Assembly (NCBI RefSeq): GCF_024505165.1
Contig: NZ_JANIBK010000012.1
Span: 1 to 54,834, forward strand
Direction of reading: 5' to 3'
Length of the DNA stretch: 54,834 bases
DNA from: Methylomonas rivi
GTDB taxonomy: Bacteria; Pseudomonadota; Gammaproteobacteria; Methylococcales; Methylomonadaceae
The notes beneath the pieces are model-generated. The model saw nothing but the letters and a program-made list of their open reading frames with translations, ran no database searches and was not told the origin of the DNA. Below, in pieces: positions 1 to 54,834 of this stretch. A program made the position numbers and the translations under genes. Within the stretch, counting starts at the first letter, position 1, and each line of letters starts with the position of its first letter.

Positions 1-1329
1 GACGCCACGGCCTACGGCAACCAGCCGGCGGCCGCCAGCAACACCCGTATCGAGGGCGGTGCCATCGGCGACGCGGCGGCCTTTAACGGCAGCCAGCTGA
101 TTTCGATCGCGGCTTCACCCGCCGTGCAAATGGCCGAGAATTTCGGCTGGACGGTGTCGGCCTGGGTCAAAATCGATCAAGCCCAAGGCGATAGCGTGGT
201 ATTCGAACGCGACGGCCTGACTTTATCCGTTAGAGGACAAACCCCGGTTTTAAACGTTAACCGCAAGGAAGTGGCCAGTCCGACCGATTTGAATTTGTCC
301 GCCTGGCACCATCTGGCGGTCGCCGCCAACGAAGAGGGCTTTACCTTTTATGTCGACGGCAAGCCGGCCGGGGTGTTGGCGCCCAGTCAGCCCGGATTTC
401 AGGGCGACATCGGCATAGGCGCGGCCGTCAACGGCAGTCGCGGCTTGATAGGCGCCATCGACGAATTCGCTATCGCCAAAACGGCGCGCGATGCCAACAC
501 GCTGGCATTCAATGCCTTGATGCAGGGACAGACTTCGGCGCTGTTGAGTTACGGCGAAGATAGCACCCCGGACAGCGAGGGCGGCGAATCCCCCATCATG
601 GCGACCTTGAGCGATGTCACCGTGGACGGTTGGGTCATCATCGGTTTGTGCGCGCTGATGCTGGTGGTCAGCTGGATCGTGATGCTGGTCAAGGCTATTG
701 TCATCAACAAGAATATCGCCGAAAACCGTAAATTCGAGGATGCCTTTCAAAAATTGAATGCGACCGAAATCGCCCAACTCAATCGCGAAATGACCGAGGA
801 CGATGAGGATTTGGATGCGTCGCCTTTGCTGGCACTGACCGGCAGCCACGGCCAGTTCGCCGGCTCTTCCTTATATCGGCTTTATCACGTCGGTGTCGAT
901 GAGGTCAATCGCCGCTTGGTCAAGGCGGTCGGCGCCGATGCCGCAGAACCAAGCATCTCCGACAAGTCCATCAACGCCATCCGGGCGGCCATGGAATCGA
1001 TTCTGGTGCGGGAAGTGCAAAAACTGAATGACCAGATGGTGTTGTTGACCATCGCCATTTCCGGCGGCCCGTTTTTAGGCCTGCTGGGTACGGTGTTGGG
1101 GGTGATGATCACCTTCGGCGACATCGCCGCCAGCGGCGAGGTCAACGTCAACGCCATCGCGCCGGGTATCGCCGCCGCGCTGGCTACCACGGTAGCGGGT
1201 TTGGTGGTGGCGATTCCGGCTTTGTTCGGCTACAGCTATCTGGCCAGCCGCATCAAACTGGTGACCGCCGACATGTATATTTTCGTCGACGAATTCAGCG
1301 CCAAGTTGTCCGAACGCTATAGCGATTAA
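1..1329 (+). CDS. LamG-domain/ExbB (MotA/TolQ/ExbB) fusion protein, 5' partial
   Basis: The frame is open from the first base of the window, so the true start lies upstream; the first internal ATG is at 124. The visible N-terminal part resembles a LamG/concanavalin-A-like beta-sandwich: WTVSAWVKID, then SAWHHLAV, FYVDGKPAG and a closing IDEFAIAKTAR. The C-terminal half is a MotA/TolQ/ExbB proton channel. It has one membrane segment (VIIGLCALMLVVSWIVMLV), a cytoplasmic loop, then two more (GPFLGLLGTVLGVMITF and PGIAAALATTVAGLVVAIPA), which carry the family's Gly/Pro/Thr-rich signature. In such systems ExbB and ExbD use the proton motive force to drive TonB. It sits 22 bp upstream of exbD-like and tonB-like genes, so the set is probably one operon. 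A glycan-binding-type fold on the periplasmic side of a proton channel is unusual. The ExbB part is firm; the ligand of the LamG part is unknown. Confidence 0.85.
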   Translation, partial: DATAYGNQPAAASNTRIEGGAIGDAAAFNGSQLISIAASPAVQMAENFGWTVSAWVKIDQAQGDSVVFERDGLTLSVRGQTPVLNVNRKEVASPTDLNLSAWHHLAVAANEEGFTFYVDGKPAGVLAPSQPGFQGDIGIGAAVNGSRGLIGAIDEFAIAKTARDANTLAFNALMQGQTSALLSYGEDSTPDSEGGESPIMATLSDVTVDGWVIIGLCALMLVVSWIVMLVKAIVINKNIAENRKFEDAFQKLNATEIAQLNREMTEDDEDLDASPLLALTGSHGQFAGSSLYRLYHVGVDEVNRRLVKAVGADAAEPSISDKSINAIRAAMESILVREVQKLNDQMVLLTIAISGGPFLGLLGTVLGVMITFGDIAASGEVNVNAIAPGIAAALATTVAGLVVAIPALFGYSYLASRIKLVTADMYIFVDEFSAKLSERYSD

Positions 1330-1351
1330 CCTGTAAATACGGCAAACCATC

Positions 1352-1756
1352 ATGCGCTATCAAGAAGAATTGGACAGTTACGACGAAATCAACGTCACCT
1401 CCATGCTGGATTTGGCTTACGTGCTGCTGATCGTGTTCATCATCATGACCACGGCGGCGGTGCAGGGCATACAGATCAATCTGCCCAAGGCCAGCAACCA
1501 GCCCAGCCTGGCCAAGCCCAAAACCAAGGCGATCACCGTTACGGCGGAAGGCACCATTTTTCTGGACACCTTTCCGGTCACCATGGAGCAGCTGGAATCG
1601 ACCCTGCTGCAATACAAGGCCGCCGATCCGACGCTGCCGGTGGTGGTGAAGGGCGACGCCACCGTGATGTATCAAAGCGTCATCGATGTGCTGGCCCTGC
1701 TGGGCAAACTGGAAATTACCCAGGTCGGTCTGGTGACGCAGAATCTGGTCAAGTAG
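1352..1756 (+). CDS. ExbD/TolR family biopolymer transport protein
   Basis: This is a 134-residue single-pass inner-membrane protein, close to the usual ExbD length of about 140. The N-terminus DEINVTSMLDLAYVLLIVF carries the conserved membrane aspartate (D20) at the start of the transmembrane helix; in ExbD and TolR this residue is needed for proton-driven energy transfer. A periplasmic domain follows, with the typical VTAEGTIFLD and VVVKGDATVMYQSVIDVL segments. It lies 22 bp downstream of the ExbB-type gene and 7 bp upstream of a TonB-like gene, which supports one energy-transducing complex. ExbD rather than TolR is favoured because a TonB neighbour is present and TolA, TolB and Pal are not. 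Confidence 0.9.
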   Translation: MRYQEELDSYDEINVTSMLDLAYVLLIVFIIMTTAAVQGIQINLPKASNQPSLAKPKTKAITVTAEGTIFLDTFPVTMEQLESTLLQYKAADPTLPVVVKGDATVMYQSVIDVLALLGKLEITQVGLVTQNLVK

Positions 1757-1763
1757 CAAGGGC

Positions 1764-2420
1764 ATGACTGAACACGGCAGGAAACATTTTAGGGTCTATT
1801 TGCCCAAAATCATCGGTGGGGTCATTGCGTCGATCGTGCTGTTTTTTTTCGTGAAAATGGTGATGCATTTTCTCGACAATCAACAAGAGCGTCCGCAACG
1901 CAAAATTCAGCCGGTAACCCTGGTGGCACCGCCCCCGCCGCCTCCGCCGCCGCCCAAGGTGGAACCGCCGCCGCCCGAGCCGGAGATGGAAAAAGTCAAT
2001 GAGCCGGAACCCGAGCCGGAACCGGAGCCGATGCCGGACGAAGCGCCGGCCCGGGATTTGGGACTGGATGCCGACGGCAGCGCGGGTTCGGACGGATTCG
2101 GTTTGGCGGCCCGCAAGGGCGGTACCGGCTTGTTCGGCGGCGGTAGTCCGTTTAATTGGTACGGCGGTTTGATCAAAAATCAGATGCTTAACTTGTTATC
2201 GGATCAAGAAGAGCTTCGCCGCACCGGATTTACCGCTGTCGTGAAAGTGTGGGTCAAACCCGACGGCAGTATCGATCGCTTCGAGTTGAGCCGGGGCAGC
2301 AATAATCCGCGCATCGACGAGATTATCTCGCGGACGCTGAACAAACTGACGCGAATTTCCGAACCGCCTCCACCCGGCATGGAGCAACCGGTCAAGTTGA
2401 GGATCAACTCGCGCGTTTAG
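1764..2420 (+). CDS. TonB family protein
   Basis: This 218-residue protein has the TonB layout. An N-terminal signal anchor (IIGGVIASIVLFFFVKMVM, about residues 16-35) is followed by a proline-rich spacer with runs of Pro and Glu-Pro repeats (about residues 55-90), a Gly-rich linker, and a C-terminal TonB domain (GFTAVVKVWVKPDGSIDRFE, then PVKLRINSRV). TonB spans the periplasm and passes energy from ExbB/ExbD to outer-membrane transporters. It is 7 bp from the exbD-like gene. No TonB-dependent receptor is in the window; the next gene encodes a porin-like beta-barrel, so the outer-membrane partner is uncertain. The Pro/Glu repeats are very GC-rich and may vary between strains. Confidence 0.88.
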   Translation: MTEHGRKHFRVYLPKIIGGVIASIVLFFFVKMVMHFLDNQQERPQRKIQPVTLVAPPPPPPPPPKVEPPPPEPEMEKVNEPEPEPEPEPMPDEAPARDLGLDADGSAGSDGFGLAARKGGTGLFGGGSPFNWYGGLIKNQMLNLLSDQEELRRTGFTAVVKVWVKPDGSIDRFELSRGSNNPRIDEIISRTLNKLTRISEPPPPGMEQPVKLRINSRV

Positions 2421-2561
2421 AGCCGTGGGCAGGAAAACCGTTTTAAACGTATCGCGCAAGACCAAGGTAGGCCGGATACCCGGATGGGCAACAGTAAGCC
2501 GATAGGCTTCCGGCATCTTAAATACGAACCACGAAGACTTATTTGGAACACAGGTATAGCC

Positions 2562-4277
2562 ATGATCAACAAAAAACGGCTGCTGGCCTTGCTGCTGATA
2601 GCCTTGAGCGCCGCCGCGGAAGCCGGCGAAAAGGAAGAGCTGCTGAAGCTGCGCAACACCACCACCAATTTAATCAAACAGTTGGTTAAGCAAGGGGTGA
2701 TCACCGATCAGATGGCCGAGCAAATGATCAAGCAGGCGGAGGCGGATGCCGAACAGCAAGTGGCCCAAGCCAAAGCCCTGGACACCGAAAAGTCCGCAGT
2801 GCCGGCCGACGAAGTGCGGGTGGCCTATGTACCGGATTTCGTTAAGGACGAGATCCGCCAGCAGGTGCGTAACGAATTGAAAGAAGAAGTCGTAGGCGAC
2901 GTAATGGCCAAGGCCAAAAACGAGCAATGGGGCTTGCCGAATGCTTTGCCGGAATGGACCCGGCGATTCAAGTTGTCCGGCGACATTAGGCTGCGCTCCC
3001 AACATGACGAGATGGCAAAAGGGAATATCGAGAATGGATTATCACAACCCTTTTACTTCGATGCGCAGGCCATTAACGATGCGGGCGGACAAACGGCCGC
3101 CGGTTTAAATCAATTTCGCAACACGACTGAAGGCAGGCATCAGTTTAGGCAGCGCTTTAGGCTGGGTATCGATGCCGATATAGCCGACGGCCTTAAGGCC
3201 GGCGTCAGATTGGCTACCGGGAATCAACGCGATCCCGTGTCTACCAATCAAACCCTGGGCAACACCGGCCAACGTTACGATTTCACTATTGACCGGGCTT
3301 ATCTGCAATACGATGCATTGGATGACGACAAATTCAAATGGTTGACCCTAAGCGGAGGCCGTATCAAAAATCCTTGGTACACCGGCGGCGGCGAGTTTAC
3401 CGGCGGTAGCGAACTGGTTTGGGATACCGATTTGTCTTTCGAAGGGTTCGCGGCGACGGTCAGGCATCGTTTGGCAGGCTCCGATGGCTTAATGGCGAAA
3501 AACGATCAAAGCGATTCGCTGTTTGCCACGGTCGGCGCCTTTCCTCTGCAGGAGTCGTCTTTAAGTAGCGATAAATGGCTGTTTGGCGGGCAGACAGGCA
3601 TGGAGCTGGGTTTCGAGAATCAAAACAACCTGAAAATGGCCGTGGCTTATTACGATTATGTAAACGTAGAAGCCAAGCAGAATGAACCGGGGCGGCGTAC
3701 CTGCGATTTGAACACCCCGGCCATTACCGCGTCGCGGCCCGAGTTTATGCAGGGCGGCAATACCTTGGCTACGATATGCCAGGAAGGCACCAACGGTACC
3801 AGCAACGGCTTGGATCAAATGATCGGTCTGGCTTCCGACTACAATATTGTCAATGCCAACGTGTCTTATGAAATGGCCAATTTTGCGCCGCACCATCTGC
3901 GGTTAAGCGCGGATTACGCCAAAAATATCGGTTTCGACAAGGAAGCCGTCAGCCGCTTGTTGAACGGTAACGTTGTCGATCCCGAAACCAACGCCTGGCA
4001 ATTCCGGGTCGATTACGGCTGGCCGATTGCCGAAAGGCCGGGTAACTGGAATGTGTTTGCCGCCTATAAATATGTCGAGCGCGATGCGGTGCTGGATGCC
4101 TTTACCGATTCGGATTTTCGTTTGGGCGGCACCAACAGCAAAGGCTGGTTCATCGGCGGTAACTACGGTTTGATGAAAAACGTCTGGCTGACCGGGCGCT
4201 GGCTGAGCGCCGATATCATCACCGGCCCGCCTTTCGGTATCGATGTGTTGCAAATCGACGTCAACACCAGATTTTAG
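2562..4277 (+). CDS. putative porin (outer-membrane beta-barrel)
   Basis: The start is placed at ATG 2562, because it gives a clean Sec signal peptide (MINKKRLLALLLIALSAAAEA); an upstream in-frame ATG at 2484 would bury it. The mature protein starts with a helical, coiled-coil-like stretch (EELLKLRNTTTNLIKQLVKQGVIT). A long segment follows with the marks of the Porin_5 putative porin family: FKLSGDIRLRSQ, alternating aromatic strands, FTIDRAYLQYD, and a final strand ending in phenylalanine (DVLQIDVNTRF), the usual outer-membrane assembly signal. At 571 residues the length fits. It probably forms a channel or scaffold in the outer membrane. It lies 141 bp downstream of the TonB-like gene and directly upstream of a periplasmic coiled-coil protein. 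Its substrate cannot be told from sequence. Confidence 0.75.
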   Translation: MINKKRLLALLLIALSAAAEAGEKEELLKLRNTTTNLIKQLVKQGVITDQMAEQMIKQAEADAEQQVAQAKALDTEKSAVPADEVRVAYVPDFVKDEIRQQVRNELKEEVVGDVMAKAKNEQWGLPNALPEWTRRFKLSGDIRLRSQHDEMAKGNIENGLSQPFYFDAQAINDAGGQTAAGLNQFRNTTEGRHQFRQRFRLGIDADIADGLKAGVRLATGNQRDPVSTNQTLGNTGQRYDFTIDRAYLQYDALDDDKFKWLTLSGGRIKNPWYTGGGEFTGGSELVWDTDLSFEGFAATVRHRLAGSDGLMAKNDQSDSLFATVGAFPLQESSLSSDKWLFGGQTGMELGFENQNNLKMAVAYYDYVNVEAKQNEPGRRTCDLNTPAITASRPEFMQGGNTLATICQEGTNGTSNGLDQMIGLASDYNIVNANVSYEMANFAPHHLRLSADYAKNIGFDKEAVSRLLNGNVVDPETNAWQFRVDYGWPIAERPGNWNVFAAYKYVERDAVLDAFTDSDFRLGGTNSKGWFIGGNYGLMKNVWLTGRWLSADIITGPPFGIDVLQIDVNTRF

Positions 4278-4288
4278 TGGGGGTGTTT

Positions 4289-4945
4289 ATGCAGGTTATC
4301 GTCCGCAAAATGGCTAAACTCGGTTTGGTCCACGCGTTATTGGCCGTTTTTGCGCTGCTGCCTGCCGTGTCCCAAGCGGTGCCGCGCGACGCCAACGCCA
4401 ATAACGGCGCCGTGTTAAAACTGCAAGCCATGGTCAAAAGCCTGACGGCGGAACGGGATGCCGCCAAAGCCGAAGCCGCCGCGGCGGCGGCCGAACTGGA
4501 GCAGTTGAAAAAGGACAAGGAGGCGGCGCTGGCCGCCAAGGACAGCCTGAGCAGCGAGTTGGCGGCGCAGAAAAGTAGCGCGGATGCGGTGCGCAACCGC
4601 CTGGGTTCCACCGAGAGCCGATTAAACGATGTGTCCGATAAATATGCTAAAACCAGCAGCGCAAAAGCCGAACTGGAAACGGAATTGGCCGCTTTGCGGG
4701 CAAAACAGCAGGGAACGGAACAGCAGTTGCAAACCTGCGGCCAGCATAACGTCAAGCTTTATCAGTCCGCGCAAGAGTTGCTGGAGCGTTATCGAAACAA
4801 AGGCACTTTTTCCGGACTTTTGCAGGATGAGCCGTTACTGCAATTTCAAAGCGTCGATATGCAAAACATCGTTCAGGAATACCAAGACCAGCTTGCCGCG
4901 GGCCGATACGGTCAGGAATCCTCAAACTCTGCTGAAACGCATTAA
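4289..4945 (+). CDS. periplasmic coiled-coil protein of unknown function
   Basis: ATG 4289 is chosen because GGGGGTG lies just upstream; an in-frame GTG at 4277 overlaps the porin stop. The product is 218 residues. A signal peptide (about residues 1-32, ending near AVSQA) is followed by a long alanine/glutamate/lysine-rich heptad region (about residues 45-155: LKAMVKSLTAERDAAKAEAA-type repeats), which should form a coiled coil. A short tail contains LLQDEPLLQFQSVDMQNIVQEYQDQL. I do not recognise a named family. Being last in the ExbB/ExbD/TonB/porin set, it may act as a periplasmic spacer or adaptor of that complex, but that is inference from position only. Confidence 0.6.
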   Translation: MQVIVRKMAKLGLVHALLAVFALLPAVSQAVPRDANANNGAVLKLQAMVKSLTAERDAAKAEAAAAAAELEQLKKDKEAALAAKDSLSSELAAQKSSADAVRNRLGSTESRLNDVSDKYAKTSSAKAELETELAALRAKQQGTEQQLQTCGQHNVKLYQSAQELLERYRNKGTFSGLLQDEPLLQFQSVDMQNIVQEYQDQLAAGRYGQESSNSAETH

Positions 4946-4950
4946 TTCGC

Positions 4951-5061
4951 AAGGTAGGCCGGAATAAATCCGCCCGGCGCCAGTCAGGGCGGATGTTTCC
5001 GGCGCTTTCCGGAAACGCTCGACTCCGCTGTCGCTTCATCGGGCTTATTCCGGCCTACCTT
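4951..5061. repeat. GTAG-headed palindromic repeat with 17-bp inverted ends
   Basis: Perfect 17-bp inverted repeats at 4951-4967 (AAGGTAGGCCGGAATAA) and 5045-5061 bracket a GC-rich interior with further imperfect dyads. Each arm contains GTAG on its outward side, the tetranucleotide that heads REP sequences mobilised by RAYT transposases. It is probably a non-autonomous REP/REPIN-like element. Followed by a T-rich stretch, it may also end transcription of the porin operon. Confidence 0.65.
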
Positions 5062-5098
5062 TTGGTTTTTACGTCAAACTCATTCAATTAATAGGTAT

Positions 5099-5131
5099 GT
5101 AGGTTGGATTAGGCGTTAGCCGTAACCCAAC
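5099..5131. repeat. second palindromic REP-like repeat
   Basis: GTAG at 5099-5102 is followed by GTTGGATTAGGC (5103-5114) and, after a 4-nt loop, GCCGTAACCCAAC (5119-5131). The two form an imperfect hairpin. Its sequence differs from the element at 4951-5061, so two repeat classes lie side by side in one intergenic gap. Confidence 0.55.
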
Positions 5132-5187
5132 GCACCGGCTACGCAATTGATCCGTATCGGCCGGCGGATACCCGCCCGGATTCAAAA

Positions 5188-5226
5188 AGGCCGCCGGCAC
5201 AATCTCGCCAAGCGGCCTCTTTTTTA
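5188..5226. terminator. bidirectional rho-independent terminator
   Basis: A 7-bp stem, AGGCCGC (5188-5194) with GCGGCCT (5212-5218), is followed on the plus strand by CTTTTTT and on the minus strand by TTTTTG. It can therefore end the plus-strand porin operon and the minus-strand lptD-surA operon, whose last stop codon is at 5233. Confidence 0.7.
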
Positions 5227-5232
5227 TGGGTT

Positions 5233-5751
5233 TTATTCGTTCGCCCGTTTTTGCTCGCGGAATTTTTTGCGATTGGGTTTGATTCGTTTGATATTCAACG
5301 GATGGCCTTGCACGGTGGCCTCGCTGAGCAATTGAAAAATGTCGGCGGGCATGCCGTCCGGCAGGTCGACCAGCGTATAACTGTCGCGGATTTCGATGCG
5401 GCCTATGCGCTTCCTGTCGACGCCGGACTCTTCGATGAGCGTGGCCAGCAATTGTTCCTGGTCGATCCGGTGGTTCTTGCCCACGTCAAGCCGGTAGCGG
5501 ACATTGCGGTAATGCGGCGGTTTAAAAACCGGCGGCAGCGGCGGGGTGCCGGCGTTTTCCGCCTCGGTTGCCGGTTGGAACAGATGCGGTTGGCTCATGT
5601 AAAGTAGCGCGGCGGCGCAATCCATGGGTTCCATGGCCAATTCGGCATTGATTTGCCGGATGACCTGCCGGTGCGCCAGCAGATTTTCCTGAGCGAGTAT
5701 CTGTTGCAGGCGTTTTTTGAGTTTTTCCAGCTTACGGGGATGAACGGGCAT
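5233..5751 (-). CDS. DbpA-type RNA-binding domain protein
   Basis: The start is set at ATG 5751, 13 bp after the surA stop, with AAGGA upstream; a longer in-frame reading would overlap surA by over 130 bp. The 172-residue product begins with a basic helical region (MPVHPRKLEKLKKRLQQIL), followed by a short helical stretch and a proline-rich linker. The C-terminal domain (about residues 85-160) reads RYRLDVGKNHRIDQEQLLAT, RKRIGRIEIRDSYTLVDLPD and GHPLNIKRIKP. This matches the RNA-recognition fold found at the C-terminus of DbpA/CsdA DEAD-box helicases. There is no helicase core, so it is a stand-alone RNA binder, perhaps acting on rRNA or ribosome assembly. It is co-transcribed behind lptD-surA, and terminator 5188-5226 follows. 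Confidence 0.7.
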   Translation of the reverse strand: MPVHPRKLEKLKKRLQQILAQENLLAHRQVIRQINAELAMEPMDCAAALLYMSQPHLFQPATEAENAGTPPLPPVFKPPHYRNVRYRLDVGKNHRIDQEQLLATLIEESGVDRKRIGRIEIRDSYTLVDLPDGMPADIFQLLSEATVQGHPLNIKRIKPNRKKFREQKRANE

Positions 5752-5764
5752 GTCCGGAGTGTCC

Positions 5765-7045
5765 TTACAGTCTATCCAGTTCGATTTCCACATAGGCCTC
5801 GTCGCGCAGACGGCGAAGCCATAATTCGGTTTCTTCCTCGATTTTACGTTTGCGGATTTCGTCCCTGACTTTATCTTTTCGAAATTGCGCACTGTCATCC
5901 TGGCTTTCCCGGCCCAACACCTGAATCAGATGCCAGCCGAATTGGGTTTGTACCGGGTTGCTGATTTGGTTAACGTCCAGTTTATTCATGGCCTCTTCGA
6001 ACGGCGGCACCAGCGCGCCGGGCGTTACCCAGTCCAGCGAGCCGCCGTTGATGGCGGAGCCTTTGTCGTCGGAGTGCGCGCGGGCCAGCGTGGCGAAATC
6101 GTCGCCATCGGCTATGCGATCCTTAAGCGCCAGCAGGCGTTTTTGCGCTTCGGCGTCGTCCACCAGTTCGTTGGTTTTGATCAGAATATGCCGGACTTTG
6201 GTTTTATTGACAATGTGTTGCGCGGAGCCTTCGGTTTCCAGCATTTTAATGATATGAAAACCGCTGGGGCTGCGAATCGGATCGGAGACGTCGCCCTGGG
6301 CCATGCCGGTAACCGTATCGGTAAACAAGGTCGGGATCTGGCCGATACTGCGCCAGCCCAGGTCGCCGCCTTTCAGGGCGTTGTCGTCGTTGGAATAGCT
6401 GATGGCGGTTTCGCGGAAGTCCTTGCCGTTACGCAGCTCGGACACGATCTGCTCCGCCTGTTGCTTGGCTTTTTGGATCTCGCCGGACGACGCGCCGGAA
6501 GGCACCGATATTAAAATGTGTCCCAAATGGTATTGGGTGGTGTTCGAGCCGGCCTTGCTTTGGGTTTCCAAATAATGGTTCACCTCGGCATCGGTGACTT
6601 TGATGCGGGCGCTGATTTCGCGGCCCCGCAACTGGTTGATGATGATTTCGTTGCGCAGATTTTCCTCGAAGGCCTTGTAATCCATGCCCTGTCTGGTCAG
6701 TTCCTGCTTGAAGGCGTCCACCGACATATTGTTGCGGGAGGCGATGTCCGTAACGGAGTTGCGCAGCATTTCGTCGCTGACCTGAATCCCCGAGCGGGCG
6801 GCCAACTGGCGTTGCAGCTTATCGACGATCATTCGCTCCAGAACCTGTTTACGTAATACATATTCCGGCGGCACCGCGACATTATTGCTCTGCAACTTTT
6901 GGGCGATGGCCGCCGCCTCCACATTCAGTTCGCGTTCCAGTATCACGTCGTCTTCCACGACGGCCACGATTCTGTCCAGCGTTTGCGCTTGGGAGATGCC
7001 GGCGGCGGCCGACAGCCAGACGGCCAAAAAAATGTATTTCATCAT
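5765..7045 (-). CDS. surA: periplasmic chaperone/peptidyl-prolyl isomerase SurA
   Basis: SurA escorts unfolded outer-membrane proteins, including LptD, through the periplasm. ATG 7045 gives 426 residues, close to E. coli SurA (428), and lies 7 bp after the lptD stop; a TTG at 7063 inside lptD is less likely. The signal peptide is MMKYIFLAVWLSAAAGISQA. The SurA N-terminal domain follows (LDRIVAVVEDDVILERELN). Two parvulin domains come next: the first from about residue 170 (YHLGHILISVPS, GGDLGWRSIGQIP, SGFHIIKMLE), the second from about residue 280 (VRHILIKTNELV, GGSLDWVTPGALVPPFE, FGWHLIQVLGR). The lptD-surA order is conserved in gammaproteobacteria, although the usual pdxA-ksgA genes do not follow here. 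Confidence 0.95.
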   Translation of the reverse strand: MMKYIFLAVWLSAAAGISQAQTLDRIVAVVEDDVILERELNVEAAAIAQKLQSNNVAVPPEYVLRKQVLERMIVDKLQRQLAARSGIQVSDEMLRNSVTDIASRNNMSVDAFKQELTRQGMDYKAFEENLRNEIIINQLRGREISARIKVTDAEVNHYLETQSKAGSNTTQYHLGHILISVPSGASSGEIQKAKQQAEQIVSELRNGKDFRETAISYSNDDNALKGGDLGWRSIGQIPTLFTDTVTGMAQGDVSDPIRSPSGFHIIKMLETEGSAQHIVNKTKVRHILIKTNELVDDAEAQKRLLALKDRIADGDDFATLARAHSDDKGSAINGGSLDWVTPGALVPPFEEAMNKLDVNQISNPVQTQFGWHLIQVLGRESQDDSAQFRKDKVRDEIRKRKIEEETELWLRRLRDEAYVEIELDRL

Positions 7046-7052
7046 GATGGGG

Positions 7053-9929
7053 TTAATCTTCAAAATAACTGGCGGGGCGGTAGCCGTTCAGGTTGCGTTG
7101 CAGGAATTTGTCGACTTGGTCGCCGAAGCCGGTCAGGCCTTTTAATTCGAGTTGTACGAATACCGCGTTTTCCGGTTTTGCATCCGGCGCCAAAATATCG
7201 GTGGTGGTGGCGCCGTTGATATAACGGCGGCCGATCACGCGCAGGCGCCAGCAGCAGTTTTCTTTTTCGATACCGATAAAGCTTTCGGTGGTTTTGCCGA
7301 AGTTGAACGAATACTGCCAGCGCCCCAAGCCGTACCAGCCGGCGGCCAGCGGCCAGCGGAACGACACGTCGGTCTGCGAAATGGTTTGTCCGACCGCCGT
7401 CTGGGTCGTCACATTATTTAACGGATTGATGAACGAAGATTGGTCGTTGGGCGTGTTGCGGCGGTAACGGTAGCCGACGTCGAAAATCTCATCCGGTTGG
7501 TTGCGGTATTTAAGCATGGCCAAGCCGCGGGCGAAGCCGTTGGCTTCCGGGTCCCATTGCGCGCCGGCCGTGTAGGATAAATGGTTGGTCACCTGGCCGG
7601 ACAGCTCGCCGATGAAATTCGACGTGGTGCTGGTTTGATCGGTAACGCCGGGTAGATTGACGGTCCTGTCCTGGAAATACAGAATCTGCCCCAGGCTGAT
7701 TTTTAAAGGTTCCAGACCGGTGGCGGCGTCGATAAAACGCGAACTGCCGGCCACGGTGATTTGATTGGCGTCCTGAATGCGGTCCACGCCGCTGAAACGG
7801 TTTTCCCTGAATAGACTGTAAAAACTGGTATCGAAGGCGGCCGTGTCGAAAACCGGAATATCGCTTTGATCCTTACGCGGAATGTACAAGTAAAACAGCC
7901 TGGGTTCCAGGGTATGGGTATAAGCCGAACCGCCTATGTCCAGCTGTTTTTCGAAGGTCATGCCGGTGTCGGCCGAGAATATCGGCAAAAAGCGGCTGAT
8001 GTTGTCCGGTTGGTTGGCCGCTGTCCGATTGGTCAGCTGATAGTTGGTGTATTGGCCGGTGATTTTAGGGATGAAAAATCCGGCGCTGGATTCCAGCGGA
8101 AAGCTGACGGACGGCGCCAGATTCAAGCGTTGGCCGTTTACCAGATCGGTGTGGTAAAAATGGGTGTACTGGTTTTCCATGGCCAGCGCCAGCGGCATGT
8201 TGTCGAAATTGTGGCCGAGGCTCATATTGACCCGGGGCAGGATGTCGTAAGGCATGCCGGCATCGGTGATGGTTTTATCCACCGATTGGTAATGGTTGAC
8301 GCCGCCCGAAATGGCGAAGTCGGGACGGCTGTAATTTAAATACGAGGTGCTGGGCAGGAAGCGGTTGGTTTGAAACCCCAACGCATTGTTCATATCGTTG
8401 AAATATTCCTTATCCGATACGTAGTTCAGGTTGGTGGCCGAGGTTAAACGGTCGGTGAAGCGGGTGTTGTCTTTAAAGGTGGCGGAATAGCGGCTCTTGT
8501 CCCTCAGTTGGTCGTCCGGCAAAATCTCGGCGCCCAGGCTGCCTTGAGAGGATTCGGTCAAATAGCGGAATTTGTTGCGCAGCATTTCGCCGCGTTTTTG
8601 CATGTAGCGCGGCGTGATGACGGCGTCGTAATTGGGGGCTATGTTCCAATAGAACGGCGCGGCAAAATCGAAACCGTTGCGTTCGGTATTCGACCAGGTG
8701 GGGGCCAACAAGCCGCTAGTGCGCCGGTTGTCGACCGGAAACGAGATATAAGGCGTATACACCACGGGCACGCCCTTGAATTCCAGCCAGGCGTTTTTGG
8801 CCGAACCTTGCCCGCTTTCGCGATTGATCTTGACCCGCGAGGCATGCATGACCCAATCCTGGTTGCCGGGCGGGCAGCTGGTAAAAGTGGCCTCGTGGTA
8901 ACGGGACAGGCTTTTGTTGTCCCGGTACATGACTTCCGCCGTGCCTCTCAGCGGGGCGCCGGCTTCAATGAATTGGGCCTGCCTGATGCGGGCCTCGTCC
9001 TTGCCGAGGCTGATCGATACGGTGTCGCTGGCCAGCGCCAAGGTGTCTTCGCTGTAAATGACGTTACCCTGCGCGTCCATGGTGTCGGCCACGCTATCGT
9101 AGCTGGCTTTGTCGGCCGATAAATGTTGGTCGGCCCGGTTCAGGTCGACATTGCCGGCGAAGTTAAGAATTTCGCCCTCGAACACCTCGGAAAAGTCGGA
9201 CAAGACATCGGTGTTGGCTTCGTCGCGGGTTGGGCCCGCCGTGCCCTTGATTTTGCGTTTTTTGGCCGACCAGCTGGAGCAGTTTTGCCAGGGGTCTTGT
9301 TCGAATTCGCCGCGCAAGGTTTGAAAAATCCGTTCCTGCTGGCGATCGTAGGCGGGGGTCAGCCAGGTTGTGCCGGTTTCCGTGTCGGCCACGGCTTGGG
9401 CCTCTCCCTTGGGGTCCGGGCCGACCAGATTACAATTCCAATTGCCATTGGCGCCCGTGCCGGATTGGCAAGTCCAGCCCGGATTTTTAGCCACGGCGGT
9501 TGCTGCGGGTTTGTTGCGTTCGGGCGATGTTTCGTCTGTTACCGGCTTTTGATTTTCGGCATAGGTGACGCGCGGTTTCCGGGGGTTGACCGCCACGGAC
9601 TCGGCCGGTTTTTCATCCGCGGGTTGGCCGGCCTGTTGAATGGCCGGTTCCTGTTGCACGGAGGCGGGAATCGGCGTAGTTTGGGTAACCGCCGGCTCCG
9701 GTTGCCGAGCGGGCGTTTCCGTTGCCACGGCCGGCTGTTCGGCTTGCGGCGCTTTTTTTGTCGTGATGACCTTGGGTTGGGCCGCCTCCTGACTGGGCTG
9801 GCCTTGATTCAGACAGGTCCATTCGCCGTTTTTACTTTGCTCGCAATTCCAGGCGGCATTATTGGTGGCTGTGGCGACTTCCGTAAATGATAACAATGCT
9901 AAATAAACTGTATAAAACCTAAGATTCAT
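7053..9929 (-). CDS. lptD: LPS-assembly outer-membrane protein LptD
   Basis: LptD with LptE places lipopolysaccharide into the outer leaflet of the outer membrane. The protein has a signal peptide (residues 1-21), an OstA/LptA-like periplasmic jellyroll (about 230-350: LNRADQHLSADKASYDSV) and the C-terminal barrel (from about 380: FPVDNRRTSGLLAPTWS, SLFRENRFSGVDRIQD). The adjacent cysteine pair is in NCCWRLRVIGRRY; upstream cysteines in WQNCSSW (about 217) and FTSCPPGNQDW fit the partners of the essential disulfides. At 958 residues it is longer than E. coli LptD (784). The extra length is an N-terminal Pro/Gln/Ala-rich insert flanked by two WxC...WxC modules (W27/C29/W37/C39 and W152/C154/W164/C166). 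It heads the lptD-surA operon, divergent from amgK. Confidence 0.95.
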   Translation of the reverse strand: MNLRFYTVYLALLSFTEVATATNNAAWNCEQSKNGEWTCLNQGQPSQEAAQPKVITTKKAPQAEQPAVATETPARQPEPAVTQTTPIPASVQQEPAIQQAGQPADEKPAESVAVNPRKPRVTYAENQKPVTDETSPERNKPAATAVAKNPGWTCQSGTGANGNWNCNLVGPDPKGEAQAVADTETGTTWLTPAYDRQQERIFQTLRGEFEQDPWQNCSSWSAKKRKIKGTAGPTRDEANTDVLSDFSEVFEGEILNFAGNVDLNRADQHLSADKASYDSVADTMDAQGNVIYSEDTLALASDTVSISLGKDEARIRQAQFIEAGAPLRGTAEVMYRDNKSLSRYHEATFTSCPPGNQDWVMHASRVKINRESGQGSAKNAWLEFKGVPVVYTPYISFPVDNRRTSGLLAPTWSNTERNGFDFAAPFYWNIAPNYDAVITPRYMQKRGEMLRNKFRYLTESSQGSLGAEILPDDQLRDKSRYSATFKDNTRFTDRLTSATNLNYVSDKEYFNDMNNALGFQTNRFLPSTSYLNYSRPDFAISGGVNHYQSVDKTITDAGMPYDILPRVNMSLGHNFDNMPLALAMENQYTHFYHTDLVNGQRLNLAPSVSFPLESSAGFFIPKITGQYTNYQLTNRTAANQPDNISRFLPIFSADTGMTFEKQLDIGGSAYTHTLEPRLFYLYIPRKDQSDIPVFDTAAFDTSFYSLFRENRFSGVDRIQDANQITVAGSSRFIDAATGLEPLKISLGQILYFQDRTVNLPGVTDQTSTTSNFIGELSGQVTNHLSYTAGAQWDPEANGFARGLAMLKYRNQPDEIFDVGYRYRRNTPNDQSSFINPLNNVTTQTAVGQTISQTDVSFRWPLAAGWYGLGRWQYSFNFGKTTESFIGIEKENCCWRLRVIGRRYINGATTTDILAPDAKPENAVFVQLELKGLTGFGDQVDKFLQRNLNGYRPASYFED

Positions 9930-10021
9930 ATCGAGGTTGGCGGCTAAATTAACTTAGCGGAATGGAAATCGAATAAAATGCCGGCTCATTTTACCTTAGG
10001 TTGCTTTTCTGTTAACAAATA

Positions 10022-11023
10022 ATGTGCTATCCCAATTTAGATCAGCGTGCCAATGCCCTGATAACCTGGTTAACCGCCGATCTCGGCTTGCAAATCTTGC
10101 GGATCGAACCCGCTTCCAGCGATGCCAGTTTTCGGCGTTATTTTCGGGTCAAGCATGCCGAGGGTTGCCATGTAGCAATGGATGCGCCGCCGGATAAGGA
10201 AAATACCGCGGCCTTCATTCGTAATGCCGCTTTGCTGCAAAAAGCCGGGCTGCATGTGCCCGCCATTTACCGGCAAAACCTCGAACAAGGCTTTTTGTTG
10301 TTGGAAGATCTGGGCAGTCGAAGTTATTTGGATGTTTTAAAGCCGGATAACGCGGACGCATTATACCGGACGGCCCTCGAGAGCCTGTTCAGGTTGCAGC
10401 GGGGGATAGTCCCGTCCCGTTGCGGTTTGCCGGCCTACGACAAGGCTTTGTTGAGCCGGGAGTTGGCCATTTTTTACGAATGGTTTTTGGAAAAACGGTT
10501 GGGTATCGTCATGCCGTGTGCTGTCCGGCAAATCCTGGACGATTACTTAATCGATTCCGCTTTGCAACAGCCGCAAGTGTGCGTGCATCGCGATTACCAT
10601 TCCCGTAATCTGATGTGGTTGGACCAGGATTCGCCGGGCGTGATCGATTTTCAGGATGCGGTGATCGGCCCGGTTACCTACGATCTGGCATCCTTGTTGC
10701 GGGATTGTTATATCCGTTGGCCGCGGCATCAGGTTGCCGAATGGCTGGAGCAATACTACCAACGGTTATTGGCGGACCGGATGTTGGCTTGCGATTTCCG
10801 GCAATTCGAACGCTGGTTCGACCTGATGGGGCTGCAACGGCATTTGAAAGCCATCGGCATCTTTTCCCGTCTGCAGTTGCGTGACGGCAAGCCCGGCTAT
10901 TTGGCCGACATTCCGCGCACCATGAGTTACGTCGTTGATGTATGTAGCCGTTACCCGGAACTGGCCGAATTCAATGGCTTTCTGGCGCACCAAGTGCTTC
11001 CTATTTACCAGGCTCGGTTATGA
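10022..11023 (+). CDS. amgK: N-acetylmuramate/N-acetylglucosamine anomeric kinase AmgK
   Basis: This is a cytoplasmic sugar kinase of the aminoglycoside-phosphotransferase fold (333 residues). It phosphorylates the anomeric carbon of MurNAc or GlcNAc in the cell-wall recycling route that bypasses de novo UDP-MurNAc synthesis. Visible motifs are the nucleotide-binding loop region (SSDASFRRYFRV), the catalytic loop VCVHRDYHSRNL with its HxD, and the metal-binding GVIDFQDAVIGPVTYDLASL. The gene overlaps murU by 4 nt (ATGA) and is divergent from lptD. This matches the amgK-murU pair described in Pseudomonas putida and is the main reason for the specific name. No clear ribosome-binding site is seen before ATG 10022. 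This pathway can confer tolerance to fosfomycin. Confidence 0.85.
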   Translation: MCYPNLDQRANALITWLTADLGLQILRIEPASSDASFRRYFRVKHAEGCHVAMDAPPDKENTAAFIRNAALLQKAGLHVPAIYRQNLEQGFLLLEDLGSRSYLDVLKPDNADALYRTALESLFRLQRGIVPSRCGLPAYDKALLSRELAIFYEWFLEKRLGIVMPCAVRQILDDYLIDSALQQPQVCVHRDYHSRNLMWLDQDSPGVIDFQDAVIGPVTYDLASLLRDCYIRWPRHQVAEWLEQYYQRLLADRMLACDFRQFERWFDLMGLQRHLKAIGIFSRLQLRDGKPGYLADIPRTMSYVVDVCSRYPELAEFNGFLAHQVLPIYQARL

Positions 11024-11694
11024 AAGCCATGATACTGGCCGCCGGACGCGGCGAACGCATGCGGCCGCTGACCGACCATACCCCCAAACCCCTATTGCAA
11101 GTGGCCGGCAAGGCCTTAATCGAATACAGCCTGGAAAAACTGGCGGCAGCCGGTTTTACCGAGATTGTCGTCAATGTGGCGTATCTGGGCCGGCAGATCA
11201 GGGATTATTGCGGAGACGGTGGCCGCTGGAACGTTTCTATCGAATATTCCGACGAAGGGGCGGAGGCGCTGGAAACCGCCGGCGGCATCGCCAAAGCGCT
11301 GCCCTTGCTGGGAGAGCGGCCTTTTTTAGCGGTAAACGCGGACATTTTGTGCGATTACCCGTTGGCGGCCTTGCGGGACAAATCCATCGATCTGGCTCAT
11401 TTGGTGCTGATCAATAACCCGCCGCACCACCCGCAAGGCGATTTTTGTCTTCGGGAGAACGGTTTAGTGTCCGAAGCGGGCCAGCCGAAATTTACCTTTA
11501 GCGGTATCGGCGTGTATCACCCCGACTTGTTTGCCGATGTGCCGGTCGGGCAAGCCTTAAAACTGCGCCCGGTATTGAACCGGGTCATGCAACAGAGTCG
11601 GGTGAGTGGAGAATATTTCAATGGCCGCTGGCAAGATATCGGCACGCCGGAACGATTGCGGGCAATATCGGCAAGCCAGGGTTGTTCGGGTTGA
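11020..11694 (+). CDS. murU: N-acetylmuramate-1-phosphate uridylyltransferase MurU
   Basis: This 224-residue nucleotidyltransferase makes UDP-MurNAc from MurNAc-1-phosphate and UTP. The N-terminal signature MKAMILAAGRGERMRPLTD followed by HTPKPLLQVAGK is the classic sugar-nucleotide pyrophosphorylase motif. LAVNADILCDYPL gives the metal-binding aspartate, and FTFSGIGVYHPDLF, then WQDIGTPERL complete the active site. The short length, without a C-terminal beta-helix, matches MurU rather than GlmU or glucose-1-phosphate thymidylyltransferases. The start overlaps the amgK stop by 4 nt, so the two enzymes are translationally coupled. Confidence 0.85.
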   Translation: MKAMILAAGRGERMRPLTDHTPKPLLQVAGKALIEYSLEKLAAAGFTEIVVNVAYLGRQIRDYCGDGGRWNVSIEYSDEGAEALETAGGIAKALPLLGERPFLAVNADILCDYPLAALRDKSIDLAHLVLINNPPHHPQGDFCLRENGLVSEAGQPKFTFSGIGVYHPDLFADVPVGQALKLRPVLNRVMQQSRVSGEYFNGRWQDIGTPERLRAISASQGCSG

Positions 11695-11780
11695 AGGTTT
11701 GCGGCCGATAATGTCGACTCATAACTTTCTCTTCTTTTCGGCACTGTGCTAACCTGCCCCATTTAATGCTAGGACCCGTC

Positions 11781-12728
11781 ATGAAGTTACTCACGCCCAT
11801 TCGCCTCGCCGTTTCGTTTGTTCTATTCAGCGGCGGGACGATATTTCAACCCGTATTTGCCGTAGCCACCCCGGCGGCGCAAGACACCTTGCGCCTGCAT
11901 ACCGGCCTGCCGAAAAAGGATAGCGATGCGTTGTTTTCCTACACGCTGGAATGGCGGCTGGACGACGAAGAGTTGTACCGGGTGACCGGCATGAGTTTTT
12001 TGAACGCGCAAAAGATCGATAGCGACGCCTCGCCGGGACGGATTAGCAAAAAACTGGTCACCGCCGTCAAAGACGGCATGATTCAATTGGATCCGCATTG
12101 GCGCGGCGTCACCGTCACCCAGCCGGGAGACGAGCCGGAGTTGGTCGTCAGCAATAAAGCCGGTTATTCGCTGACGTCGGCGGTATTTCGGGATTACAGC
12201 AACCAGGCCTTGGGCTTCGATTTGCAGGGAAAAAGCTTCAACGCCGCCGGAGTAGGAATCGGCATCGATCTGGTCTATGCCGCCGACGTGGATTATCTGG
12301 ACGGCTTTACCGCCAGAAAGGCGCTGACCGCTTCGCAAGGCGATATCGAAATCCTCATCGACAAACAAGACCCGATTCGAATCAAAACCGACGGCAAAAC
12401 CACCGGCGAGTTGGAGGCGGCAATCGCCAACCAGTTAATGCAAGCCCAGTTAGCGGAAGCCTCGCTGGTGCCGCACATCATCAACAAGGATAAGCGCAAT
12501 AACAAACCGTTCGACGGCAGCGAAGTACAATTGGCCAATTTGGCGGCCGAATCCCTGCGTATAGAGGTCAACGACCCCAGCTTGGGTGTGTTGGTGAAAT
12601 TTAAATTCAAGGACGAAAATCATAGCGTCAAAGTCGCCGAACCGCGCTTCATGATGGCCGCGCTGGCTGGCCTAAGCATCATCGCCGTGCTATTTTTCTG
12701 GTATAGAAACAAGAAACAACCAGGGTAA
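11781..12728 (+). CDS. uncharacterised exported protein with C-terminal membrane anchor
   Basis: ATG 11781 is preferred over an in-frame ATG at 11766 because AGGACC lies 8-13 bp upstream and the signal peptide then starts correctly (MKLLTPIRLAVSFVLFSGG). The 315-residue protein has a large soluble periplasmic part and a C-terminal helix (FMMAALAGLSIIAVLFFWY) followed by basic residues (RNKKQPG), so its tail probably lies in the cytoplasm. I do not recognise the family. Segments such as DALFSYTLEWRLDDEELYRV and YAADVDYLDGFTARKALTA give no known motif. The last 40-50 bp of the gene have a second, decayed copy at 31982-32027. No operon partner is evident; murU ends 86 bp upstream. Confidence 0.55.
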   Translation: MKLLTPIRLAVSFVLFSGGTIFQPVFAVATPAAQDTLRLHTGLPKKDSDALFSYTLEWRLDDEELYRVTGMSFLNAQKIDSDASPGRISKKLVTAVKDGMIQLDPHWRGVTVTQPGDEPELVVSNKAGYSLTSAVFRDYSNQALGFDLQGKSFNAAGVGIGIDLVYAADVDYLDGFTARKALTASQGDIEILIDKQDPIRIKTDGKTTGELEAAIANQLMQAQLAEASLVPHIINKDKRNNKPFDGSEVQLANLAAESLRIEVNDPSLGVLVKFKFKDENHSVKVAEPRFMMAALAGLSIIAVLFFWYRNKKQPG

Positions 12729-12759
12729 CTTAGGCTAAGCGGGGCCGGAGTCCGGTTTG

Positions 12760-12872
12760 TCCGCTTGTTGCTTGTCTTATTTGAAAAGCAGGTAATCGGC
12801 GGCCGTTTGCCGGAATCGAAACGTTGCAGGCCGCGTTCGATGCAATAATCCAGGCCCTGTACATTAGGCAAT
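12760..12872 (-). pseudogene. decayed remnant of a FemAB-like acetyltransferase gene
   Basis: On the minus strand this stretch can be read as QGLDYCIERGLQRFDSG, almost identical to QGLDYCIENGLQRFDSG in the intact gene at 32031-33209. Beyond this the DNA jumps to sequence matching the very end of that gene (GGCGGCCG.TTGCCG region). About 139 bp are missing, with GCCG at both sides of the junction. The deletion is not a multiple of three, and no start or upstream coding sequence remains. It is therefore a scar of a former copy, still in convergent orientation to the gene at 11781-12728. Confidence 0.75.
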
Positions 12873-12894
12873 TGATTTATTATAAGGTGTGGCA

Positions 12895-13293
12895 ATGAGT
12901 AAGTTTATTTGGCGAGATGAGTACAAAACGGGGCATGACACAATCGATGCCCAACATCGGAATTTGTTTAAATTGGCAAATCAACTCGTGGATGTAAGCG
13001 ATCAGGATGAAATCACACGGCTCCTGATGCTTTTTTTCCAACATGTCAGAGAGCATTTTCAGTATGAAGAACAATTCATGAAACAGTCAGGCTATTCGGA
13101 CTACCAAGCGCATGTGGAAAGTCATAATAAAATGTTGGATAAGCTGATAGACATCAGCAAAAAAGTTCAATTAAAACAATGGATAGCTTCTGAAATACAA
13201 AGCTTTGTCGATAGCTGGGTGTTGGTTCATATCTTGGGCGAGGACTTGAAGTTCATCGACGAACTGAAAGCCAAAAAAGTGTCGCCCGGCTAA
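12895..13293 (+). CDS. bacteriohemerythrin
   Basis: This 132-residue four-helix protein has a di-iron oxygen-binding site. All seven iron ligands of the family are visible: H21 (DAQH), H54 and E58 (HFQYEEQFM), H73 and H77 (HVESH), H112 and D117 (HILGED). Bacteriohemerythrins bind O2 reversibly and in methanotrophs have been linked to oxygen delivery to particulate methane monooxygenase; here that role is inference. ATG 12895 is chosen over GTG 12889 because AAGG at 12884-12887 is well spaced for it. The gene stands alone, convergent with cheW. Confidence 0.9.
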   Translation: MSKFIWRDEYKTGHDTIDAQHRNLFKLANQLVDVSDQDEITRLLMLFFQHVREHFQYEEQFMKQSGYSDYQAHVESHNKMLDKLIDISKKVQLKQWIASEIQSFVDSWVLVHILGEDLKFIDELKAKKVSPG

Positions 13294-13358
13294 GGAAAGG
13301 TCAATCCGTTGCATGCCGCGTGGGTAGTGAATGGCTGCAAATTGACGCATTTAAGGGG

Positions 13359-13907
13359 TTAGTCTTGCTCGCTAAATTGATTGCCGCGAGAGTCGGCGAT
13401 CCGGCCCAATTGAGATAACTCTTCCAGGGATAAGACCTTATTGATGGCCAGCAGTATGATGAAAACTTCATCCACTCGCGCCATGGCCTGAATAAATTCC
13501 GTGCGTATATCGGTGCCGAAATCCGGCGCCGGTTGAATATTGGCGGGTGAAATTTCCAATATTTCCCGTACTTCATCGACCAGCATGCCGATAAATTGCG
13601 CGCCTTCCGCGACCTCCACTTCAACCAAAACGATGCAGCTACGTTTACTCACTTCGGCGCAGCGGTGTTTTAGTCTGGCGGAAAGATCGATAACCGGCAC
13701 CACGTTGCCGCGTAGATTGATAACGCCATGAATGTAATCGGGCGTTAACGGAACGCGGGTGATATTGGCTATTTCGATGATTTCTTTTACATCGAGTATG
13801 CTGATGGCGAAGCTCTCTTTATCGACCAAAAACGTCAAATATTGCCCGACTTGCTCTTGAACAGCTAGGGCGTTACCGCCCGTCTCTTTTCGAATCAGGT
13901 TGCTCAT
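13359..13907 (-). CDS. cheW: chemotaxis adaptor protein CheW
   Basis: CheW links receptors to the CheA kinase in the membrane signalling array. The 182-residue product has the CheW beta-barrel fold: QYLTFLVDKESFAISILDVKEII, then RVPLTPDYIHGVINLRGNVVPVIDL and a closing GMLVDEVREILEISPANIQP. The N-terminal 20 residues and the C-terminal tail are extensions beyond the usual core. GAGGAAC lies upstream of ATG 13907. It is the last gene of the minus-strand chemosensory run, 17 bp after the large MCP gene, so these two are probably translated together. Confidence 0.93.
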   Translation of the reverse strand: MSNLIRKETGGNALAVQEQVGQYLTFLVDKESFAISILDVKEIIEIANITRVPLTPDYIHGVINLRGNVVPVIDLSARLKHRCAEVSKRSCIVLVEVEVAEGAQFIGMLVDEVREILEISPANIQPAPDFGTDIRTEFIQAMARVDEVFIILLAINKVLSLEELSQLGRIADSRGNQFSEQD

Positions 13908-13924
13908 GGTCTGTTCCTCAAGAA

Positions 13925-15946
13925 TTAAAAACGCTCAAAGTCGGAATCGTCAAAATCCAATGAGTTGTCGATGCTTGCGGCATGGCTTTTAGGCTTGCCC
14001 TGAGCGGTTTTGGCCGGCGAACGGGAGGGGCGAAAATTGCCGCCGGATCCTTGATTTTTAGTGCTATTGGCATCCAATTTAAAAAAGCCAACCGCATGTT
14101 GCAATTGCGTTGCCTGACCATTGAGTTCTTCAGCGGTAGCGGCCAATTCCTCCGCGCTGGCCGCGTTTTGCTGGGTGGCTTTATCCAGTTGCCGCATGGC
14201 TTCGTTGATTTGATTGATACCGCTGGATTGTTCGATTGAGGCGGCGTTTATCTCCTGTACCAGATCGGAGGTTTTGACGATATTGGGCACCACGGTGGAG
14301 ATCAATTGACCGGCTTTTTCCGCGATTGCGACACTGTTGGTCGCCAACTCGTTGATTTCTTCGGCGGTTATCCGGCTGCTTTCCGCCAGTTTACGCACTT
14401 CGGCCGCCACCACGGCAAAACCTTTGCCATGTTCGCCGGCGGAAGCCGCCTCAATGGCCGCATTCAATGATAACAAATTGGTTTTATAGGCAATGTCCTC
14501 AATTTGGCCTATTTTTTTGGCGATGTGTTTCATGGCTTTAACCGTTTCATTCACCGCTTCGCCGCCATCACGGGCTTCTCCGGCCGATTTGGTCGCCATT
14601 TGCTCGGTAACATGGGCGTTTTCGGTATTTTGTTGCACCGATGCATTTAGTTGCTCAATGGATGAAGTGGTTTCCTCCACGCTGGAAGCCTGTTCGGTCG
14701 CCATTTGACTCATGGCCTGGGCTGTGGCGCTGACTTGTTGCGAGGCGCTGCTTAAGGTGTCCGAATTTGAGCGGACTTGTTCGACTACCCGGCTCAGTTG
14801 GTCGCGCATATTGATTAATGCCAGCGCTAACTGACCGATTTCATCCTTGCCTTCCACTTCTAGTTTCGCCGTCAAGTCGCCCTCGGCCAGGGATTTGGCA
14901 AATTTAACCCCCAACGTAATCGGCGCGGTAATTAAATTGGCCAGGAACATGGCAATGATGATGCCTAAGATCAAAGCCGCTATGATGGTGCCGACGATGA
15001 TTTTGTTGGCTTCAGACACTAAGGTTTCGGCTTGATTTCTGGCAACGGTTAACTGTGCATAACCCGCTTCCTCTGCGGTTTGGGCTTGCTTGATGACGTT
15101 ATCGCCCAATTCAAGCATCTCCTTTCTGACAACATTCAGTTCGTTATCGTTATCAATCCAGTTTTGTGCCGCTTCTTGGTATTCGCGGGTTGCACTTCTG
15201 GCTTCAGCAATCAGCTTTTTGCCTTCGGCAGTTCCTGCAATTTTCTCCAGATCATCGTAGAGATTGATTAGCTCCGGCAGCCAAATCTGCATTTTTTTCC
15301 AGGCCACCCGGTTTTTGTAATTTACTTCCTCCTTTTCGGACCGCATGATCTCCATAGCCTTAATGTAAACTTGGCTAGCCAAGACATAACGTTGAACAAA
15401 TGTATCAAGTTCCTGGGCATTGGCGTTTTTCTCCATGGCTTCTTTATAACGACCTACTTGTCTCTTCAAATAAGCGTCAGCGGCACTTGCAACGATATTG
15501 CCTTTTTCTGTCATTACATCAACGGCTTTTTGATTGGCTTTGACTGACGCGACTACCAAACGAAATTTCTCACCAAATTTCAGCGTGCCTTCCCGGGCAA
15601 TTTTGGATTGATTAAGCAACTCTGTATTCGCGTATTGTTTGGCCACCTGATCCACTTTGTCGAGGTATTCCAGCAACGATTTCATATTGTCTTCAACCTT
15701 CTGTGCATCTTCGTCTTTGTAGGAGATGCGGTAAGCACGCTGATTCAATATGGTTTGTAAAGCCATCCTTTCCACGCCCGTTGCGTACTCGACCGATTTG
15801 CCGTTGTTGTCGGTAATGCCGAACAAGGCCCCGGAGACATTGCCGATATAGAGCTTGGCCAACAAACCAAAGCCTATGGTAATGGCTACCAGCAACATTG
15901 CACCTGCGAGAATTTTGGTTTTTATTTTGAGGTCGTTAATGTTCAT
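13925..15946 (-). CDS. methyl-accepting chemotaxis protein with large periplasmic helical sensor
   Basis: This is a 673-residue transmembrane receptor. TM1 is at about residues 11-33. A long all-helical periplasmic domain follows (about 35-315) whose length suggests a helical bimodular type sensor. TM2 is [26 protein letters not shown] segment ([31 protein letters not shown], quoted in part) precedes the signalling hairpin, whose tip reads [19 protein letters not shown] then [19 protein letters not shown]. There is no C-terminal CheR/CheB-tethering pentapeptide; the tail is acidic ([10 protein letters not shown]). It lies between cheA and cheW, so it is likely the main receptor of this array. 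The ligand is unknown. Confidence 0.92.
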
Positions 15947-15995
15947 GCGGATTGTCCTTTTTTAATATGAGTACGTTGCGTTTTGTAAACGAATA

Positions 15996-18182
15996 TCAGG
16001 CCGGTAGTGCGGCATTTTTTTTGCGCTTATTGATCGCCGTTTCAATCAAACCCTGCACGTCTAAAATTAGGGCCACATTGCCGTCGCCCAGTACCGTGGC
16101 CCCGGTAATGTATTTGAGTTTTTCGAATATTTTTCCAAGCGGTTTGATGACCGTTTGATGTTCGCCGTGCAATGCATCCACCACAAAGCCGGCTTTGTCC
16201 TGGCCGAATTTAACCACCACGACGCTTTCGCGTTTTTTCGCGTTTTCGGTTTTAGGACTATGGAAATAATCGCCCAGCCTTAAATAAGGTAAGGCATGCC
16301 CGCGCAGGTTGATGTAATGCTCAACCTCGTTGATTTCGCATTCTCGCGAATCCATTTCGATGCATTCGGCGACCATGTTTAATGGAATGATGTAACGTGT
16401 CTCGTTGGTGCCGACCATGAAGCCATCGATAATGGCTAGCGTTAAAGGCAATTGGATGCTGATGGTAGTGCCTTCGCCGGGCGTGCTGTCTATGCTGACA
16501 GATCCGCGTAAGGCCTCGATATTTTTTTTGACGACATCCATGCCGACGCCGCGGCCGGACAAATTGGTGGCTTGCTCTTTGGTGCTGAGGCCGGCGGCGA
16601 ATATCAGGTTGTAAATTTCCTGTTGAGTTAAGCCGTGATCGGGTTTGATCAAGCCGTTGGCAATGGCTTTGGCGACGATTTTTTCGCTGTTGAGTCCGGC
16701 GCCATCGTCGGCAATTTGAATCACGATGTGGCCGGATTCGTGATAAGCGTTCAATTGCACGCTACCTTGAGCCGGTTTGCCGGCGGCCAAACGTTGCTCG
16801 GGGCTTTCAATGCCATGGTCCAGCGAATTACGAATCAGGTGGGTTAACGGATCGTTAATTTTTTCCACGACGGTTTTGTCCAGCTCGGTTTCGCCGCCGT
16901 AAATTTTAAGTTCGATCTCCTTGCCTAATTCGTTGCTGACGTCGCGCACCACCCGGCGAAAACGGGAAAAGGTTTCGCCGATTTGCACCATGCGTAATTC
17001 CAGTGCGGTATCGCGTATGGCATTGACGAGACTATTCATGCTGGCGGCCACATCGCCCGCATCGCTTAAGCCATGGCGATCGACTATCAAGTTCATTGCC
17101 GCGCTGGATATGACCAGTTCGCCGACCAAGTTTATCAAGTGGCCGAGTTTGCCGGCATCGACCCGAATGTAATTGCTTTCGGTAGCGATTTTTTGTTTGG
17201 TTTGTTCCTGCTTTTTTAGCGCCTGCTCGACCACGGGTTGTTGCACGACTTGTTGTTCGACCAGGATTTCGCCGATAGGTTTGACCGGCTCGATGTCTGT
17301 CTGGCGGGCATGGGCTTGATTGGTTAAGGCATGATTGACATCGTTAGGCGTCAAGGCGCCGATTTGTACCAGCATATCGCCCAATAGGCTGACATGATTC
17401 TCATCCATCGCATCCAGCAGTTGTAGATAGGTGTCGATTTTTGAATTGGGAGGCAAAATCTTGATGTCACAATCGTCGGCGGCAAATTCAAAAACGGCTT
17501 CGATGGTTTGCTTGCTGGCGTCGCTGTTAAAAACAATTTTAAAGTGTAAGTAACAACTTTCCGGGTCCATTTCGGCGTCTTTCGGCATGTCCGGAAAGAA
17601 GGTTAGAACGTCTTTGATTTCCCCCAGCGTCTTCAAATAGCGCAGAAACGACAAGGGATCCATACCGTTGCGGAGTGCATCCGTCTTAAAGTCCAAGGAG
17701 ATTAACCAACTGTCATCCAGCGAAATATCGCCGCCACCTTCGCTGTGTAAGGGCGAAAGGGAGTCGCTGGATTGTAGCGTATGAGCTTGAGACTTTCCGG
17801 TCAGGCGCTCAATCAGTAACGAACTGGTGGCCGCGAGATCGTCGGGTAATGGCGCATCGGGGCAGTTTAAACAATGATCGACCAGTTTTGTGGTGTGGTC
17901 TTTACTGTCCAGTAATACCGAGATCAACCCGGCGTCGATATGACGTTCGCCATTTCGCACTTTATCCAGCACCGATTCGGCTTCGTGCGTGAAAGCGATT
18001 ATCGGGTTGAAGCCGAATAAACCCGCCGAGCCCTTGATCGTGTGCATGGCGCGAAACAGGCTGTTGATGGTTTCGCTGTCATTGGGATCGGACTCCAGCG
18101 TTAGCAAAGCACTTTCCATGTCTTGCAATAACTGTTCGGACTCCTGGGCGAAAATCTTTAAGGCCGAGTCGAATTCGCTCAT
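15996..18182 (-). CDS. cheA: chemotaxis histidine kinase CheA with MshEN-like repeats
   Basis: CheA autophosphorylates and passes phosphate to CheY and CheB. ATG 18182 overlaps the STAS gene stop by 4 nt; a TTG at 18194 is also possible. Domains in the 728-residue product: an HPt with H47 (RAMHTIKGSAGLFG); a second domain about 155-245; two 24-residue repeats at about 266-289 and 302-325 (LLGDMLVQIGALTPNDV and PIGEILVEQQVVQQPVV) resembling MshEN motifs; a dimerisation helix pair (LGHLINLVGELVISSAAMN); the ATPase (HLIRNSLDHGIE, ADDGAGL, GRGVGMDVV, GEGTTISIQLPLTLAI); and a C-terminal CheW-like domain (RYIIPLNMVAECIE). The MshEN-like region is unusual for CheA and lies where the response-regulator-binding part would be. 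Confidence 0.95.
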   Translation of the reverse strand: MSEFDSALKIFAQESEQLLQDMESALLTLESDPNDSETINSLFRAMHTIKGSAGLFGFNPIIAFTHEAESVLDKVRNGERHIDAGLISVLLDSKDHTTKLVDHCLNCPDAPLPDDLAATSSLLIERLTGKSQAHTLQSSDSLSPLHSEGGGDISLDDSWLISLDFKTDALRNGMDPLSFLRYLKTLGEIKDVLTFFPDMPKDAEMDPESCYLHFKIVFNSDASKQTIEAVFEFAADDCDIKILPPNSKIDTYLQLLDAMDENHVSLLGDMLVQIGALTPNDVNHALTNQAHARQTDIEPVKPIGEILVEQQVVQQPVVEQALKKQEQTKQKIATESNYIRVDAGKLGHLINLVGELVISSAAMNLIVDRHGLSDAGDVAASMNSLVNAIRDTALELRMVQIGETFSRFRRVVRDVSNELGKEIELKIYGGETELDKTVVEKINDPLTHLIRNSLDHGIESPEQRLAAGKPAQGSVQLNAYHESGHIVIQIADDGAGLNSEKIVAKAIANGLIKPDHGLTQQEIYNLIFAAGLSTKEQATNLSGRGVGMDVVKKNIEALRGSVSIDSTPGEGTTISIQLPLTLAIIDGFMVGTNETRYIIPLNMVAECIEMDSRECEINEVEHYINLRGHALPYLRLGDYFHSPKTENAKKRESVVVVKFGQDKAGFVVDALHGEHQTVIKPLGKIFEKLKYITGATVLGDGNVALILDVQGLIETAINKRKKNAALPA

Positions 18183-18511
18183 GTTTTTTTCCAATTAGCG
18201 GATAGCACAATCGGGTCGCCGAAATGATTACCCAAATTGAGCAATTCAAACACTTCTACCACGGGTTGACTGTGATGAATGAGGCTGAGTTTGATATGCC
18301 GTTCGTTGGCTTCCCGTTTTACGAAAAGTAACAATTGCAAGCCGGCGCTATCGATTTCCGAGACGCCCGATAGATCAATTTGAAGTTCTTTGTTGTTTTC
18401 CAGGCATTCGGAAAAGGTAGTCTTTTGATCCAGCGCGGTATAAATCGTCATCTCACCATTGATTGCAAGATGAGCGGCGGCATTTTTGAGCTGTTTGATT
18501 TCGATGGACAC
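18179..18511 (-). CDS. STAS-domain (anti-anti-sigma-like) protein
   Basis: This 110-residue single-domain STAS protein has the SpoIIAA-type core ELQIDLSGVSEIDSAGLQLL, whose serine in DSAG is the residue phosphorylated in partner-switching proteins. The start is GTG 18511 with GGGAGAAG upstream. It sits between cheY and cheA and overlaps cheA by 4 nt, so it belongs to the chemosensory unit. STAS proteins in such clusters are known to accompany CheA-CheY systems, but their job varies. No cognate GHKL anti-sigma kinase is next to it. Whether CheA or another kinase modifies it cannot be said. Confidence 0.88.
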   Translation of the reverse strand: MSIEIKQLKNAAAHLAINGEMTIYTALDQKTTFSECLENNKELQIDLSGVSEIDSAGLQLLLFVKREANERHIKLSLIHHSQPVVEVFELLNLGNHFGDPIVLSANWKKT

Positions 18512-18538
18512 GTTCTTCTCCCGCTAGGCGAAGGTGGC

Positions 18539-18907
18539 TCAGGGCAAGACTAATTTGGCTACCGCATCGAGCAATGTTGGCGCCTGAAAAGGCTTGGTCA
18601 GCCAGGCTTTGGCGCCCGCATCCTTGCCGGCTTGTTTTTTATCGCCGGCCGTTTCCGTGGTGAGCATCATCATCGGCGTGAATTTATAGGCGGCGAGTTT
18701 TTTGGCTTCTTGCACAAAGGTTATGCCATCCATGTTGGGCATATTGACATCGGTGATGATGAGATTGATCTTTTGTCCGGTGAGCTTGCTCAATGCGTCC
18801 TTACCGTCGCAGGCTTCGACGACATCGTAGCCCGCTCCCTTCAATGCAATGGTTACAACTTGTCGTATCGAGGCCGAGTCGTCGACTATCATGATGGTTT
18901 TCGCCAT
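18539..18907 (-). CDS. cheY: single-domain response regulator CheY
   Basis: This 122-residue receiver takes phosphate from CheA and controls the flagellar or other motor output. The acidic pair is in IMIVDDSAS, the phosphoacceptor is in LIITDVNMPNMDG, the conserved Thr is in MLTTET, and the Lys is in AKAWLTKPF. AAGAGA lies upstream of ATG 18907. It is placed between a short MCP gene (24 bp upstream) and the STAS gene (27 bp downstream) in the minus-strand run. No CheZ phosphatase gene is seen in the window. Confidence 0.93.
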   Translation of the reverse strand: MAKTIMIVDDSASIRQVVTIALKGAGYDVVEACDGKDALSKLTGQKINLIITDVNMPNMDGITFVQEAKKLAAYKFTPMMMLTTETAGDKKQAGKDAGAKAWLTKPFQAPTLLDAVAKLVLP

Positions 18908-18931
18908 GGGTATCTCTTTACCGTTTAAAAT

Positions 18932-20137
18932 TTAAAAAAAGGTTAGATCGTTATCTTGACCCAGTCCGGCGCGACTGGCCGCGCTCGATGAAATGTGATT
19001 CAGATGCTCTTCCGGCATGGTGTAATTTAACTCCATGCCCGCCAGGGTTTTGTCGACATCCAGCATGTTGGCGTGTCGTTGTTCGCCCGCTTGCCGGCTT
19101 TTCTCAACGGTTGTCTGTAAACCGAGCAGATTGTTTTCCACATGCGACAGCATTTGACTCACCCGGTCTTGAAACTGAAATGCCGTTAATACCGTATAAA
19201 TTTCGTCGCGAATCTCCGAGCTATTGCCTCTCAGCATATCGGCATCGTTTTTGAACACATTTAAGGCGGACTGCAAATCGCCTAAGGCTGTCTGTATGCT
19301 CGCTTCGGCATCGTGAATGGTTTTGTCTTCGCTGCTGCCGGACAATTCCGACATTTTTAAGGTACTGGCCATGGCGGCGTTAATGTCGGCAATGGCCGAA
19401 CTGATTTTTTCGCCGGTGGAAGAGGAAAAACCGGCCAATTTTCTCACCTCATCGGCAACCACGGCGAAACCGCGCCCGTTCTCTCCGGCCCTGGCTGCTT
19501 CAATCGCCGCATTTAAGGCCAGCAAGTTGATTTGTTCCGCCACTTTTCGTACTTCCTTGGCCATGGTGTCCAATTGATAAGTATGCGTGGACAGTTTGCG
19601 CACTTCCTCGGTCACGGCATGCTCGACGTTTTGAATTTCACGCAGACCTTTCAAAACGGCTGTCAAAGCGGTTCGGCTTTCGGTAAAAATATTGTCGATA
19701 TTGCGGCCGTCCCCGCCATGTCCGGTGCCGGAAATGATATTGCCCAAACGCTCAACCATAACGGCAAATCGATTGGTCAAGACGGTAATTTCCTGCTCCG
19801 TGTGGCTGCGGGACGTTTGAACCTGACGCAATAAAATCGGCACAACGTGAATGAACAATCGCTCCAGTTCAGCGACATAAGCATGTACATCCCGCAGTTT
19901 GGCGTCTTCATCGCGCTGCCAGTCTTGATTATTGGTTTGCAAGGTATTTTGTTGTTTATGCCATAAAATGCTGCCCAAGCCGAAGCCGGCAATACCTAAA
20001 AATATGCTTATCATGGCGGTAACGACGGTGAACCCCGTCATTGACATCGGCACCAAGCCGCAAAGTAAGCCGAAGCAGGTCGGTAACAGGTGGAAACTGG
20101 TTTTTGACCGTATAGTCAGACTCTCTGCGCGAGACAT
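18932..20137 (-). CDS. short membrane-anchored methyl-accepting chemotaxis protein
   Basis: This 401-residue protein has two closely spaced N-terminal membrane helices (about residues 15-35 and 38-60) and no periplasmic sensor domain. A cytoplasmic helical region follows, with the MCP signalling tip [20 protein letters not shown] then [14 protein letters not shown]. The end contains [20 protein letters not shown], a motif often seen in such short MCPs. It may sense a cytoplasmic or membrane state, or relay signals from another protein. It is the first gene of the minus-strand chemosensory run, with GGAA upstream of ATG 20137; cheR starts 164 bp away on the other strand. Confidence 0.88.
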
Positions 20138-20301
20138 GAAAATTCCATTAGGATTTTGAGATTATGGCTGGATAGTAGATGGTTTTCGGCGCGCGTTCAA
20201 TACATTGATAGAGTAGGTCTAAAAAATGTTAGCGTATCGCAAGTATTCAATATAATCGATTGACTGGAATGCCGGTTTTTCTTTGTTTTTAGAGAGGTTT
20301 T

Positions 20302-21108
20302 TTGAGTATTTCCACTATTACGCCTGAAGAATTCGATGACTTCCGGCGCTTGATTTACAATCATGCGGGTATTTCGCTAAGCCCCGAAAAAAAGGTCATG
20401 GTGGCGAGCCGGCTGGCTAAAAGGCTGGACTACCATGGTTTGTCCAGTTATGGGGAATACTTCAATTTATTGACGCATCGCGATTATCCGCAAGAGTTTC
20501 AAATGATGGTGAATATTCTCACCACGAATGAAACTTACTTTTTTCGAGAACCCAAACATTTCGAATTTTTTCGGAATGTCATTCTGCCCGCCTGGCGCGG
20601 GGATATGTTCAGAGTCTGGAGTGCCGCCAGTTCAACCGGAGAGGAAGCCTATAGCTTGGCCATGGTGCTTGCCGAAAATATGGGTATGCGCAATTGGGAG
20701 ATTTTTGCTTCCGACCTCAGTACCCGGGTTTTAGAGGTGGCGCGTATTGGCGTTTACCCATTGGATAGGCTGGATCAGATGGATCCTTTTTTATTGGAAA
20801 AATACTGTCTGAAAGGCGTTCGGACGCAAGCGGGTTTCTTTAGAGTGGATAAAAAAATCCGTAACAAGGTCAGGTTTGCGCAGGTTAATCTCAAATCGCC
20901 CTTGCCGCCCGGTCTGGGACAATTCGAAGTGATATTTTTACGCAATGTCCTGATCTATTTCGATCAAGACTTCAAAAAACAAGTCGTGGAGCGTTTGGCC
21001 GCCGCTTTAAAGCCAGGCGGTTATTTTATTGTCGGCCACTCTGAAAGCCTGCATCGGGCGACGGATGGGCTGCGGATGGTCATACCTTCGATTTATCGCA
21101 AGGAATGA
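20302..21108 (+). CDS. cheR: chemotaxis protein methyltransferase CheR
   Basis: CheR methylates glutamates of chemoreceptors with S-adenosylmethionine for adaptation. The start is a TTG at 20302, preceded by AGAGAGG at ideal distance; no ATG gives the full N-terminal domain. The 268-residue protein has the alpha-helical CheR_N domain (FDDFRRLIYNHAGISLSPEK) and the methyltransferase domain with the AdoMet loop FRVWSAASSTGEEAYSLAM, then FEVIFLRNVLIYF and GYFIVGHSESLH. It overlaps cheD by 4 nt, giving a CheR-CheD-CheB adaptation operon. Confidence 0.95.
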   Translation: MSISTITPEEFDDFRRLIYNHAGISLSPEKKVMVASRLAKRLDYHGLSSYGEYFNLLTHRDYPQEFQMMVNILTTNETYFFREPKHFEFFRNVILPAWRGDMFRVWSAASSTGEEAYSLAMVLAENMGMRNWEIFASDLSTRVLEVARIGVYPLDRLDQMDPFLLEKYCLKGVRTQAGFFRVDKKIRNKVRFAQVNLKSPLPPGLGQFEVIFLRNVLIYFDQDFKKQVVERLAAALKPGGYFIVGHSESLHRATDGLRMVIPSIYRKE

Positions 21109-21698
21109 AGGCCTTGCCGGTTAAAAACCTGCAGCGGGTCATTATCGATCCGGGCGAATATTATGTTAGCGCCAAGCCCGAGGTGATTTCCACCCTGTTG
21201 GGCTCGTGCGTGGCGGCTTGCCTGTTCGACCCTGTTAACCGGGTTTTCGGCATGAACCATTTCTTGTTGGCATACCGGCAGTATTCGCAACATATACCCA
21301 TCATACAATCCGAAGAGGGGCGGTACGGCATTTACGCGATGGAATTGCTTATCAACGGCATGATGAAGCGCGGCGCCAGCCGGTCAAATTTGAACGCCAA
21401 ATGTTTTGGCGGTGCCAATGTATTGAGAGTGCGGGAAGGCAGTCAACATGAACGAACCGTGGGAGATGTCAACGTGGAGTTCATTAAAGCGTTTTTAGCC
21501 AATGAGAAAATTCCGCTAATCAGCTCCAGTTTAGGCGGTATGCATGGCAGAAACGTGCACTTTGTCGGCACCGATTATTCCGTATACATCAAAAAGATCG
21601 GCGAATCGCAAGATCGTTTATTGGAAAAACAAGAGCGCCGTTATTGGCAACATATCGCGGAACACGAACAAAGCAAAAATACCGCCGAATTCTGGTAA
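21105..21698 (+). CDS. cheD: chemoreceptor glutamine deamidase CheD
   Basis: CheD converts receptor glutamines to glutamates and can interact with CheC/CheY-type partners in other bacteria. The catalytic Cys-His pair is visible: STLLGSCVAACLFD contains the cysteine and FGMNHFLLA the histidine. The downstream core GIYAMELLINGMMKRGASRS and KCFGGANVL is typical. At 197 residues it fits the family. ATG 21105 overlaps the cheR stop. cheB begins 33 bp after its stop. Confidence 0.93.
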   Translation: MKALPVKNLQRVIIDPGEYYVSAKPEVISTLLGSCVAACLFDPVNRVFGMNHFLLAYRQYSQHIPIIQSEEGRYGIYAMELLINGMMKRGASRSNLNAKCFGGANVLRVREGSQHERTVGDVNVEFIKAFLANEKIPLISSSLGGMHGRNVHFVGTDYSVYIKKIGESQDRLLEKQERRYWQHIAEHEQSKNTAEFW

Positions 21699-21731
21699 TC
21701 CCCCTTTGCTACTCAACCTAGGACACACACC

Positions 21732-22826
21732 ATGCCGGATATAAAAGTATTTATCGTTGACGATTCCGCCGTGGTCAGGCAAGTGCTGACCGCATTATTG
21801 GATGGATTGCCCGGCATACAGGTTATCGGCTCGGCACCGGATCCGATTTTTGCCTTGAAACGCATGGAAACCGCTTGGCCGGATGTGATTGTGCTGGATA
21901 TTGAAATGCCGCGCATGGACGGCATTACCTTTTTAAAAAAATTGATGCGGGAACGGCCGACGCCGGTGGTTATTTGCTCCACGCTGACAGCGAAAGGCGC
22001 GGAAGTGACCATGCAGGCCATGAGTGCCGGTGCCGTCGACATCATTACCAAGCCCACCCTCAATTTGAAGGGTTTTTTACAAGACTCGAAAACCCTGTTG
22101 GCGGATGCCATCAAAGCCGCCTCGCATGCCAGGGTTAAGAAAGTATCCAGTGTTTCCAGTCAACAAATGGAAAGTACACCTAAACTGACTGCCGATGCGG
22201 TGATTATGCCCACCGGTTTGGCACCCATGTCGGAAACCACCGACCGCGTGATTGCCATAGGCACCTCAACCGGAGGCACTCAGGCGCTGGAGTATGTATT
22301 AACCCGTCTGCCGAGAATCGTGCCGGGAATCGTCATCGTGCAACACATGCCCGAGGCCTTTACGGCGGCATTTGCCAAGCGGCTGGATAGTTTGTCGCAA
22401 ATCAGCGTCAAGGAAGCCGAACAAAATGATCGCGTCATACCCGGGTTGGCGCTGATTGCCCCCGGCGGCAAACATATGTTGCTGCGGCGCAGTGGTGCGC
22501 AGTATCGGGTGGAAATCAAGGATGGCCCCTTGGTGAGCCGGCATCGGCCTTCCGTGGATGTGTTATTTCGTTCCACCGCGCAAGCCGCCGGTAAAAATGC
22601 CATCGGTATTATCATGACGGGAATGGGCGATGACGGTGCGCGCGGCTTGAAAGAATTACACGATACCGGTGCCTTGACCGTGGCGCAGGATGAAGCCAGT
22701 TGCGTGGTATACGGCATGCCCAAGGAAGCCGTGAAAATAGGCGCCACCGATGCGGAGTTTTCGCTGGCCGCCATTCCGGAATTGATTATTCGTTCACCCA
22801 GCAGGGCCAAACTGCTGAAAGCTTAG
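21732..22826 (+). CDS. cheB: chemotaxis methylesterase/response regulator CheB
   Basis: CheB removes methyl groups from receptors once phosphorylated by CheA. The 364-residue protein has an N-terminal receiver ([13 protein letters not shown], phosphoacceptor in [12 protein letters not shown], Lys in ITKPTL) and a C-terminal methylesterase. The catalytic triad is readable: Ser in [13 protein letters not shown], His in [10 protein letters not shown], and Asp in [11 protein letters not shown]. It ends the plus-strand cheRDB operon. Its stop overlaps by 4 nt with the stop of the receiver-kinase gene on the other strand. Confidence 0.95.
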
Positions 22827-24097
22827 TCCGCTTGCTGAATGGGCAGGCGGATTGTAAAGGTAGAACCCCGGTTGGGCTCGCTGCATACCTCAATTTTGCC
22901 GTGATGAGCGCGCACGATACTTTGCGCGGTTGATAAGCCCAAGCCTATGCCTTTGCCCGGCGGGCGGGTGGTAAAAAAAGGTTCGAATATGTGTGGCAAA
23001 TGTTCCTGCGCAATGCCGTGCCCCGTGTCTGCAATTTCCACCCAAATCTGTTGCCGGTCATGGCCTGTGCGTATAACGATGTCGCCGGCGGTGTCGATGG
23101 CTTGCGAGGCATTGACCAATAAACTTAAAAAAACCTGATTCAGTCGAGCCGGCAGGCAGCGAGCGGCGGGAATATCGGCAAAATCCCTGTGAATTGTACA
23201 ATGCGCGTTTTGGCCATTTGCAAAGATGCTCAGCGTGATGTCCAGGCATTTGTTGATATCGGTCAGTTGCCATTCGTTATCGTTGCCTTCGGCAAATTGT
23301 TGCAGATTTTGAATGATGTCGCGTACCCTCGCCAAGCCGTCACGGGATTCGGTCAGCAGCTCGTTCATGTCGTTACGCAAAAAATCGAGTTCCTTTTCCG
23401 CCTTTAAGTGCTGTATTTTTTGCATCAGTTCCGCAGCGTCCGGTGTTTCGCCCACACAGCGCTCATAAGCATCCAGCAAGTCGAAAATATCCCGGTTATA
23501 GGTCTGCAATGTATTGAAATTGGAATAGATAAAACCCAAGGGATTGTTGATTTCATGCGCCACCCCGGCCGCCAGTTGGCCGACTGCCGCGAGTTTCTCG
23601 GCTTCCAGCAATTCCAGCTGAATCAGTTGATTTTCCCTTAGCCTTTTTTCCAGTTCGGTTTCCAGGTAAGTATTTTGATCTTGCAGCCTGTCGCGGGCCT
23701 TCTTGAGTTCGATTTGGGTGCCGACCCGGGCCGACAAAATCGCTAAATTGCACGGTTTATAAATGTAATCCACCGCCCCCAGTGCAAATCCGCGCGACTC
23801 GTCCAAGTCCGAGGTCAAGGCCGTGACAAAAATGACCGGGATATCGCGCGTTTCTGGGCTTTCTTTCAGTTTGCCCATCACTTCATAGCCATCCATCTCG
23901 GGCATCATGATATCCAATAAAATCAAGTCCGGTTTAGGAGTGGCGCAGGCAATTTCCAGGGCTCTGCCGCCGGAGGTTGCCGCCAACACCGAATAGCGGG
24001 GCGCCAAACATTGTCCAAACACGGTCAGATTGATACTGTCGTCGTCTACCAACAGGATAGTGCCGAGCGGCTCCGGTTTCGCGTTATCAACTGCCAT
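22823..24097 (-). CDS. receiver-histidine kinase (REC-HisKA-HATPase), cytoplasmic
   Basis: This 424-residue soluble kinase has the receiver first. REC spans about residues 12-125 with D62 as phosphoacceptor ([13 protein letters not shown]). A coiled-coil linker follows, then the H box with H181 ([19 protein letters not shown]), an N box (LLVNASQAI), and G boxes ([20 protein letters not shown] and [15 protein letters not shown]). The NPLGFI motif places it in the HisKA group that also acts as phosphatase. It has no membrane segment, so its input is probably the receiver itself. It is convergent with cheB and divergent from the corrinoid operon, and so may link the two clusters. GGAAC lies upstream of ATG 24097. 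Confidence 0.9.
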
Positions 24098-24334
24098 GGT
24101 TGTGTTCCGGGTTAAAATTCGACGTTATAAAGGTAATTCATGGATTACAAAAATAAATTCGGCGATGAGTCGTTTCCAACTGTTGCATAGCTTCAATGTC
24201 TGACATCATGCCGTAAATTTTGTTGTGCGAGGCAGCGAAGCGCAAACAATCTTTTGAATATTCATCCGGTATTGGGGGTACATTGTCAATGGGTTGCATA
24301 GCAAAGGTTAAAGTTTGTGGTGGTTTAGGAAAAT

Positions 24335-25975
24335 ATGCCGAACGATTCATTGCCGATGCCAGTTGAAACGCTGCATAGTTTGTCGGTACGCAGCGATACG
24401 GCCGAGATACGGATTTCCGTTTCCGAGGCAACCTCCGTGCGTGACGCGCTCGATCTCACCGAATTAAGAGTCCGCGCCGCTTGTGGCGGTTTAGGCAGTT
24501 GCGGCGCCTGTCTTATCAAGGTTTTAGCCGGCGAGTTTAACCCGGCAACGCTGGCGGAACGACAAAAACTGTTGCCGGGAGATTTGGCAAGCGGTTTGCG
24601 TTTGGCATGCCAATTGAAAGCGCGCGGTTCCGGTGCGTTGTATCTTGAACGCCCCGCACCGGCCTCGCAGTGGAAAAGTTTTCAACAAATGCCGCGACCG
24701 CGCCCAGTTGTCGAAATTGCCGCCAATCTGCAATATCCGTATGGGCTTGCCGTCGATTTGGGTACCACGCATATCCGCTTATCGTTATGGCACCGGCAAA
24801 CGGGGCGGCATATCGGCAGTCGCATAGGCATCAACCCCCAAGTTGCGTTTGGCGCCGATGTATTGACGCGGTTGGATGCAAACCGCCTGAGTGTGCAAGA
24901 CCGGCAACGCCTTTGCCGTACGGCACGGCTAGCCGTTATTGACGGCGTTCGCGATATTTTAAGCCGCGATCTGGGAGAAATTACCCCCATTCTTGCCGAG
25001 ATTGGCCAAGTGCGGGTAGTGGGCAATAGCGTGATGCTGGCGCTGATTTGCGGCGGCGACGGTAATGCCTTATATGAACTGGAGAATTGGCGGCAAAAGC
25101 TGGTTTTCCAGCCCGATGATCCGAGTGCCTGGCGCCGGGAATGGCGCATGCCGCATGCGGATATCGGCATAGAGCAACCCCTGGCCGGTTTTGTCGGCTC
25201 CGATTTATTGGCCGATCTGTTGATAACCGGCATGACCGCGCAAGCGGAGCCTTGTTTGTTGGCGGATTTAGGCACCAATACCGAAATTGCCGTGTGGGAT
25301 GGGCAAAGCGTTTGGGTTTCCTCGGTACCCGGCGGCCCGGCCTTTGAAGGCGTGGGGATGCGCAACGGGCTGGCGGCGGAGGCCGGTGCAATCTATAAAG
25401 TCGGTAAAGCGCGGCAGCACTGGCAACTGGAAACCATAAGCAACAGCCCCGTGCGCGGTTTTTGCGCCAGCGGATTTATCGATGCCATCGCCTTGCTGCT
25501 GCGGGAAAAGCACTTAAAACCCTCCGGCCGATTTGCCGAACCGCGGCCCGAAAATGGATTTTGTTTTGTAAGTAATTGCGTACATTCGGCTATTTTTGCG
25601 AGCGACATCGATATTTTTCAACGCGCCAAGGCAGCCACTGCGGCCGCCATGGCACAATTGCTGACGATGGCGGGTTTATCCGTTGCCGATCTGCAAACCT
25701 TATGGATATGCGGCAGTCTGGGCCAACATCTCGATTTGGACCATGCCATGGGGGTCGGCTTGTTGCCGGAAATGGCCGTGGACAGGATCAAACGATTCAG
25801 TCACGCCAGCTTGGCGGGTTGCCAGGAACTGCTATTAAACCCGGATGCCATGGCTCAATTCGACCAAATTCGCCGGCTGGCCACGGTCATCAATCTCGGC
25901 GGAATTAGCGAATACGAAGTGCTTTTTATCGAAAACCTTCGCTTACAACCCCTTGCCATGCGGGCGACGTCATGA
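24335..25975 (+). CDS. RACo-type reductive activator of corrinoid proteins ([2Fe-2S], DUF4445/ASKHA)
   Basis: Such proteins use ATP to reduce inactive Co(II) corrinoid to Co(I) so that methyl transfer can restart. The 546-residue product has an N-terminal ferredoxin domain with a plant-type [2Fe-2S] cysteine set (C50, C56, C59 in RAACGGLGSCGACLIKV and C92 in RLACQ). A middle and C-terminal ASKHA-like ATPase follows, with YGLAVDLGTTHIRLSLW, CLLADLGTNTEIAVWDG, GGPAFEGVGMRNGL and a final phosphate-binding region WICGSLGQHLDLDHAMGVG. AGGA precedes ATG 24335. It overlaps the corrinoid protein gene by 4 nt (ATGA), which fits a direct activator-substrate pair. It heads the six-gene operon that runs to 31968. 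Confidence 0.9.
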   Translation: MPNDSLPMPVETLHSLSVRSDTAEIRISVSEATSVRDALDLTELRVRAACGGLGSCGACLIKVLAGEFNPATLAERQKLLPGDLASGLRLACQLKARGSGALYLERPAPASQWKSFQQMPRPRPVVEIAANLQYPYGLAVDLGTTHIRLSLWHRQTGRHIGSRIGINPQVAFGADVLTRLDANRLSVQDRQRLCRTARLAVIDGVRDILSRDLGEITPILAEIGQVRVVGNSVMLALICGGDGNALYELENWRQKLVFQPDDPSAWRREWRMPHADIGIEQPLAGFVGSDLLADLLITGMTAQAEPCLLADLGTNTEIAVWDGQSVWVSSVPGGPAFEGVGMRNGLAAEAGAIYKVGKARQHWQLETISNSPVRGFCASGFIDAIALLLREKHLKPSGRFAEPRPENGFCFVSNCVHSAIFASDIDIFQRAKAATAAAMAQLLTMAGLSVADLQTLWICGSLGQHLDLDHAMGVGLLPEMAVDRIKRFSHASLAGCQELLLNPDAMAQFDQIRRLATVINLGGISEYEVLFIENLRLQPLAMRATS

Positions 25976-26640
25976 CTCTGACAAACTATATCCAGGCCTA
26001 CAACGAAGCGGTTTTCGAGACGGACAAGCCGGCGGCGTTGGCCGTGGTCAATCAAGCCTTGCGCGATGGTTTGAGTCCGGAAGATGTGGTATTCAAATTG
26101 GTGATTCCGGCGGTTGAATCCATGATGGAGCGGATCGAAAAAGACCAGGACTCCAATTTGGCCCAACATTTTATGACGGCGCAAATTGCCGCCGATGTCA
26201 CCGAAAAAATGCTGGAAAAATTCAGCTCGCCGCCTGAAATTATCGGTAAGGTAGTTATCGGTGCGGCCTCGGGCGACCTGCATTCCTTGGGGAAGCGTAT
26301 CGTCAGCGGTTGTTTGAAGTCGTTGATGGTGAAGGTGATCGATTTGGGCATCAACGTCGGCGCCGAACAATTCGTGGAGGCCGCCGTTGCCAACGATGCC
26401 CAGGTGATTGCCATTTCCGCCATGATGGTGCACACCGCAACCGGCGAAAACGGCAGTATCAAAGTCAGGGCCTTGTTAAAACAGCGCGGCCTGGAAGACA
26501 GGATAAAACTCGCCGTCGGCGGTGCCCCTTATCGTTTCGACCCCGCTTTATTCCGAAAAGTCGGTGCCGATGCCTGGGCCCCGGATGGCGTGACTGCCGC
26601 TAAAGTCATTGTACGACTGATTAACGAGGCCAAGACATGA
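25972..26640 (+). CDS. corrinoid (B12-binding) methyl-carrier protein, MtaC/MtbC type
   Basis: This 222-residue protein should carry a methyl group on cobalt. An N-terminal four-helix B12-binding cap (about residues 1-85) precedes a Rossmann-type domain. That domain carries the base-off/His-on signature D-x-H-x-x-G in GAASGDLHSLGKRIV; its histidine is the lower cobalt ligand. Downstream GAEQFVEAAVANDAQVIAIS and KLAVGGAPYRFDPALFRKVGADAWAPDG are typical of the MtaC/MtbC/MttC family. It lies between the activator and a UroD-family methyltransferase, overlapping each by 4 nt. The methyl donor is not shown by sequence; no MtaB, MtbB or MttB substrate methyltransferase is in the window. Confidence 0.9.
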   Translation: MTLTNYIQAYNEAVFETDKPAALAVVNQALRDGLSPEDVVFKLVIPAVESMMERIEKDQDSNLAQHFMTAQIAADVTEKMLEKFSSPPEIIGKVVIGAASGDLHSLGKRIVSGCLKSLMVKVIDLGINVGAEQFVEAAVANDAQVIAISAMMVHTATGENGSIKVRALLKQRGLEDRIKLAVGGAPYRFDPALFRKVGADAWAPDGVTAAKVIVRLINEAKT

Positions 26641-27665
26641 CACCCCTGCAAATTCTGGATGCCGCCGTAACCGGCTCCGCCGCCCCCCGGATTCCGATTT
26701 TCTGCAATTTGTTCGATCAAGGCGCGCGGGAAATGAATCTGCATCCTAAAGCGTATTTTGCCGATGGCGCCTGCGTGGCGGAGGCGCAATTACGTATGCA
26801 AAAGCGCTACGGATACGACAATGTCTGGAGTTTGCAATATGTCGGCAAGGAAGCGGAATTGCTGGGTTGTAAAAAGATTTTGTTTGCCGACGACGGGGTT
26901 CCCAATGTCGCCGATTTTGTCATCGGAAACTGGGACGACATCGGTACCTTCGAGGTGCCTAGCGACATCACGCAACATCCCGCCTGGCAATCCGTTGCCG
27001 ATTGCTTGGCCATCTTGCGCGACGAAGTGGGCGCCACTCGTCCGATTTGCGCTTATGTCACAGCCTCCACGACCTTGCCCGCCATTCTGATGGGGATGGA
27101 TAAATGGATGGAATTGTTTTTGTTGGGCCCCACCGATTTACGCGATGAACTGTTGCGTAAATGCGCGGATTTCGTGCAACAACACCTCGCCGCCTTGCGT
27201 GCCGCCGGCGCCAATGTGCTGGTCTATTCCACGCCCTTCGGTTCGCCGTATTTCGTCAGTAAAAAAATTATCGCCAATACCGTCATGCCCTGGATGCAAA
27301 AGGATTTAAGCCGTGGCGGGGTTGCGGATGTGGTGTATTACTGCGGCATGGCGCCTTTCAATGAGGTGATCGATCCGGTTTTCGCGCAATTGGGCATCCG
27401 CTCGCATTACATCAGTCCGCTGGCCGATCTGGCCGAAGCCAAGCGCATAATCAATAGCCGCGGCCTGACCTGCGGCGTCATCGACGACATCAAGATGATT
27501 CATTGGAGCGCTGAAGAAACCCGCGCCGAAGTGCGCCGAATCATCGACATCGGCAAACCCGGCGGTCATTTTTTATTCGGTAACGGGGTCATGCCCATGG
27601 CTGTGCCGGAAGCCAATATTCGCGCCATGCTGGATGCCGCCTTTGAATTCGGGCAACTGTCATGA
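26637..27665 (+). CDS. uroporphyrinogen decarboxylase (URO-D) family methyltransferase, MtaA/MtbA-like
   Basis: This 342-residue TIM-barrel protein belongs to the URO-D superfamily group that transfers methyl groups to or from corrinoid proteins (MtaA, MtbA, CmuA N-terminal part). Supporting marks are the corrinoid-module context and segments such as YGYDNVWSLQYVGKEAELLG and FLLGPTDLRDELLRKCADF. The zinc site differs from MtaA/MtbA: where they have H-x-C, this protein reads Y234-Y-C236 (DVVYYCGMAPF), and where they have the distal Cys in a GCG-type loop it has N316 (FLFGNGVMP). Zinc binding may thus be altered or use other residues. True heme-pathway HemE is unlikely given the context. The acceptor (tetrahydrofolate, a thiol, or a donor substrate) is unknown. 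It overlaps both neighbours by 4 nt. Confidence 0.82.
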   Translation: MTPLQILDAAVTGSAAPRIPIFCNLFDQGAREMNLHPKAYFADGACVAEAQLRMQKRYGYDNVWSLQYVGKEAELLGCKKILFADDGVPNVADFVIGNWDDIGTFEVPSDITQHPAWQSVADCLAILRDEVGATRPICAYVTASTTLPAILMGMDKWMELFLLGPTDLRDELLRKCADFVQQHLAALRAAGANVLVYSTPFGSPYFVSKKIIANTVMPWMQKDLSRGGVADVVYYCGMAPFNEVIDPVFAQLGIRSHYISPLADLAEAKRIINSRGLTCGVIDDIKMIHWSAEETRAEVRRIIDIGKPGGHFLFGNGVMPMAVPEANIRAMLDAAFEFGQLS

Positions 27666-28282
27666 AAACAATCACCTTACAGCCGGAAAACCCGCCGCCA
27701 TTAACCATGATCGGTTGCGGCATCCTGCGCAAGGAAGTCGAGCGCTTGATCGAGAAAAATCACTGGAATTTACATACCCATTTTCTGGACTCGGCTCTGC
27801 ACAACTATTTCAACCGCTTGTCGGCCGAACTCAATCAAGCCTTGGAGGAGCGGGAAAAGCTCGGCGAAAAAACCGTGGTACTTTACGGCAGTTGCCATCC
27901 TTTGATGGAACATTACCTGGAACAGCACCACACCTGCCGCACCCGTGGCCAGAATTGCGTGGTCATGCTGCTGGGCTACGAACGTTTTATGCGGGAACTG
28001 GAAAAAGGCGCTTATTTTCTGCTGGAAGATTGGGCGCTTACCTGGCAGCCCATGATCACCGCCTGCTTCGGCAATAACGTCGGCGTGGTGCGGGAAATAT
28101 TTCACAGCGGCCACAAATACATGCTGGCGCTCAGAACTCCCTGCAACGGCGACTTTACCGAGGCGGCCGAAAGCGCGGCCCGCTTCGTCGACTTGCCCTT
28201 GCAATGGCTGGATGTCGACCTGGATCATCTGGAGCATGTGGTCGGCGAAGCCATTGCTCAACGTCTCGCCCTGCATGACTGA
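27662..28282 (+). CDS. DUF1638 family protein
   Basis: This 206-residue soluble protein matches the DUF1638 family, which I know mainly from corrinoid methyltransferase clusters of methanogens and anaerobic bacteria. Visible features are MIGCGILRKEVERLI near the N-terminus, LYGSCHPLMEHYL (Cys and His), NCVVMLLGYERFM, and WQPMITACFGNNVGVVREIF. The conserved cysteines and histidine suggest a metal or thiol role, but no reaction is established. It overlaps the URO-D gene by 4 nt and the histidine kinase gene by 8 nt, so it is translated with the module and links its enzymatic and signalling halves. Confidence 0.8.
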   Translation: MKTITLQPENPPPLTMIGCGILRKEVERLIEKNHWNLHTHFLDSALHNYFNRLSAELNQALEEREKLGEKTVVLYGSCHPLMEHYLEQHHTCRTRGQNCVVMLLGYERFMRELEKGAYFLLEDWALTWQPMITACFGNNVGVVREIFHSGHKYMLALRTPCNGDFTEAAESAARFVDLPLQWLDVDLDHLEHVVGEAIAQRLALHD

Positions 28283-29858
28283 CTCAGCCGCCGTACAAGC
28301 CTTGCAAAACCGGGTTAACCATCTGGAAAACCGGGTACGCAAGCTGTCGGAAGAAAAGGCCAATCTTTATCTGGTGTTGCATATGGTTGAGCTGTTGAAT
28401 CCGGTAGCCGGGGTGGACAGTTTTTTGGAAAGCTTGATGTCGGCCCTGTGCGGCAGTTTGGGCGGTACCAATGTGGAAATTTATTATCTGGATGAAGACG
28501 AAATTCATTATGCCAACCTGCTGAGCGGCCAGCGGCGGCTAGTGGAAACCATCGACGACAGCTTGATTGCCAATGTGTTTCAGCATCATGGTTTGGTTGA
28601 AGAGTCCACCGATCTGGAGCATACCTTATTAAAGGAAAACATCGCCGCGGTGGCCTGCACCTGGGTGATGCCGCTCATGGTGGCCGGCAAATTCCTGGGG
28701 GCGGTGAAAATGTCAGACCTGTTGGGAACCGCGCAAATGCGTAACTATCTGACGCCTTTTTTCTCGCATATTGCGCTGATCCTGGATAACAAAATCCAAA
28801 CCCGCAAAGCGGAAAGCGCCAATAAAGCCAAATCCAATTTTCTAGCCACCATGTCGCATGAAATCCGCACGCCGCTCAATGGCATTCTGGGCATGGCGCA
28901 GTTGTTATCCGCCCCCGTCTGCAGTGACGACCAACGCCGCGATTATGCCAAAACCATTCTAACCTCCGGCAATACCTTGCTGACCTTGTTAAGCGATATT
29001 TTGGATTTAGCCAAAATCGAGGCCGACCGGCTGGAGTTGAATGTATCCCCGGTGAGTCCGCAACAGCTTTTGCATGATGTATTGGCCTTGTTTTACGGCA
29101 GCGCCCAGCACAAGGATTTGCGTGTCGATGCGGTTTGGCGGGGGCCGGCGGCGAAAATGTATCAGCTGGATAAGTTACGCATAAAACAAATGCTGTCCAA
29201 TTTAATGAGCAACGCGATCAAATTCACCGAGTGCGGTTCCATTCATCTCGAGGCGGGCGAAGTGGAAAGCGGCGAGAATACCTGCGTGTTGGAATTTTCC
29301 GTTACCGATACCGGCTTGGGCATTGCCAAGGACAAACAACATCTACTGTTTAAGGCTTTCAATCAGGTCGATAGCGGCTCCAATCGGCGCCATGAAGGTA
29401 CCGGCCTGGGCTTGTCTCTGGTATTGCGTTTTGCGGAATTAATGCGGGGGCAGGCGGGAGTGGAAAGTCAAGCAGGGCAGGGTGCGCGCTTTTGGTTTCG
29501 TATCGTTTGCGCCGTTGCGGAGCAACCACTGAGCCCGCCGCTAAGCGATGCGGCGTCCCTGTCCGGCTCGGCCGAGGCCACCATGGAAAGCGGGTCCGCA
29601 AGCGGTTTGGATGCGGAAATGCTGGTTTCGCGCCTGCCCGAGGATGTTGAAGACGATATCGAAGAATTAAGTCTATTACTGAAAAAAAACATGTTTAACG
29701 CTATTAATCAATTCAAAATCGTGCAAACAAAGCTGCAGGGTAGTGCCGTCGCCGGCCGGTTCGAGTCCTTGGGCGCGCTGATAAACGCCATGCGTTTTGA
29801 GGAAGCCCACAGTCAACTCATGCAATTGCGCAAACTCATGGGGGCTTGTGATGGTTGA
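28275..29858 (+). CDS. GAF-domain histidine kinase, cytoplasmic
   Basis: ATG 28275 overlaps the DUF1638 stop by 8 nt; a longer reading from 28212 would overlap that gene by 71 nt. The 527-residue kinase has an N-terminal coiled coil (residues 8-35) and a GAF-like domain (about 45-170: VDSFLESLMSALCGSLGGTN, VACTWVMPLMVAGKFLGAVK). The H box has H195 (KSNFLATMSHEIRTPLNGIL), followed by an N box (LSNLMSNAIKFTE), G boxes (TDTGLGIAKDKQHLLFKAF and EGTGLGLSLV), and a C-terminal helical tail without receiver. There is no membrane segment, so it reads an internal signal. Its next-door partner is a receiver-GGDEF-EAL protein, the likely phosphate acceptor. The coupling to the corrinoid genes suggests that the sensed state concerns that chemistry (inference). 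Confidence 0.9.
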   Translation: MTDSAAVQALQNRVNHLENRVRKLSEEKANLYLVLHMVELLNPVAGVDSFLESLMSALCGSLGGTNVEIYYLDEDEIHYANLLSGQRRLVETIDDSLIANVFQHHGLVEESTDLEHTLLKENIAAVACTWVMPLMVAGKFLGAVKMSDLLGTAQMRNYLTPFFSHIALILDNKIQTRKAESANKAKSNFLATMSHEIRTPLNGILGMAQLLSAPVCSDDQRRDYAKTILTSGNTLLTLLSDILDLAKIEADRLELNVSPVSPQQLLHDVLALFYGSAQHKDLRVDAVWRGPAAKMYQLDKLRIKQMLSNLMSNAIKFTECGSIHLEAGEVESGENTCVLEFSVTDTGLGIAKDKQHLLFKAFNQVDSGSNRRHEGTGLGLSLVLRFAELMRGQAGVESQAGQGARFWFRIVCAVAEQPLSPPLSDAASLSGSAEATMESGSASGLDAEMLVSRLPEDVEDDIEELSLLLKKNMFNAINQFKIVQTKLQGSAVAGRFESLGALINAMRFEEAHSQLMQLRKLMGACDG

Positions 29859-31968
29859 TCCCATCGCGACAGAACGCCCCAAAATTCTGATAATCGACGA
29901 TACCCCGGTCAATATCGCTTTATTGGGTCAGGCATTGCAGGAAGACTATGTCATTCAGATAGCCACCTCCGGCGCCAAGGGGCTGGAATTGGCGAATGAG
30001 GAAACGCCGCCCGATCTGATACTGCTGGATGTGATGATGCCGGATATGGATGGCTATGAAACCTGCCGGCTGTTCAAACAAAATCCTGTTCTGCGCGATA
30101 TACCGATCATCTTTGTCACCGCGCTGAACGAAATGGATGCCGAGGTGCAAGGCTTGTCGCTGGGCGCCGCGGATTTTTTGATCAAGCCGGTCAACATCGA
30201 AACGGCCCGCCTACGCATTCGTTACCAACTGGAGCGCGAGCAGATGCGAAAGGAACTGCAAAGCCGGGAAGCATCGCTACGTCTGGCGGCGAGCGTTTTT
30301 GCCTTTAGTCACGACGGCATTGTGATCACCGATGCCGAAAATCGCATTATCAACGTCAATGGAGCTTTCACCCGTATTACGGGGTACCAACTCGACGACA
30401 TTCGCGGTCAAACCCCGCGGGTTCTAAAATCGGGCCGGCAGCCGATGGACTTTTACAAAAACATGTGGCACAGCCTGCTCACCGAGAATCATTGGAGCGG
30501 TGAAATCTGGAATCGGAATAAGCGTGGCGAAATATATGCCGCCCTGACATCCATTTCCACCGTCAAGGACGAAAGCGGCGCCATTCATCATTTCATTGGT
30601 ATTTTTGCCGACATCACCTTGCTTAAAAACCAGCAATACAACTTGGAGCGCATCGCGCATTTCGACGCGCTGACCGGGGTGCCGAACCGGGTTTTGTTGA
30701 CCGACCGCATCGATCAGGCCATTGTGCACGCCCAACGCGCGAAAAATTTGATGGCGGTTTGCTATCTGGATCTGGATGGTTTTAAACCGATCAATGACAG
30801 CTACGGCCATGAAACCGGCGATCAATTATTGATAGAGGTCACCCAGCGTATCAAAGGCTGTCTGAGGGCGGGGGACACTCTGGCGCGTATTGGAGGAGAC
30901 GAATTTGTGCTGGTTTTGTTGGATATCAACGATGGCAGGGAATGCCGGGCGGTTTTGGATAGGCTTTTAGCCAAGTTGGCGGAGGCTACCGTGCTTTCCG
31001 GTCATCATGTTTCGGTGTCCGCCAGCATAGGTTTTACCCTGTATCCGGATGATTTTACCGACGCGGAAACCCTGATCCGGCACGCCGATCAGGCCATGTA
31101 TGTCGCCAAGCAGCGCGGAAAAAATCGTTACCAATTGTTCGATCCGCATTTGGACAGGTTGGCGCTGGAGCAAGGGAAAACCTTTGCCCGTATCGAAGAG
31201 GCGCTGCAACAGCATGAATTTGTGCTGTATTTTCAACCCAAGATCAATATGCGGCAGGGTAGGGTGTTTGGTGTCGAAGCCTTGATCCGTTGGCAAGACC
31301 CCGGCCGTGGCTTGTTGCCGCCGTCAGCGTTTTTGCCGGCGATTTCGGATACCGAGCTGGAGGTGGCCATCGGTAAATGGGTGCTAAACCGAGCGTTACA
31401 TTATCTGCAAGAATGGCAGCAAATGGGGATCATGCTGACGGTCAGTATCAATATCGCGCCCCGTCATTTGCTGCAGGCAAATTTTGTGACTGAATTGACC
31501 GCGCAATTGGCGCAATACCCTGAGTTGCGCCCCCATTGTCTGGAGCTGGAAATACTGGAAACGGCGGCTTTGGAGGATATTGAGCGGGTATCGAATGTGA
31601 TGCAAGCCTGTCAAAAACTGGGCGTTAATTTTGCCTTGGACGATTTCGGCACCGGCTACGCCTCGTTGACCTATTTGAAAGTTTTGCCGGTCCATATCTT
31701 AAAGATCGATAAATCGTTTGTCATCGACATGCTGAGCGATGCGGAAGATTTGGCGATAGTGACGGGCATCATCAGTCTAACCCAGACATTTGGGCGCCAA
31801 GTTATCGCCGAAGGTGTCGAATCCATTGAGCACGGCCTGAAATTGCTGGCTCTGGGATGTGAAAATGCGCAAGGTTTCGCCATTACCCGCCCCATGCCGG
31901 CGGAGGCATTACCCAACTGGCTGTCCAGTTGGCAACCGATTGCGGATTGGCGGCAAGGGACGGCATAG
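29851..31968 (+). CDS. response regulator REC-PAS-GGDEF-EAL (cyclic-di-GMP turnover)
   Basis: ATG 29851 overlaps the kinase stop by 8 nt. Domains of the 705-residue protein: a receiver with D60 (LILLDVMMPDMDG); a PAS domain (about 145-260: ASVFAFSHDGIVITDAENRI); a GGDEF domain with intact active site at 348-352 and the inhibitory I-site RxxD at 339-342; and an EAL domain with the catalytic set readable (EALIRW at 476, NIAPRHL, LEILE, DDFGTGYAS, ILKIDKSF, IAEGVES). Both cyclase and phosphodiesterase could therefore be active, with phosphorylation and the PAS domain shifting the balance. It ends the six-gene operon. Output through c-di-GMP would affect motility or attachment, in keeping with the nearby chemotaxis genes. 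Confidence 0.93.
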   Translation: MVDPIATERPKILIIDDTPVNIALLGQALQEDYVIQIATSGAKGLELANEETPPDLILLDVMMPDMDGYETCRLFKQNPVLRDIPIIFVTALNEMDAEVQGLSLGAADFLIKPVNIETARLRIRYQLEREQMRKELQSREASLRLAASVFAFSHDGIVITDAENRIINVNGAFTRITGYQLDDIRGQTPRVLKSGRQPMDFYKNMWHSLLTENHWSGEIWNRNKRGEIYAALTSISTVKDESGAIHHFIGIFADITLLKNQQYNLERIAHFDALTGVPNRVLLTDRIDQAIVHAQRAKNLMAVCYLDLDGFKPINDSYGHETGDQLLIEVTQRIKGCLRAGDTLARIGGDEFVLVLLDINDGRECRAVLDRLLAKLAEATVLSGHHVSVSASIGFTLYPDDFTDAETLIRHADQAMYVAKQRGKNRYQLFDPHLDRLALEQGKTFARIEEALQQHEFVLYFQPKINMRQGRVFGVEALIRWQDPGRGLLPPSAFLPAISDTELEVAIGKWVLNRALHYLQEWQQMGIMLTVSINIAPRHLLQANFVTELTAQLAQYPELRPHCLELEILETAALEDIERVSNVMQACQKLGVNFALDDFGTGYASLTYLKVLPVHILKIDKSFVIDMLSDAEDLAIVTGIISLTQTFGRQVIAEGVESIEHGLKLLALGCENAQGFAITRPMPAEALPNWLSSWQPIADWRQGTA

Positions 31969-31981
31969 TCCAGCCGGACTT

Positions 31982-32027
31982 GAGCATAGTCGCCCGCTGT
32001 TTTTCTGTTACAGAAATAAGAAAACCC
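31982..32027 (+). pseudogene. hitchhiking 3' tail of the gene found at 11781-12728
   Basis: These 46 bp align with 12674-12722, the last part of the membrane-anchored protein gene. Both read AGCAT..TCGCC then GCT.TTTTTCTG.TA.AGAAA.AAGAAA. In one frame this copy still encodes LFFCYRNKK, against LFFWYRNKK in the intact gene. It lies just past the stop of the FemAB-like gene, in the same convergent layout as the scar at 12760-12872. It is a relic only. Confidence 0.65.
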
Positions 32028-32030
32028 GGC

Positions 32031-33209
32031 TTAAGGTCGATTTTGCGGGTCGGCTTCAGGCGTATCTGTTTGTCGCTTTTCTTGTTTAAAGGGCAGATAA
32101 GCGGCGGCCGCTTGCCGATATTGATGTACGCCGATTTGTTCGCGTTTGACGAAGTCGGCGACGGCTTCGGCAAAGCCTGGGTGTTTAATCCAATGCGCCG
32201 AATAGGTGGTAATCGGTTCAAAGCCGCGAGAAATCTTGTGTTCGCCCTGGGCGCCGGAATCGAAACGTTGCAGGCCGTTTTCAATGCAGTAATCCAGGCC
32301 CTGGTAGTAGCAGGCTTCGAAATGCAGGGCATTATATTCTTCGTAACAGCCCCAATAGCGGCCGTATAAACAGTCCGTACCGACAAAGCTTAGGGCCGCT
32401 CCCACGTAAGTTCGATCTTTCACCGCCAAAATCAATAGGCATTGCTCGGGCATGCTGGCGGCAAGCTGTTCAAAAAAAGCCGGGGTCAAATAAGGCTGGC
32501 TGTGCCTTTTCAAGTAGGTTAGCGAGTAAAACTGGTAGAACGCCTGCCATTGCGGCTCGGTAATCGCCGTACCGGGGATGCGCAGCATCTCTATGCCTTG
32601 TTCCGTAACCCGGCGGCGCTCCCGCTTGATCATTTTGCGCTTGCCGGCGCTCAGGGTTTGCAGATAATCGGCAAAATCACCATAGCCGCGGTTGAACCAC
32701 TGAAACTGCACGCCGCTGCGCACACTGAGTCCCAGGGCTTCGAGATGCGCTAATTGCGCCGGTTCCGGAAACAGGCAATGCCAGGATGAAATGGCTTTTT
32801 CCGTGGCGGCTTGTCGAATAAAATCCAACAGCAAGCGCATTACCTCGGCCGTATCGGCGCCCGGCTTCGCCAGCAGGCGCGGACCCTGGCAGGGCGTAAA
32901 AGGAACGGCGCTCAGCCATTTGGGATAGTAATCCAGGCCGTGCCGCCGATAGGCGTCCGCCCAAGCTTGATCGAACACATATTCGCCCCAGGAATGCCGT
33001 TTTTCATACAAGGGCAGAATGGCCTGCAACTCGCCTTGCTCTTCGATCAGTAAATGCCGCGCCTGCCAGCCGGTTTTTGCGCAGACAGAGCCGCTTTGTT
33101 CCAACGCCGACAAAAACTCGTGGCGCAAAAACGGATAATCGGCGCCGGCCAGACGATTCCAGTCGCCGGCATCTATCTGGGTCAGACTATGGATTTGTTT
33201 TACTTCCAC
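32031..33209 (-). CDS. FemAB-like GNAT acyltransferase (PF04339-type)
   Basis: This protein of about 392 residues belongs to the family annotated as peptidogalycan biosynthesis/recognition or GNAT acyltransferase. Readable family segments are WLSAVPFTPCQGPRLL, FNRGYGDFADYLQTLSAGKRK then IKRERRRV, and a C-terminal FEACYYQGLDYCIENGLQRFDSGAQGEHK (quoted in parts). The start is uncertain: GTG 33209 (reading VEVKQIHSLTQID) is preferred, and TTG 33230 is the alternative; neither has a strong ribosome-binding site. The substrate is unknown. It is divergent from the DUF938 gene with about 50 bp between. A decayed copy of its C-terminal part lies at 12760-12872, and the tail of another gene follows its stop. 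Both suggest it was moved here. Confidence 0.75.
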   Translation of the reverse strand: MEVKQIHSLTQIDAGDWNRLAGADYPFLRHEFLSALEQSGSVCAKTGWQARHLLIEEQGELQAILPLYEKRHSWGEYVFDQAWADAYRRHGLDYYPKWLSAVPFTPCQGPRLLAKPGADTAEVMRLLLDFIRQAATEKAISSWHCLFPEPAQLAHLEALGLSVRSGVQFQWFNRGYGDFADYLQTLSAGKRKMIKRERRRVTEQGIEMLRIPGTAITEPQWQAFYQFYSLTYLKRHSQPYLTPAFFEQLAASMPEQCLLILAVKDRTYVGAALSFVGTDCLYGRYWGCYEEYNALHFEACYYQGLDYCIENGLQRFDSGAQGEHKISRGFEPITTYSAHWIKHPGFAEAVADFVKREQIGVHQYRQAAAAYLPFKQEKRQTDTPEADPQNRP

Positions 33210-33259
33210 GCTTAAAAACAGTACAGTCAAATCGGCAAGATAACATTAATTTAGAGCCC

Positions 33260-33889
33260 ATGACGACTCAAAAGCCCTTTTCTCAAGCCTGCGAAAATAA
33301 TAAGCAACCCATTTTAGATGCTCTCAAACAGGTATTTACCCGGCCCGCCACGGTTTGGGAGATCGGCAGCGGTACCGGTCAGCATGCCTGTTATTTTGCT
33401 GAGCAATTACCGCACCTGGTTTGGCAGCCCACCGACCGGTTGGAGAATATTGCCGGTATTCGCCTGTGGCAGCAGGAAGCCAAGCTGGCCAATTTGCAAG
33501 CGCCTTTGCAATTGGATGTGGCCGATAGCGTCTGGCCCTGCACCAGCATAGAGGCCTTGTTTACGGCCAATACCCTGCACATCATGCGTTGGGATGAGGT
33601 AAAACTGTTATTTACGCGCTTGGCGGACTATTTAACCGAGCAGGCTAGCGTGTGTATTTACGGACCGTTTAATTACCGGGGTAGCTATACCAGCGAAAGC
33701 AACGAACGTTTCGATCAATGGCTGCATCGGCAAAATCCGCGTAGCGGTATCAAGCACTTTGAGGAGGTGGTCGATTTGGCCGCGGCCATCGGTCTGGAAT
33801 TACAGGCCGATCATGAGATGCCGGCCAATAATCGTCTGTTGGTGTTCAAGCGCAAGGCCATTCGCCGCGTGGAGCGCAGGGCTGTCTGA
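33260..33889 (+). CDS. DUF938 SAM-dependent methyltransferase
   Basis: ATG 33260 gives 209 residues and the usual N-terminus (TQKPFSQACENNKQPILDAL); in-frame sequence upstream belongs to the opposite gene. The AdoMet-binding loop is VWEIGSGTGQHACYFAEQLP. WQPTDRLENIAGIRLW, EALFTANTLHIMRWDEV and ICIYGPFNYRG-type motifs (here VCIYGPFNYRG) are typical of the DUF938 family. The substrate is unknown. It is divergent from the FemAB-like gene; a promoter must fit in the 50-bp gap or inside its neighbour. Confidence 0.85.
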   Translation: MTTQKPFSQACENNKQPILDALKQVFTRPATVWEIGSGTGQHACYFAEQLPHLVWQPTDRLENIAGIRLWQQEAKLANLQAPLQLDVADSVWPCTSIEALFTANTLHIMRWDEVKLLFTRLADYLTEQASVCIYGPFNYRGSYTSESNERFDQWLHRQNPRSGIKHFEEVVDLAAAIGLELQADHEMPANNRLLVFKRKAIRRVERRAV

Positions 33890-34068
33890 TTTGTAGGCTT
33901 TATGACAATGGGCGCAATCGGAATGAGGCGGATGTTTTTTGTGCGACGAGTTTTCCGGGGCGCGGACAAGCCGGATACCTGGGCATAATCAGGTTGCCGG
34001 GAGTGGGGCGTCGAGTTGGCCTTAATATTGAATGCTTAATCGCACAGTTTGCGAATGAGACAGTCCAT

Positions 34069-34530
34069 ATGCCGCCGGAACCCATCAACAGCCAAAGCTT
34101 CAAGCAATTTCAAGATTACCTGGCTCAGCACAAAAGCCGGATGAAAACCGACTATCGGCAATTGCTGGCCCGAGACCTTTCCAAACAGCAATGGGACGGC
34201 TGTTTTCAGCGCAATGTGTTGGCGGTGTTGACGGATACTTATACCCAGTCGTTAAATTTTTTACACAGCTTGCCGTTTCAGTCCGCCGGAGTAGCGGTCG
34301 AGCGCGGCATGTCGGCGTTGACTCGGCGGTTACTGCCGATATTCGACGGTTTTGTCGATGAATTTCTGCTGTTTGCGGTGGACAAGCACCGCACCTCCTG
34401 TGCCTTGTCCAATTTTCCGGACGAACACAAACCCAGCGACGATTATATCAACCAAGTCAAACGCGAGATCGCCGTGCTGTGGCGGGACTTCGCCTTAAAC
34501 GCCAACGCCCATTTTCTAGCATGCCCATGA
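34069..34530 (+). CDS. uncharacterised protein coupled to a GST
   Basis: The start is placed at ATG 34069; an upstream TTG at 33994 would add 25 weakly protein-like residues. The 153-residue product is soluble and mostly helical, with no signal peptide. Segments include FKQFQDYLAQHKSRMKTDYR, GMSALTRRLLPIFDGFVDEF and KPSDDYINQVKREIAVLWRDF. I do not recognise a family. Its stop overlaps the start of the glutathione S-transferase gene by 4 nt, so the two are translated together and may act on related substrates. The 179 bp upstream (33890-34068) holds nothing I can name. Confidence 0.6.
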   Translation: MPPEPINSQSFKQFQDYLAQHKSRMKTDYRQLLARDLSKQQWDGCFQRNVLAVLTDTYTQSLNFLHSLPFQSAGVAVERGMSALTRRLLPIFDGFVDEFLLFAVDKHRTSCALSNFPDEHKPSDDYINQVKREIAVLWRDFALNANAHFLACP

Positions 34531-35147
34531 AACTGTATATGACCCCAGGCTCGTGTTCGACCGGCATTCATATTTTGCTGGAAGAGCTGGAACTGGTTTT
34601 TGAGGTGCACTTGGTAAACTTATTAGCCGGCGATCAGCATAAGCCGGAATATTTGGCCATCAACCCCAAGGCCAGCATTCCGACCCTGGTGCGAGACGAC
34701 GGCAGCGCGTTGACCGAGTTTGCCGCCATCGCCTACTGGTTGGCGCGCAGTTACCCCAGGGCCCACTTGTTGCCCGGCGATGTCGAGGGCGATAGCCGGG
34801 TGCTGGAATTAATCGACTATGCGGTCGGCACCCTGCATGGCCAAGGCTTTGCCCGGCTATTTACCACCGAGAAGTTCAGCTCCAATCCCGATGATTTTGA
34901 GGCGGTTAAAACCCAAGGTTTAAACATCGTGCGGCAGGGCTTCGATATTGTGGACAGCCGGCTGCCGGCCCAAGGCTATGCGGTGGGCGCTTTCAGCATA
35001 GCCGATGCAGCCTTGTTTTATGTGGAGTTTTGGGCCGATAAATCCAATATTGCCTTGCCGGACAATTGCCTGGCGCATTATCGCTTAATGTGTTCGCGGC
35101 AGGCGGTCAAGCGGGTATTGATGGAAGAAGGCTATCGCTTGCCTTAA
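34527..35147 (+). CDS. glutathione S-transferase, beta-class-like
   Basis: This 206-residue protein has a thioredoxin-fold N-terminal domain with MKLYMTPGSCSTGIHILLEE; C10 matches the catalytic cysteine of beta-class bacterial GSTs. The cis-proline segment is INPKASIPTLVRDDGSALTE. The C-terminal helical domain contains FSIADAALFYVEFW, including the N-capping Asp. Such enzymes conjugate or reduce electrophiles with glutathione. ATG 34527 is used (overlap ATGA with the preceding gene); ATG 34521 is two codons upstream. A hemerythrin gene follows 30 bp downstream. Confidence 0.88.
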   Translation: MKLYMTPGSCSTGIHILLEELELVFEVHLVNLLAGDQHKPEYLAINPKASIPTLVRDDGSALTEFAAIAYWLARSYPRAHLLPGDVEGDSRVLELIDYAVGTLHGQGFARLFTTEKFSSNPDDFEAVKTQGLNIVRQGFDIVDSRLPAQGYAVGAFSIADAALFYVEFWADKSNIALPDNCLAHYRLMCSRQAVKRVLMEEGYRLP

Positions 35148-35177
35148 AATCGGACAAAATAACCAGAGGTTTGCAAT

Positions 35178-35573
35178 ATGACATTAATCGATCCCGGCGC
35201 CTTCAGGCGGGTGGTTAATTCGGCCATCGATAGCGACCACGAGTGCTTTGTGTCGCTGCTCAATCAACTGGATGCCGCCAGTAACGCCGAGTTTCCCGGT
35301 TTATTCCGGCATCTGTTCGAACATACCGCGCAACACTTTGCCATGGAAGATCAATTGATGCGGGACAACTGCTTTCCGGCCGAAACCGAACACACCGGCG
35401 AACACCTAAGGGTATTGGGCGAATTCAAACAGTTCAAAAGCAGGGTCGACAAAGGCATGCTGGCCTTTGGGCGTTCCTTTGTCCGGGAGCGTTTGCCGCA
35501 GTGGTTTCAATTGCATGTATCCACCATGGATAGCGCCCTGGCCGCGCACATCAACGCCAATAGCAACCAATAA
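35178..35573 (+). CDS. hemerythrin-domain protein
   Basis: This second hemerythrin in the window has 131 residues. All seven iron ligands can be assigned: H21 (DSDHE), H53 and E57 (HFAMEDQLM), H72 and H76 (HTGEH), H113 and D118 (HVSTMD). The protein is distant from the one at 12895-13293 and lacks its IDAQH signature. It may bind O2 or sense or scavenge reactive species. AGAGG precedes ATG 35178. It lies in a likely operon with GST upstream and AlkB 12 bp downstream, which would suit an oxidative or alkylation stress role (inference). Confidence 0.85.
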   Translation: MTLIDPGAFRRVVNSAIDSDHECFVSLLNQLDAASNAEFPGLFRHLFEHTAQHFAMEDQLMRDNCFPAETEHTGEHLRVLGEFKQFKSRVDKGMLAFGRSFVRERLPQWFQLHVSTMDSALAAHINANSNQ

Positions 35574-35585
35574 AGGTATTGCGAC

Positions 35586-36173
35586 ATGACGGTTTGTCCC
35601 GAGCTGGAGTTGATCGAAAACTTTTACGATGCCGAAGACCGCAGTCGGTTTTTAGCCTATTTTCTGCGGCGGCACCCTTGGCCGGATAACCGTTATACGT
35701 TTGGAGGACGGCAGTTCGTGTTGCCGCGCTTGCAAACCTGGCACGCCGACGCCGGAATTCGCTACAGCTACAGCAACAATCTGTTGGTGACCCGGCCCTG
35801 GACGGCATCGTTGCTGGCCATTCGGGCCGAAGTGGAAAGCCGCTTGGCCTATCGTTTTAATTCAGTGTTGGTTAATTTCTACCGCGATGGCGATGATTTT
35901 GTCGGCTGGCACGCCGACAACGAGCCTGAATTAGGCGAGTCGCCGTTGATTGCCTCGTTGAGCTTCGGAGCGGCCAGGCCTTTGGCATTTAGGCATAAAA
36001 TCAGTGGGGAAACCGGCCGCCTGGTTTTGCCCACCGGTAGCCTGTTATTGATGCGGCCGGCATTTCAAAGCCAATGGCAGCATAGCGTACCGCAAGACCG
36101 GGGGATTTCGGCGGCACGGATTAACTTAACCTTTCGCAAAGTCTGCCAGCCAACTGACCGTGTAAACGTTTAA
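35586..36173 (+). CDS. alkB: AlkB-type 2-oxoglutarate/Fe(II) dioxygenase
   Basis: This enzyme oxidatively removes alkyl lesions from nucleic acid bases. The 195-residue protein has the iron-binding H-x-D in GWHADNEPELG and the distal His in WQHSVPQD; the 2-oxoglutarate-binding arginine is in RINLTFRKV. The nucleotide-recognition lid region is FVLPRLQTWHADAGIRYSYS. Length and motifs fit the short bacterial AlkB type. It is the last gene of the 34069-36173 run, 12 bp after the hemerythrin. Downstream, 36174-36400 holds no gene I can support, and the terminator at 36401-36430 closes the interval. Confidence 0.9.
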   Translation: MTVCPELELIENFYDAEDRSRFLAYFLRRHPWPDNRYTFGGRQFVLPRLQTWHADAGIRYSYSNNLLVTRPWTASLLAIRAEVESRLAYRFNSVLVNFYRDGDDFVGWHADNEPELGESPLIASLSFGAARPLAFRHKISGETGRLVLPTGSLLLMRPAFQSQWQHSVPQDRGISAARINLTFRKVCQPTDRVNV

Positions 36174-36400
36174 AGGGCATGAAAATTAGTCGATGTCGAT
36201 TGGTTTTTGTTGGAGCGATGGTTTAGGGCGCGCATTTGGGGGATGCCGTGTGAGGATGCTGCCGGACGTATGGCGCCGCGGCGATGGGAGATGGACGGCA
36301 GGGCGAGACAGATTCGGCCAAGGCCGCTCGCTAGCCAACCTCTTAGCGGTGCGGGGCGTTTGTCGAGTTGTGCGGTGTAGTGTCCGAAAAATCGATGGGC

Positions 36401-36430
36401 AAAAAAAAGCCGCTTGGCAGCGGCTTTTTT
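36401..36430. terminator. bidirectional terminator between alkB and rpsI
   Basis: Stem GCCGC (36409-36413) with GCGGC (36420-36424) has a TTGGCA loop, flanked by eight A and six T. On the minus strand this is a strong rho-independent terminator 18 bp after the rpsI stop; on the plus strand it can end alkB transcripts. Confidence 0.85.
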
Positions 36431-36447
36431 GTCCAACCCGAAAACGA

Positions 36448-36837
36448 TTAACGTTTTGAGTATTGTGGACGTTTTCTGGCTTTGTGCAAACCGACTTTTT
36501 TACGTTCGACTTCGCGGGCATCGCGGGTAACGTAACCGGCTTTTCTCAAAGTGGGTCTTAAACCTTCGTCGAAACACATCAGCGCGCGGGTCAGGCCGTG
36601 GCGGATAGCGCCGGCTTGGCCGGATGGGCCGCCGCCGCTGACGATGATGTTGATATCGAAATCGCCGGATTTTGCCAGCAATTCCAAAGGTTGTTTGGCG
36701 ATCATTTCGTCGGTTTTACGACCGAAATATTGGTCAACAGGAAGTTTGTTGATGGTGAATTTTCCTGAGCCGATGGTGGCGTAAACGCGAGCCACCGCGC
36801 TTTTGCGACGACCTGTTCCGTAGTATTGAGCTGCCAT
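36448..36837 (-). CDS. rpsI: 30S ribosomal protein S9
   Basis: This 129-residue S9 binds 16S rRNA in the small-subunit head; its C-terminal tail reaches the P site. The signature [15 protein letters not shown] at the N-terminus, the middle [22 protein letters not shown], and the basic C-terminus ending [11 protein letters not shown] are all present. It follows rplM by 15 bp, the universal rplM-rpsI operon, and ends at the terminator 36401-36430. Confidence 0.98.
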
Positions 36838-36852
36838 AAACTATCTACCTGC

Positions 36853-37281
36853 TTAAAAGTCGAGTACTTTAGGTTGTTGAGACTGATGATTGTGCTCAGA
36901 ACCTGCGTAAATTTTTAATTTTTTGAACATGGCGCGGCCTAACGGATTTTTAGGCAGCATGCCTTGCACGGCGGTGCTGATGATGCGATCGGGGAAAGTT
37001 TGTCTCAGCTTGCCCAAGGAGGCTGACTTCATGTTGCCGACATAACCGGTATGGCGGTAGTACATTTTGTCTGTTTCCTTGTTGCCGGTGACGCCCACTT
37101 TCTCGGCATTAATGACGATGATGTAATCGCCTGTGTCGACATGCGGGGTGAATTCGGGTTTATGTTTGCCGCGAAGACGTCGTGCAATTTCAGTAGCAAG
37201 GCGACCTAGTGTCTTTCCTTCTGCATCAATCACGTACCAATCGCGCTTAACTTCTGCGGGCTTTGCACTAAATGTTTTCAT
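36853..37281 (-). CDS. rplM: 50S ribosomal protein L13
   Basis: This 142-residue L13 is an early-binding large-subunit protein. It is recognised by [56 protein letters not shown] and [20 protein letters not shown]. The length equals E. coli L13 (142). It is the first gene of the rplM-rpsI operon; a candidate promoter lies 28-55 bp upstream. Confidence 0.98.
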
Positions 37282-37308
37282 CTTTGCTTCTTAATTCTGT
37301 TAAGGCTA

Positions 37309-37336
37309 TGTATAAAGAACGGGGATTTTACTTAAA
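37309..37336 (-). promoter_or_regulatory. candidate sigma-70 promoter of rplM-rpsI
   Basis: On the minus strand TTTAAG (-35-like) and TATACA (-10-like) are 16 bp apart, upstream of rplM. The match to consensus is partial, so this is a suggestion from position and sequence only. Confidence 0.35.
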
Positions 37337-37359
37337 GAGGGCGTTAACTTCAAGTCGTT

Positions 37360-38721
37360 TTAGAGTTTAATTTTCAGGGAATGCAGTTTCCGGTACAAAT
37401 GCGTGCGTTCCATGCCTATGGCGGCGGCCAGTTTGGCGACGCTGCCGCCGTTTTTTTCGAAATGATATTCCAGGTAGGATTTTTCGAAATGGTCGCGGGC
37501 TTCTTTTAACGGCAGGTTGAAAAATTCCGGCACGTTATTGCCCAGCTTGGGTTGTTCGGCGATGGAGCCCAGCGCGGTTTTGACTTCATCCAGTTCGATG
37601 TCGTCCCCGGCGCCCAATATCATCAGGCGCTGCACCAGGTTACGCAGCTCCCGCACGTTGCCCGGCCAACTGTAGTTGCGCAAATAGTTTTGCGCCGCCA
37701 TCGAAAAACGCCGGAACGGCAGTTTTTCGTGCACCACGAAATGGTCGACGTAAAAATTCAGCAGGCTGGGTACATCCTCGCTGTGGTCGCGCAAGGGGTG
37801 GACCTCCAGCGTGACTTCGTTCAATAAATAGTATAAATCCTGGCGGAAGCGGCCATGGTTAACTTCTTCGTCCAGCGCCATGCGGGTCGAGGCGACGACA
37901 CGCACGTCGACGCGGACGGCCTGGCTGCCGCCGACGCGCAGAAAAGAGCTGGATTCCAGCGCGCTGAGCAGGCGGGCCTGGGTTTCCGGGTCCATGCCGC
38001 CGATTTCGCCTAAAAACAGCGTGCCGCGGTGGGCCTGCTCCAATAAACCGCGATACACCCGGCCGTTATCTTCCCGGCCGAAAAATTCCACGGCGGCATT
38101 TTCCGGCGAAATGCTGCCGACCGACACGTCGATAAAAGAGCCGTCGCGGCGGGGGCTATTGTTGTGCAGGTAGCGGGCGAACATTTCCTTGCCGACGCCG
38201 GCTTCGCCGACGAACAGTACCCGGGTGTCGTGCAAGGCCAAGCGTTTGACCTTATCCTTGGTGCGTTCCACCACGGCGCTTTTGCCGACCGGGTCGACGC
38301 CTATCATTAGTTGTTGTTTCAGTCCGGCGTTTTCGCGCTGCAACGAGCTGGTTTCCAACGCCCGTTCGACGATCAGCAGCAGTTTGGCCAGCGACAGCGG
38401 TTTTTCCAGAAAGTCGTAGGCGCCCAGCCGGGTGGCTTCCACGGCGGACTCCACCGAACCGTGGCCGGACATCATGATGACAGGGCATAGCTGGTCGTCT
38501 TCGGCGACCCATTCCCGCAGCAGCGTGATGCCGTCGCAGTCCGGCATCCAGATGTCCAGCAGGATCAAATTGGGCGGGCGCTGGTTTTTAAGCAATTTGG
38601 CTTCGGCGGCATTTTCGGCCATCGCCACTTCATAGCCTTCGTCCTCCAGAATTTCCGAAACCAATTGACGAATGTCCTGTTCATCGTCGACAACCAAAAT
38701 GTAAGGGGCTTGTTTGCTCAT
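37360..38721 (-). CDS. ntrX: NtrX-like response regulator with degenerate AAA+ domain
   Basis: This 453-residue regulator is paired with the NtrY-like kinase, whose stop it overlaps by 4 nt. It has a receiver with D56 (LILLDIWMPDCDG), a central AAA+ domain, and a C-terminal Fis-type helix-turn-helix (GGSVAKLAAAIGMERTHLYRK). Walker A is present (GEAGVGKE, 172-179). The sigma-54 contact motif GAFTGA is missing: the segment reads FFGREDNGRVYRGLLEQA. Walker B reads LFLGEIGG, with Gly instead of the usual Asp before Glu. It is therefore unlikely to be a sigma-54 activator and may work as a simple DNA-binding regulator, as described for other NtrX proteins. It is the last gene of the def-to-ntrX minus-strand run. 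Confidence 0.9.
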   Translation of the reverse strand: MSKQAPYILVVDDEQDIRQLVSEILEDEGYEVAMAENAAEAKLLKNQRPPNLILLDIWMPDCDGITLLREWVAEDDQLCPVIMMSGHGSVESAVEATRLGAYDFLEKPLSLAKLLLIVERALETSSLQRENAGLKQQLMIGVDPVGKSAVVERTKDKVKRLALHDTRVLFVGEAGVGKEMFARYLHNNSPRRDGSFIDVSVGSISPENAAVEFFGREDNGRVYRGLLEQAHRGTLFLGEIGGMDPETQARLLSALESSSFLRVGGSQAVRVDVRVVASTRMALDEEVNHGRFRQDLYYLLNEVTLEVHPLRDHSEDVPSLLNFYVDHFVVHEKLPFRRFSMAAQNYLRNYSWPGNVRELRNLVQRLMILGAGDDIELDEVKTALGSIAEQPKLGNNVPEFFNLPLKEARDHFEKSYLEYHFEKNGGSVAKLAAAIGMERTHLYRKLHSLKIKL

Positions 38722-40874
38722 TCACTGTTTCCAAATTCAAAGACCGGTAGCTGGATTACAAAGCCAGCGCCGCCATTATATGACGTATCCACCCAAATCA
38801 CCCCGCCATGTTCTTCGACGATTTTTTTGACGATCGCCAGACCCAGTCCGGTACCCTTGGCTTTGCTGGTGACATAGGGTTCGAAAATGGTTTCGATTTG
38901 GTCGGCGTGCAAGCCGCTGCCGTTGTCGTAAATGCACAGTTCCGCGTATTCGGCATTGTTGCGCACCGCTTTATTGATTTTAATATCGATACGGCACGGG
39001 CCGGCGGTGGCTTCCTGGGCGTTTTTGATCAGGTTGTGCAAGACTTGGCGAATACTGACCGGATCGGCCTCGACGATGACGCCGCGCGAGGAAAACGAGG
39101 TGGTGAAGAGTATGCCGGAGTGTAAATACAGGGCCAATATTTCCTGAATCAAATCGATCAGATTGATTTTTTCGACCTGTTTTTTGGAAGGGCGGGCATA
39201 TTCGGAAAAGTCGTCCACCATGCGTTTCATGGCTTCCACCTGCTGGACGATGGTGCGGGTGCCGCGCTGCAGGAAGTCCTGGGAGTTTTCCGGGAGCTCC
39301 TTGGATAGTTTGTGCTGCAGACGCTCGGCTGAAAGCTGGATCGGCGTCAACGGGTTTTTGATTTCATGCGCCAGCCGGCGCGCCACTTCGCCCCAGGCGG
39401 CATTTTTCTGCGCCTGGATCAGGTCGGTGACGTCGTCGAATACTACCACCGCGCCCATGCGGCTGCCGTCCTGCAAAAACAGGGGGGTGCCGCGGCAGAG
39501 CAGTTCCTGGCGGCCGTTGGGGCCGAGAAAGACGATGCGCTGTTCCCAGATGTCGTCGGCCTTTTCCAATAATTGCTGAATCGCTTCCAGCACTTCGGCC
39601 AGTTCGCTGTGTTTGCCGGCCAGGTTGGAGAGGGTTTGGCTGACGAAATGGCTGACCGGAATGTGCAAAATCCGGTAAGCGGCCTGATTGGCGGTGCGGA
39701 TATGGAAGGAGGCGTCGAAACTGATGACGCCGGCGGTCAGATTGGCGAGTATGGTTTCCAGGTAGGCGCGCTGGTTTTCCACTTCCAGGCCGGCGGCCCG
39801 GGTTTCGTCGCGGGAGCGGGCGATGCGCTTGGTCATCTGGTTGAAGGATTCCACCAAAAAACCCAAATCGTCCTGGCTCATCACCGGCAGTTGTTGTTGG
39901 TAATCGCCGTCCGCAACCGCCTGGGTGCCTTTTACCAGTTCCTTGACCGGAGCCACGATATTGCGGATGCTGATGAACGCCACCCAGATGGCGGCCAACA
40001 GGCTCAACAGCAATACCAGCAGCAGAATCAGCGAGAAGCTGGTTTTCAGGGAATCGCGCAGGAAGGTCATTTCCTGGTAGCGGATAAAGGCGAATTCGAT
40101 GGAGTCGGCCAAATCGGTCACCCGCACCGGGATAGGGTACAGCACTTGTAAAAAGCGCCTTTGGTCGCGGTCTATCGGCAAAATGATGCGCACCAGCATT
40201 TCGTCGTTATCGCCGGGGTCGAAGGCAAAATATTCCTTGTTTTGCCGCAACTGCAGCCAGATTTGTTCGTCCGGCAGATGGGGCAGAATATCGCTGGGAT
40301 TGGTGCTGCTGGAGGCCAGAATACGGCCCTGGCTGGAAAACGCGGCGATTTCCAGCGCGCCGGAATCCGCCCACAGCGAGCCGATTTCCAGGGCAATCAG
40401 GGTGTCCGACTTGTCTTCCAGCTGCGCGGCGATTTGCCGGGTTTGTTTGATGTGCCAGTTCATGCGTTGCGCCAGCGAGGATTGGCTCAGCTCCAGCGCA
40501 TCGTCCATGGCGCGGTCGATTTCCACGTTAAACCAGCTGTCTATGCCTTGATGCAGAAACTGCACGGAGAAATAAAACACAATCGCCGCCGGTGCCAGGG
40601 CCAGCAACACAAACAAGGACACCATGCGGGTGGTCAGCCGCGAACCGGCTTCCTTTTTCTTCAGCTCGCGCACCAGCGAGTAAGCGTTGACCACCACCAG
40701 GATTAACAAGGTTATGGACCCCAAGGTATTGATGACCAGCAACCAGGAGTGCATCTCGCTGAGTTCGGACGACTCCTGGGTGGAACTGCTCATCAGCTGC
40801 AACGATAGCAGGATGAAGCCGAACAGGATCAGGATGGAGGCGCTAGCCGGCAGTTTTATTTTTGAATAGGCCAT
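38718..40874 (-). CDS. ntrY: NtrY-like sensor histidine kinase
   Basis: ATG 40874 has GGAC upstream and starts MAYSKIKLPASASILILFGF; longer in-frame readings lie within the DUF4390 gene. The 718-residue membrane kinase has several N-terminal membrane helices, a periplasmic segment of about 200 residues (from FLHQGIDSWFNVEIDRAMDD), and a further helix (SLILLLVLLLSLLAAIWVAF). HAMP, PAS (ILANLTAGVISFDASFHIRT) and kinase domains follow. The H box is EVARRLAHEIKNPLTPIQLS, the N box LIKNAQEAT, and the G boxes IYDNGSGLHADQIETIFEPY and GTGLGLAIVKKIV. NtrY/NtrX systems respond to nitrogen or redox state in various proteobacteria; the signal here is unknown. Confidence 0.92.
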   Translation of the reverse strand: MAYSKIKLPASASILILFGFILLSLQLMSSSTQESSELSEMHSWLLVINTLGSITLLILVVVNAYSLVRELKKKEAGSRLTTRMVSLFVLLALAPAAIVFYFSVQFLHQGIDSWFNVEIDRAMDDALELSQSSLAQRMNWHIKQTRQIAAQLEDKSDTLIALEIGSLWADSGALEIAAFSSQGRILASSSTNPSDILPHLPDEQIWLQLRQNKEYFAFDPGDNDEMLVRIILPIDRDQRRFLQVLYPIPVRVTDLADSIEFAFIRYQEMTFLRDSLKTSFSLILLLVLLLSLLAAIWVAFISIRNIVAPVKELVKGTQAVADGDYQQQLPVMSQDDLGFLVESFNQMTKRIARSRDETRAAGLEVENQRAYLETILANLTAGVISFDASFHIRTANQAAYRILHIPVSHFVSQTLSNLAGKHSELAEVLEAIQQLLEKADDIWEQRIVFLGPNGRQELLCRGTPLFLQDGSRMGAVVVFDDVTDLIQAQKNAAWGEVARRLAHEIKNPLTPIQLSAERLQHKLSKELPENSQDFLQRGTRTIVQQVEAMKRMVDDFSEYARPSKKQVEKINLIDLIQEILALYLHSGILFTTSFSSRGVIVEADPVSIRQVLHNLIKNAQEATAGPCRIDIKINKAVRNNAEYAELCIYDNGSGLHADQIETIFEPYVTSKAKGTGLGLAIVKKIVEEHGGVIWVDTSYNGGAGFVIQLPVFEFGNSE

Positions 40875-41422
40875 AGTGTCCAGTCGCTGGAGAGAAACCA
40901 TTGGGTGTCCAGATAAGCAAACGGCCGTAGCGGAACCGGCAGCGATTCGCGGTCGAACCGGCATTTGACGGCCAGATAATAACGCTGGCCCGGTTGTATT
41001 AAATCGGCGGCCAAGGGCTGGCTGTCATGCAGGTTGGACATAAAGTTCAAGGCGGCATTGAGGGTTAAAAACATTTCGCCTTCGTTGTCCCGGGTCGCCA
41101 CTTCGTATTGGTTTAATAAAGCATGAAACCGAATGCGGTAAGGGCGTTCCTGGCTGTACAGGGTGGTGTCCAGGATACGGCCCGCCTTACGGATTTGTAT
41201 CGCTACTATCCAGGTCAGCGGCACGCCTTTATGCAGGGCTTCCTTGGCGGTCGGGCTGAGCCGGTAATCGATACGGGCCTGAATCTGCAGGTTGTTGGGG
41301 CCGGTTTCGATCAGGCCGGCCTGACGGATGATTGCTGTATAAGGATCGGCTGCAGTTAAAAACGGCCAGAGGCTCAGACACAAAATCAGCCCGATGCTAA
41401 ACGGCTTTGCCAAGCTTGGCAT
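40856..41422 (-). CDS. DUF4390 family exported protein
   Basis: ATG 41422 gives 188 residues with a signal peptide (MPSLAKPFSIGLILCLSLW ending near TAADP). The mature part matches DUF4390 proteins found between rsmB and ntrY in gamma- and betaproteobacteria: NNLQIQARIDYRLSPTAKEAL, GVPLTWIVAIQIRKAGRILD and a C-terminal LDTQWFLSSDW. It is probably a periplasmic beta-rich protein. It overlaps rsmB by 26 nt upstream and ntrY by 19 nt downstream, so it is embedded in the operon. Its position suggests a periplasmic partner of the NtrY sensor, which is not proven. Confidence 0.85.
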   Translation of the reverse strand: MPSLAKPFSIGLILCLSLWPFLTAADPYTAIIRQAGLIETGPNNLQIQARIDYRLSPTAKEALHKGVPLTWIVAIQIRKAGRILDTTLYSQERPYRIRFHALLNQYEVATRDNEGEMFLTLNAALNFMSNLHDSQPLAADLIQPGQRYYLAVKCRFDRESLPVPLRPFAYLDTQWFLSSDWTLWPIQK

Positions 41423-42692
41423 AATAAAAACCGTCCATTTGTAAGTCGCCGGTAAGGATTTGCCGGCCATGCGGGCGCAGCATGCCCCAAGCGGCTTCGA
41501 TAGTCAGTTCCGTGGCGTCGGGATGCCGGTTTAAAAAATCGCCGATTTGCTGTTCGTTTTCTTGTTTTAACACCGAGCAGGTGGCGTACAGCAATGTGCC
41601 GCCCGGCGCCAACAGTTCCCAGCTTGCCTCAAGGATTTTGGCCTGCAAGGCCTGCAAGGCGGCAATATCGGATTCCCGGCGTAATAGTTTGATGTCCGGG
41701 TGGCGGCGGATTACGCCGAAGCCGGAGCAGGGTGCATCCAATAAAATCCGCTCGAATTGGCGGCCGGCGGCCCAGCTTTGCGGATCGGCGGCATCGGCCG
41801 CCAGCGTATCGGCCCGCAGGTGCAAACGCTGCAAATTGTCGCTGACGCGTTGCAGGCGGTTGGCGTCTATGTCCAAGGCCAGCAGGGATTGCAAGCCGGA
41901 CTGGCGTTCCAGAATGGCGGCGGTTTTACCGCCCGGCGCCGCGCATATATCCAGCACTCTATCGCCGGCTTGGGCATCCAGCAAGCCGGCGGCCAACTGG
42001 GCGGCCACGTCCTGTACCGAAACCCGGCCTTCGCTGAAGCCGGGCAATTGATCGACATTCAACGCTTCGTCCAGTATCAATGCCGTCGGGCACTGGGCAA
42101 CCGGTTGCGCGCTTATGCCTTGCAGATTAAGCAGCTGCAGATAGTCTTCGCGGCTGTTTTGGCGCACATTGACCCGCAGGGCCATCGGCGGCGGCAGGTC
42201 GTTGGCGGTTAAAATGTGCCGGTAGTGGTCCGGCCAATTAGTTTGCAGTTGTTTGATCAGCCAATGGGGGTGGTTGAGTTCGGCTTGTCGGTCGGAGGCA
42301 CATTTCGCGCCAAGCGTTTCGGCATCGCGCAAATAGCGTCTCAGAACGGCGTTGACCAAGCCCTTGGACCAGGGTTTGTGCTTGGTGGCGGCGACGGTTT
42401 CGGATACGGCGGCATGCGGTTTGACCCGCATGTGTTGCAGCTGATAAAGGCCGACCAGCAGCAAGGCCTTGATATCGCCGTCCTTGGCTTTTAAAGACTT
42501 TTCCATTAATTGCCCGAGCAGGCAGTCCAGCGCAAAGTAATGCCTTATCACCCCGTAACACATGGCCTGTACGAAGGCCCGATCCTGATGGTCCTTCAGT
42601 TTCGGCAGCTGGCTATCCAGCGCCGCGGTCAGGGAATGGCCGTCGCTAATCACCCGCGACAAAATTTGCGCCGCGCAGCCGCGTAAATTCAT
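41397..42692 (-). CDS. rsmB: 16S rRNA m5C967 methyltransferase RsmB
   Basis: ATG 42692 overlaps the fmt stop by 4 nt and gives 431 residues (E. coli 429). The N-terminal NusB-like RNA-binding domain (RGCAAQILSRVISDGHSLTAAL, quoted in part) is followed by a Rossmann methyltransferase. It has VLDICAAPGGKTAAIL for AdoMet binding, ILLDAPCSGFGVIRRHPD with the first catalytic cysteine, and LLYATCSVLKQENEQQI with the second. It modifies C967 of 16S rRNA near the P site. It is part of the def-fmt-rsmB unit. Confidence 0.96.
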   Translation of the reverse strand: MNLRGCAAQILSRVISDGHSLTAALDSQLPKLKDHQDRAFVQAMCYGVIRHYFALDCLLGQLMEKSLKAKDGDIKALLLVGLYQLQHMRVKPHAAVSETVAATKHKPWSKGLVNAVLRRYLRDAETLGAKCASDRQAELNHPHWLIKQLQTNWPDHYRHILTANDLPPPMALRVNVRQNSREDYLQLLNLQGISAQPVAQCPTALILDEALNVDQLPGFSEGRVSVQDVAAQLAAGLLDAQAGDRVLDICAAPGGKTAAILERQSGLQSLLALDIDANRLQRVSDNLQRLHLRADTLAADAADPQSWAAGRQFERILLDAPCSGFGVIRRHPDIKLLRRESDIAALQALQAKILEASWELLAPGGTLLYATCSVLKQENEQQIGDFLNRHPDATELTIEAAWGMLRPHGRQILTGDLQMDGFYYAKLGKAV

Positions 42693-43615
42693 GATCCCAA
42701 GCGCGCGCCGTCGGCGGCATGCGCGTTTAGAAAGTCCTTGCCGGCAATGCGTTTGCCGCCGGGTAGCTGTACTTCCAACAGGCGCAGCACGCCGTCGCCG
42801 GTTGCCACATCCAGATGATGATCGGCGCAAGTTAGGGTGCCGGGCGGCAAGTCGCTGCTTTTATCGGTTAAAGCGCTAAGCCAGACCCGCAGCACGTCGC
42901 CTTTAAACAGGGTTTGCGCCACCGGCCAGGCATTCAGGCCGCGAATTTTGCGATCCAGCTGGACGGCGGTATCCGCCCAGTCCAGCACGGCTTCGGGTTT
43001 TTCCAGTTTGTGCGCATACGTCACCAGGGTTTCGTCCTGAGGTTCCGCATTCACCGTGCCTTGTTGATACCTGTCGAGCACTTCGACCAACGCCTCGGCC
43101 CCCATTTGCGCGAGTTTGTCATGCAGGCTGCATGAGGTGTCGCTAGCGCCGATAGGGCATTCCGCTTTCAGCAGCATGTCGCCGGCATCGAGTTTTTTCA
43201 CCACTTTCATGATGGTGATGCCGGTCTTGTCGTCGCCGGCCATCAGAGCCCGGTGAATCGGCGCGGCACCCCGCCAGCGCGGTAGCAGCGAACCGTGCAC
43301 GTTGATGCAGCCCAAACGGGGGGTATCGATTACGGTTTGCGGCAAAATCAGGCCGTAGGCAACGACTACCATTAAATCGGCATTCAGCGCGGCTAATTCG
43401 GCCAGGGTTTCCGGTTGTTTGAAGTTTTCCGGTTGATAGACCGGAATGCCGTGGGTTTGAGCCAGTTGCTTGACCGGGCTGGCCGTCAGTTTGCGGCCGC
43501 GGCCGGCCGGCCGGTCGGGTTGGGTGTAGACCGCGCACACCTCGTGGTTTGAGTTTATGACGGCTTGCAAGGTGGGCACGGCAAAATCCGGCGTGCCGGC
43601 GAAAACGATTCTCAT
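42689..43615 (-). CDS. fmt: methionyl-tRNA formyltransferase
   Basis: Fmt formylates initiator Met-tRNA with 10-formyl-tetrahydrofolate. The 308-residue protein starts MRIVFAGTPDFAVPTLQAV and has the catalytic signature LGCINVHGSLLPRWRGAAPI with GITIMKVVKKLDAGDML. The C-terminal OB-like tRNA-binding domain follows (LDRKIRGLNAWPVAQTLFKG). It lies 8 bp after def and overlaps rsmB by 4 nt, the standard gammaproteobacterial order. Confidence 0.97.
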   Translation of the reverse strand: MRIVFAGTPDFAVPTLQAVINSNHEVCAVYTQPDRPAGRGRKLTASPVKQLAQTHGIPVYQPENFKQPETLAELAALNADLMVVVAYGLILPQTVIDTPRLGCINVHGSLLPRWRGAAPIHRALMAGDDKTGITIMKVVKKLDAGDMLLKAECPIGASDTSCSLHDKLAQMGAEALVEVLDRYQQGTVNAEPQDETLVTYAHKLEKPEAVLDWADTAVQLDRKIRGLNAWPVAQTLFKGDVLRVWLSALTDKSSDLPPGTLTCADHHLDVATGDGVLRLLEVQLPGGKRIAGKDFLNAHAADGARLGS

Positions 43616-43623
43616 GCGGGTCC

Positions 43624-44130
43624 TTAGTGGCCTTGCTGTTTATGAATTTTGTCCAGCTTGGCCTTGATGCGGTTACGCTTGAAAGCCGACAAATAATCCA
43701 CGAACAGTTTGCCCAGTAGATGGTCCATTTCATGCTGGATGCAAACCGCCAGCAGATCGCGGGCTTCCAGTTCGAAGTTTTCGCCGTCGCGGTTTAAGGC
43801 TTGTACCTTGATGTGTTCGGCGCGGCTGACTTTTTCGAAAAAGCCGGGCACGGACAAGCAGCCTTCCTCGGATTCTTCCACGCCATCTTGGGCTATGATT
43901 TTCGGGTTGATCAGGCAGATGGGCTCGTCCTTGTCTTCGCTGATGTCCATGACAATAACCCGCTTATGCACATTGACCTGAGTGGCGGCCAAGCCTACCC
44001 CTTTGGCGGCATACATGGTTTCCAGCATGTCGTCGACCAGGGTTTTGATGTTGTCGTCGACTTGGTTGACTTCCTCGGCCACGGTACGCAACCGTTTATC
44101 GGGAAACTCCAGAATCGTTAAAATGCTCAC
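43624..44130 (-). CDS. def: peptide deformylase
   Basis: This 168-residue metalloenzyme removes the N-formyl group from new proteins. The three family motifs are present: [20 protein letters not shown] with the metal-binding Cys, and [12 protein letters not shown] with the HExxH-type His pair and catalytic Glu. The start is GTG 44130 with GGAG six bases upstream. It is the first gene of the def-fmt-rsmB-DUF4390-ntrYX run; upstream is a 617-bp gap without a supported gene. Confidence 0.97.
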
Positions 44131-44240
44131 CTATCACTCCGCTATCTAAACTTAAGGACGGGATTTTAGCTGGTTTTGGCGTATTTCGGAACCGGAATCA
44201 ATGCCGTCCCGCCCGGCCGGGTTCGCGCAAAACCGGAGGC

Positions 44241-44273
44241 GCTTTCGGCCGCAATGGCGCCGAAGCCGAAAGC
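44241..44273. repeat. 9-bp inverted repeat upstream of def
   Basis: GCTTTCGGC (44241-44249) and GCCGAAAGC (44265-44273) are perfect inverted copies separated by 15 bp. No T-run follows on the plus strand, so it is not an obvious terminator. It could be a protein-binding dyad or a leader hairpin in the def transcript. Confidence 0.4.
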
Positions 44274-44469
44274 TTGGATGATAAATGGGAGCCAAAGTTG
44301 CAGCGTGTTTCCGCGCCGTTAACGACACCTTGTAATCTTGATCGGCCCCATGAAAACTAAAAAGCATCTTCTACCGAGCCAGTCGTAAAAGCCGAAATGT
44401 TGGGTTGGCGTAGGGTGCTCCTTGCTTAATGAGATATCTGAACTTTTTGCATTAGGTCCGCTCTTAGAG

Positions 44470-44531
44470 ATGTGCTGAGAAGCACATTCATTTTTCTTCC
44501 TCGTAATCCGGCTTTTAGCCGGATTTTTTTT
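44470..44531 (+). terminator. hairpin plus rho-independent terminator with no upstream gene
   Basis: ATGTGCT/AGCACAT forms a GAGA-loop hairpin at 44470-44487. It is followed by AATCCGGCT (44505-44513) pairing with AGCCGGATT (44517-44525) and a T-run to 44531. This is a textbook terminator. The nearest gene upstream, def, runs the other way. The pair may thus be the 3' end of an unannotated small RNA transcribed from about 44380-44440. Confidence 0.6.
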
Positions 44532-44747
44532 GCCCTTCGCGCTACGAGACCGGCGGATTGCGCGCCCATTTTTTACTTTTGCAATCCTGCCAATCCTGCC
44601 GATCGGTTGGACTTAACGGTCGTCGGGCTGTCTTCATCGAAATGTCATACTCGCCGGTTAGGATTGGCGTTCCGCTTCATAACCCTTGATCGCGGCATGG
44701 GAACCGCCTTTAAACGCGCCAGGTGTCAAGAATTTATTGCGATATAT

Positions 44748-45590
44748 ATGGAACTGTCTCTACTGACATTAAATCTGCATACCTACCAACAACACCCCCG
44801 GCATTGCTGTTTCGAGACCATGCACCACCACGAGCGCGAGGTGCATATCATTGCCGAGGCCATTGCCCGCTTGAATATCGACGTGATCTGTTTTCAGGAA
44901 GTGGGCGAGTATATGCACGACCCGATAACCCATCCCTATGGCGAGTCGCCTTCCAACATGGCGTTTAGAATTTGCAATAAATTGCGCCATTGGGGACGCT
45001 GGTATCACATCCATCAAGACTGGAGCCATATCGGTTTTTACCGCTGGCGGGAGGGCACGGCCATCCTGAGCCGCTATCCCATGCAGCACAATTATTCGGC
45101 CTACGTTTCCAACGATCATCGAAAAGACAATTACATGTCGCGGAATGTCACCGTATCCTGCATCGACGTGCCCTGGTTCGGCCTGCTGCATATCGCCAAC
45201 GTGCACTTGAGCTGGGCCCACCACGGCTTTTTCGAGGAATACCCGCGGCTGAAACATCTGATCGAGTCGCGCCGGCATTTCGGCGTCCGGGCGGATTTAA
45301 TCGTCGGCGATTTTAACGCGCCCGCCGGCGAGCATGCTTACAACCATATCGTCGGTAGCGCCGAATACGTTGACCAATTTTACGAATGCCACCCGCACCG
45401 TTTTTACCAGCCCAGCTACCGCGGCCGGATAGACGGCTGGGAATGCGGGCCGCCCAAACGTATCGACCATATTTTCAAGCGCAACGGGCAGCCGCTCAGA
45501 ATCCGGTCCATGGATACCATTTTCAATGACGATTTTTATCCCGTCGTGTCCGATCACTTCGGCTATGTCGCCAGGTTCGAAATGTTTTGA
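44748..45590 (+). CDS. endonuclease/exonuclease/phosphatase (EEP) family hydrolase
   Basis: ATG 44748 starts the protein exactly at the EEP fold (MELSLLTLNLHTYQ), giving 280 residues; no good ribosome-binding site is visible. Active-site motifs are all present: VICFQEVGEY (Glu metal ligand), IANVHLSWAHHG, LIVGDFNAPAGEHAY (Asp/Asn), and RIDHIFKRNG with VVSDHFGYVARF (Asp-His pair). The family includes DNases, phosphodiesterases and lipid phosphatases. There is no signal peptide, so it is cytoplasmic. The substrate is not apparent. It is convergent with the VTT-domain gene (24 bp gap). Confidence 0.85.
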   Translation: MELSLLTLNLHTYQQHPRHCCFETMHHHEREVHIIAEAIARLNIDVICFQEVGEYMHDPITHPYGESPSNMAFRICNKLRHWGRWYHIHQDWSHIGFYRWREGTAILSRYPMQHNYSAYVSNDHRKDNYMSRNVTVSCIDVPWFGLLHIANVHLSWAHHGFFEEYPRLKHLIESRRHFGVRADLIVGDFNAPAGEHAYNHIVGSAEYVDQFYECHPHRFYQPSYRGRIDGWECGPPKRIDHIFKRNGQPLRIRSMDTIFNDDFYPVVSDHFGYVARFEMF

Positions 45591-45614
45591 GCCGTCCCGA
45601 ATCCGGGAGAGGAA

Positions 45615-46289
45615 TTACTGTTTGGCGTAGCGATATTTTTTCAGCAACAGCGGAGATAGCGACATCAGCGCAATCAACAAAATAGCTGTAATCATTCCGG
45701 GACTGAACAGTTCGTCGATTGAGTTAATGTGTTCCAGCTTGTTGCCGCCGTTGGCATAGACGAACGACGCCGGCATCACGCCCAGCGCGCTGCTCAGCAA
45801 GTATTTTTTAAAGGAAATCCTGGAAATGCCGGCCAGTATGTTGATTAAAAAATAAGGTACCACCATCACCAGTCTGAGCGACAGGAAATAATAAAAACCG
45901 TTTTCCTCGATCTCGGATTCAAGTGCTTGGAGGCGCTCGTAATACATCCGTTCGAACAGGTCCTTGAACGCATAGCGGCTGATGCCGAATCCCACCACGC
46001 AAGCCAGGATTGTGGCGGCAATATTGTAAATGGCGCCCATGTAAAAGCCGAAGAAAAAACCGCTGAGCATTTTGATGGCGGCGGCAAAGGGAACCGGGGA
46101 ATTCACAAAAATAATGCAAGACAGGAAGAACAGCATCACGGACAAAACGTAGTTTTGCGCGATGAAATCGGCGATAAACAGCTTATTGTTTTTGAATGTC
46201 TCTAGGGTTAATTGATCCGAAAAATATACGGCGGCGGCTATAAAAACCAACAATAGCAACGCGAGGTTTTTGGGTTTAGTCGTGGGCAT
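45615..46289 (-). CDS. VTT/DedA (TVP38/TMEM64) family membrane protein
   Basis: ATG 46289 gives 224 residues. Family signs are the re-entrant-loop region IFVNSPVPFAAAIKMLSGFFFG and GAIYNIAATILACVVGFGISRY, and the second half FLSLRLVMVVPYFLINILAGIS with KKYLLSSALGVMPASFVYAN. About five to six membrane segments are expected. VTT proteins are implicated in moving or flipping lipids (for example undecaprenyl phosphate or phospholipids) across the inner membrane. Which lipid this one handles is unknown. It is not in an obvious operon. Confidence 0.85.
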   Translation of the reverse strand: MPTTKPKNLALLLLVFIAAAVYFSDQLTLETFKNNKLFIADFIAQNYVLSVMLFFLSCIIFVNSPVPFAAAIKMLSGFFFGFYMGAIYNIAATILACVVGFGISRYAFKDLFERMYYERLQALESEIEENGFYYFLSLRLVMVVPYFLINILAGISRISFKKYLLSSALGVMPASFVYANGGNKLEHINSIDELFSPGMITAILLIALMSLSPLLLKKYRYAKQ

Positions 46290-46527
46290 GGTTATTATTG
46301 TTTTTGTCTGTTGGAGCTGGCGCGAAAACACCGGCCAGTCTTATTCGCCGGCCGTTAACCGCATGCCGGGCGCAAGCTAAACTAATAACATCCGAATATG
46401 AATTTAGCGTGACAGCGGCCAATCAATTTGACTGGCGCTATGGGGGCGGATACGGTGCCTGCCCGGTTATATCGGTATTGCCGGGGATCTAATGGCATAT
46501 TTAAACAGCAAAGAAAACTGAATATAA

Positions 46528-46977
46528 ATGAAAAACTACACAGTAAATACTTTAGGCAACTCTTCGCTCGCGCTATCGGATGCGGTCAATTTGCTATCTT
46601 CCAATTGCCCAAATGAAGCCGACCGCTACGACGAAAGCAGGCTAATCAATGAGGTGCGGTCGGTAGATGTCAGGCCTTTCTATAAAAAATTTTACGGCGC
46701 CTATGATGTTGACGGGACATTGATCGGGGTAGGGGGTATCAAGTCGGCCGATTGGGCTTCGGATACCCATATACTTTATATGATGGCCGTGGAGAAAGAT
46801 CATCGAGGCAAAGGCGTCGGTTCGGAATTGGAATACACCCGGATTCAGTGGGTGCGCGACAATTTCGCTAACGGGCGCTGCCTGGTAAGCACCACGCATA
46901 AAAAGCGCTTTGAGCGCTGGGGCTTCAAATCGGTGAGCGAAGTTAACAATAGGCATCTAATGGTCTTGGAATTTTAA
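46528..46977 (+). CDS. GNAT family N-acetyltransferase
   Basis: This 149-residue enzyme has the GNAT fold. The acetyl-CoA-binding motif A is LYMMAVEKDHRGKGVGSELEY (R-G-K-G-V-G quoted within). A preceding strand is LIGVGGIKSADW, and the C-terminal motif B region contains THKKRFERWGFKSVSEVN. It is a free-standing acetyltransferase with unknown substrate. The 238 bp upstream (46290-46527) holds no feature I can name. Ribosome-binding signal before ATG 46528 is weak. Confidence 0.8.
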   Translation: MKNYTVNTLGNSSLALSDAVNLLSSNCPNEADRYDESRLINEVRSVDVRPFYKKFYGAYDVDGTLIGVGGIKSADWASDTHILYMMAVEKDHRGKGVGSELEYTRIQWVRDNFANGRCLVSTTHKKRFERWGFKSVSEVNNRHLMVLEF

Positions 46978-47004
46978 TTCCATGCCGAGTCGGCCGCTTA
47001 CCGA

Positions 47005-47385
47005 TTAATCGACCGATGCGCTTGGTCGCCCCGTCTGCACTTTTTCCACTTTCTCCACGGCTTGTATGAGCTCATCGATGCCTAATTGAGTCAGTGCGTG
47101 CAGCCCGGCCCGAAGCACCTCGCTTTTCTTGACGTGGACGCCCGCCGTTAAGCAGGTTTTTTTGAGTTCCGAAATTTTCCGATAATCGTTCTCCGGAAAT
47201 GAAAAGCTGTCTCTAACGACTTTTGTTTTGTGGTGCTTTCCTTTTTTGATCGAGTCGTTTGCTCCGCTATCGGCGGCTTCAATAACCGGTTCCGATTCAT
47301 TCGATACTAAGGATTCGGAGTTGACCGGTTCCATTATGGCGGGCGGAGGGGTTGCTTGCTTTGATTTTGGTTTCTTGGTATTCAT
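47005..47385 (-). CDS. small basic putative DNA-binding protein
   Basis: The start is placed at ATG 47385; in-frame upstream codons lie across the tandem repeat at 47420-47436 and look non-coding. The 126-residue protein has a low-complexity N-terminal half rich in Pro, Ser, Glu and Lys, a basic patch (KKGKHHKTKVV), and a conserved C-terminal block (SFSFPENDYRKISELKKTC, then HVKKSEVLRAGLHALTQLG). The block resembles ribbon-helix-helix-like segments in which KSEVLRAGL forms the second helix. A DNA-binding role is inference. The tandem TATACCGT repeat just upstream could be its own operator. The gene is convergent with the GNAT gene. Confidence 0.6.
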   Translation of the reverse strand: MNTKKPKSKQATPPPAIMEPVNSESLVSNESEPVIEAADSGANDSIKKGKHHKTKVVRDSFSFPENDYRKISELKKTCLTAGVHVKKSEVLRAGLHALTQLGIDELIQAVEKVEKVQTGRPSASVD

Positions 47386-47419
47386 CGTGACTTCCTGGCG
47401 AGAAACTGAATTATCAGTG

Positions 47420-47436
47420 TATACCGTATATACCGT
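47420..47436. promoter_or_regulatory. tandem TATACCGT repeat, possible operator
   Basis: TATACCGT occurs at 47420-47427 and again at 47429-47436, one near-helical turn apart. It lies 35-51 bp upstream of the start of the basic putative DNA-binding protein. Ribbon-helix-helix repressors often bind such tandem half-sites. No binding evidence exists here. Confidence 0.35.
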
Positions 47437-47553
47437 TATGAATAGGGGTGTACATAACCGATTTTTGTAAACCAACAGTAATCGAACATTAATCATCCTG
47501 TCTCAAAGCCTTTCTAGAATCATCCACTTATTGCTTTGTGATGAGGGGTTGCC

Positions 47554-48093
47554 ATGCAAATTCGAAAGCTGCTTTGGTTGCTGATGCTATTGGTGTCGGG
47601 CTGTGCAGAGTACCCAATCAAGACCTCTTCGTGGCCTGATACAATGCCGTCTAATGAGACTTTTCTCGCGAATTATCAACAAGATGGGGTAAATGCCAAT
47701 TTGCAAAGCCTGGACGAATACTTGCTTTGGGTAAAACGGTTTTATCAAGGTTGGGAGCTGTATCCAAACGGATGGATTACTTTGAGCGACAATGTGGCGC
47801 GGAAACTCCAGGAGCCTTTATTGGCACGGGCGGTCAAGGAAAAATTGCGGAACCTGGGAGTGGTCATTGCCGCCGAGTGGGCCAAAAACAATGAAACGCG
47901 GCGCATTACAACGCAGCAGGTTTCGGTTTGGGGTAATGCGCTGCTAAATTCCTTGCAGCATGGCGAAACGCTAAGCATCCTAGAGCGAGTGGTGCAAGAT
48001 GTTGAAGATTTGTTGGCGAACCGGATATCGCCCGAGCAAATTACCGAAAACCGTTTCTACGCCGAAGAAGATATATTTAAAGACATCAATTAA
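47554..48093 (+). CDS. uncharacterised lipoprotein
   Basis: This 179-residue protein has a lipoprotein signal peptide with a clear lipobox (LMLLVSGCAEY; cysteine at about residue 17). GAGGGG precedes ATG 47554. The mature part is helical, with segments YLLWVKRFYQGWELYPNGWI, KEKLRNLGVVIAAEWAKNNE and SILERVVQDVEDLL. There is no membrane helix beyond the signal, so it should be anchored by lipid in the envelope. I do not recognise the family and no neighbour suggests a job. It is convergent with hsdR. Confidence 0.7.
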   Translation: MQIRKLLWLLMLLVSGCAEYPIKTSSWPDTMPSNETFLANYQQDGVNANLQSLDEYLLWVKRFYQGWELYPNGWITLSDNVARKLQEPLLARAVKEKLRNLGVVIAAEWAKNNETRRITTQQVSVWGNALLNSLQHGETLSILERVVQDVEDLLANRISPEQITENRFYAEEDIFKDIN

Positions 48094-48195
48094 AATTATT
48101 GCCAGGGATTGTACTTTTGGCCAATCGTCAGTCAGGATGATTTTGGCTCAATCAATTCAACCGGATACGGTAATTATTCCGTCGTTGAGCACAGT

Positions 48196-48220
48196 GTTAT
48201 CCACAGTTTTTGTGGATAAC
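48196..48220. promoter_or_regulatory. inverted pair of consensus DnaA boxes
   Basis: A perfect 10-bp inverted repeat (48196-48205 and 48211-48220, 5-bp spacer) contains TTATCCACA (48197-48205) and its reverse TGTGGATAA (48211-48219). Each arm equals the strict DnaA-box consensus. It lies between the convergent lipoprotein and hsdR genes. It could bind DnaA, or simply be a hairpin that ends transcripts, though it lacks a GC-rich stem and a T-run. Confidence 0.6.
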
Positions 48221-48231
48221 GTCGTATCGGC

Positions 48232-51200
48232 TTAAGCCGCCAACTCACCCGCAATCATCTCCGCCTGCTTCAACACGGTTTCCGTAGCGAGTAATTGCAT
48301 ATCCGGCGGATAGCCATAAAACCGCAATGTACGCCTGATGATGACCTTTAATTTTGCTCTGACGCTTTCTTTAATCGTCCAGTCAATAGAGGCGTTCTCG
48401 CGCACTTTTTGCGTTAGCACTACAGCCAATTCGCGCAATTGGTCGTGTTGCATCAGCTCTCTAGCGCTATCGTTATTCGCAACAGCGGTGTAAAAGGCAT
48501 ATTCAAAATCCGTCAGCCCCATTTTTTTAGCATTGTCATCGGAGGCGACAATTTCCTTACTGATCTTGATCAGCTCTTCTATAACCTCGGCAGCGGTCAA
48601 AATTTTGTTCTGATATTTCTTGATGGAGGTTTCCAGCATTTCCATCAATGACCGGCTTTGGATCAAATTCTTTTTGGCGCGGGCTTTAATTTCGTCGTTC
48701 AGCAGTTTTTTCAACACTTCCAGCGCGACGTTTTTGTGTTGATGGTTTTTCAGCTCTTCCAAAAACTCATCGGACAAAATGGATATGTCCGGCTTCTTGA
48801 TGCCTGCCGCATCGAAAATATCGACCACGTGCTCGGATACCAAGGCTTGATCTATGACTTGGCGGATGGTGGTTTCAATTTCATCGTTACTCAGGCCTTC
48901 GCCCGTGCCATCAAACTTGGCCAGTCTGGCTTTAACGGCTTGAAAAAACGCCACTTCATCTTTTACGTCCATCGCTTGTTCATGCGGAATGGCGATAGCG
49001 AACGCTTGAGATAACGCAGTCACTTCGTTGATATAGCGTTTACGACCATCATCCAAACCCAGCACATGCTCTTCAGCCGCCAGTATCAGCGACAGCTTTT
49101 GCGAGGTATCCGCATCAAAGTAATGCTCGTAAGCAAAGCCGAAATACATGCCGGAAACCACTTCCAATTTCTCCAGCATCAGATGTACCGCTTGCTCTTG
49201 CGCTAAGGTCGGATCGCCTTTACCGCCGGCATCAGAATAAAACGACAGCGCTTCTTTTAGATCAGCGGCGATACCCAAATAATCAACAATCAAACCACCC
49301 GGTTTATCTCTATAAACCCGATTGACCCGCGCAATCGCTTGCATCAAGTTATGGCCTTTCATCGGTTTGTCTATGTACAGCGTGTGCAAACTCGGTGCGT
49401 CAAAGCCTGTCAGCCACATATCGCGAACGATGACGAGTTTTAATTCATCGTCATCGTCTTTCATGCGTTCTGCTAATTGTTTACGCTGCTGTTTGGTGGT
49501 GTGATGTTTGGCTAATTCGGGGCCATCACTAGACGCAGCCGTCATGACGACTTTAATCACGCCTTTGTTCAAATCATCGGAATGCCATTCCGGTTTAAGC
49601 AGGATGATTTCTTGATACAACTCCGCCGCAATCCGCCGCGACATGGAAACGATCATGCCTTTACCCGCAAACACTTCCTGCCGTGCTTCAAAGTGGCCGA
49701 CAATATCCTTAGCCAAATTTTTGATGCGTTGACTGCTGCCTATCAACGCCTCCATCTTGGTCCATTTCGCTTTGGCTTTTTCCATGTCTGGTAGGGGCGC
49801 ATTGCATGCGCCTCCGGAATCAATGCCATCTGGGCTGATGCAATCAGCCCCTACGTTATCGAATTCAGCGATCAGCTTTTTGCCTTCCTCGCTCAGTCCT
49901 ACTTTCGCTAAACGGCTTTCGTAATAAATCCGCACCGTGGAACCGTCTTCAACCGCCTGAGCAATATCGTAAATGTCTACATAGTTGCCAAACACAGCCG
50001 GCGTATTCACATCGGTTTTTTCAATTGGTGTACCGGTAAAACCCAGATACGTGGCATTCGGTAACGCATCGCGCAAATACTTGGCAAAGCCATACACCAC
50101 CTTGCTGCCGATTTCGTTACCGTCTTTATCTTTTTCAGCAATGGTTTTGGCGCTAAATCCATATTGAGTACGATGCGCTTCATCCGCAATCACCACGATA
50201 TTGCGCCGGTCCGATAACTGCTCGTAGACATTGCCTTCATCAGGCTGGAATTTTTGGATCGTGGAAAACACCACGCCACCGGAACCGACCCGCAATAGCT
50301 CTTTTAATTGCTGACGACTTTCCGCTTGTATCGGGTCTTGTCGTAATAACTGACTGGACGACGCAAAAGTATCAAACAACTGGTCGTCCAAATCGTTACG
50401 GTCGGTAATGACCAGCACCGTTGGATTATCCATCGTCAACACGATTTTGCCGGTGTAAAACACCATAGACAATGATTTACCGGAACCTTGCGTATGCCAC
50501 ACCACACCGGCTTTTTTATCGCCGCGCGGTTGTTGCGTGACACCGGGCAAACCATAACTGGCGGGATTTTCCTGAACCAGTAACGCTTCTCCCATATCCG
50601 CAGCGCGTAAGGTAGAGGCGACAGCGGCATTCACTGCGTAATACTGATGATAGGCAGCCACTTTTTTGACCGTGTGAATACTGATGATGCCGGTATCGGG
50701 GTCTTCGCGTTTGCTTTTTTCAAAGACAATGAAGTGACGCACTAAATCCAGCAACGTCGTTTTGTTCAACATGCCTTTAATCAGCGTTTCCAACTGACTG
50801 ACCAAATGCGACGCTTCCACTTTGCCATCCGCAGTTTTCCAGGCCATGAAGCGCGAATAACCCGCCGACAAGGAACCGGCTTTCGCTTCCAAGCCATCGG
50901 TAATGACCAACAACGCGTTGGAGGTGAATAAACAGGGAATGCTGTGCTTGTAAGTTTCCAACTGCTTGTAGGCAGATTTAATCGTCGCGTTTTCGTCAGT
51001 GGCATTTTTTAACTCAATGATGACCAGCGGTATGCCGTTCACAAACAACAGCAAATCCGGGCGCTTGTTCTGATGATTCTCAATGACGGTAAACTGATTG
51101 ACGACGACAAAATCGTTATTGGCGGGATTGGCATAATCTATCAACGACACTAAACCGCCTCGCTCAGCACCATCATGCTGATAGCTGACTTTGACGCCTT

Positions 51201-51483
51201 CCGTTAACAAACGATGGAAAGTTTCATTATTCGCCAACAAATCAGGTGAGTGGACGCGTTGCACATCTTTTAACGCGGCTTGTAGTACATCTTGCGATAC
51301 AGTCGGATTTATCCGTTTTAACGCCGCTTCCAAACGACCAACTAACAATACCTCATCGTAATCTTGTCGTTCCTGATGTTCACCATCCGGCGCAATGTCA
51401 GGGCCATAAAGATAGCTGTAGCCAAGCTGTTGAAACAGATCAAGCGCAAATGCTTCAATGGCGGATTCGGTGAGTTTACACAT
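48232..51483 (-). CDS. hsdR: type I restriction enzyme motor/nuclease subunit HsdR
   Basis: HsdR translocates DNA with ATP and cuts it when the HsdM/HsdS complex meets unmodified sites. The 1083-residue protein has the N-terminal PD-(D/E)xK nuclease (RPDLLLFVNGIPLVIIELKN), helicase Walker A (VVWHTQGSGKSLSMVF), DEAH box (IVVIADEAHRTQYGF), motif III (ATYLGFTGTPIEK) and motif VI region (HNLMQAIARVNRVYRDKPGG). The C-terminal helical domain contacts the methyltransferase. A palindromic REPIN-like element at 49791-49854 is read in frame and inserts about 22 residues (NVGADCISPDGIDSGG then ACNAPLPD) between helicase segments. ATG 51483 overlaps the RAYT gene end by 8 nt. Confidence 0.95.
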   Translation of the reverse strand: MCKLTESAIEAFALDLFQQLGYSYLYGPDIAPDGEHQERQDYDEVLLVGRLEAALKRINPTVSQDVLQAALKDVQRVHSPDLLANNETFHRLLTEGVKVSYQHDGAERGGLVSLIDYANPANNDFVVVNQFTVIENHQNKRPDLLLFVNGIPLVIIELKNATDENATIKSAYKQLETYKHSIPCLFTSNALLVITDGLEAKAGSLSAGYSRFMAWKTADGKVEASHLVSQLETLIKGMLNKTTLLDLVRHFIVFEKSKREDPDTGIISIHTVKKVAAYHQYYAVNAAVASTLRAADMGEALLVQENPASYGLPGVTQQPRGDKKAGVVWHTQGSGKSLSMVFYTGKIVLTMDNPTVLVITDRNDLDDQLFDTFASSSQLLRQDPIQAESRQQLKELLRVGSGGVVFSTIQKFQPDEGNVYEQLSDRRNIVVIADEAHRTQYGFSAKTIAEKDKDGNEIGSKVVYGFAKYLRDALPNATYLGFTGTPIEKTDVNTPAVFGNYVDIYDIAQAVEDGSTVRIYYESRLAKVGLSEEGKKLIAEFDNVGADCISPDGIDSGGACNAPLPDMEKAKAKWTKMEALIGSSQRIKNLAKDIVGHFEARQEVFAGKGMIVSMSRRIAAELYQEIILLKPEWHSDDLNKGVIKVVMTAASSDGPELAKHHTTKQQRKQLAERMKDDDDELKLVIVRDMWLTGFDAPSLHTLYIDKPMKGHNLMQAIARVNRVYRDKPGGLIVDYLGIAADLKEALSFYSDAGGKGDPTLAQEQAVHLMLEKLEVVSGMYFGFAYEHYFDADTSQKLSLILAAEEHVLGLDDGRKRYINEVTALSQAFAIAIPHEQAMDVKDEVAFFQAVKARLAKFDGTGEGLSNDEIETTIRQVIDQALVSEHVVDIFDAAGIKKPDISILSDEFLEELKNHQHKNVALEVLKKLLNDEIKARAKKNLIQSRSLMEMLETSIKKYQNKILTAAEVIEELIKISKEIVASDDNAKKMGLTDFEYAFYTAVANNDSARELMQHDQLRELAVVLTQKVRENASIDWTIKESVRAKLKVIIRRTLRFYGYPPDMQLLATETVLKQAEMIAGELAA
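49791..49854. repeat. REPIN-like element inside hsdR
   Basis: The 64-bp element is bounded by GTAGGGGC (49791-49798) and its inverse GCCCCTAC (49847-49854). Each end forms its own hairpin (GGCGCA/TGCGCC, and a perfect GGGCTGAT/ATCAGCCC). Two inverted GTAG-headed REP units make a REPIN. It keeps the hsdR frame open and adds a short Gly/Ala/Cys-rich peptide. Confidence 0.8.
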
Positions 51484-52012
51484 AATAAGTATCTTCTAGC
51501 CATCGCTGAGGATTGGTTTGAATGTAGTCAGCGATTTTTAAATAAGCTGCCTCATTGCGGATAATGTGTTCGTAATAATTACGCTGCCAAATTTTACTAT
51601 TGGGGGAGCCTTGCAAATTTCGTAAGCTTTTGGTCACCGCTGATTTATATCCGCGAATCACGTCACCAACGGTAGGGGCGCGTTGCACGCGCCCTTGTTC
51701 TGTTTGTTCAATATCTGATGAATCAGGGCGCATGCAATGCGCCCCTACAATTTCAACGATGGCGTGGAAATGATTGGGCATGATGACAAAATCATGCAAA
51801 ACGATATTGGCTCGCAACTCTTGGGTTTTTTGCCATTCCATATAGGCTAATCGCCCCGCATTATTCAAAATCATTTTTCCATTTACGATAACCCCAAATA
51901 ATGGTACACGCTCATGACAACAAATAGTAATAAAGAACAGACCAGCCTTTGAGTAATCATACCCCTTCAATCGTATTAATTTTCTATGACGAATATTCGG
52001 ATCAAAGTTCAC
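51476..52012 (-). CDS. REP-associated tyrosine transposase (RAYT, Y1_Tnp)
   Basis: This 178-residue single-strand transposase is of the TnpA/IS200-like HUH fold. The HUH motif is VIMPNHFHAIVEI, and the catalytic tyrosine region is IWQRNYYEHIIRNEAAYLKI, ending YIQTNPQRW. RAYTs process GTAG-headed REP hairpins. The start is GTG 52012 (the ATG two bases upstream is followed by a stop). Between the HUH motif and VGDVIRGYKSAVTKSL lies a stretch encoded by a REPIN-like palindrome (51672-51748). The gene sits between the PIN gene and hsdR and overlaps hsdR by 8 nt, so it seems to have entered the R-M operon. It may still be active, as all key residues are present. Confidence 0.88.
   Translation of the reverse strand: MNFDPNIRHRKLIRLKGYDYSKAGLFFITICCHERVPLFGVIVNGKMILNNAGRLAYMEWQKTQELRANIVLHDFVIMPNHFHAIVEIVGAHCMRPDSSDIEQTEQGRVQRAPTVGDVIRGYKSAVTKSLRNLQGSPNSKIWQRNYYEHIIRNEAAYLKIADYIQTNPQRWLEDTYYV
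51672..51748. repeat. REPIN-like element inside the RAYT gene
   Basis: The 77-bp element starts with GTAGGGGC (51672-51679) and ends with GCCCCTAC (51741-51748). Both ends are perfect 8-bp-stem hairpins (GGGCGCGT/ACGCGCCC and GGGCGCAT/ATGCGCCC). It is the same class as the copy in hsdR. The frame is kept through it, giving roughly VGAHCMRPDSSDIEQ and GRVQRAPT. Confidence 0.82.
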
Positions 52013-52033
52013 ATTTCATCCAACCTAAAGGGT

Positions 52034-52567
52034 TTATTTTAATTTGTTGTTTGCAGTGAGAATATCAACATTGGCGCCTGAAAAATCCGCATCGTTGGTG
52101 ACTAACACACACTGATGCTGCTGACAGGTTTGAACAATAAGTTCATCGTTAAAATCGCTATTAACCAAACTAATTGCGTTAATATCTGCAACGTCAAACA
52201 ATTTACCAACCAGAGCGAATTTATTTAATATTCTGCCTTTGACTATAGTTTCCACATCTTGCGATGCTTGAGTACCTTCCGGTTCGGAACGGAAGCTTTT
52301 GAAGTTGACTTGTTGTTTATTCAATCCCTTGGTTCTTAAATAATTTTCGTATTCTATGCGTAGAAAACGGTTTATAAACTCAGACAATACAGTTACATCC
52401 ACGCACAGATCGTTACCCATTTTTAGACATTGACTGAAAACCGATGAGTAAGTGTTTGCCCATGTTGAAGACGTACTACCGAACAAATACAACAACACAT
52501 TGGTATCAAAAAATAACGGTCTTCCTTGTACAGCCCCAATGTTTGCCGGGGTAATCCTTAAACTCAT
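52034..52567 (-). CDS. PIN-domain nuclease
   Basis: ATG 52567 overlaps the STAS-like gene stop by 4 nt and gives 177 residues; an in-frame start at 52609 lies inside that gene. The PIN active site is readable: first Asp in RPLFFDTNVLLYLFG (D21), Glu in VTVLSEFINRFLRIE, and the C-terminal acidic cluster in DINAISLVNSDFNDELIV and LVTNDADFSG. PIN proteins are metal-dependent ribonucleases, many of them toxins such as VapC that cut tRNA or rRNA. No VapB-type antitoxin gene is adjacent. Instead it is coupled to a STAS-like protein and a GHKL ATPase inside a type I R-M operon. Confidence 0.85.
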   Translation of the reverse strand: MSLRITPANIGAVQGRPLFFDTNVLLYLFGSTSSTWANTYSSVFSQCLKMGNDLCVDVTVLSEFINRFLRIEYENYLRTKGLNKQQVNFKSFRSEPEGTQASQDVETIVKGRILNKFALVGKLFDVADINAISLVNSDFNDELIVQTCQQHQCVLVTNDADFSGANVDILTANNKLK

Positions 52568-52917
52568 TCCTCTTCCCCCATGATCTGTTTTACTGATTCT
52601 TCCAGCCAAGTGGGATCTTTGTAATACAGCTTTGCGGTTTCAATCACGCGCCGCAACAACGCCTTATCGGCATCAGCCATCTCAGTGACCTTAACCGATG
52701 CGCGTACCTGTTCTTCGGAAAAATCCCGATAAAGCTGGCCAATAGCGGTATTTAAAAAAGCCGACGTCAGCATTTCCACATTCTGAAACGATATTTCTAC
52801 CACCTGCTCTTGTTGTAAAGCTTTACTGATGGCCTGAAAGATCGCTTCACCATCCTTGGCTTCCACGCAAAAGCTGCTGCCGACCAAATTGAATACCGAA
52901 ATGACAATGGGGTTCAT
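52564..52917 (-). CDS. STAS-like domain protein (DUF4325)
   Basis: This 117-residue protein resembles the DUF4325/STAS-like family. QVVEISFQNVEMLTSAFLNTAIGQLY matches the strand-helix around the phosphorylatable serine of anti-anti-sigma factors, with S52 in the TSAF position. The C-terminus (DKALLRRVIETAKLYYKDP) is helical. It is 14 bp after the GHKL gene and overlaps the PIN gene by 4 nt. GHKL kinase plus STAS protein is the pair used in partner switching; here the switched client could be the PIN nuclease (inference). Confidence 0.8.
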   Translation of the reverse strand: MNPIVISVFNLVGSSFCVEAKDGEAIFQAISKALQQEQVVEISFQNVEMLTSAFLNTAIGQLYRDFSEEQVRASVKVTEMADADKALLRRVIETAKLYYKDPTWLEESVKQIMGEEE

Positions 52918-52931
52918 ACAATCTATGCCTC

Positions 52932-53795
52932 TTAAAATAAATCTGCCGCGTTGGTTTCGCTCACCAACGCATAATTACTGTTGTCATCCGTCCGAAACGC
53001 CACGTTTACCGCTGTGCCTGGAAAAGGCTTGGTAAGTTTTTCGGTTTTTTCACCTTGGCTATCATACTGGTAATAGCCGTCGCCACTGACAATTTGCAAC
53101 TTGCCTTGGTTCAGTTTGACGAATTCGCTCAATAACGCCAAGCCGATTCCGCCCGGAATCCCAACTTTAGTCGTATTGCGGTCTTGAACCGCCCAGCGGA
53201 TCGCATCAACCGCTGAAATGGTCTTCTCGAAGCGGCGGAAAAATTTTTCTTTGAAACCGATGCCGGTATCGGCAATACAAAATTCAATGGTGTGCCGCTT
53301 GGGAAAAAACTGGCCGCAAGTATAAATGTGCTTGGTTTCGCTGTGGATTTGCGCATTCACAAACAATTCCAGCATTGCCTCTGTCATTTTTTTACGCAGA
53401 CCTTCACTCATGGTTGGCAATTCGGCACGGTTTAGAAATTGTGCGGCAACATACTGATGAAAATAACGCCCGTCATCGGGCTTCATTTTTTGATATTGGA
53501 TAGTGGTGTTATAAATATCAACGCAGCCATCAAATCCAAAATGTTTTAAAAAGTCATTTTTTTGTAGAATGGATTTAATATTAGGGCTAATATGGTCAAA
53601 AACAATATCGTTTAAATTATCTTCCAGTAAATCCAAAACAGCGCCTAAAGGCGCCGCCATATTGGCGTCAAACCAGACATAAAATGAAACAGGCATCTTT
53701 TCAAAAAAATCGCCCTTGTTTTTATCGTACAACCAGGCAATTTGAGAAAAGCCTGACGCGGTACTATGTAAATCGGATAAACAATTGGAAGTCAC
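52932..53795 (-). CDS. GHKL-type ATPase/kinase-like protein
   Basis: This 287-residue soluble protein has an N-terminal region of unknown fold (about residues 1-150) and a C-terminal HATPase_c domain. The N box is MLELFVNAQIHS (Glu and Asn), G1 is FCIADTGIGFKEKF, and G2 is GIPGGIGLALLSEFVKLN. A short tail follows (NYALVSETNAADLF). There is no H box, so it is not a classic histidine kinase; it is closer to serine kinases of the SpoIIAB type or to GHKL ATPases. The start is GTG 53795, overlapping the hsdS stop (GTGA). Together with the next two genes it forms a tight trio inserted between hsdS and hsdR. Confidence 0.82.
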   Translation of the reverse strand: MTSNCLSDLHSTASGFSQIAWLYDKNKGDFFEKMPVSFYVWFDANMAAPLGAVLDLLEDNLNDIVFDHISPNIKSILQKNDFLKHFGFDGCVDIYNTTIQYQKMKPDDGRYFHQYVAAQFLNRAELPTMSEGLRKKMTEAMLELFVNAQIHSETKHIYTCGQFFPKRHTIEFCIADTGIGFKEKFFRRFEKTISAVDAIRWAVQDRNTTKVGIPGGIGLALLSEFVKLNQGKLQIVSGDGYYQYDSQGEKTEKLTKPFPGTAVNVAFRTDDNSNYALVSETNAADLF

Positions 53796-54834
53796 ACGTT
53801 CACCCGCACTTCGCCGCTCATCAGTTTGGGTAACAGGGTGTCGCGGAGACTTTCTAGGGTGCGGATTTGAACTGCATTTGAATGTAGCTTCGGCACAATT
53901 GAATCGGCCACCGCATTAAATTGTTCAATTACTTGAAGTGATGGTTTTTTAATTGGATACCCCATCAAATGGCTTATCTCAACTCGCTGCCGCCCACTGG
54001 AACCTGCTAAACAACCTTCAGCAAAATCTCTAAAATCGCTATTACGAGCAAGTGTGTAAGTGAAAAATGGATGTAGATTTTCATTAGAACGCATAACGAT
54101 ATATTCGGTAGAGCCCCAGCCAACCTGGTTATTTTCTAATATCGTTAAATAGGCTGTTTTCCCATTTTCTAAACACGGAGTAATGCGGGCTAGCAATGTG
54201 TCTCCATTTATAAATTTAGTTCCTGAAGAAAACTCGCGGTCATACCATACATCTGGATTAAATGTGGTAGTGCTCAGCGAAGCCATCTCAAAATAGGGCG
54301 CTATGGTTCCTTTTGCCAATTTTCTTGGGGGGTTAAATTCAACTAAATCCGATATAACACCATCCTTCCAATCCTCCTGCGCCTCTTCAATAAACCACTG
54401 CCGAAACAACGTTTCCGCCATAGCTTCAAGCGTTTTATTTTGCCGGTGCAATAGGTCTATTTTGTCATCAAGGCTGCTGAGTACGGCGGCGATAGCTTTT
54501 TGTTCTGGTAGTGATGGTAGTAAGAATGGAATTTTTTCAACTACTTTTCTTTCAGCGATATTTATTTGAACAGAGCCATGAGAGGCTTGTGTAAGGAGTT
54601 CAAAACCTTGTTTTGATGATAAAAAATAATAAAGATAATTTATTTCCAATTTATCAACATCTGGCCGTAGTATAAGTAAAGCTTGGCTTATAATCCCTTT
54701 AGGATCATCTTCTTTGATAACTGATATTTTTCCAACAGTCCCTGAACAACTAATTATTAAATCGTTTGTTTTTAATTGAAAGCTTTTCAGTTTCTCAAAC
54801 GTGTCGTTACCAATAAAAAATATAAAGTCTCTGA
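53792..54834 (-). CDS. hsdS: type I restriction-modification specificity subunit HsdS, 5' partial
   Basis: The minus-strand frame is open to the window edge, so the start lies beyond 54834. HsdS recognises the target DNA for methylation and restriction. The visible part includes the end of the first target-recognition domain (NDLIISCSGTVGKISVI, then GIISQALLILRPDVD) and a central helical spacer (LPEQKAIAAVLSSLDDKIDL, HRQNKTLEAMAETLFRQW). The second recognition domain follows (ISDLVEFNPPRKLAKGTIAP, TLLARITPCLENGK, GSTEYIVMR) with the final helix (QIRTLESLRDTLLPKLMSGE). Both half-domains and the conserved LPKLMSGE end are intact. hsdM is expected just outside the window. Confidence 0.93.
   Translation of the reverse strand, partial: RDFIFFIGNDTFEKLKSFQLKTNDLIISCSGTVGKISVIKEDDPKGIISQALLILRPDVDKLEINYLYYFLSSKQGFELLTQASHGSVQINIAERKVVEKIPFLLPSLPEQKAIAAVLSSLDDKIDLLHRQNKTLEAMAETLFRQWFIEEAQEDWKDGVISDLVEFNPPRKLAKGTIAPYFEMASLSTTTFNPDVWYDREFSSGTKFINGDTLLARITPCLENGKTAYLTILENNQVGWGSTEYIVMRSNENLHPFFTYTLARNSDFRDFAEGCLAGSSGRQRVEISHLMGYPIKKPSLQVIEQFNAVADSIVPKLHSNAVQIRTLESLRDTLLPKLMSGEVRVNV

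Follow-up and report, generated by a model that had tools for sequence, protein, structure and literature searches.

The locus considered here raises the question of what genes for corrinoid-dependent methyl transfer are doing in front of a histidine kinase and a c-di-GMP regulator. It occupies positions 24335-31968 of a contig from Methylomonas rivi (GCF_024505165.1, NZ_JANIBK010000012.1), of which positions 1-54,834, 54,834 nucleotides in all, were analysed and are called the window below. A first-pass annotation had described six plus-strand genes overlapping end to start, and all six open reading frames lie as described, their junctions overlapping by 4, 4, 4, 8, and 8 nt (ATGA, ATGA, ATGA, ATGACTGA, and ATGGTTGA, with the 8-nt overlaps counted from ATG starts at 28275 and 29851). 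The putative operon is bordered by a divergent gene (22823-24097, minus strand) on one side and a convergent gene (32031-33230) on the other. The divergent gene encodes a REC-HisKA-HATPase hybrid protein that we tentatively regard as a likely further partner of the relay: a homologue stands divergent from RACo in 15 of the 20 fetched same-genus loci and in a Methylotuvimicrobium locus (L055), and another, with 58% identity, lies upstream of a paralogous ("type II") module in L060. The chemotaxis cluster noted next door is retained only in some same-genus relatives.

Pfam bears out the gene identities that had been proposed (RACo, B12-binding, URO-D, DUF1638, HisKA/HATPase_c, and REC-PAS-GGDEF-EAL). 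The first gene (24335-25975, plus strand, as are the five that follow) encodes a RACo-type protein, an ATP-dependent reductive activator for corrinoid proteins that carries an N-terminal [2Fe-2S] ferredoxin domain (RACo_C_ter, 3.9e-50; Raco_middle, 1.3e-21; Fer2, 1.8e-8, over cut-off), the four cluster cysteines being intact in 53/53 aligned RACo sequences. The second product (25972-26640) is an MtbC/MtgC-like corrinoid (B12-binding) protein (B12-binding, 6.4e-20; B12-binding_2, 8.5e-6), whose lower-ligand motif DxHxxG reads GDxHxLGK in all 80 aligned sequences, taken from 80 of 81 loci. Then come a URO-D-family methyltransferase-like protein, here called type I (26637-27665; URO-D, 5e-34), and a DUF1638 protein (27662-28282; PF07796, 7.6e-30, 104.4 bits against a gathering cut-off of 27) with an alpha/beta fold in its AlphaFold2 model (pLDDT 92.4) and three cysteines, C19, C78, and C99, conserved in 126/126 aligned members of three subfamilies. 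The module's proteins fall far under the NCBIfam cut-offs of MtaA/CmuA, MtbC, RamA, and AcsV: the RACo protein scores 86.2 against 500 bits for RamA (TIGR04270) and 183 against 800 for AcsV (NF040756), the corrinoid protein 97.5 against 215.3 bits for methyltransferase cognate corrinoid proteins (TIGR02370), and the URO-D protein 64 against 235.4 bits for MtaA/CmuA (TIGR01463).

The signalling half begins with a histidine kinase (28275-29858) in which an N-terminal coiled coil and GAF domain precede HisKA (4.5e-23) and HATPase_c (1.5e-23), with intact H, N, and G boxes (SHEIRTPLN, LSNLMSNA, DTGLGI, and GTGLGL). Pfam at E 1e-3 returns no GAF match and no PocR domain in this kinase; the GAF label that it had been given is right, since the first 199 residues, modelled with AlphaFold2 at a mean pLDDT of 90.9, match GAF structures in Foldseek (best E 3.6e-6, among the best 50 of 216 matches at E ≤1e-3). 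In relatives, Pfam finds GAF over cut-off in L054 and below cut-off in L139. The last gene (29851-31968) encodes a REC-PAS-GGDEF-EAL response regulator whose receiver has the motifs of a phosphorylatable one (DDTP, LLDVMMP) and which, with the kinase boxes, makes a predicted two-component pair; its RxxD-GGDEF site, RAGDTLARIGGDEF, and EAL motifs VEALIRW, DDFGTG, KIDKSF, and EGVE mark it as a putative c-di-GMP enzyme. These readings presuppose the meanings that we take the RACo cysteines, DxHxxG, the H/N/G boxes, the receiver, and the GGDEF/EAL motifs to have.

Beyond this genome, the arrangement proved much broader than a single sequence could reveal. A scan of species genomes yielded 126 relatives of the URO-D protein, and our counts of named loci rest on the best 80 of these, from Methylomonas, Rhodocyclaceae, Magnetococcales, Geobacteraceae, Acidobacteria, Verrucomicrobia, Chloroflexi, and Hydrogenedentes. 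Within these 80 loci the corrinoid protein adjoins URO-D in 79. DUF1638 is present in 71 and absent in 9, and RACo lies upstream on the same strand in 52 but not in 28 (two of the latter carry it on the other strand and three have little upstream sequence), so neither part is obligatory; Geobacteraceae, Chloroflexi, and other loci have no RACo nearby. The adjacency of the signalling gene, on which the initial proposal depended, holds in relatives, with a GAF-domain signalling protein downstream of the B12 genes in 77 of the 80. Weak cases among the 77 are L117, with its GAF gene as far as 5.1 kb downstream, and L108, where a short frame gives only a partial match; two of the remaining three loci stop at a contig edge. 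All parts of the module are present in Methylotuvimicrobium buryatense 5G (L065). In type I loci L137 and L184, no GAF-domain gene is in view despite room (the L184 locus is 3.4 kb and ends soon after).

Could this be a neighbourhood assembled by chance or merely inherited, with no function? Inside one genus such synteny would be expected, but the order recurs under at least seven phylum-level names while its flanks change, and some of its parts are found fused, as detailed below. DUF1638 loci that lack URO-D served as a control and had a histidine kinase, REC, GGDEF, or EAL within ~1.5 kb in 0/45 cases; the control draws on 57 newly fetched loci (L143-L199) from 86 matches listed, the window itself and G046 apart, and these include two (L149 and L187) whose DUF1638 was missed by our own profile and detected by Pfam. 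Because the order recurs across phyla and the control loci are without it, the linkage is more than chance, and a functionless neighbourhood appears extremely improbable.

The kinase's input domain (28275-28844; "NDOM") appears private to the module. Across 101 relatives and 398 Pseudomonadota, the coiled-coil-GAF domain occurs in 36 genomes and sits behind a type I URO-D gene in 36/36, so far as these sequences show. Among the 101 relatives, the same 26 genomes hold DUF1638 and the GAF domain; among the 398 Pseudomonadota, 11 hold the domain, the window's genome again being one of them. The corrinoid protein is in view in 32 of the 36, and in the other four (G041, G117, G144, and G165) URO-D is already cut by the start of the locus or contig. 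URO-D and GAF distances co-vary with r 0.79 in a statistic that ignores the species tree (64 of 81 loci, all four parts being required and near-identical URO-D sequences removed).

What follows this input varies. Of the 77 downstream GAF proteins, 62 are kinases, 4 carry GGDEF, and 11 have neither a kinase nor a GGDEF domain that we could find (one of these has HD-GYP); in 21 of the best 80 of 126 loci, a GGDEF or EAL domain follows on the same strand no more than 9 kb downstream. No farther than 1 kb from the module there are 71 upstream and 62 downstream neighbours, of which 66 and 58 were scanned with Pfam, five and four methanotroph entries being omitted as presumably redundant; many encode signalling proteins as well, with REC in 23/66 upstream and 20/58 downstream, and GGDEF in 15/58 downstream. 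The outputs range over histidine kinases, GGDEF-EAL, HD-GYP, and PAS/GAF-only proteins around a constant input. The phosphorelay coupling proposed earlier stands, while its c-di-GMP output becomes one among several. In the type II paralogue, the gene directly behind the corrinoid protein and URO-D encodes a fusion, namely DUF1638-PAS-HK-REC (L058, L059, and L060), DUF1638-HK (L057), or DUF1638-PAS-GGDEF (L061), and one type I locus has DUF1638-GAF-HK (L139). Between DUF1638 and PAS, the type II proteins resemble a coiled coil plus GAF, but their profile shows no significant match to that of the type I domain.

That B12 methyl-transfer genes are coupled to signalling proteins is thus strongly supported on genomic grounds; the core of the original claim, a hard-wired and previously undescribed link, stands in a much wider form, and our literature search found no paper describing a corrinoid module coupled to signalling. 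We think it probable that the locus is a dedicated signal-input module, a sensor of corrinoid state, and not a catabolic operon. Within that reading, we infer the sensing role and the ligand. In a first step, either URO-D would use a small methyl donor to methylate the Co(I) corrinoid carried by the B12 protein, or the cobalt would be oxidised on a rise in redox or oxygen. RACo, with DUF1638, would then reset Co(II) to Co(I), judging from their families, and the state of the corrinoid protein would come to mirror the supply of donor or oxidant. The private coiled-coil-GAF domain, which genomics couples to these proteins, may read the corrinoid protein/URO-D complex by contact; in the type II paralogue, DUF1638 itself forms part of the kinase or cyclase. 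Given the domains present, the kinase would finally phosphorylate the REC domain of the GGDEF-EAL regulator and so change c-di-GMP.

We take H-x-C plus a third C to be the zinc ligands of MtaA and CmuA. Aligned to MtaA (4ay7), the triad is intact in 0/93 type I sequences: the histidine is tyrosine (Y234) and the third cysteine is T, N, or S in 93/93, and the middle cysteine is retained in 89/93 (93 distinct sequences of 113 type I matches, leaving out duplicates and two pieces of the broken L138 gene that scored <350). This loss would suit an oxygen or redox sensor with no methyl substrate, in which the corrinoid cycles among Co(I), Co(II), and Co(III), RACo re-reduces it, the kinase reads it, and URO-D is a scaffold without methyl transfer. 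Several hosts fit as well, being microaerophiles or dwellers at oxic-anoxic interfaces (Magnetococcales, Mariprofundus, Methylococcales, and Gallionellaceae), as does the presence in the module of RACo-like and DUF1638 proteins, both of which are inferred to act in reactivation in Phaeobacter (PMC5764234). So high a conservation of the former zinc site and of the rest of the protein would be superfluous in a mere scaffold, however, and the Geobacteraceae, Chloroflexi, and other loci with no RACo nearby also speak against this reading. We therefore consider this version unlikely; it is in any case a variant of the corrinoid-state sensor and not its opposite.

A regulator-bearing operon can equally be an enzyme system under its own control circuit, and the main competing reading is an ordinary catabolic or detoxifying methyl-transfer system in which URO-D is the substrate methyltransferase, as in CmuA or CdmB, with its own mec-like two-component regulator. 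The first-pass annotation had argued for sensing from the lack of a substrate methyltransferase in the window. The window's own genome indeed holds no MttB-type or MtaB-type gene, but the inference itself is weak because URO-D-family proteins can be substrate methyltransferases (CmuA, CdmB, and MtvB), zinc-less CdmB acting as a substrate:corrinoid methyltransferase (PMC13222342). To CdmB itself (9rui), the type I protein is matched no more than weakly in profile comparison (E 9e-4). It is strongly conserved, with a mean pairwise identity of 64% over 64 loci, as would be expected of an enzyme; the mec cassette, too, carries a response regulator and a histidine kinase with a PocR domain (PMC9768040). 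Against this, blastp seeded with a MetH fragment, an MtaB sequence, and two FolP sequences (MttB was not among the seeds) found no pterin-type methyl-acceptor methyltransferase and no MtaB in the best 80 of 126 loci, except a folP-like gene in L117. The Pfam neighbour families listed were the first 25 of 91 and 25 of 101, so a rare methyltransferase neighbour may remain. Since the outputs consist of phosphorelays and c-di-GMP enzymes, the GAF domain is exclusive to the module, and both kinases and a diguanylate cyclase occur fused to DUF1638, a catabolic operon seems distinctly unlikely.

Extending the corrinoid-state sensor to its relatives, we lean towards a widespread, undescribed sensor class in which a corrinoid methyltransferase complex would be the receptor for a small or volatile methyl donor or for cobalt redox state, reporting through a private GAF domain or a fused DUF1638 to kinases, diguanylate cyclases, EAL, and HD-GYP proteins. 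If so, enzymes filed until now under anaerobic methyl metabolism would serve aerobic methanotrophs, iron oxidisers, magnetotactic bacteria, and relatives of Geobacter as receptors, DUF1638 would gain a context, and many proteins annotated as "uroporphyrinogen decarboxylase" or "corrinoid protein" that are now orphans would be accounted for. The way in which methane-cycle bacteria perceive methylated compounds or redox and shift between motile and attached life would also become open to experiment.

Among known systems, MtaABC, MtbA, CmuA, and CdmBCA with RACo or RamA share a DxHxxG corrinoid protein, a URO-D-family partner, and a RACo activator with the module, whose URO-D lacks the MtaA zinc triad, which has no acceptor methyltransferase that we found, and which is tied to a private GAF-domain signalling protein. 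The CarH family are B12-based photoreceptors, in which a light-responsive DNA-binding repressor carries AdoCbl; CarH resembles the module in using a corrinoid as signalling cofactor, whereas the module has a methyltransferase-type corrinoid protein together with an activator and lacks a DNA-binding domain. The split methionine synthase of Phaeobacter (DUF1638, a RamA-like protein, and MtbC) has the DUF1638 and RACo-type families and a corrinoid protein in common with the module but serves methionine synthesis (PMC5764234); fetched loci of this corrinoid protein-DUF1638 kind share the three invariant DUF1638 cysteines and, unlike the module, have neither URO-D nor a kinase. The mec cassette of dichloromethane-fermenting bacteria likewise brings together URO-D proteins, a corrinoid protein, and a histidine kinase paired with a response regulator, and differs in its PocR kinase, a response regulator called transcriptional, and the acceptor methyltransferase MecF (PMC9768040). 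Two-component systems with GGDEF-EAL response regulators match the output half (a HisKA/HATPase kinase and REC-PAS-GGDEF-EAL), whereas the module's input would be a multiprotein corrinoid methyl-transfer complex: the kinase and c-di-GMP half is of a known kind, unlike the input half.

All six genes of the plus-strand operon (24335-31968) are present as the first-pass annotation had described them, that is, a RACo-type activator, a corrinoid protein, a URO-D-family protein, DUF1638, a GAF histidine kinase and a REC-PAS-GGDEF-EAL protein, and its gene overlaps (4, 4, 4, 8 and 8 nt) are confirmed. A Pfam search of the window proteins assigned a family to each part; the GAF domain of the kinase had no Pfam match in the window protein, and its label is supported by an AlphaFold2 model (pLDDT 90.9) with a predicted GAF fold. 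Catalytic and cofactor motifs are intact in RACo, the corrinoid protein, kinase, receiver, GGDEF and EAL. The closest named relative of the URO-D, among the best 80 of 126, belongs to Methylomonas sp. SURF-2 (87% identity), and the host is thus Methylomonas-like, from a genus of methanotrophs. The operon is flanked by a convergent gene on one side and a divergent gene on the other, the latter (22823-24097, minus strand) encoding a REC-HK hybrid. Of 20 fetched same-genus loci, 15 have a homologue of this gene divergent from RACo, as does the Methylotuvimicrobium locus L055; in locus L060 a homologue with 58% identity is encoded upstream of a paralogous (type II) module. Also in the window are a chemotaxis cluster (13925-22826; two MCP-signal proteins, REC, CheA-like, CheR, CheD and CheB), whose CheR/D/B are retained near the module in some same-genus relatives only, and a type I restriction enzyme R subunit (48232-51483, minus strand).

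A scan of species genomes, based on a URO-D alignment, turned up 126 relatives. The top 80 (53-87% identity) carry proteobacterial names (Gamma-, Beta-, Alpha- and Zetaproteobacteria, Magnetococcales, Geobacteraceae and other "deltas") as well as those of Acidobacteria, Verrucomicrobia, Nitrospirae, Chloroflexi, Bacteroidetes, Ignavibacteriales and Hydrogenedentes. Annotated with home-made profiles, 79 of these 80 loci have a corrinoid protein adjoining URO-D (L138 has a broken URO-D frame); a GAF-domain protein is present in 77, DUF1638 in 71 and a same-strand upstream RACo in 52; the other 28 include two with RACo on the opposite strand and three with little upstream sequence (L082, L126 and L132). 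The 77 include two weak cases, L117 (GAF gene 5.1 kb off) and L108 (partial match). Where no GAF protein was found, merely 416 and 147 nt of sequence remain in L093 and L099, and L137 is a real exception. The constant core of the type I module is the corrinoid protein, URO-D and GAF-domain output, with DUF1638 and RACo frequent, not obligatory. As variants, a single frame spans the corrinoid protein and type I URO-D in L097 and L102, apparently a fusion, with a type II module downstream in L097; L126, a Bacteroidetes record, has one corrinoid protein-URO-D pair followed by two GAF-domain kinases, and two GAF-domain genes also occur in L105, L109, L116 and L117.

A profile built from an alignment of the coiled-coil-GAF domain matched 26 of the 101 related genomes and, among 398 Pseudomonadota, 11; the window's genome belongs to both sets. 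The domain directly follows type I URO-D in every one of the 36 distinct genomes, and only 11 of the 57 Pseudomonadota genomes carrying DUF1638 have it, so that the domain is private to the module in this sample. The corrinoid protein is visible in 32 of the 36; in G041, G117, G144 and G165 the fetched stretch starts within URO-D. Among the 101 relatives, DUF1638 is present in 26 (window's genome counted), 25 of which have the order URO-D-DUF1638-GAF protein, preceded by the corrinoid protein in 24 (the G041 contig starts within URO-D); in the remaining genome, G096, a corrinoid protein, URO-D and GAF kinase follow one another with no DUF1638 between. G096 also has a stand-alone type II DUF1638 (L062, 8786-9412 of G096:C2); the 18 kb fetched there showed neither a corrinoid protein nor URO-D. 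Kinase identity falls to 31-36% in L051 and L054. The GAF domain occurs in 20 of 36 other genus members, a patchy presence that makes the module accessory.

The 77 GAF proteins comprise 62 kinases, 4 GGDEF(-EAL) proteins and 11 in which neither was found, seven of these being cut by a contig end, two (L082 and L108) having frames that end early, L118 ending in PAS/GAF and L129 in HD-GYP. In 21 of the 80 loci, GGDEF or EAL is encoded on the same strand at most 9 kb downstream, and signalling genes are common among the neighbours within 1 kb of the module, both upstream (66 scanned; REC 23, HATPase 16, HD_5 5) and downstream (58 scanned; REC 20, GGDEF 15, HATPase 10). In type II modules, which are built from the same families, DUF1638 forms the N-terminus of PAS-HK-REC proteins (L058, L059 and L060), of an HK followed by REC-PAS-PAS-GGDEF-EAL (L057) or of PAS-GGDEF (L061), each directly behind a corrinoid protein and URO-D. 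Home-made profiles placed DUF1638 and HK in a single frame also in L195, L197, L198 and L217; in L194, EAL is encoded by a gene of its own, and contig ends truncate L196 and L216. Type I locus L139 encodes a single DUF1638-GAF-HK protein. These fusions with HK and GGDEF are an argument for DUF1638 and the B12 module acting as input to the output protein. Cysteines 19, 78 and 99 of DUF1638 (window gene, 27662-28282) are invariant in an alignment of domains from three subfamilies (126 of 126), and E25 is kept in 125; given the cysteines, the domain may bind a metal or have a redox role.

As a control, we took 57 fetched DUF1638 loci of at most 3.5 kb, 7 with type I URO-D, 5 with type II and 45 with neither. 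HK, GGDEF or EAL was found in 5/7, 4/5 (L196 being a 2.1 kb stretch ending at a contig edge) and 0/45, respectively, and the GAF domain in 6/7, 0/5 and 0/45. L169 has the GAF domain with no HK found, and L184 is the second exception after L137. In Phaeobacter methionine synthesis, DUF1638 is a putative reactivation partner (PMC5764234), a role that DUF1638 without URO-D would fit.

Gene order, the private GAF domain, the fusions and the intact cofactor and catalytic motifs are demonstrated. In the mechanism we propose, the corrinoid would be loaded by methyl or redox, its state would be read out by the GAF domain, and phosphotransfer and then a change in c-di-GMP would follow. The first-pass annotation had suggested sensing, rather than carbon metabolism, from the absence of a substrate methyltransferase in the window. 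Indeed, MttB and MtaB have no match in the window's genome, where a search with this URO-D gave only one match at E 1e-3; the reasoning is not safe, as the URO-D may be that enzyme. Blastp of the 80 loci (seeds: one MetH fragment, two FolP and one MtaB, MttB not among them) found no acceptor methyltransferase except a folP-like gene in L117, the MetH matches being its B12 part hitting corrinoid proteins. In L056 (7794-11717 of G016:C2), an MtaB methanol methyltransferase adjoins a RACo with C-terminal 4Fe-4S domains, and family search also finds DUF1638; G016 is a bin 77% complete and 5% contaminated, and its ownership of these genes is uncertain.

We compared 93 distinct type I URO-D proteins with MtaA (4ay7) at its zinc ligands. 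The histidine is a tyrosine and the third cysteine T, N or S in all 93, whereas 89 retain the middle cysteine; the altered ligands rule out an MtaA-like thiol methylase. This URO-D may nonetheless act directly on the substrate, since zinc-free URO-D methyltransferases exist: CdmB moves the chloromethane methyl to its own corrinoid protein without zinc, and the regulator of that system is unknown (PMC13222342). A search of open-licence PMC papers gave no description of the module, and excerpts of those naming DUF1638 gave no link to a kinase. The output half is ordinary; to our knowledge, the input half is of a new kind.
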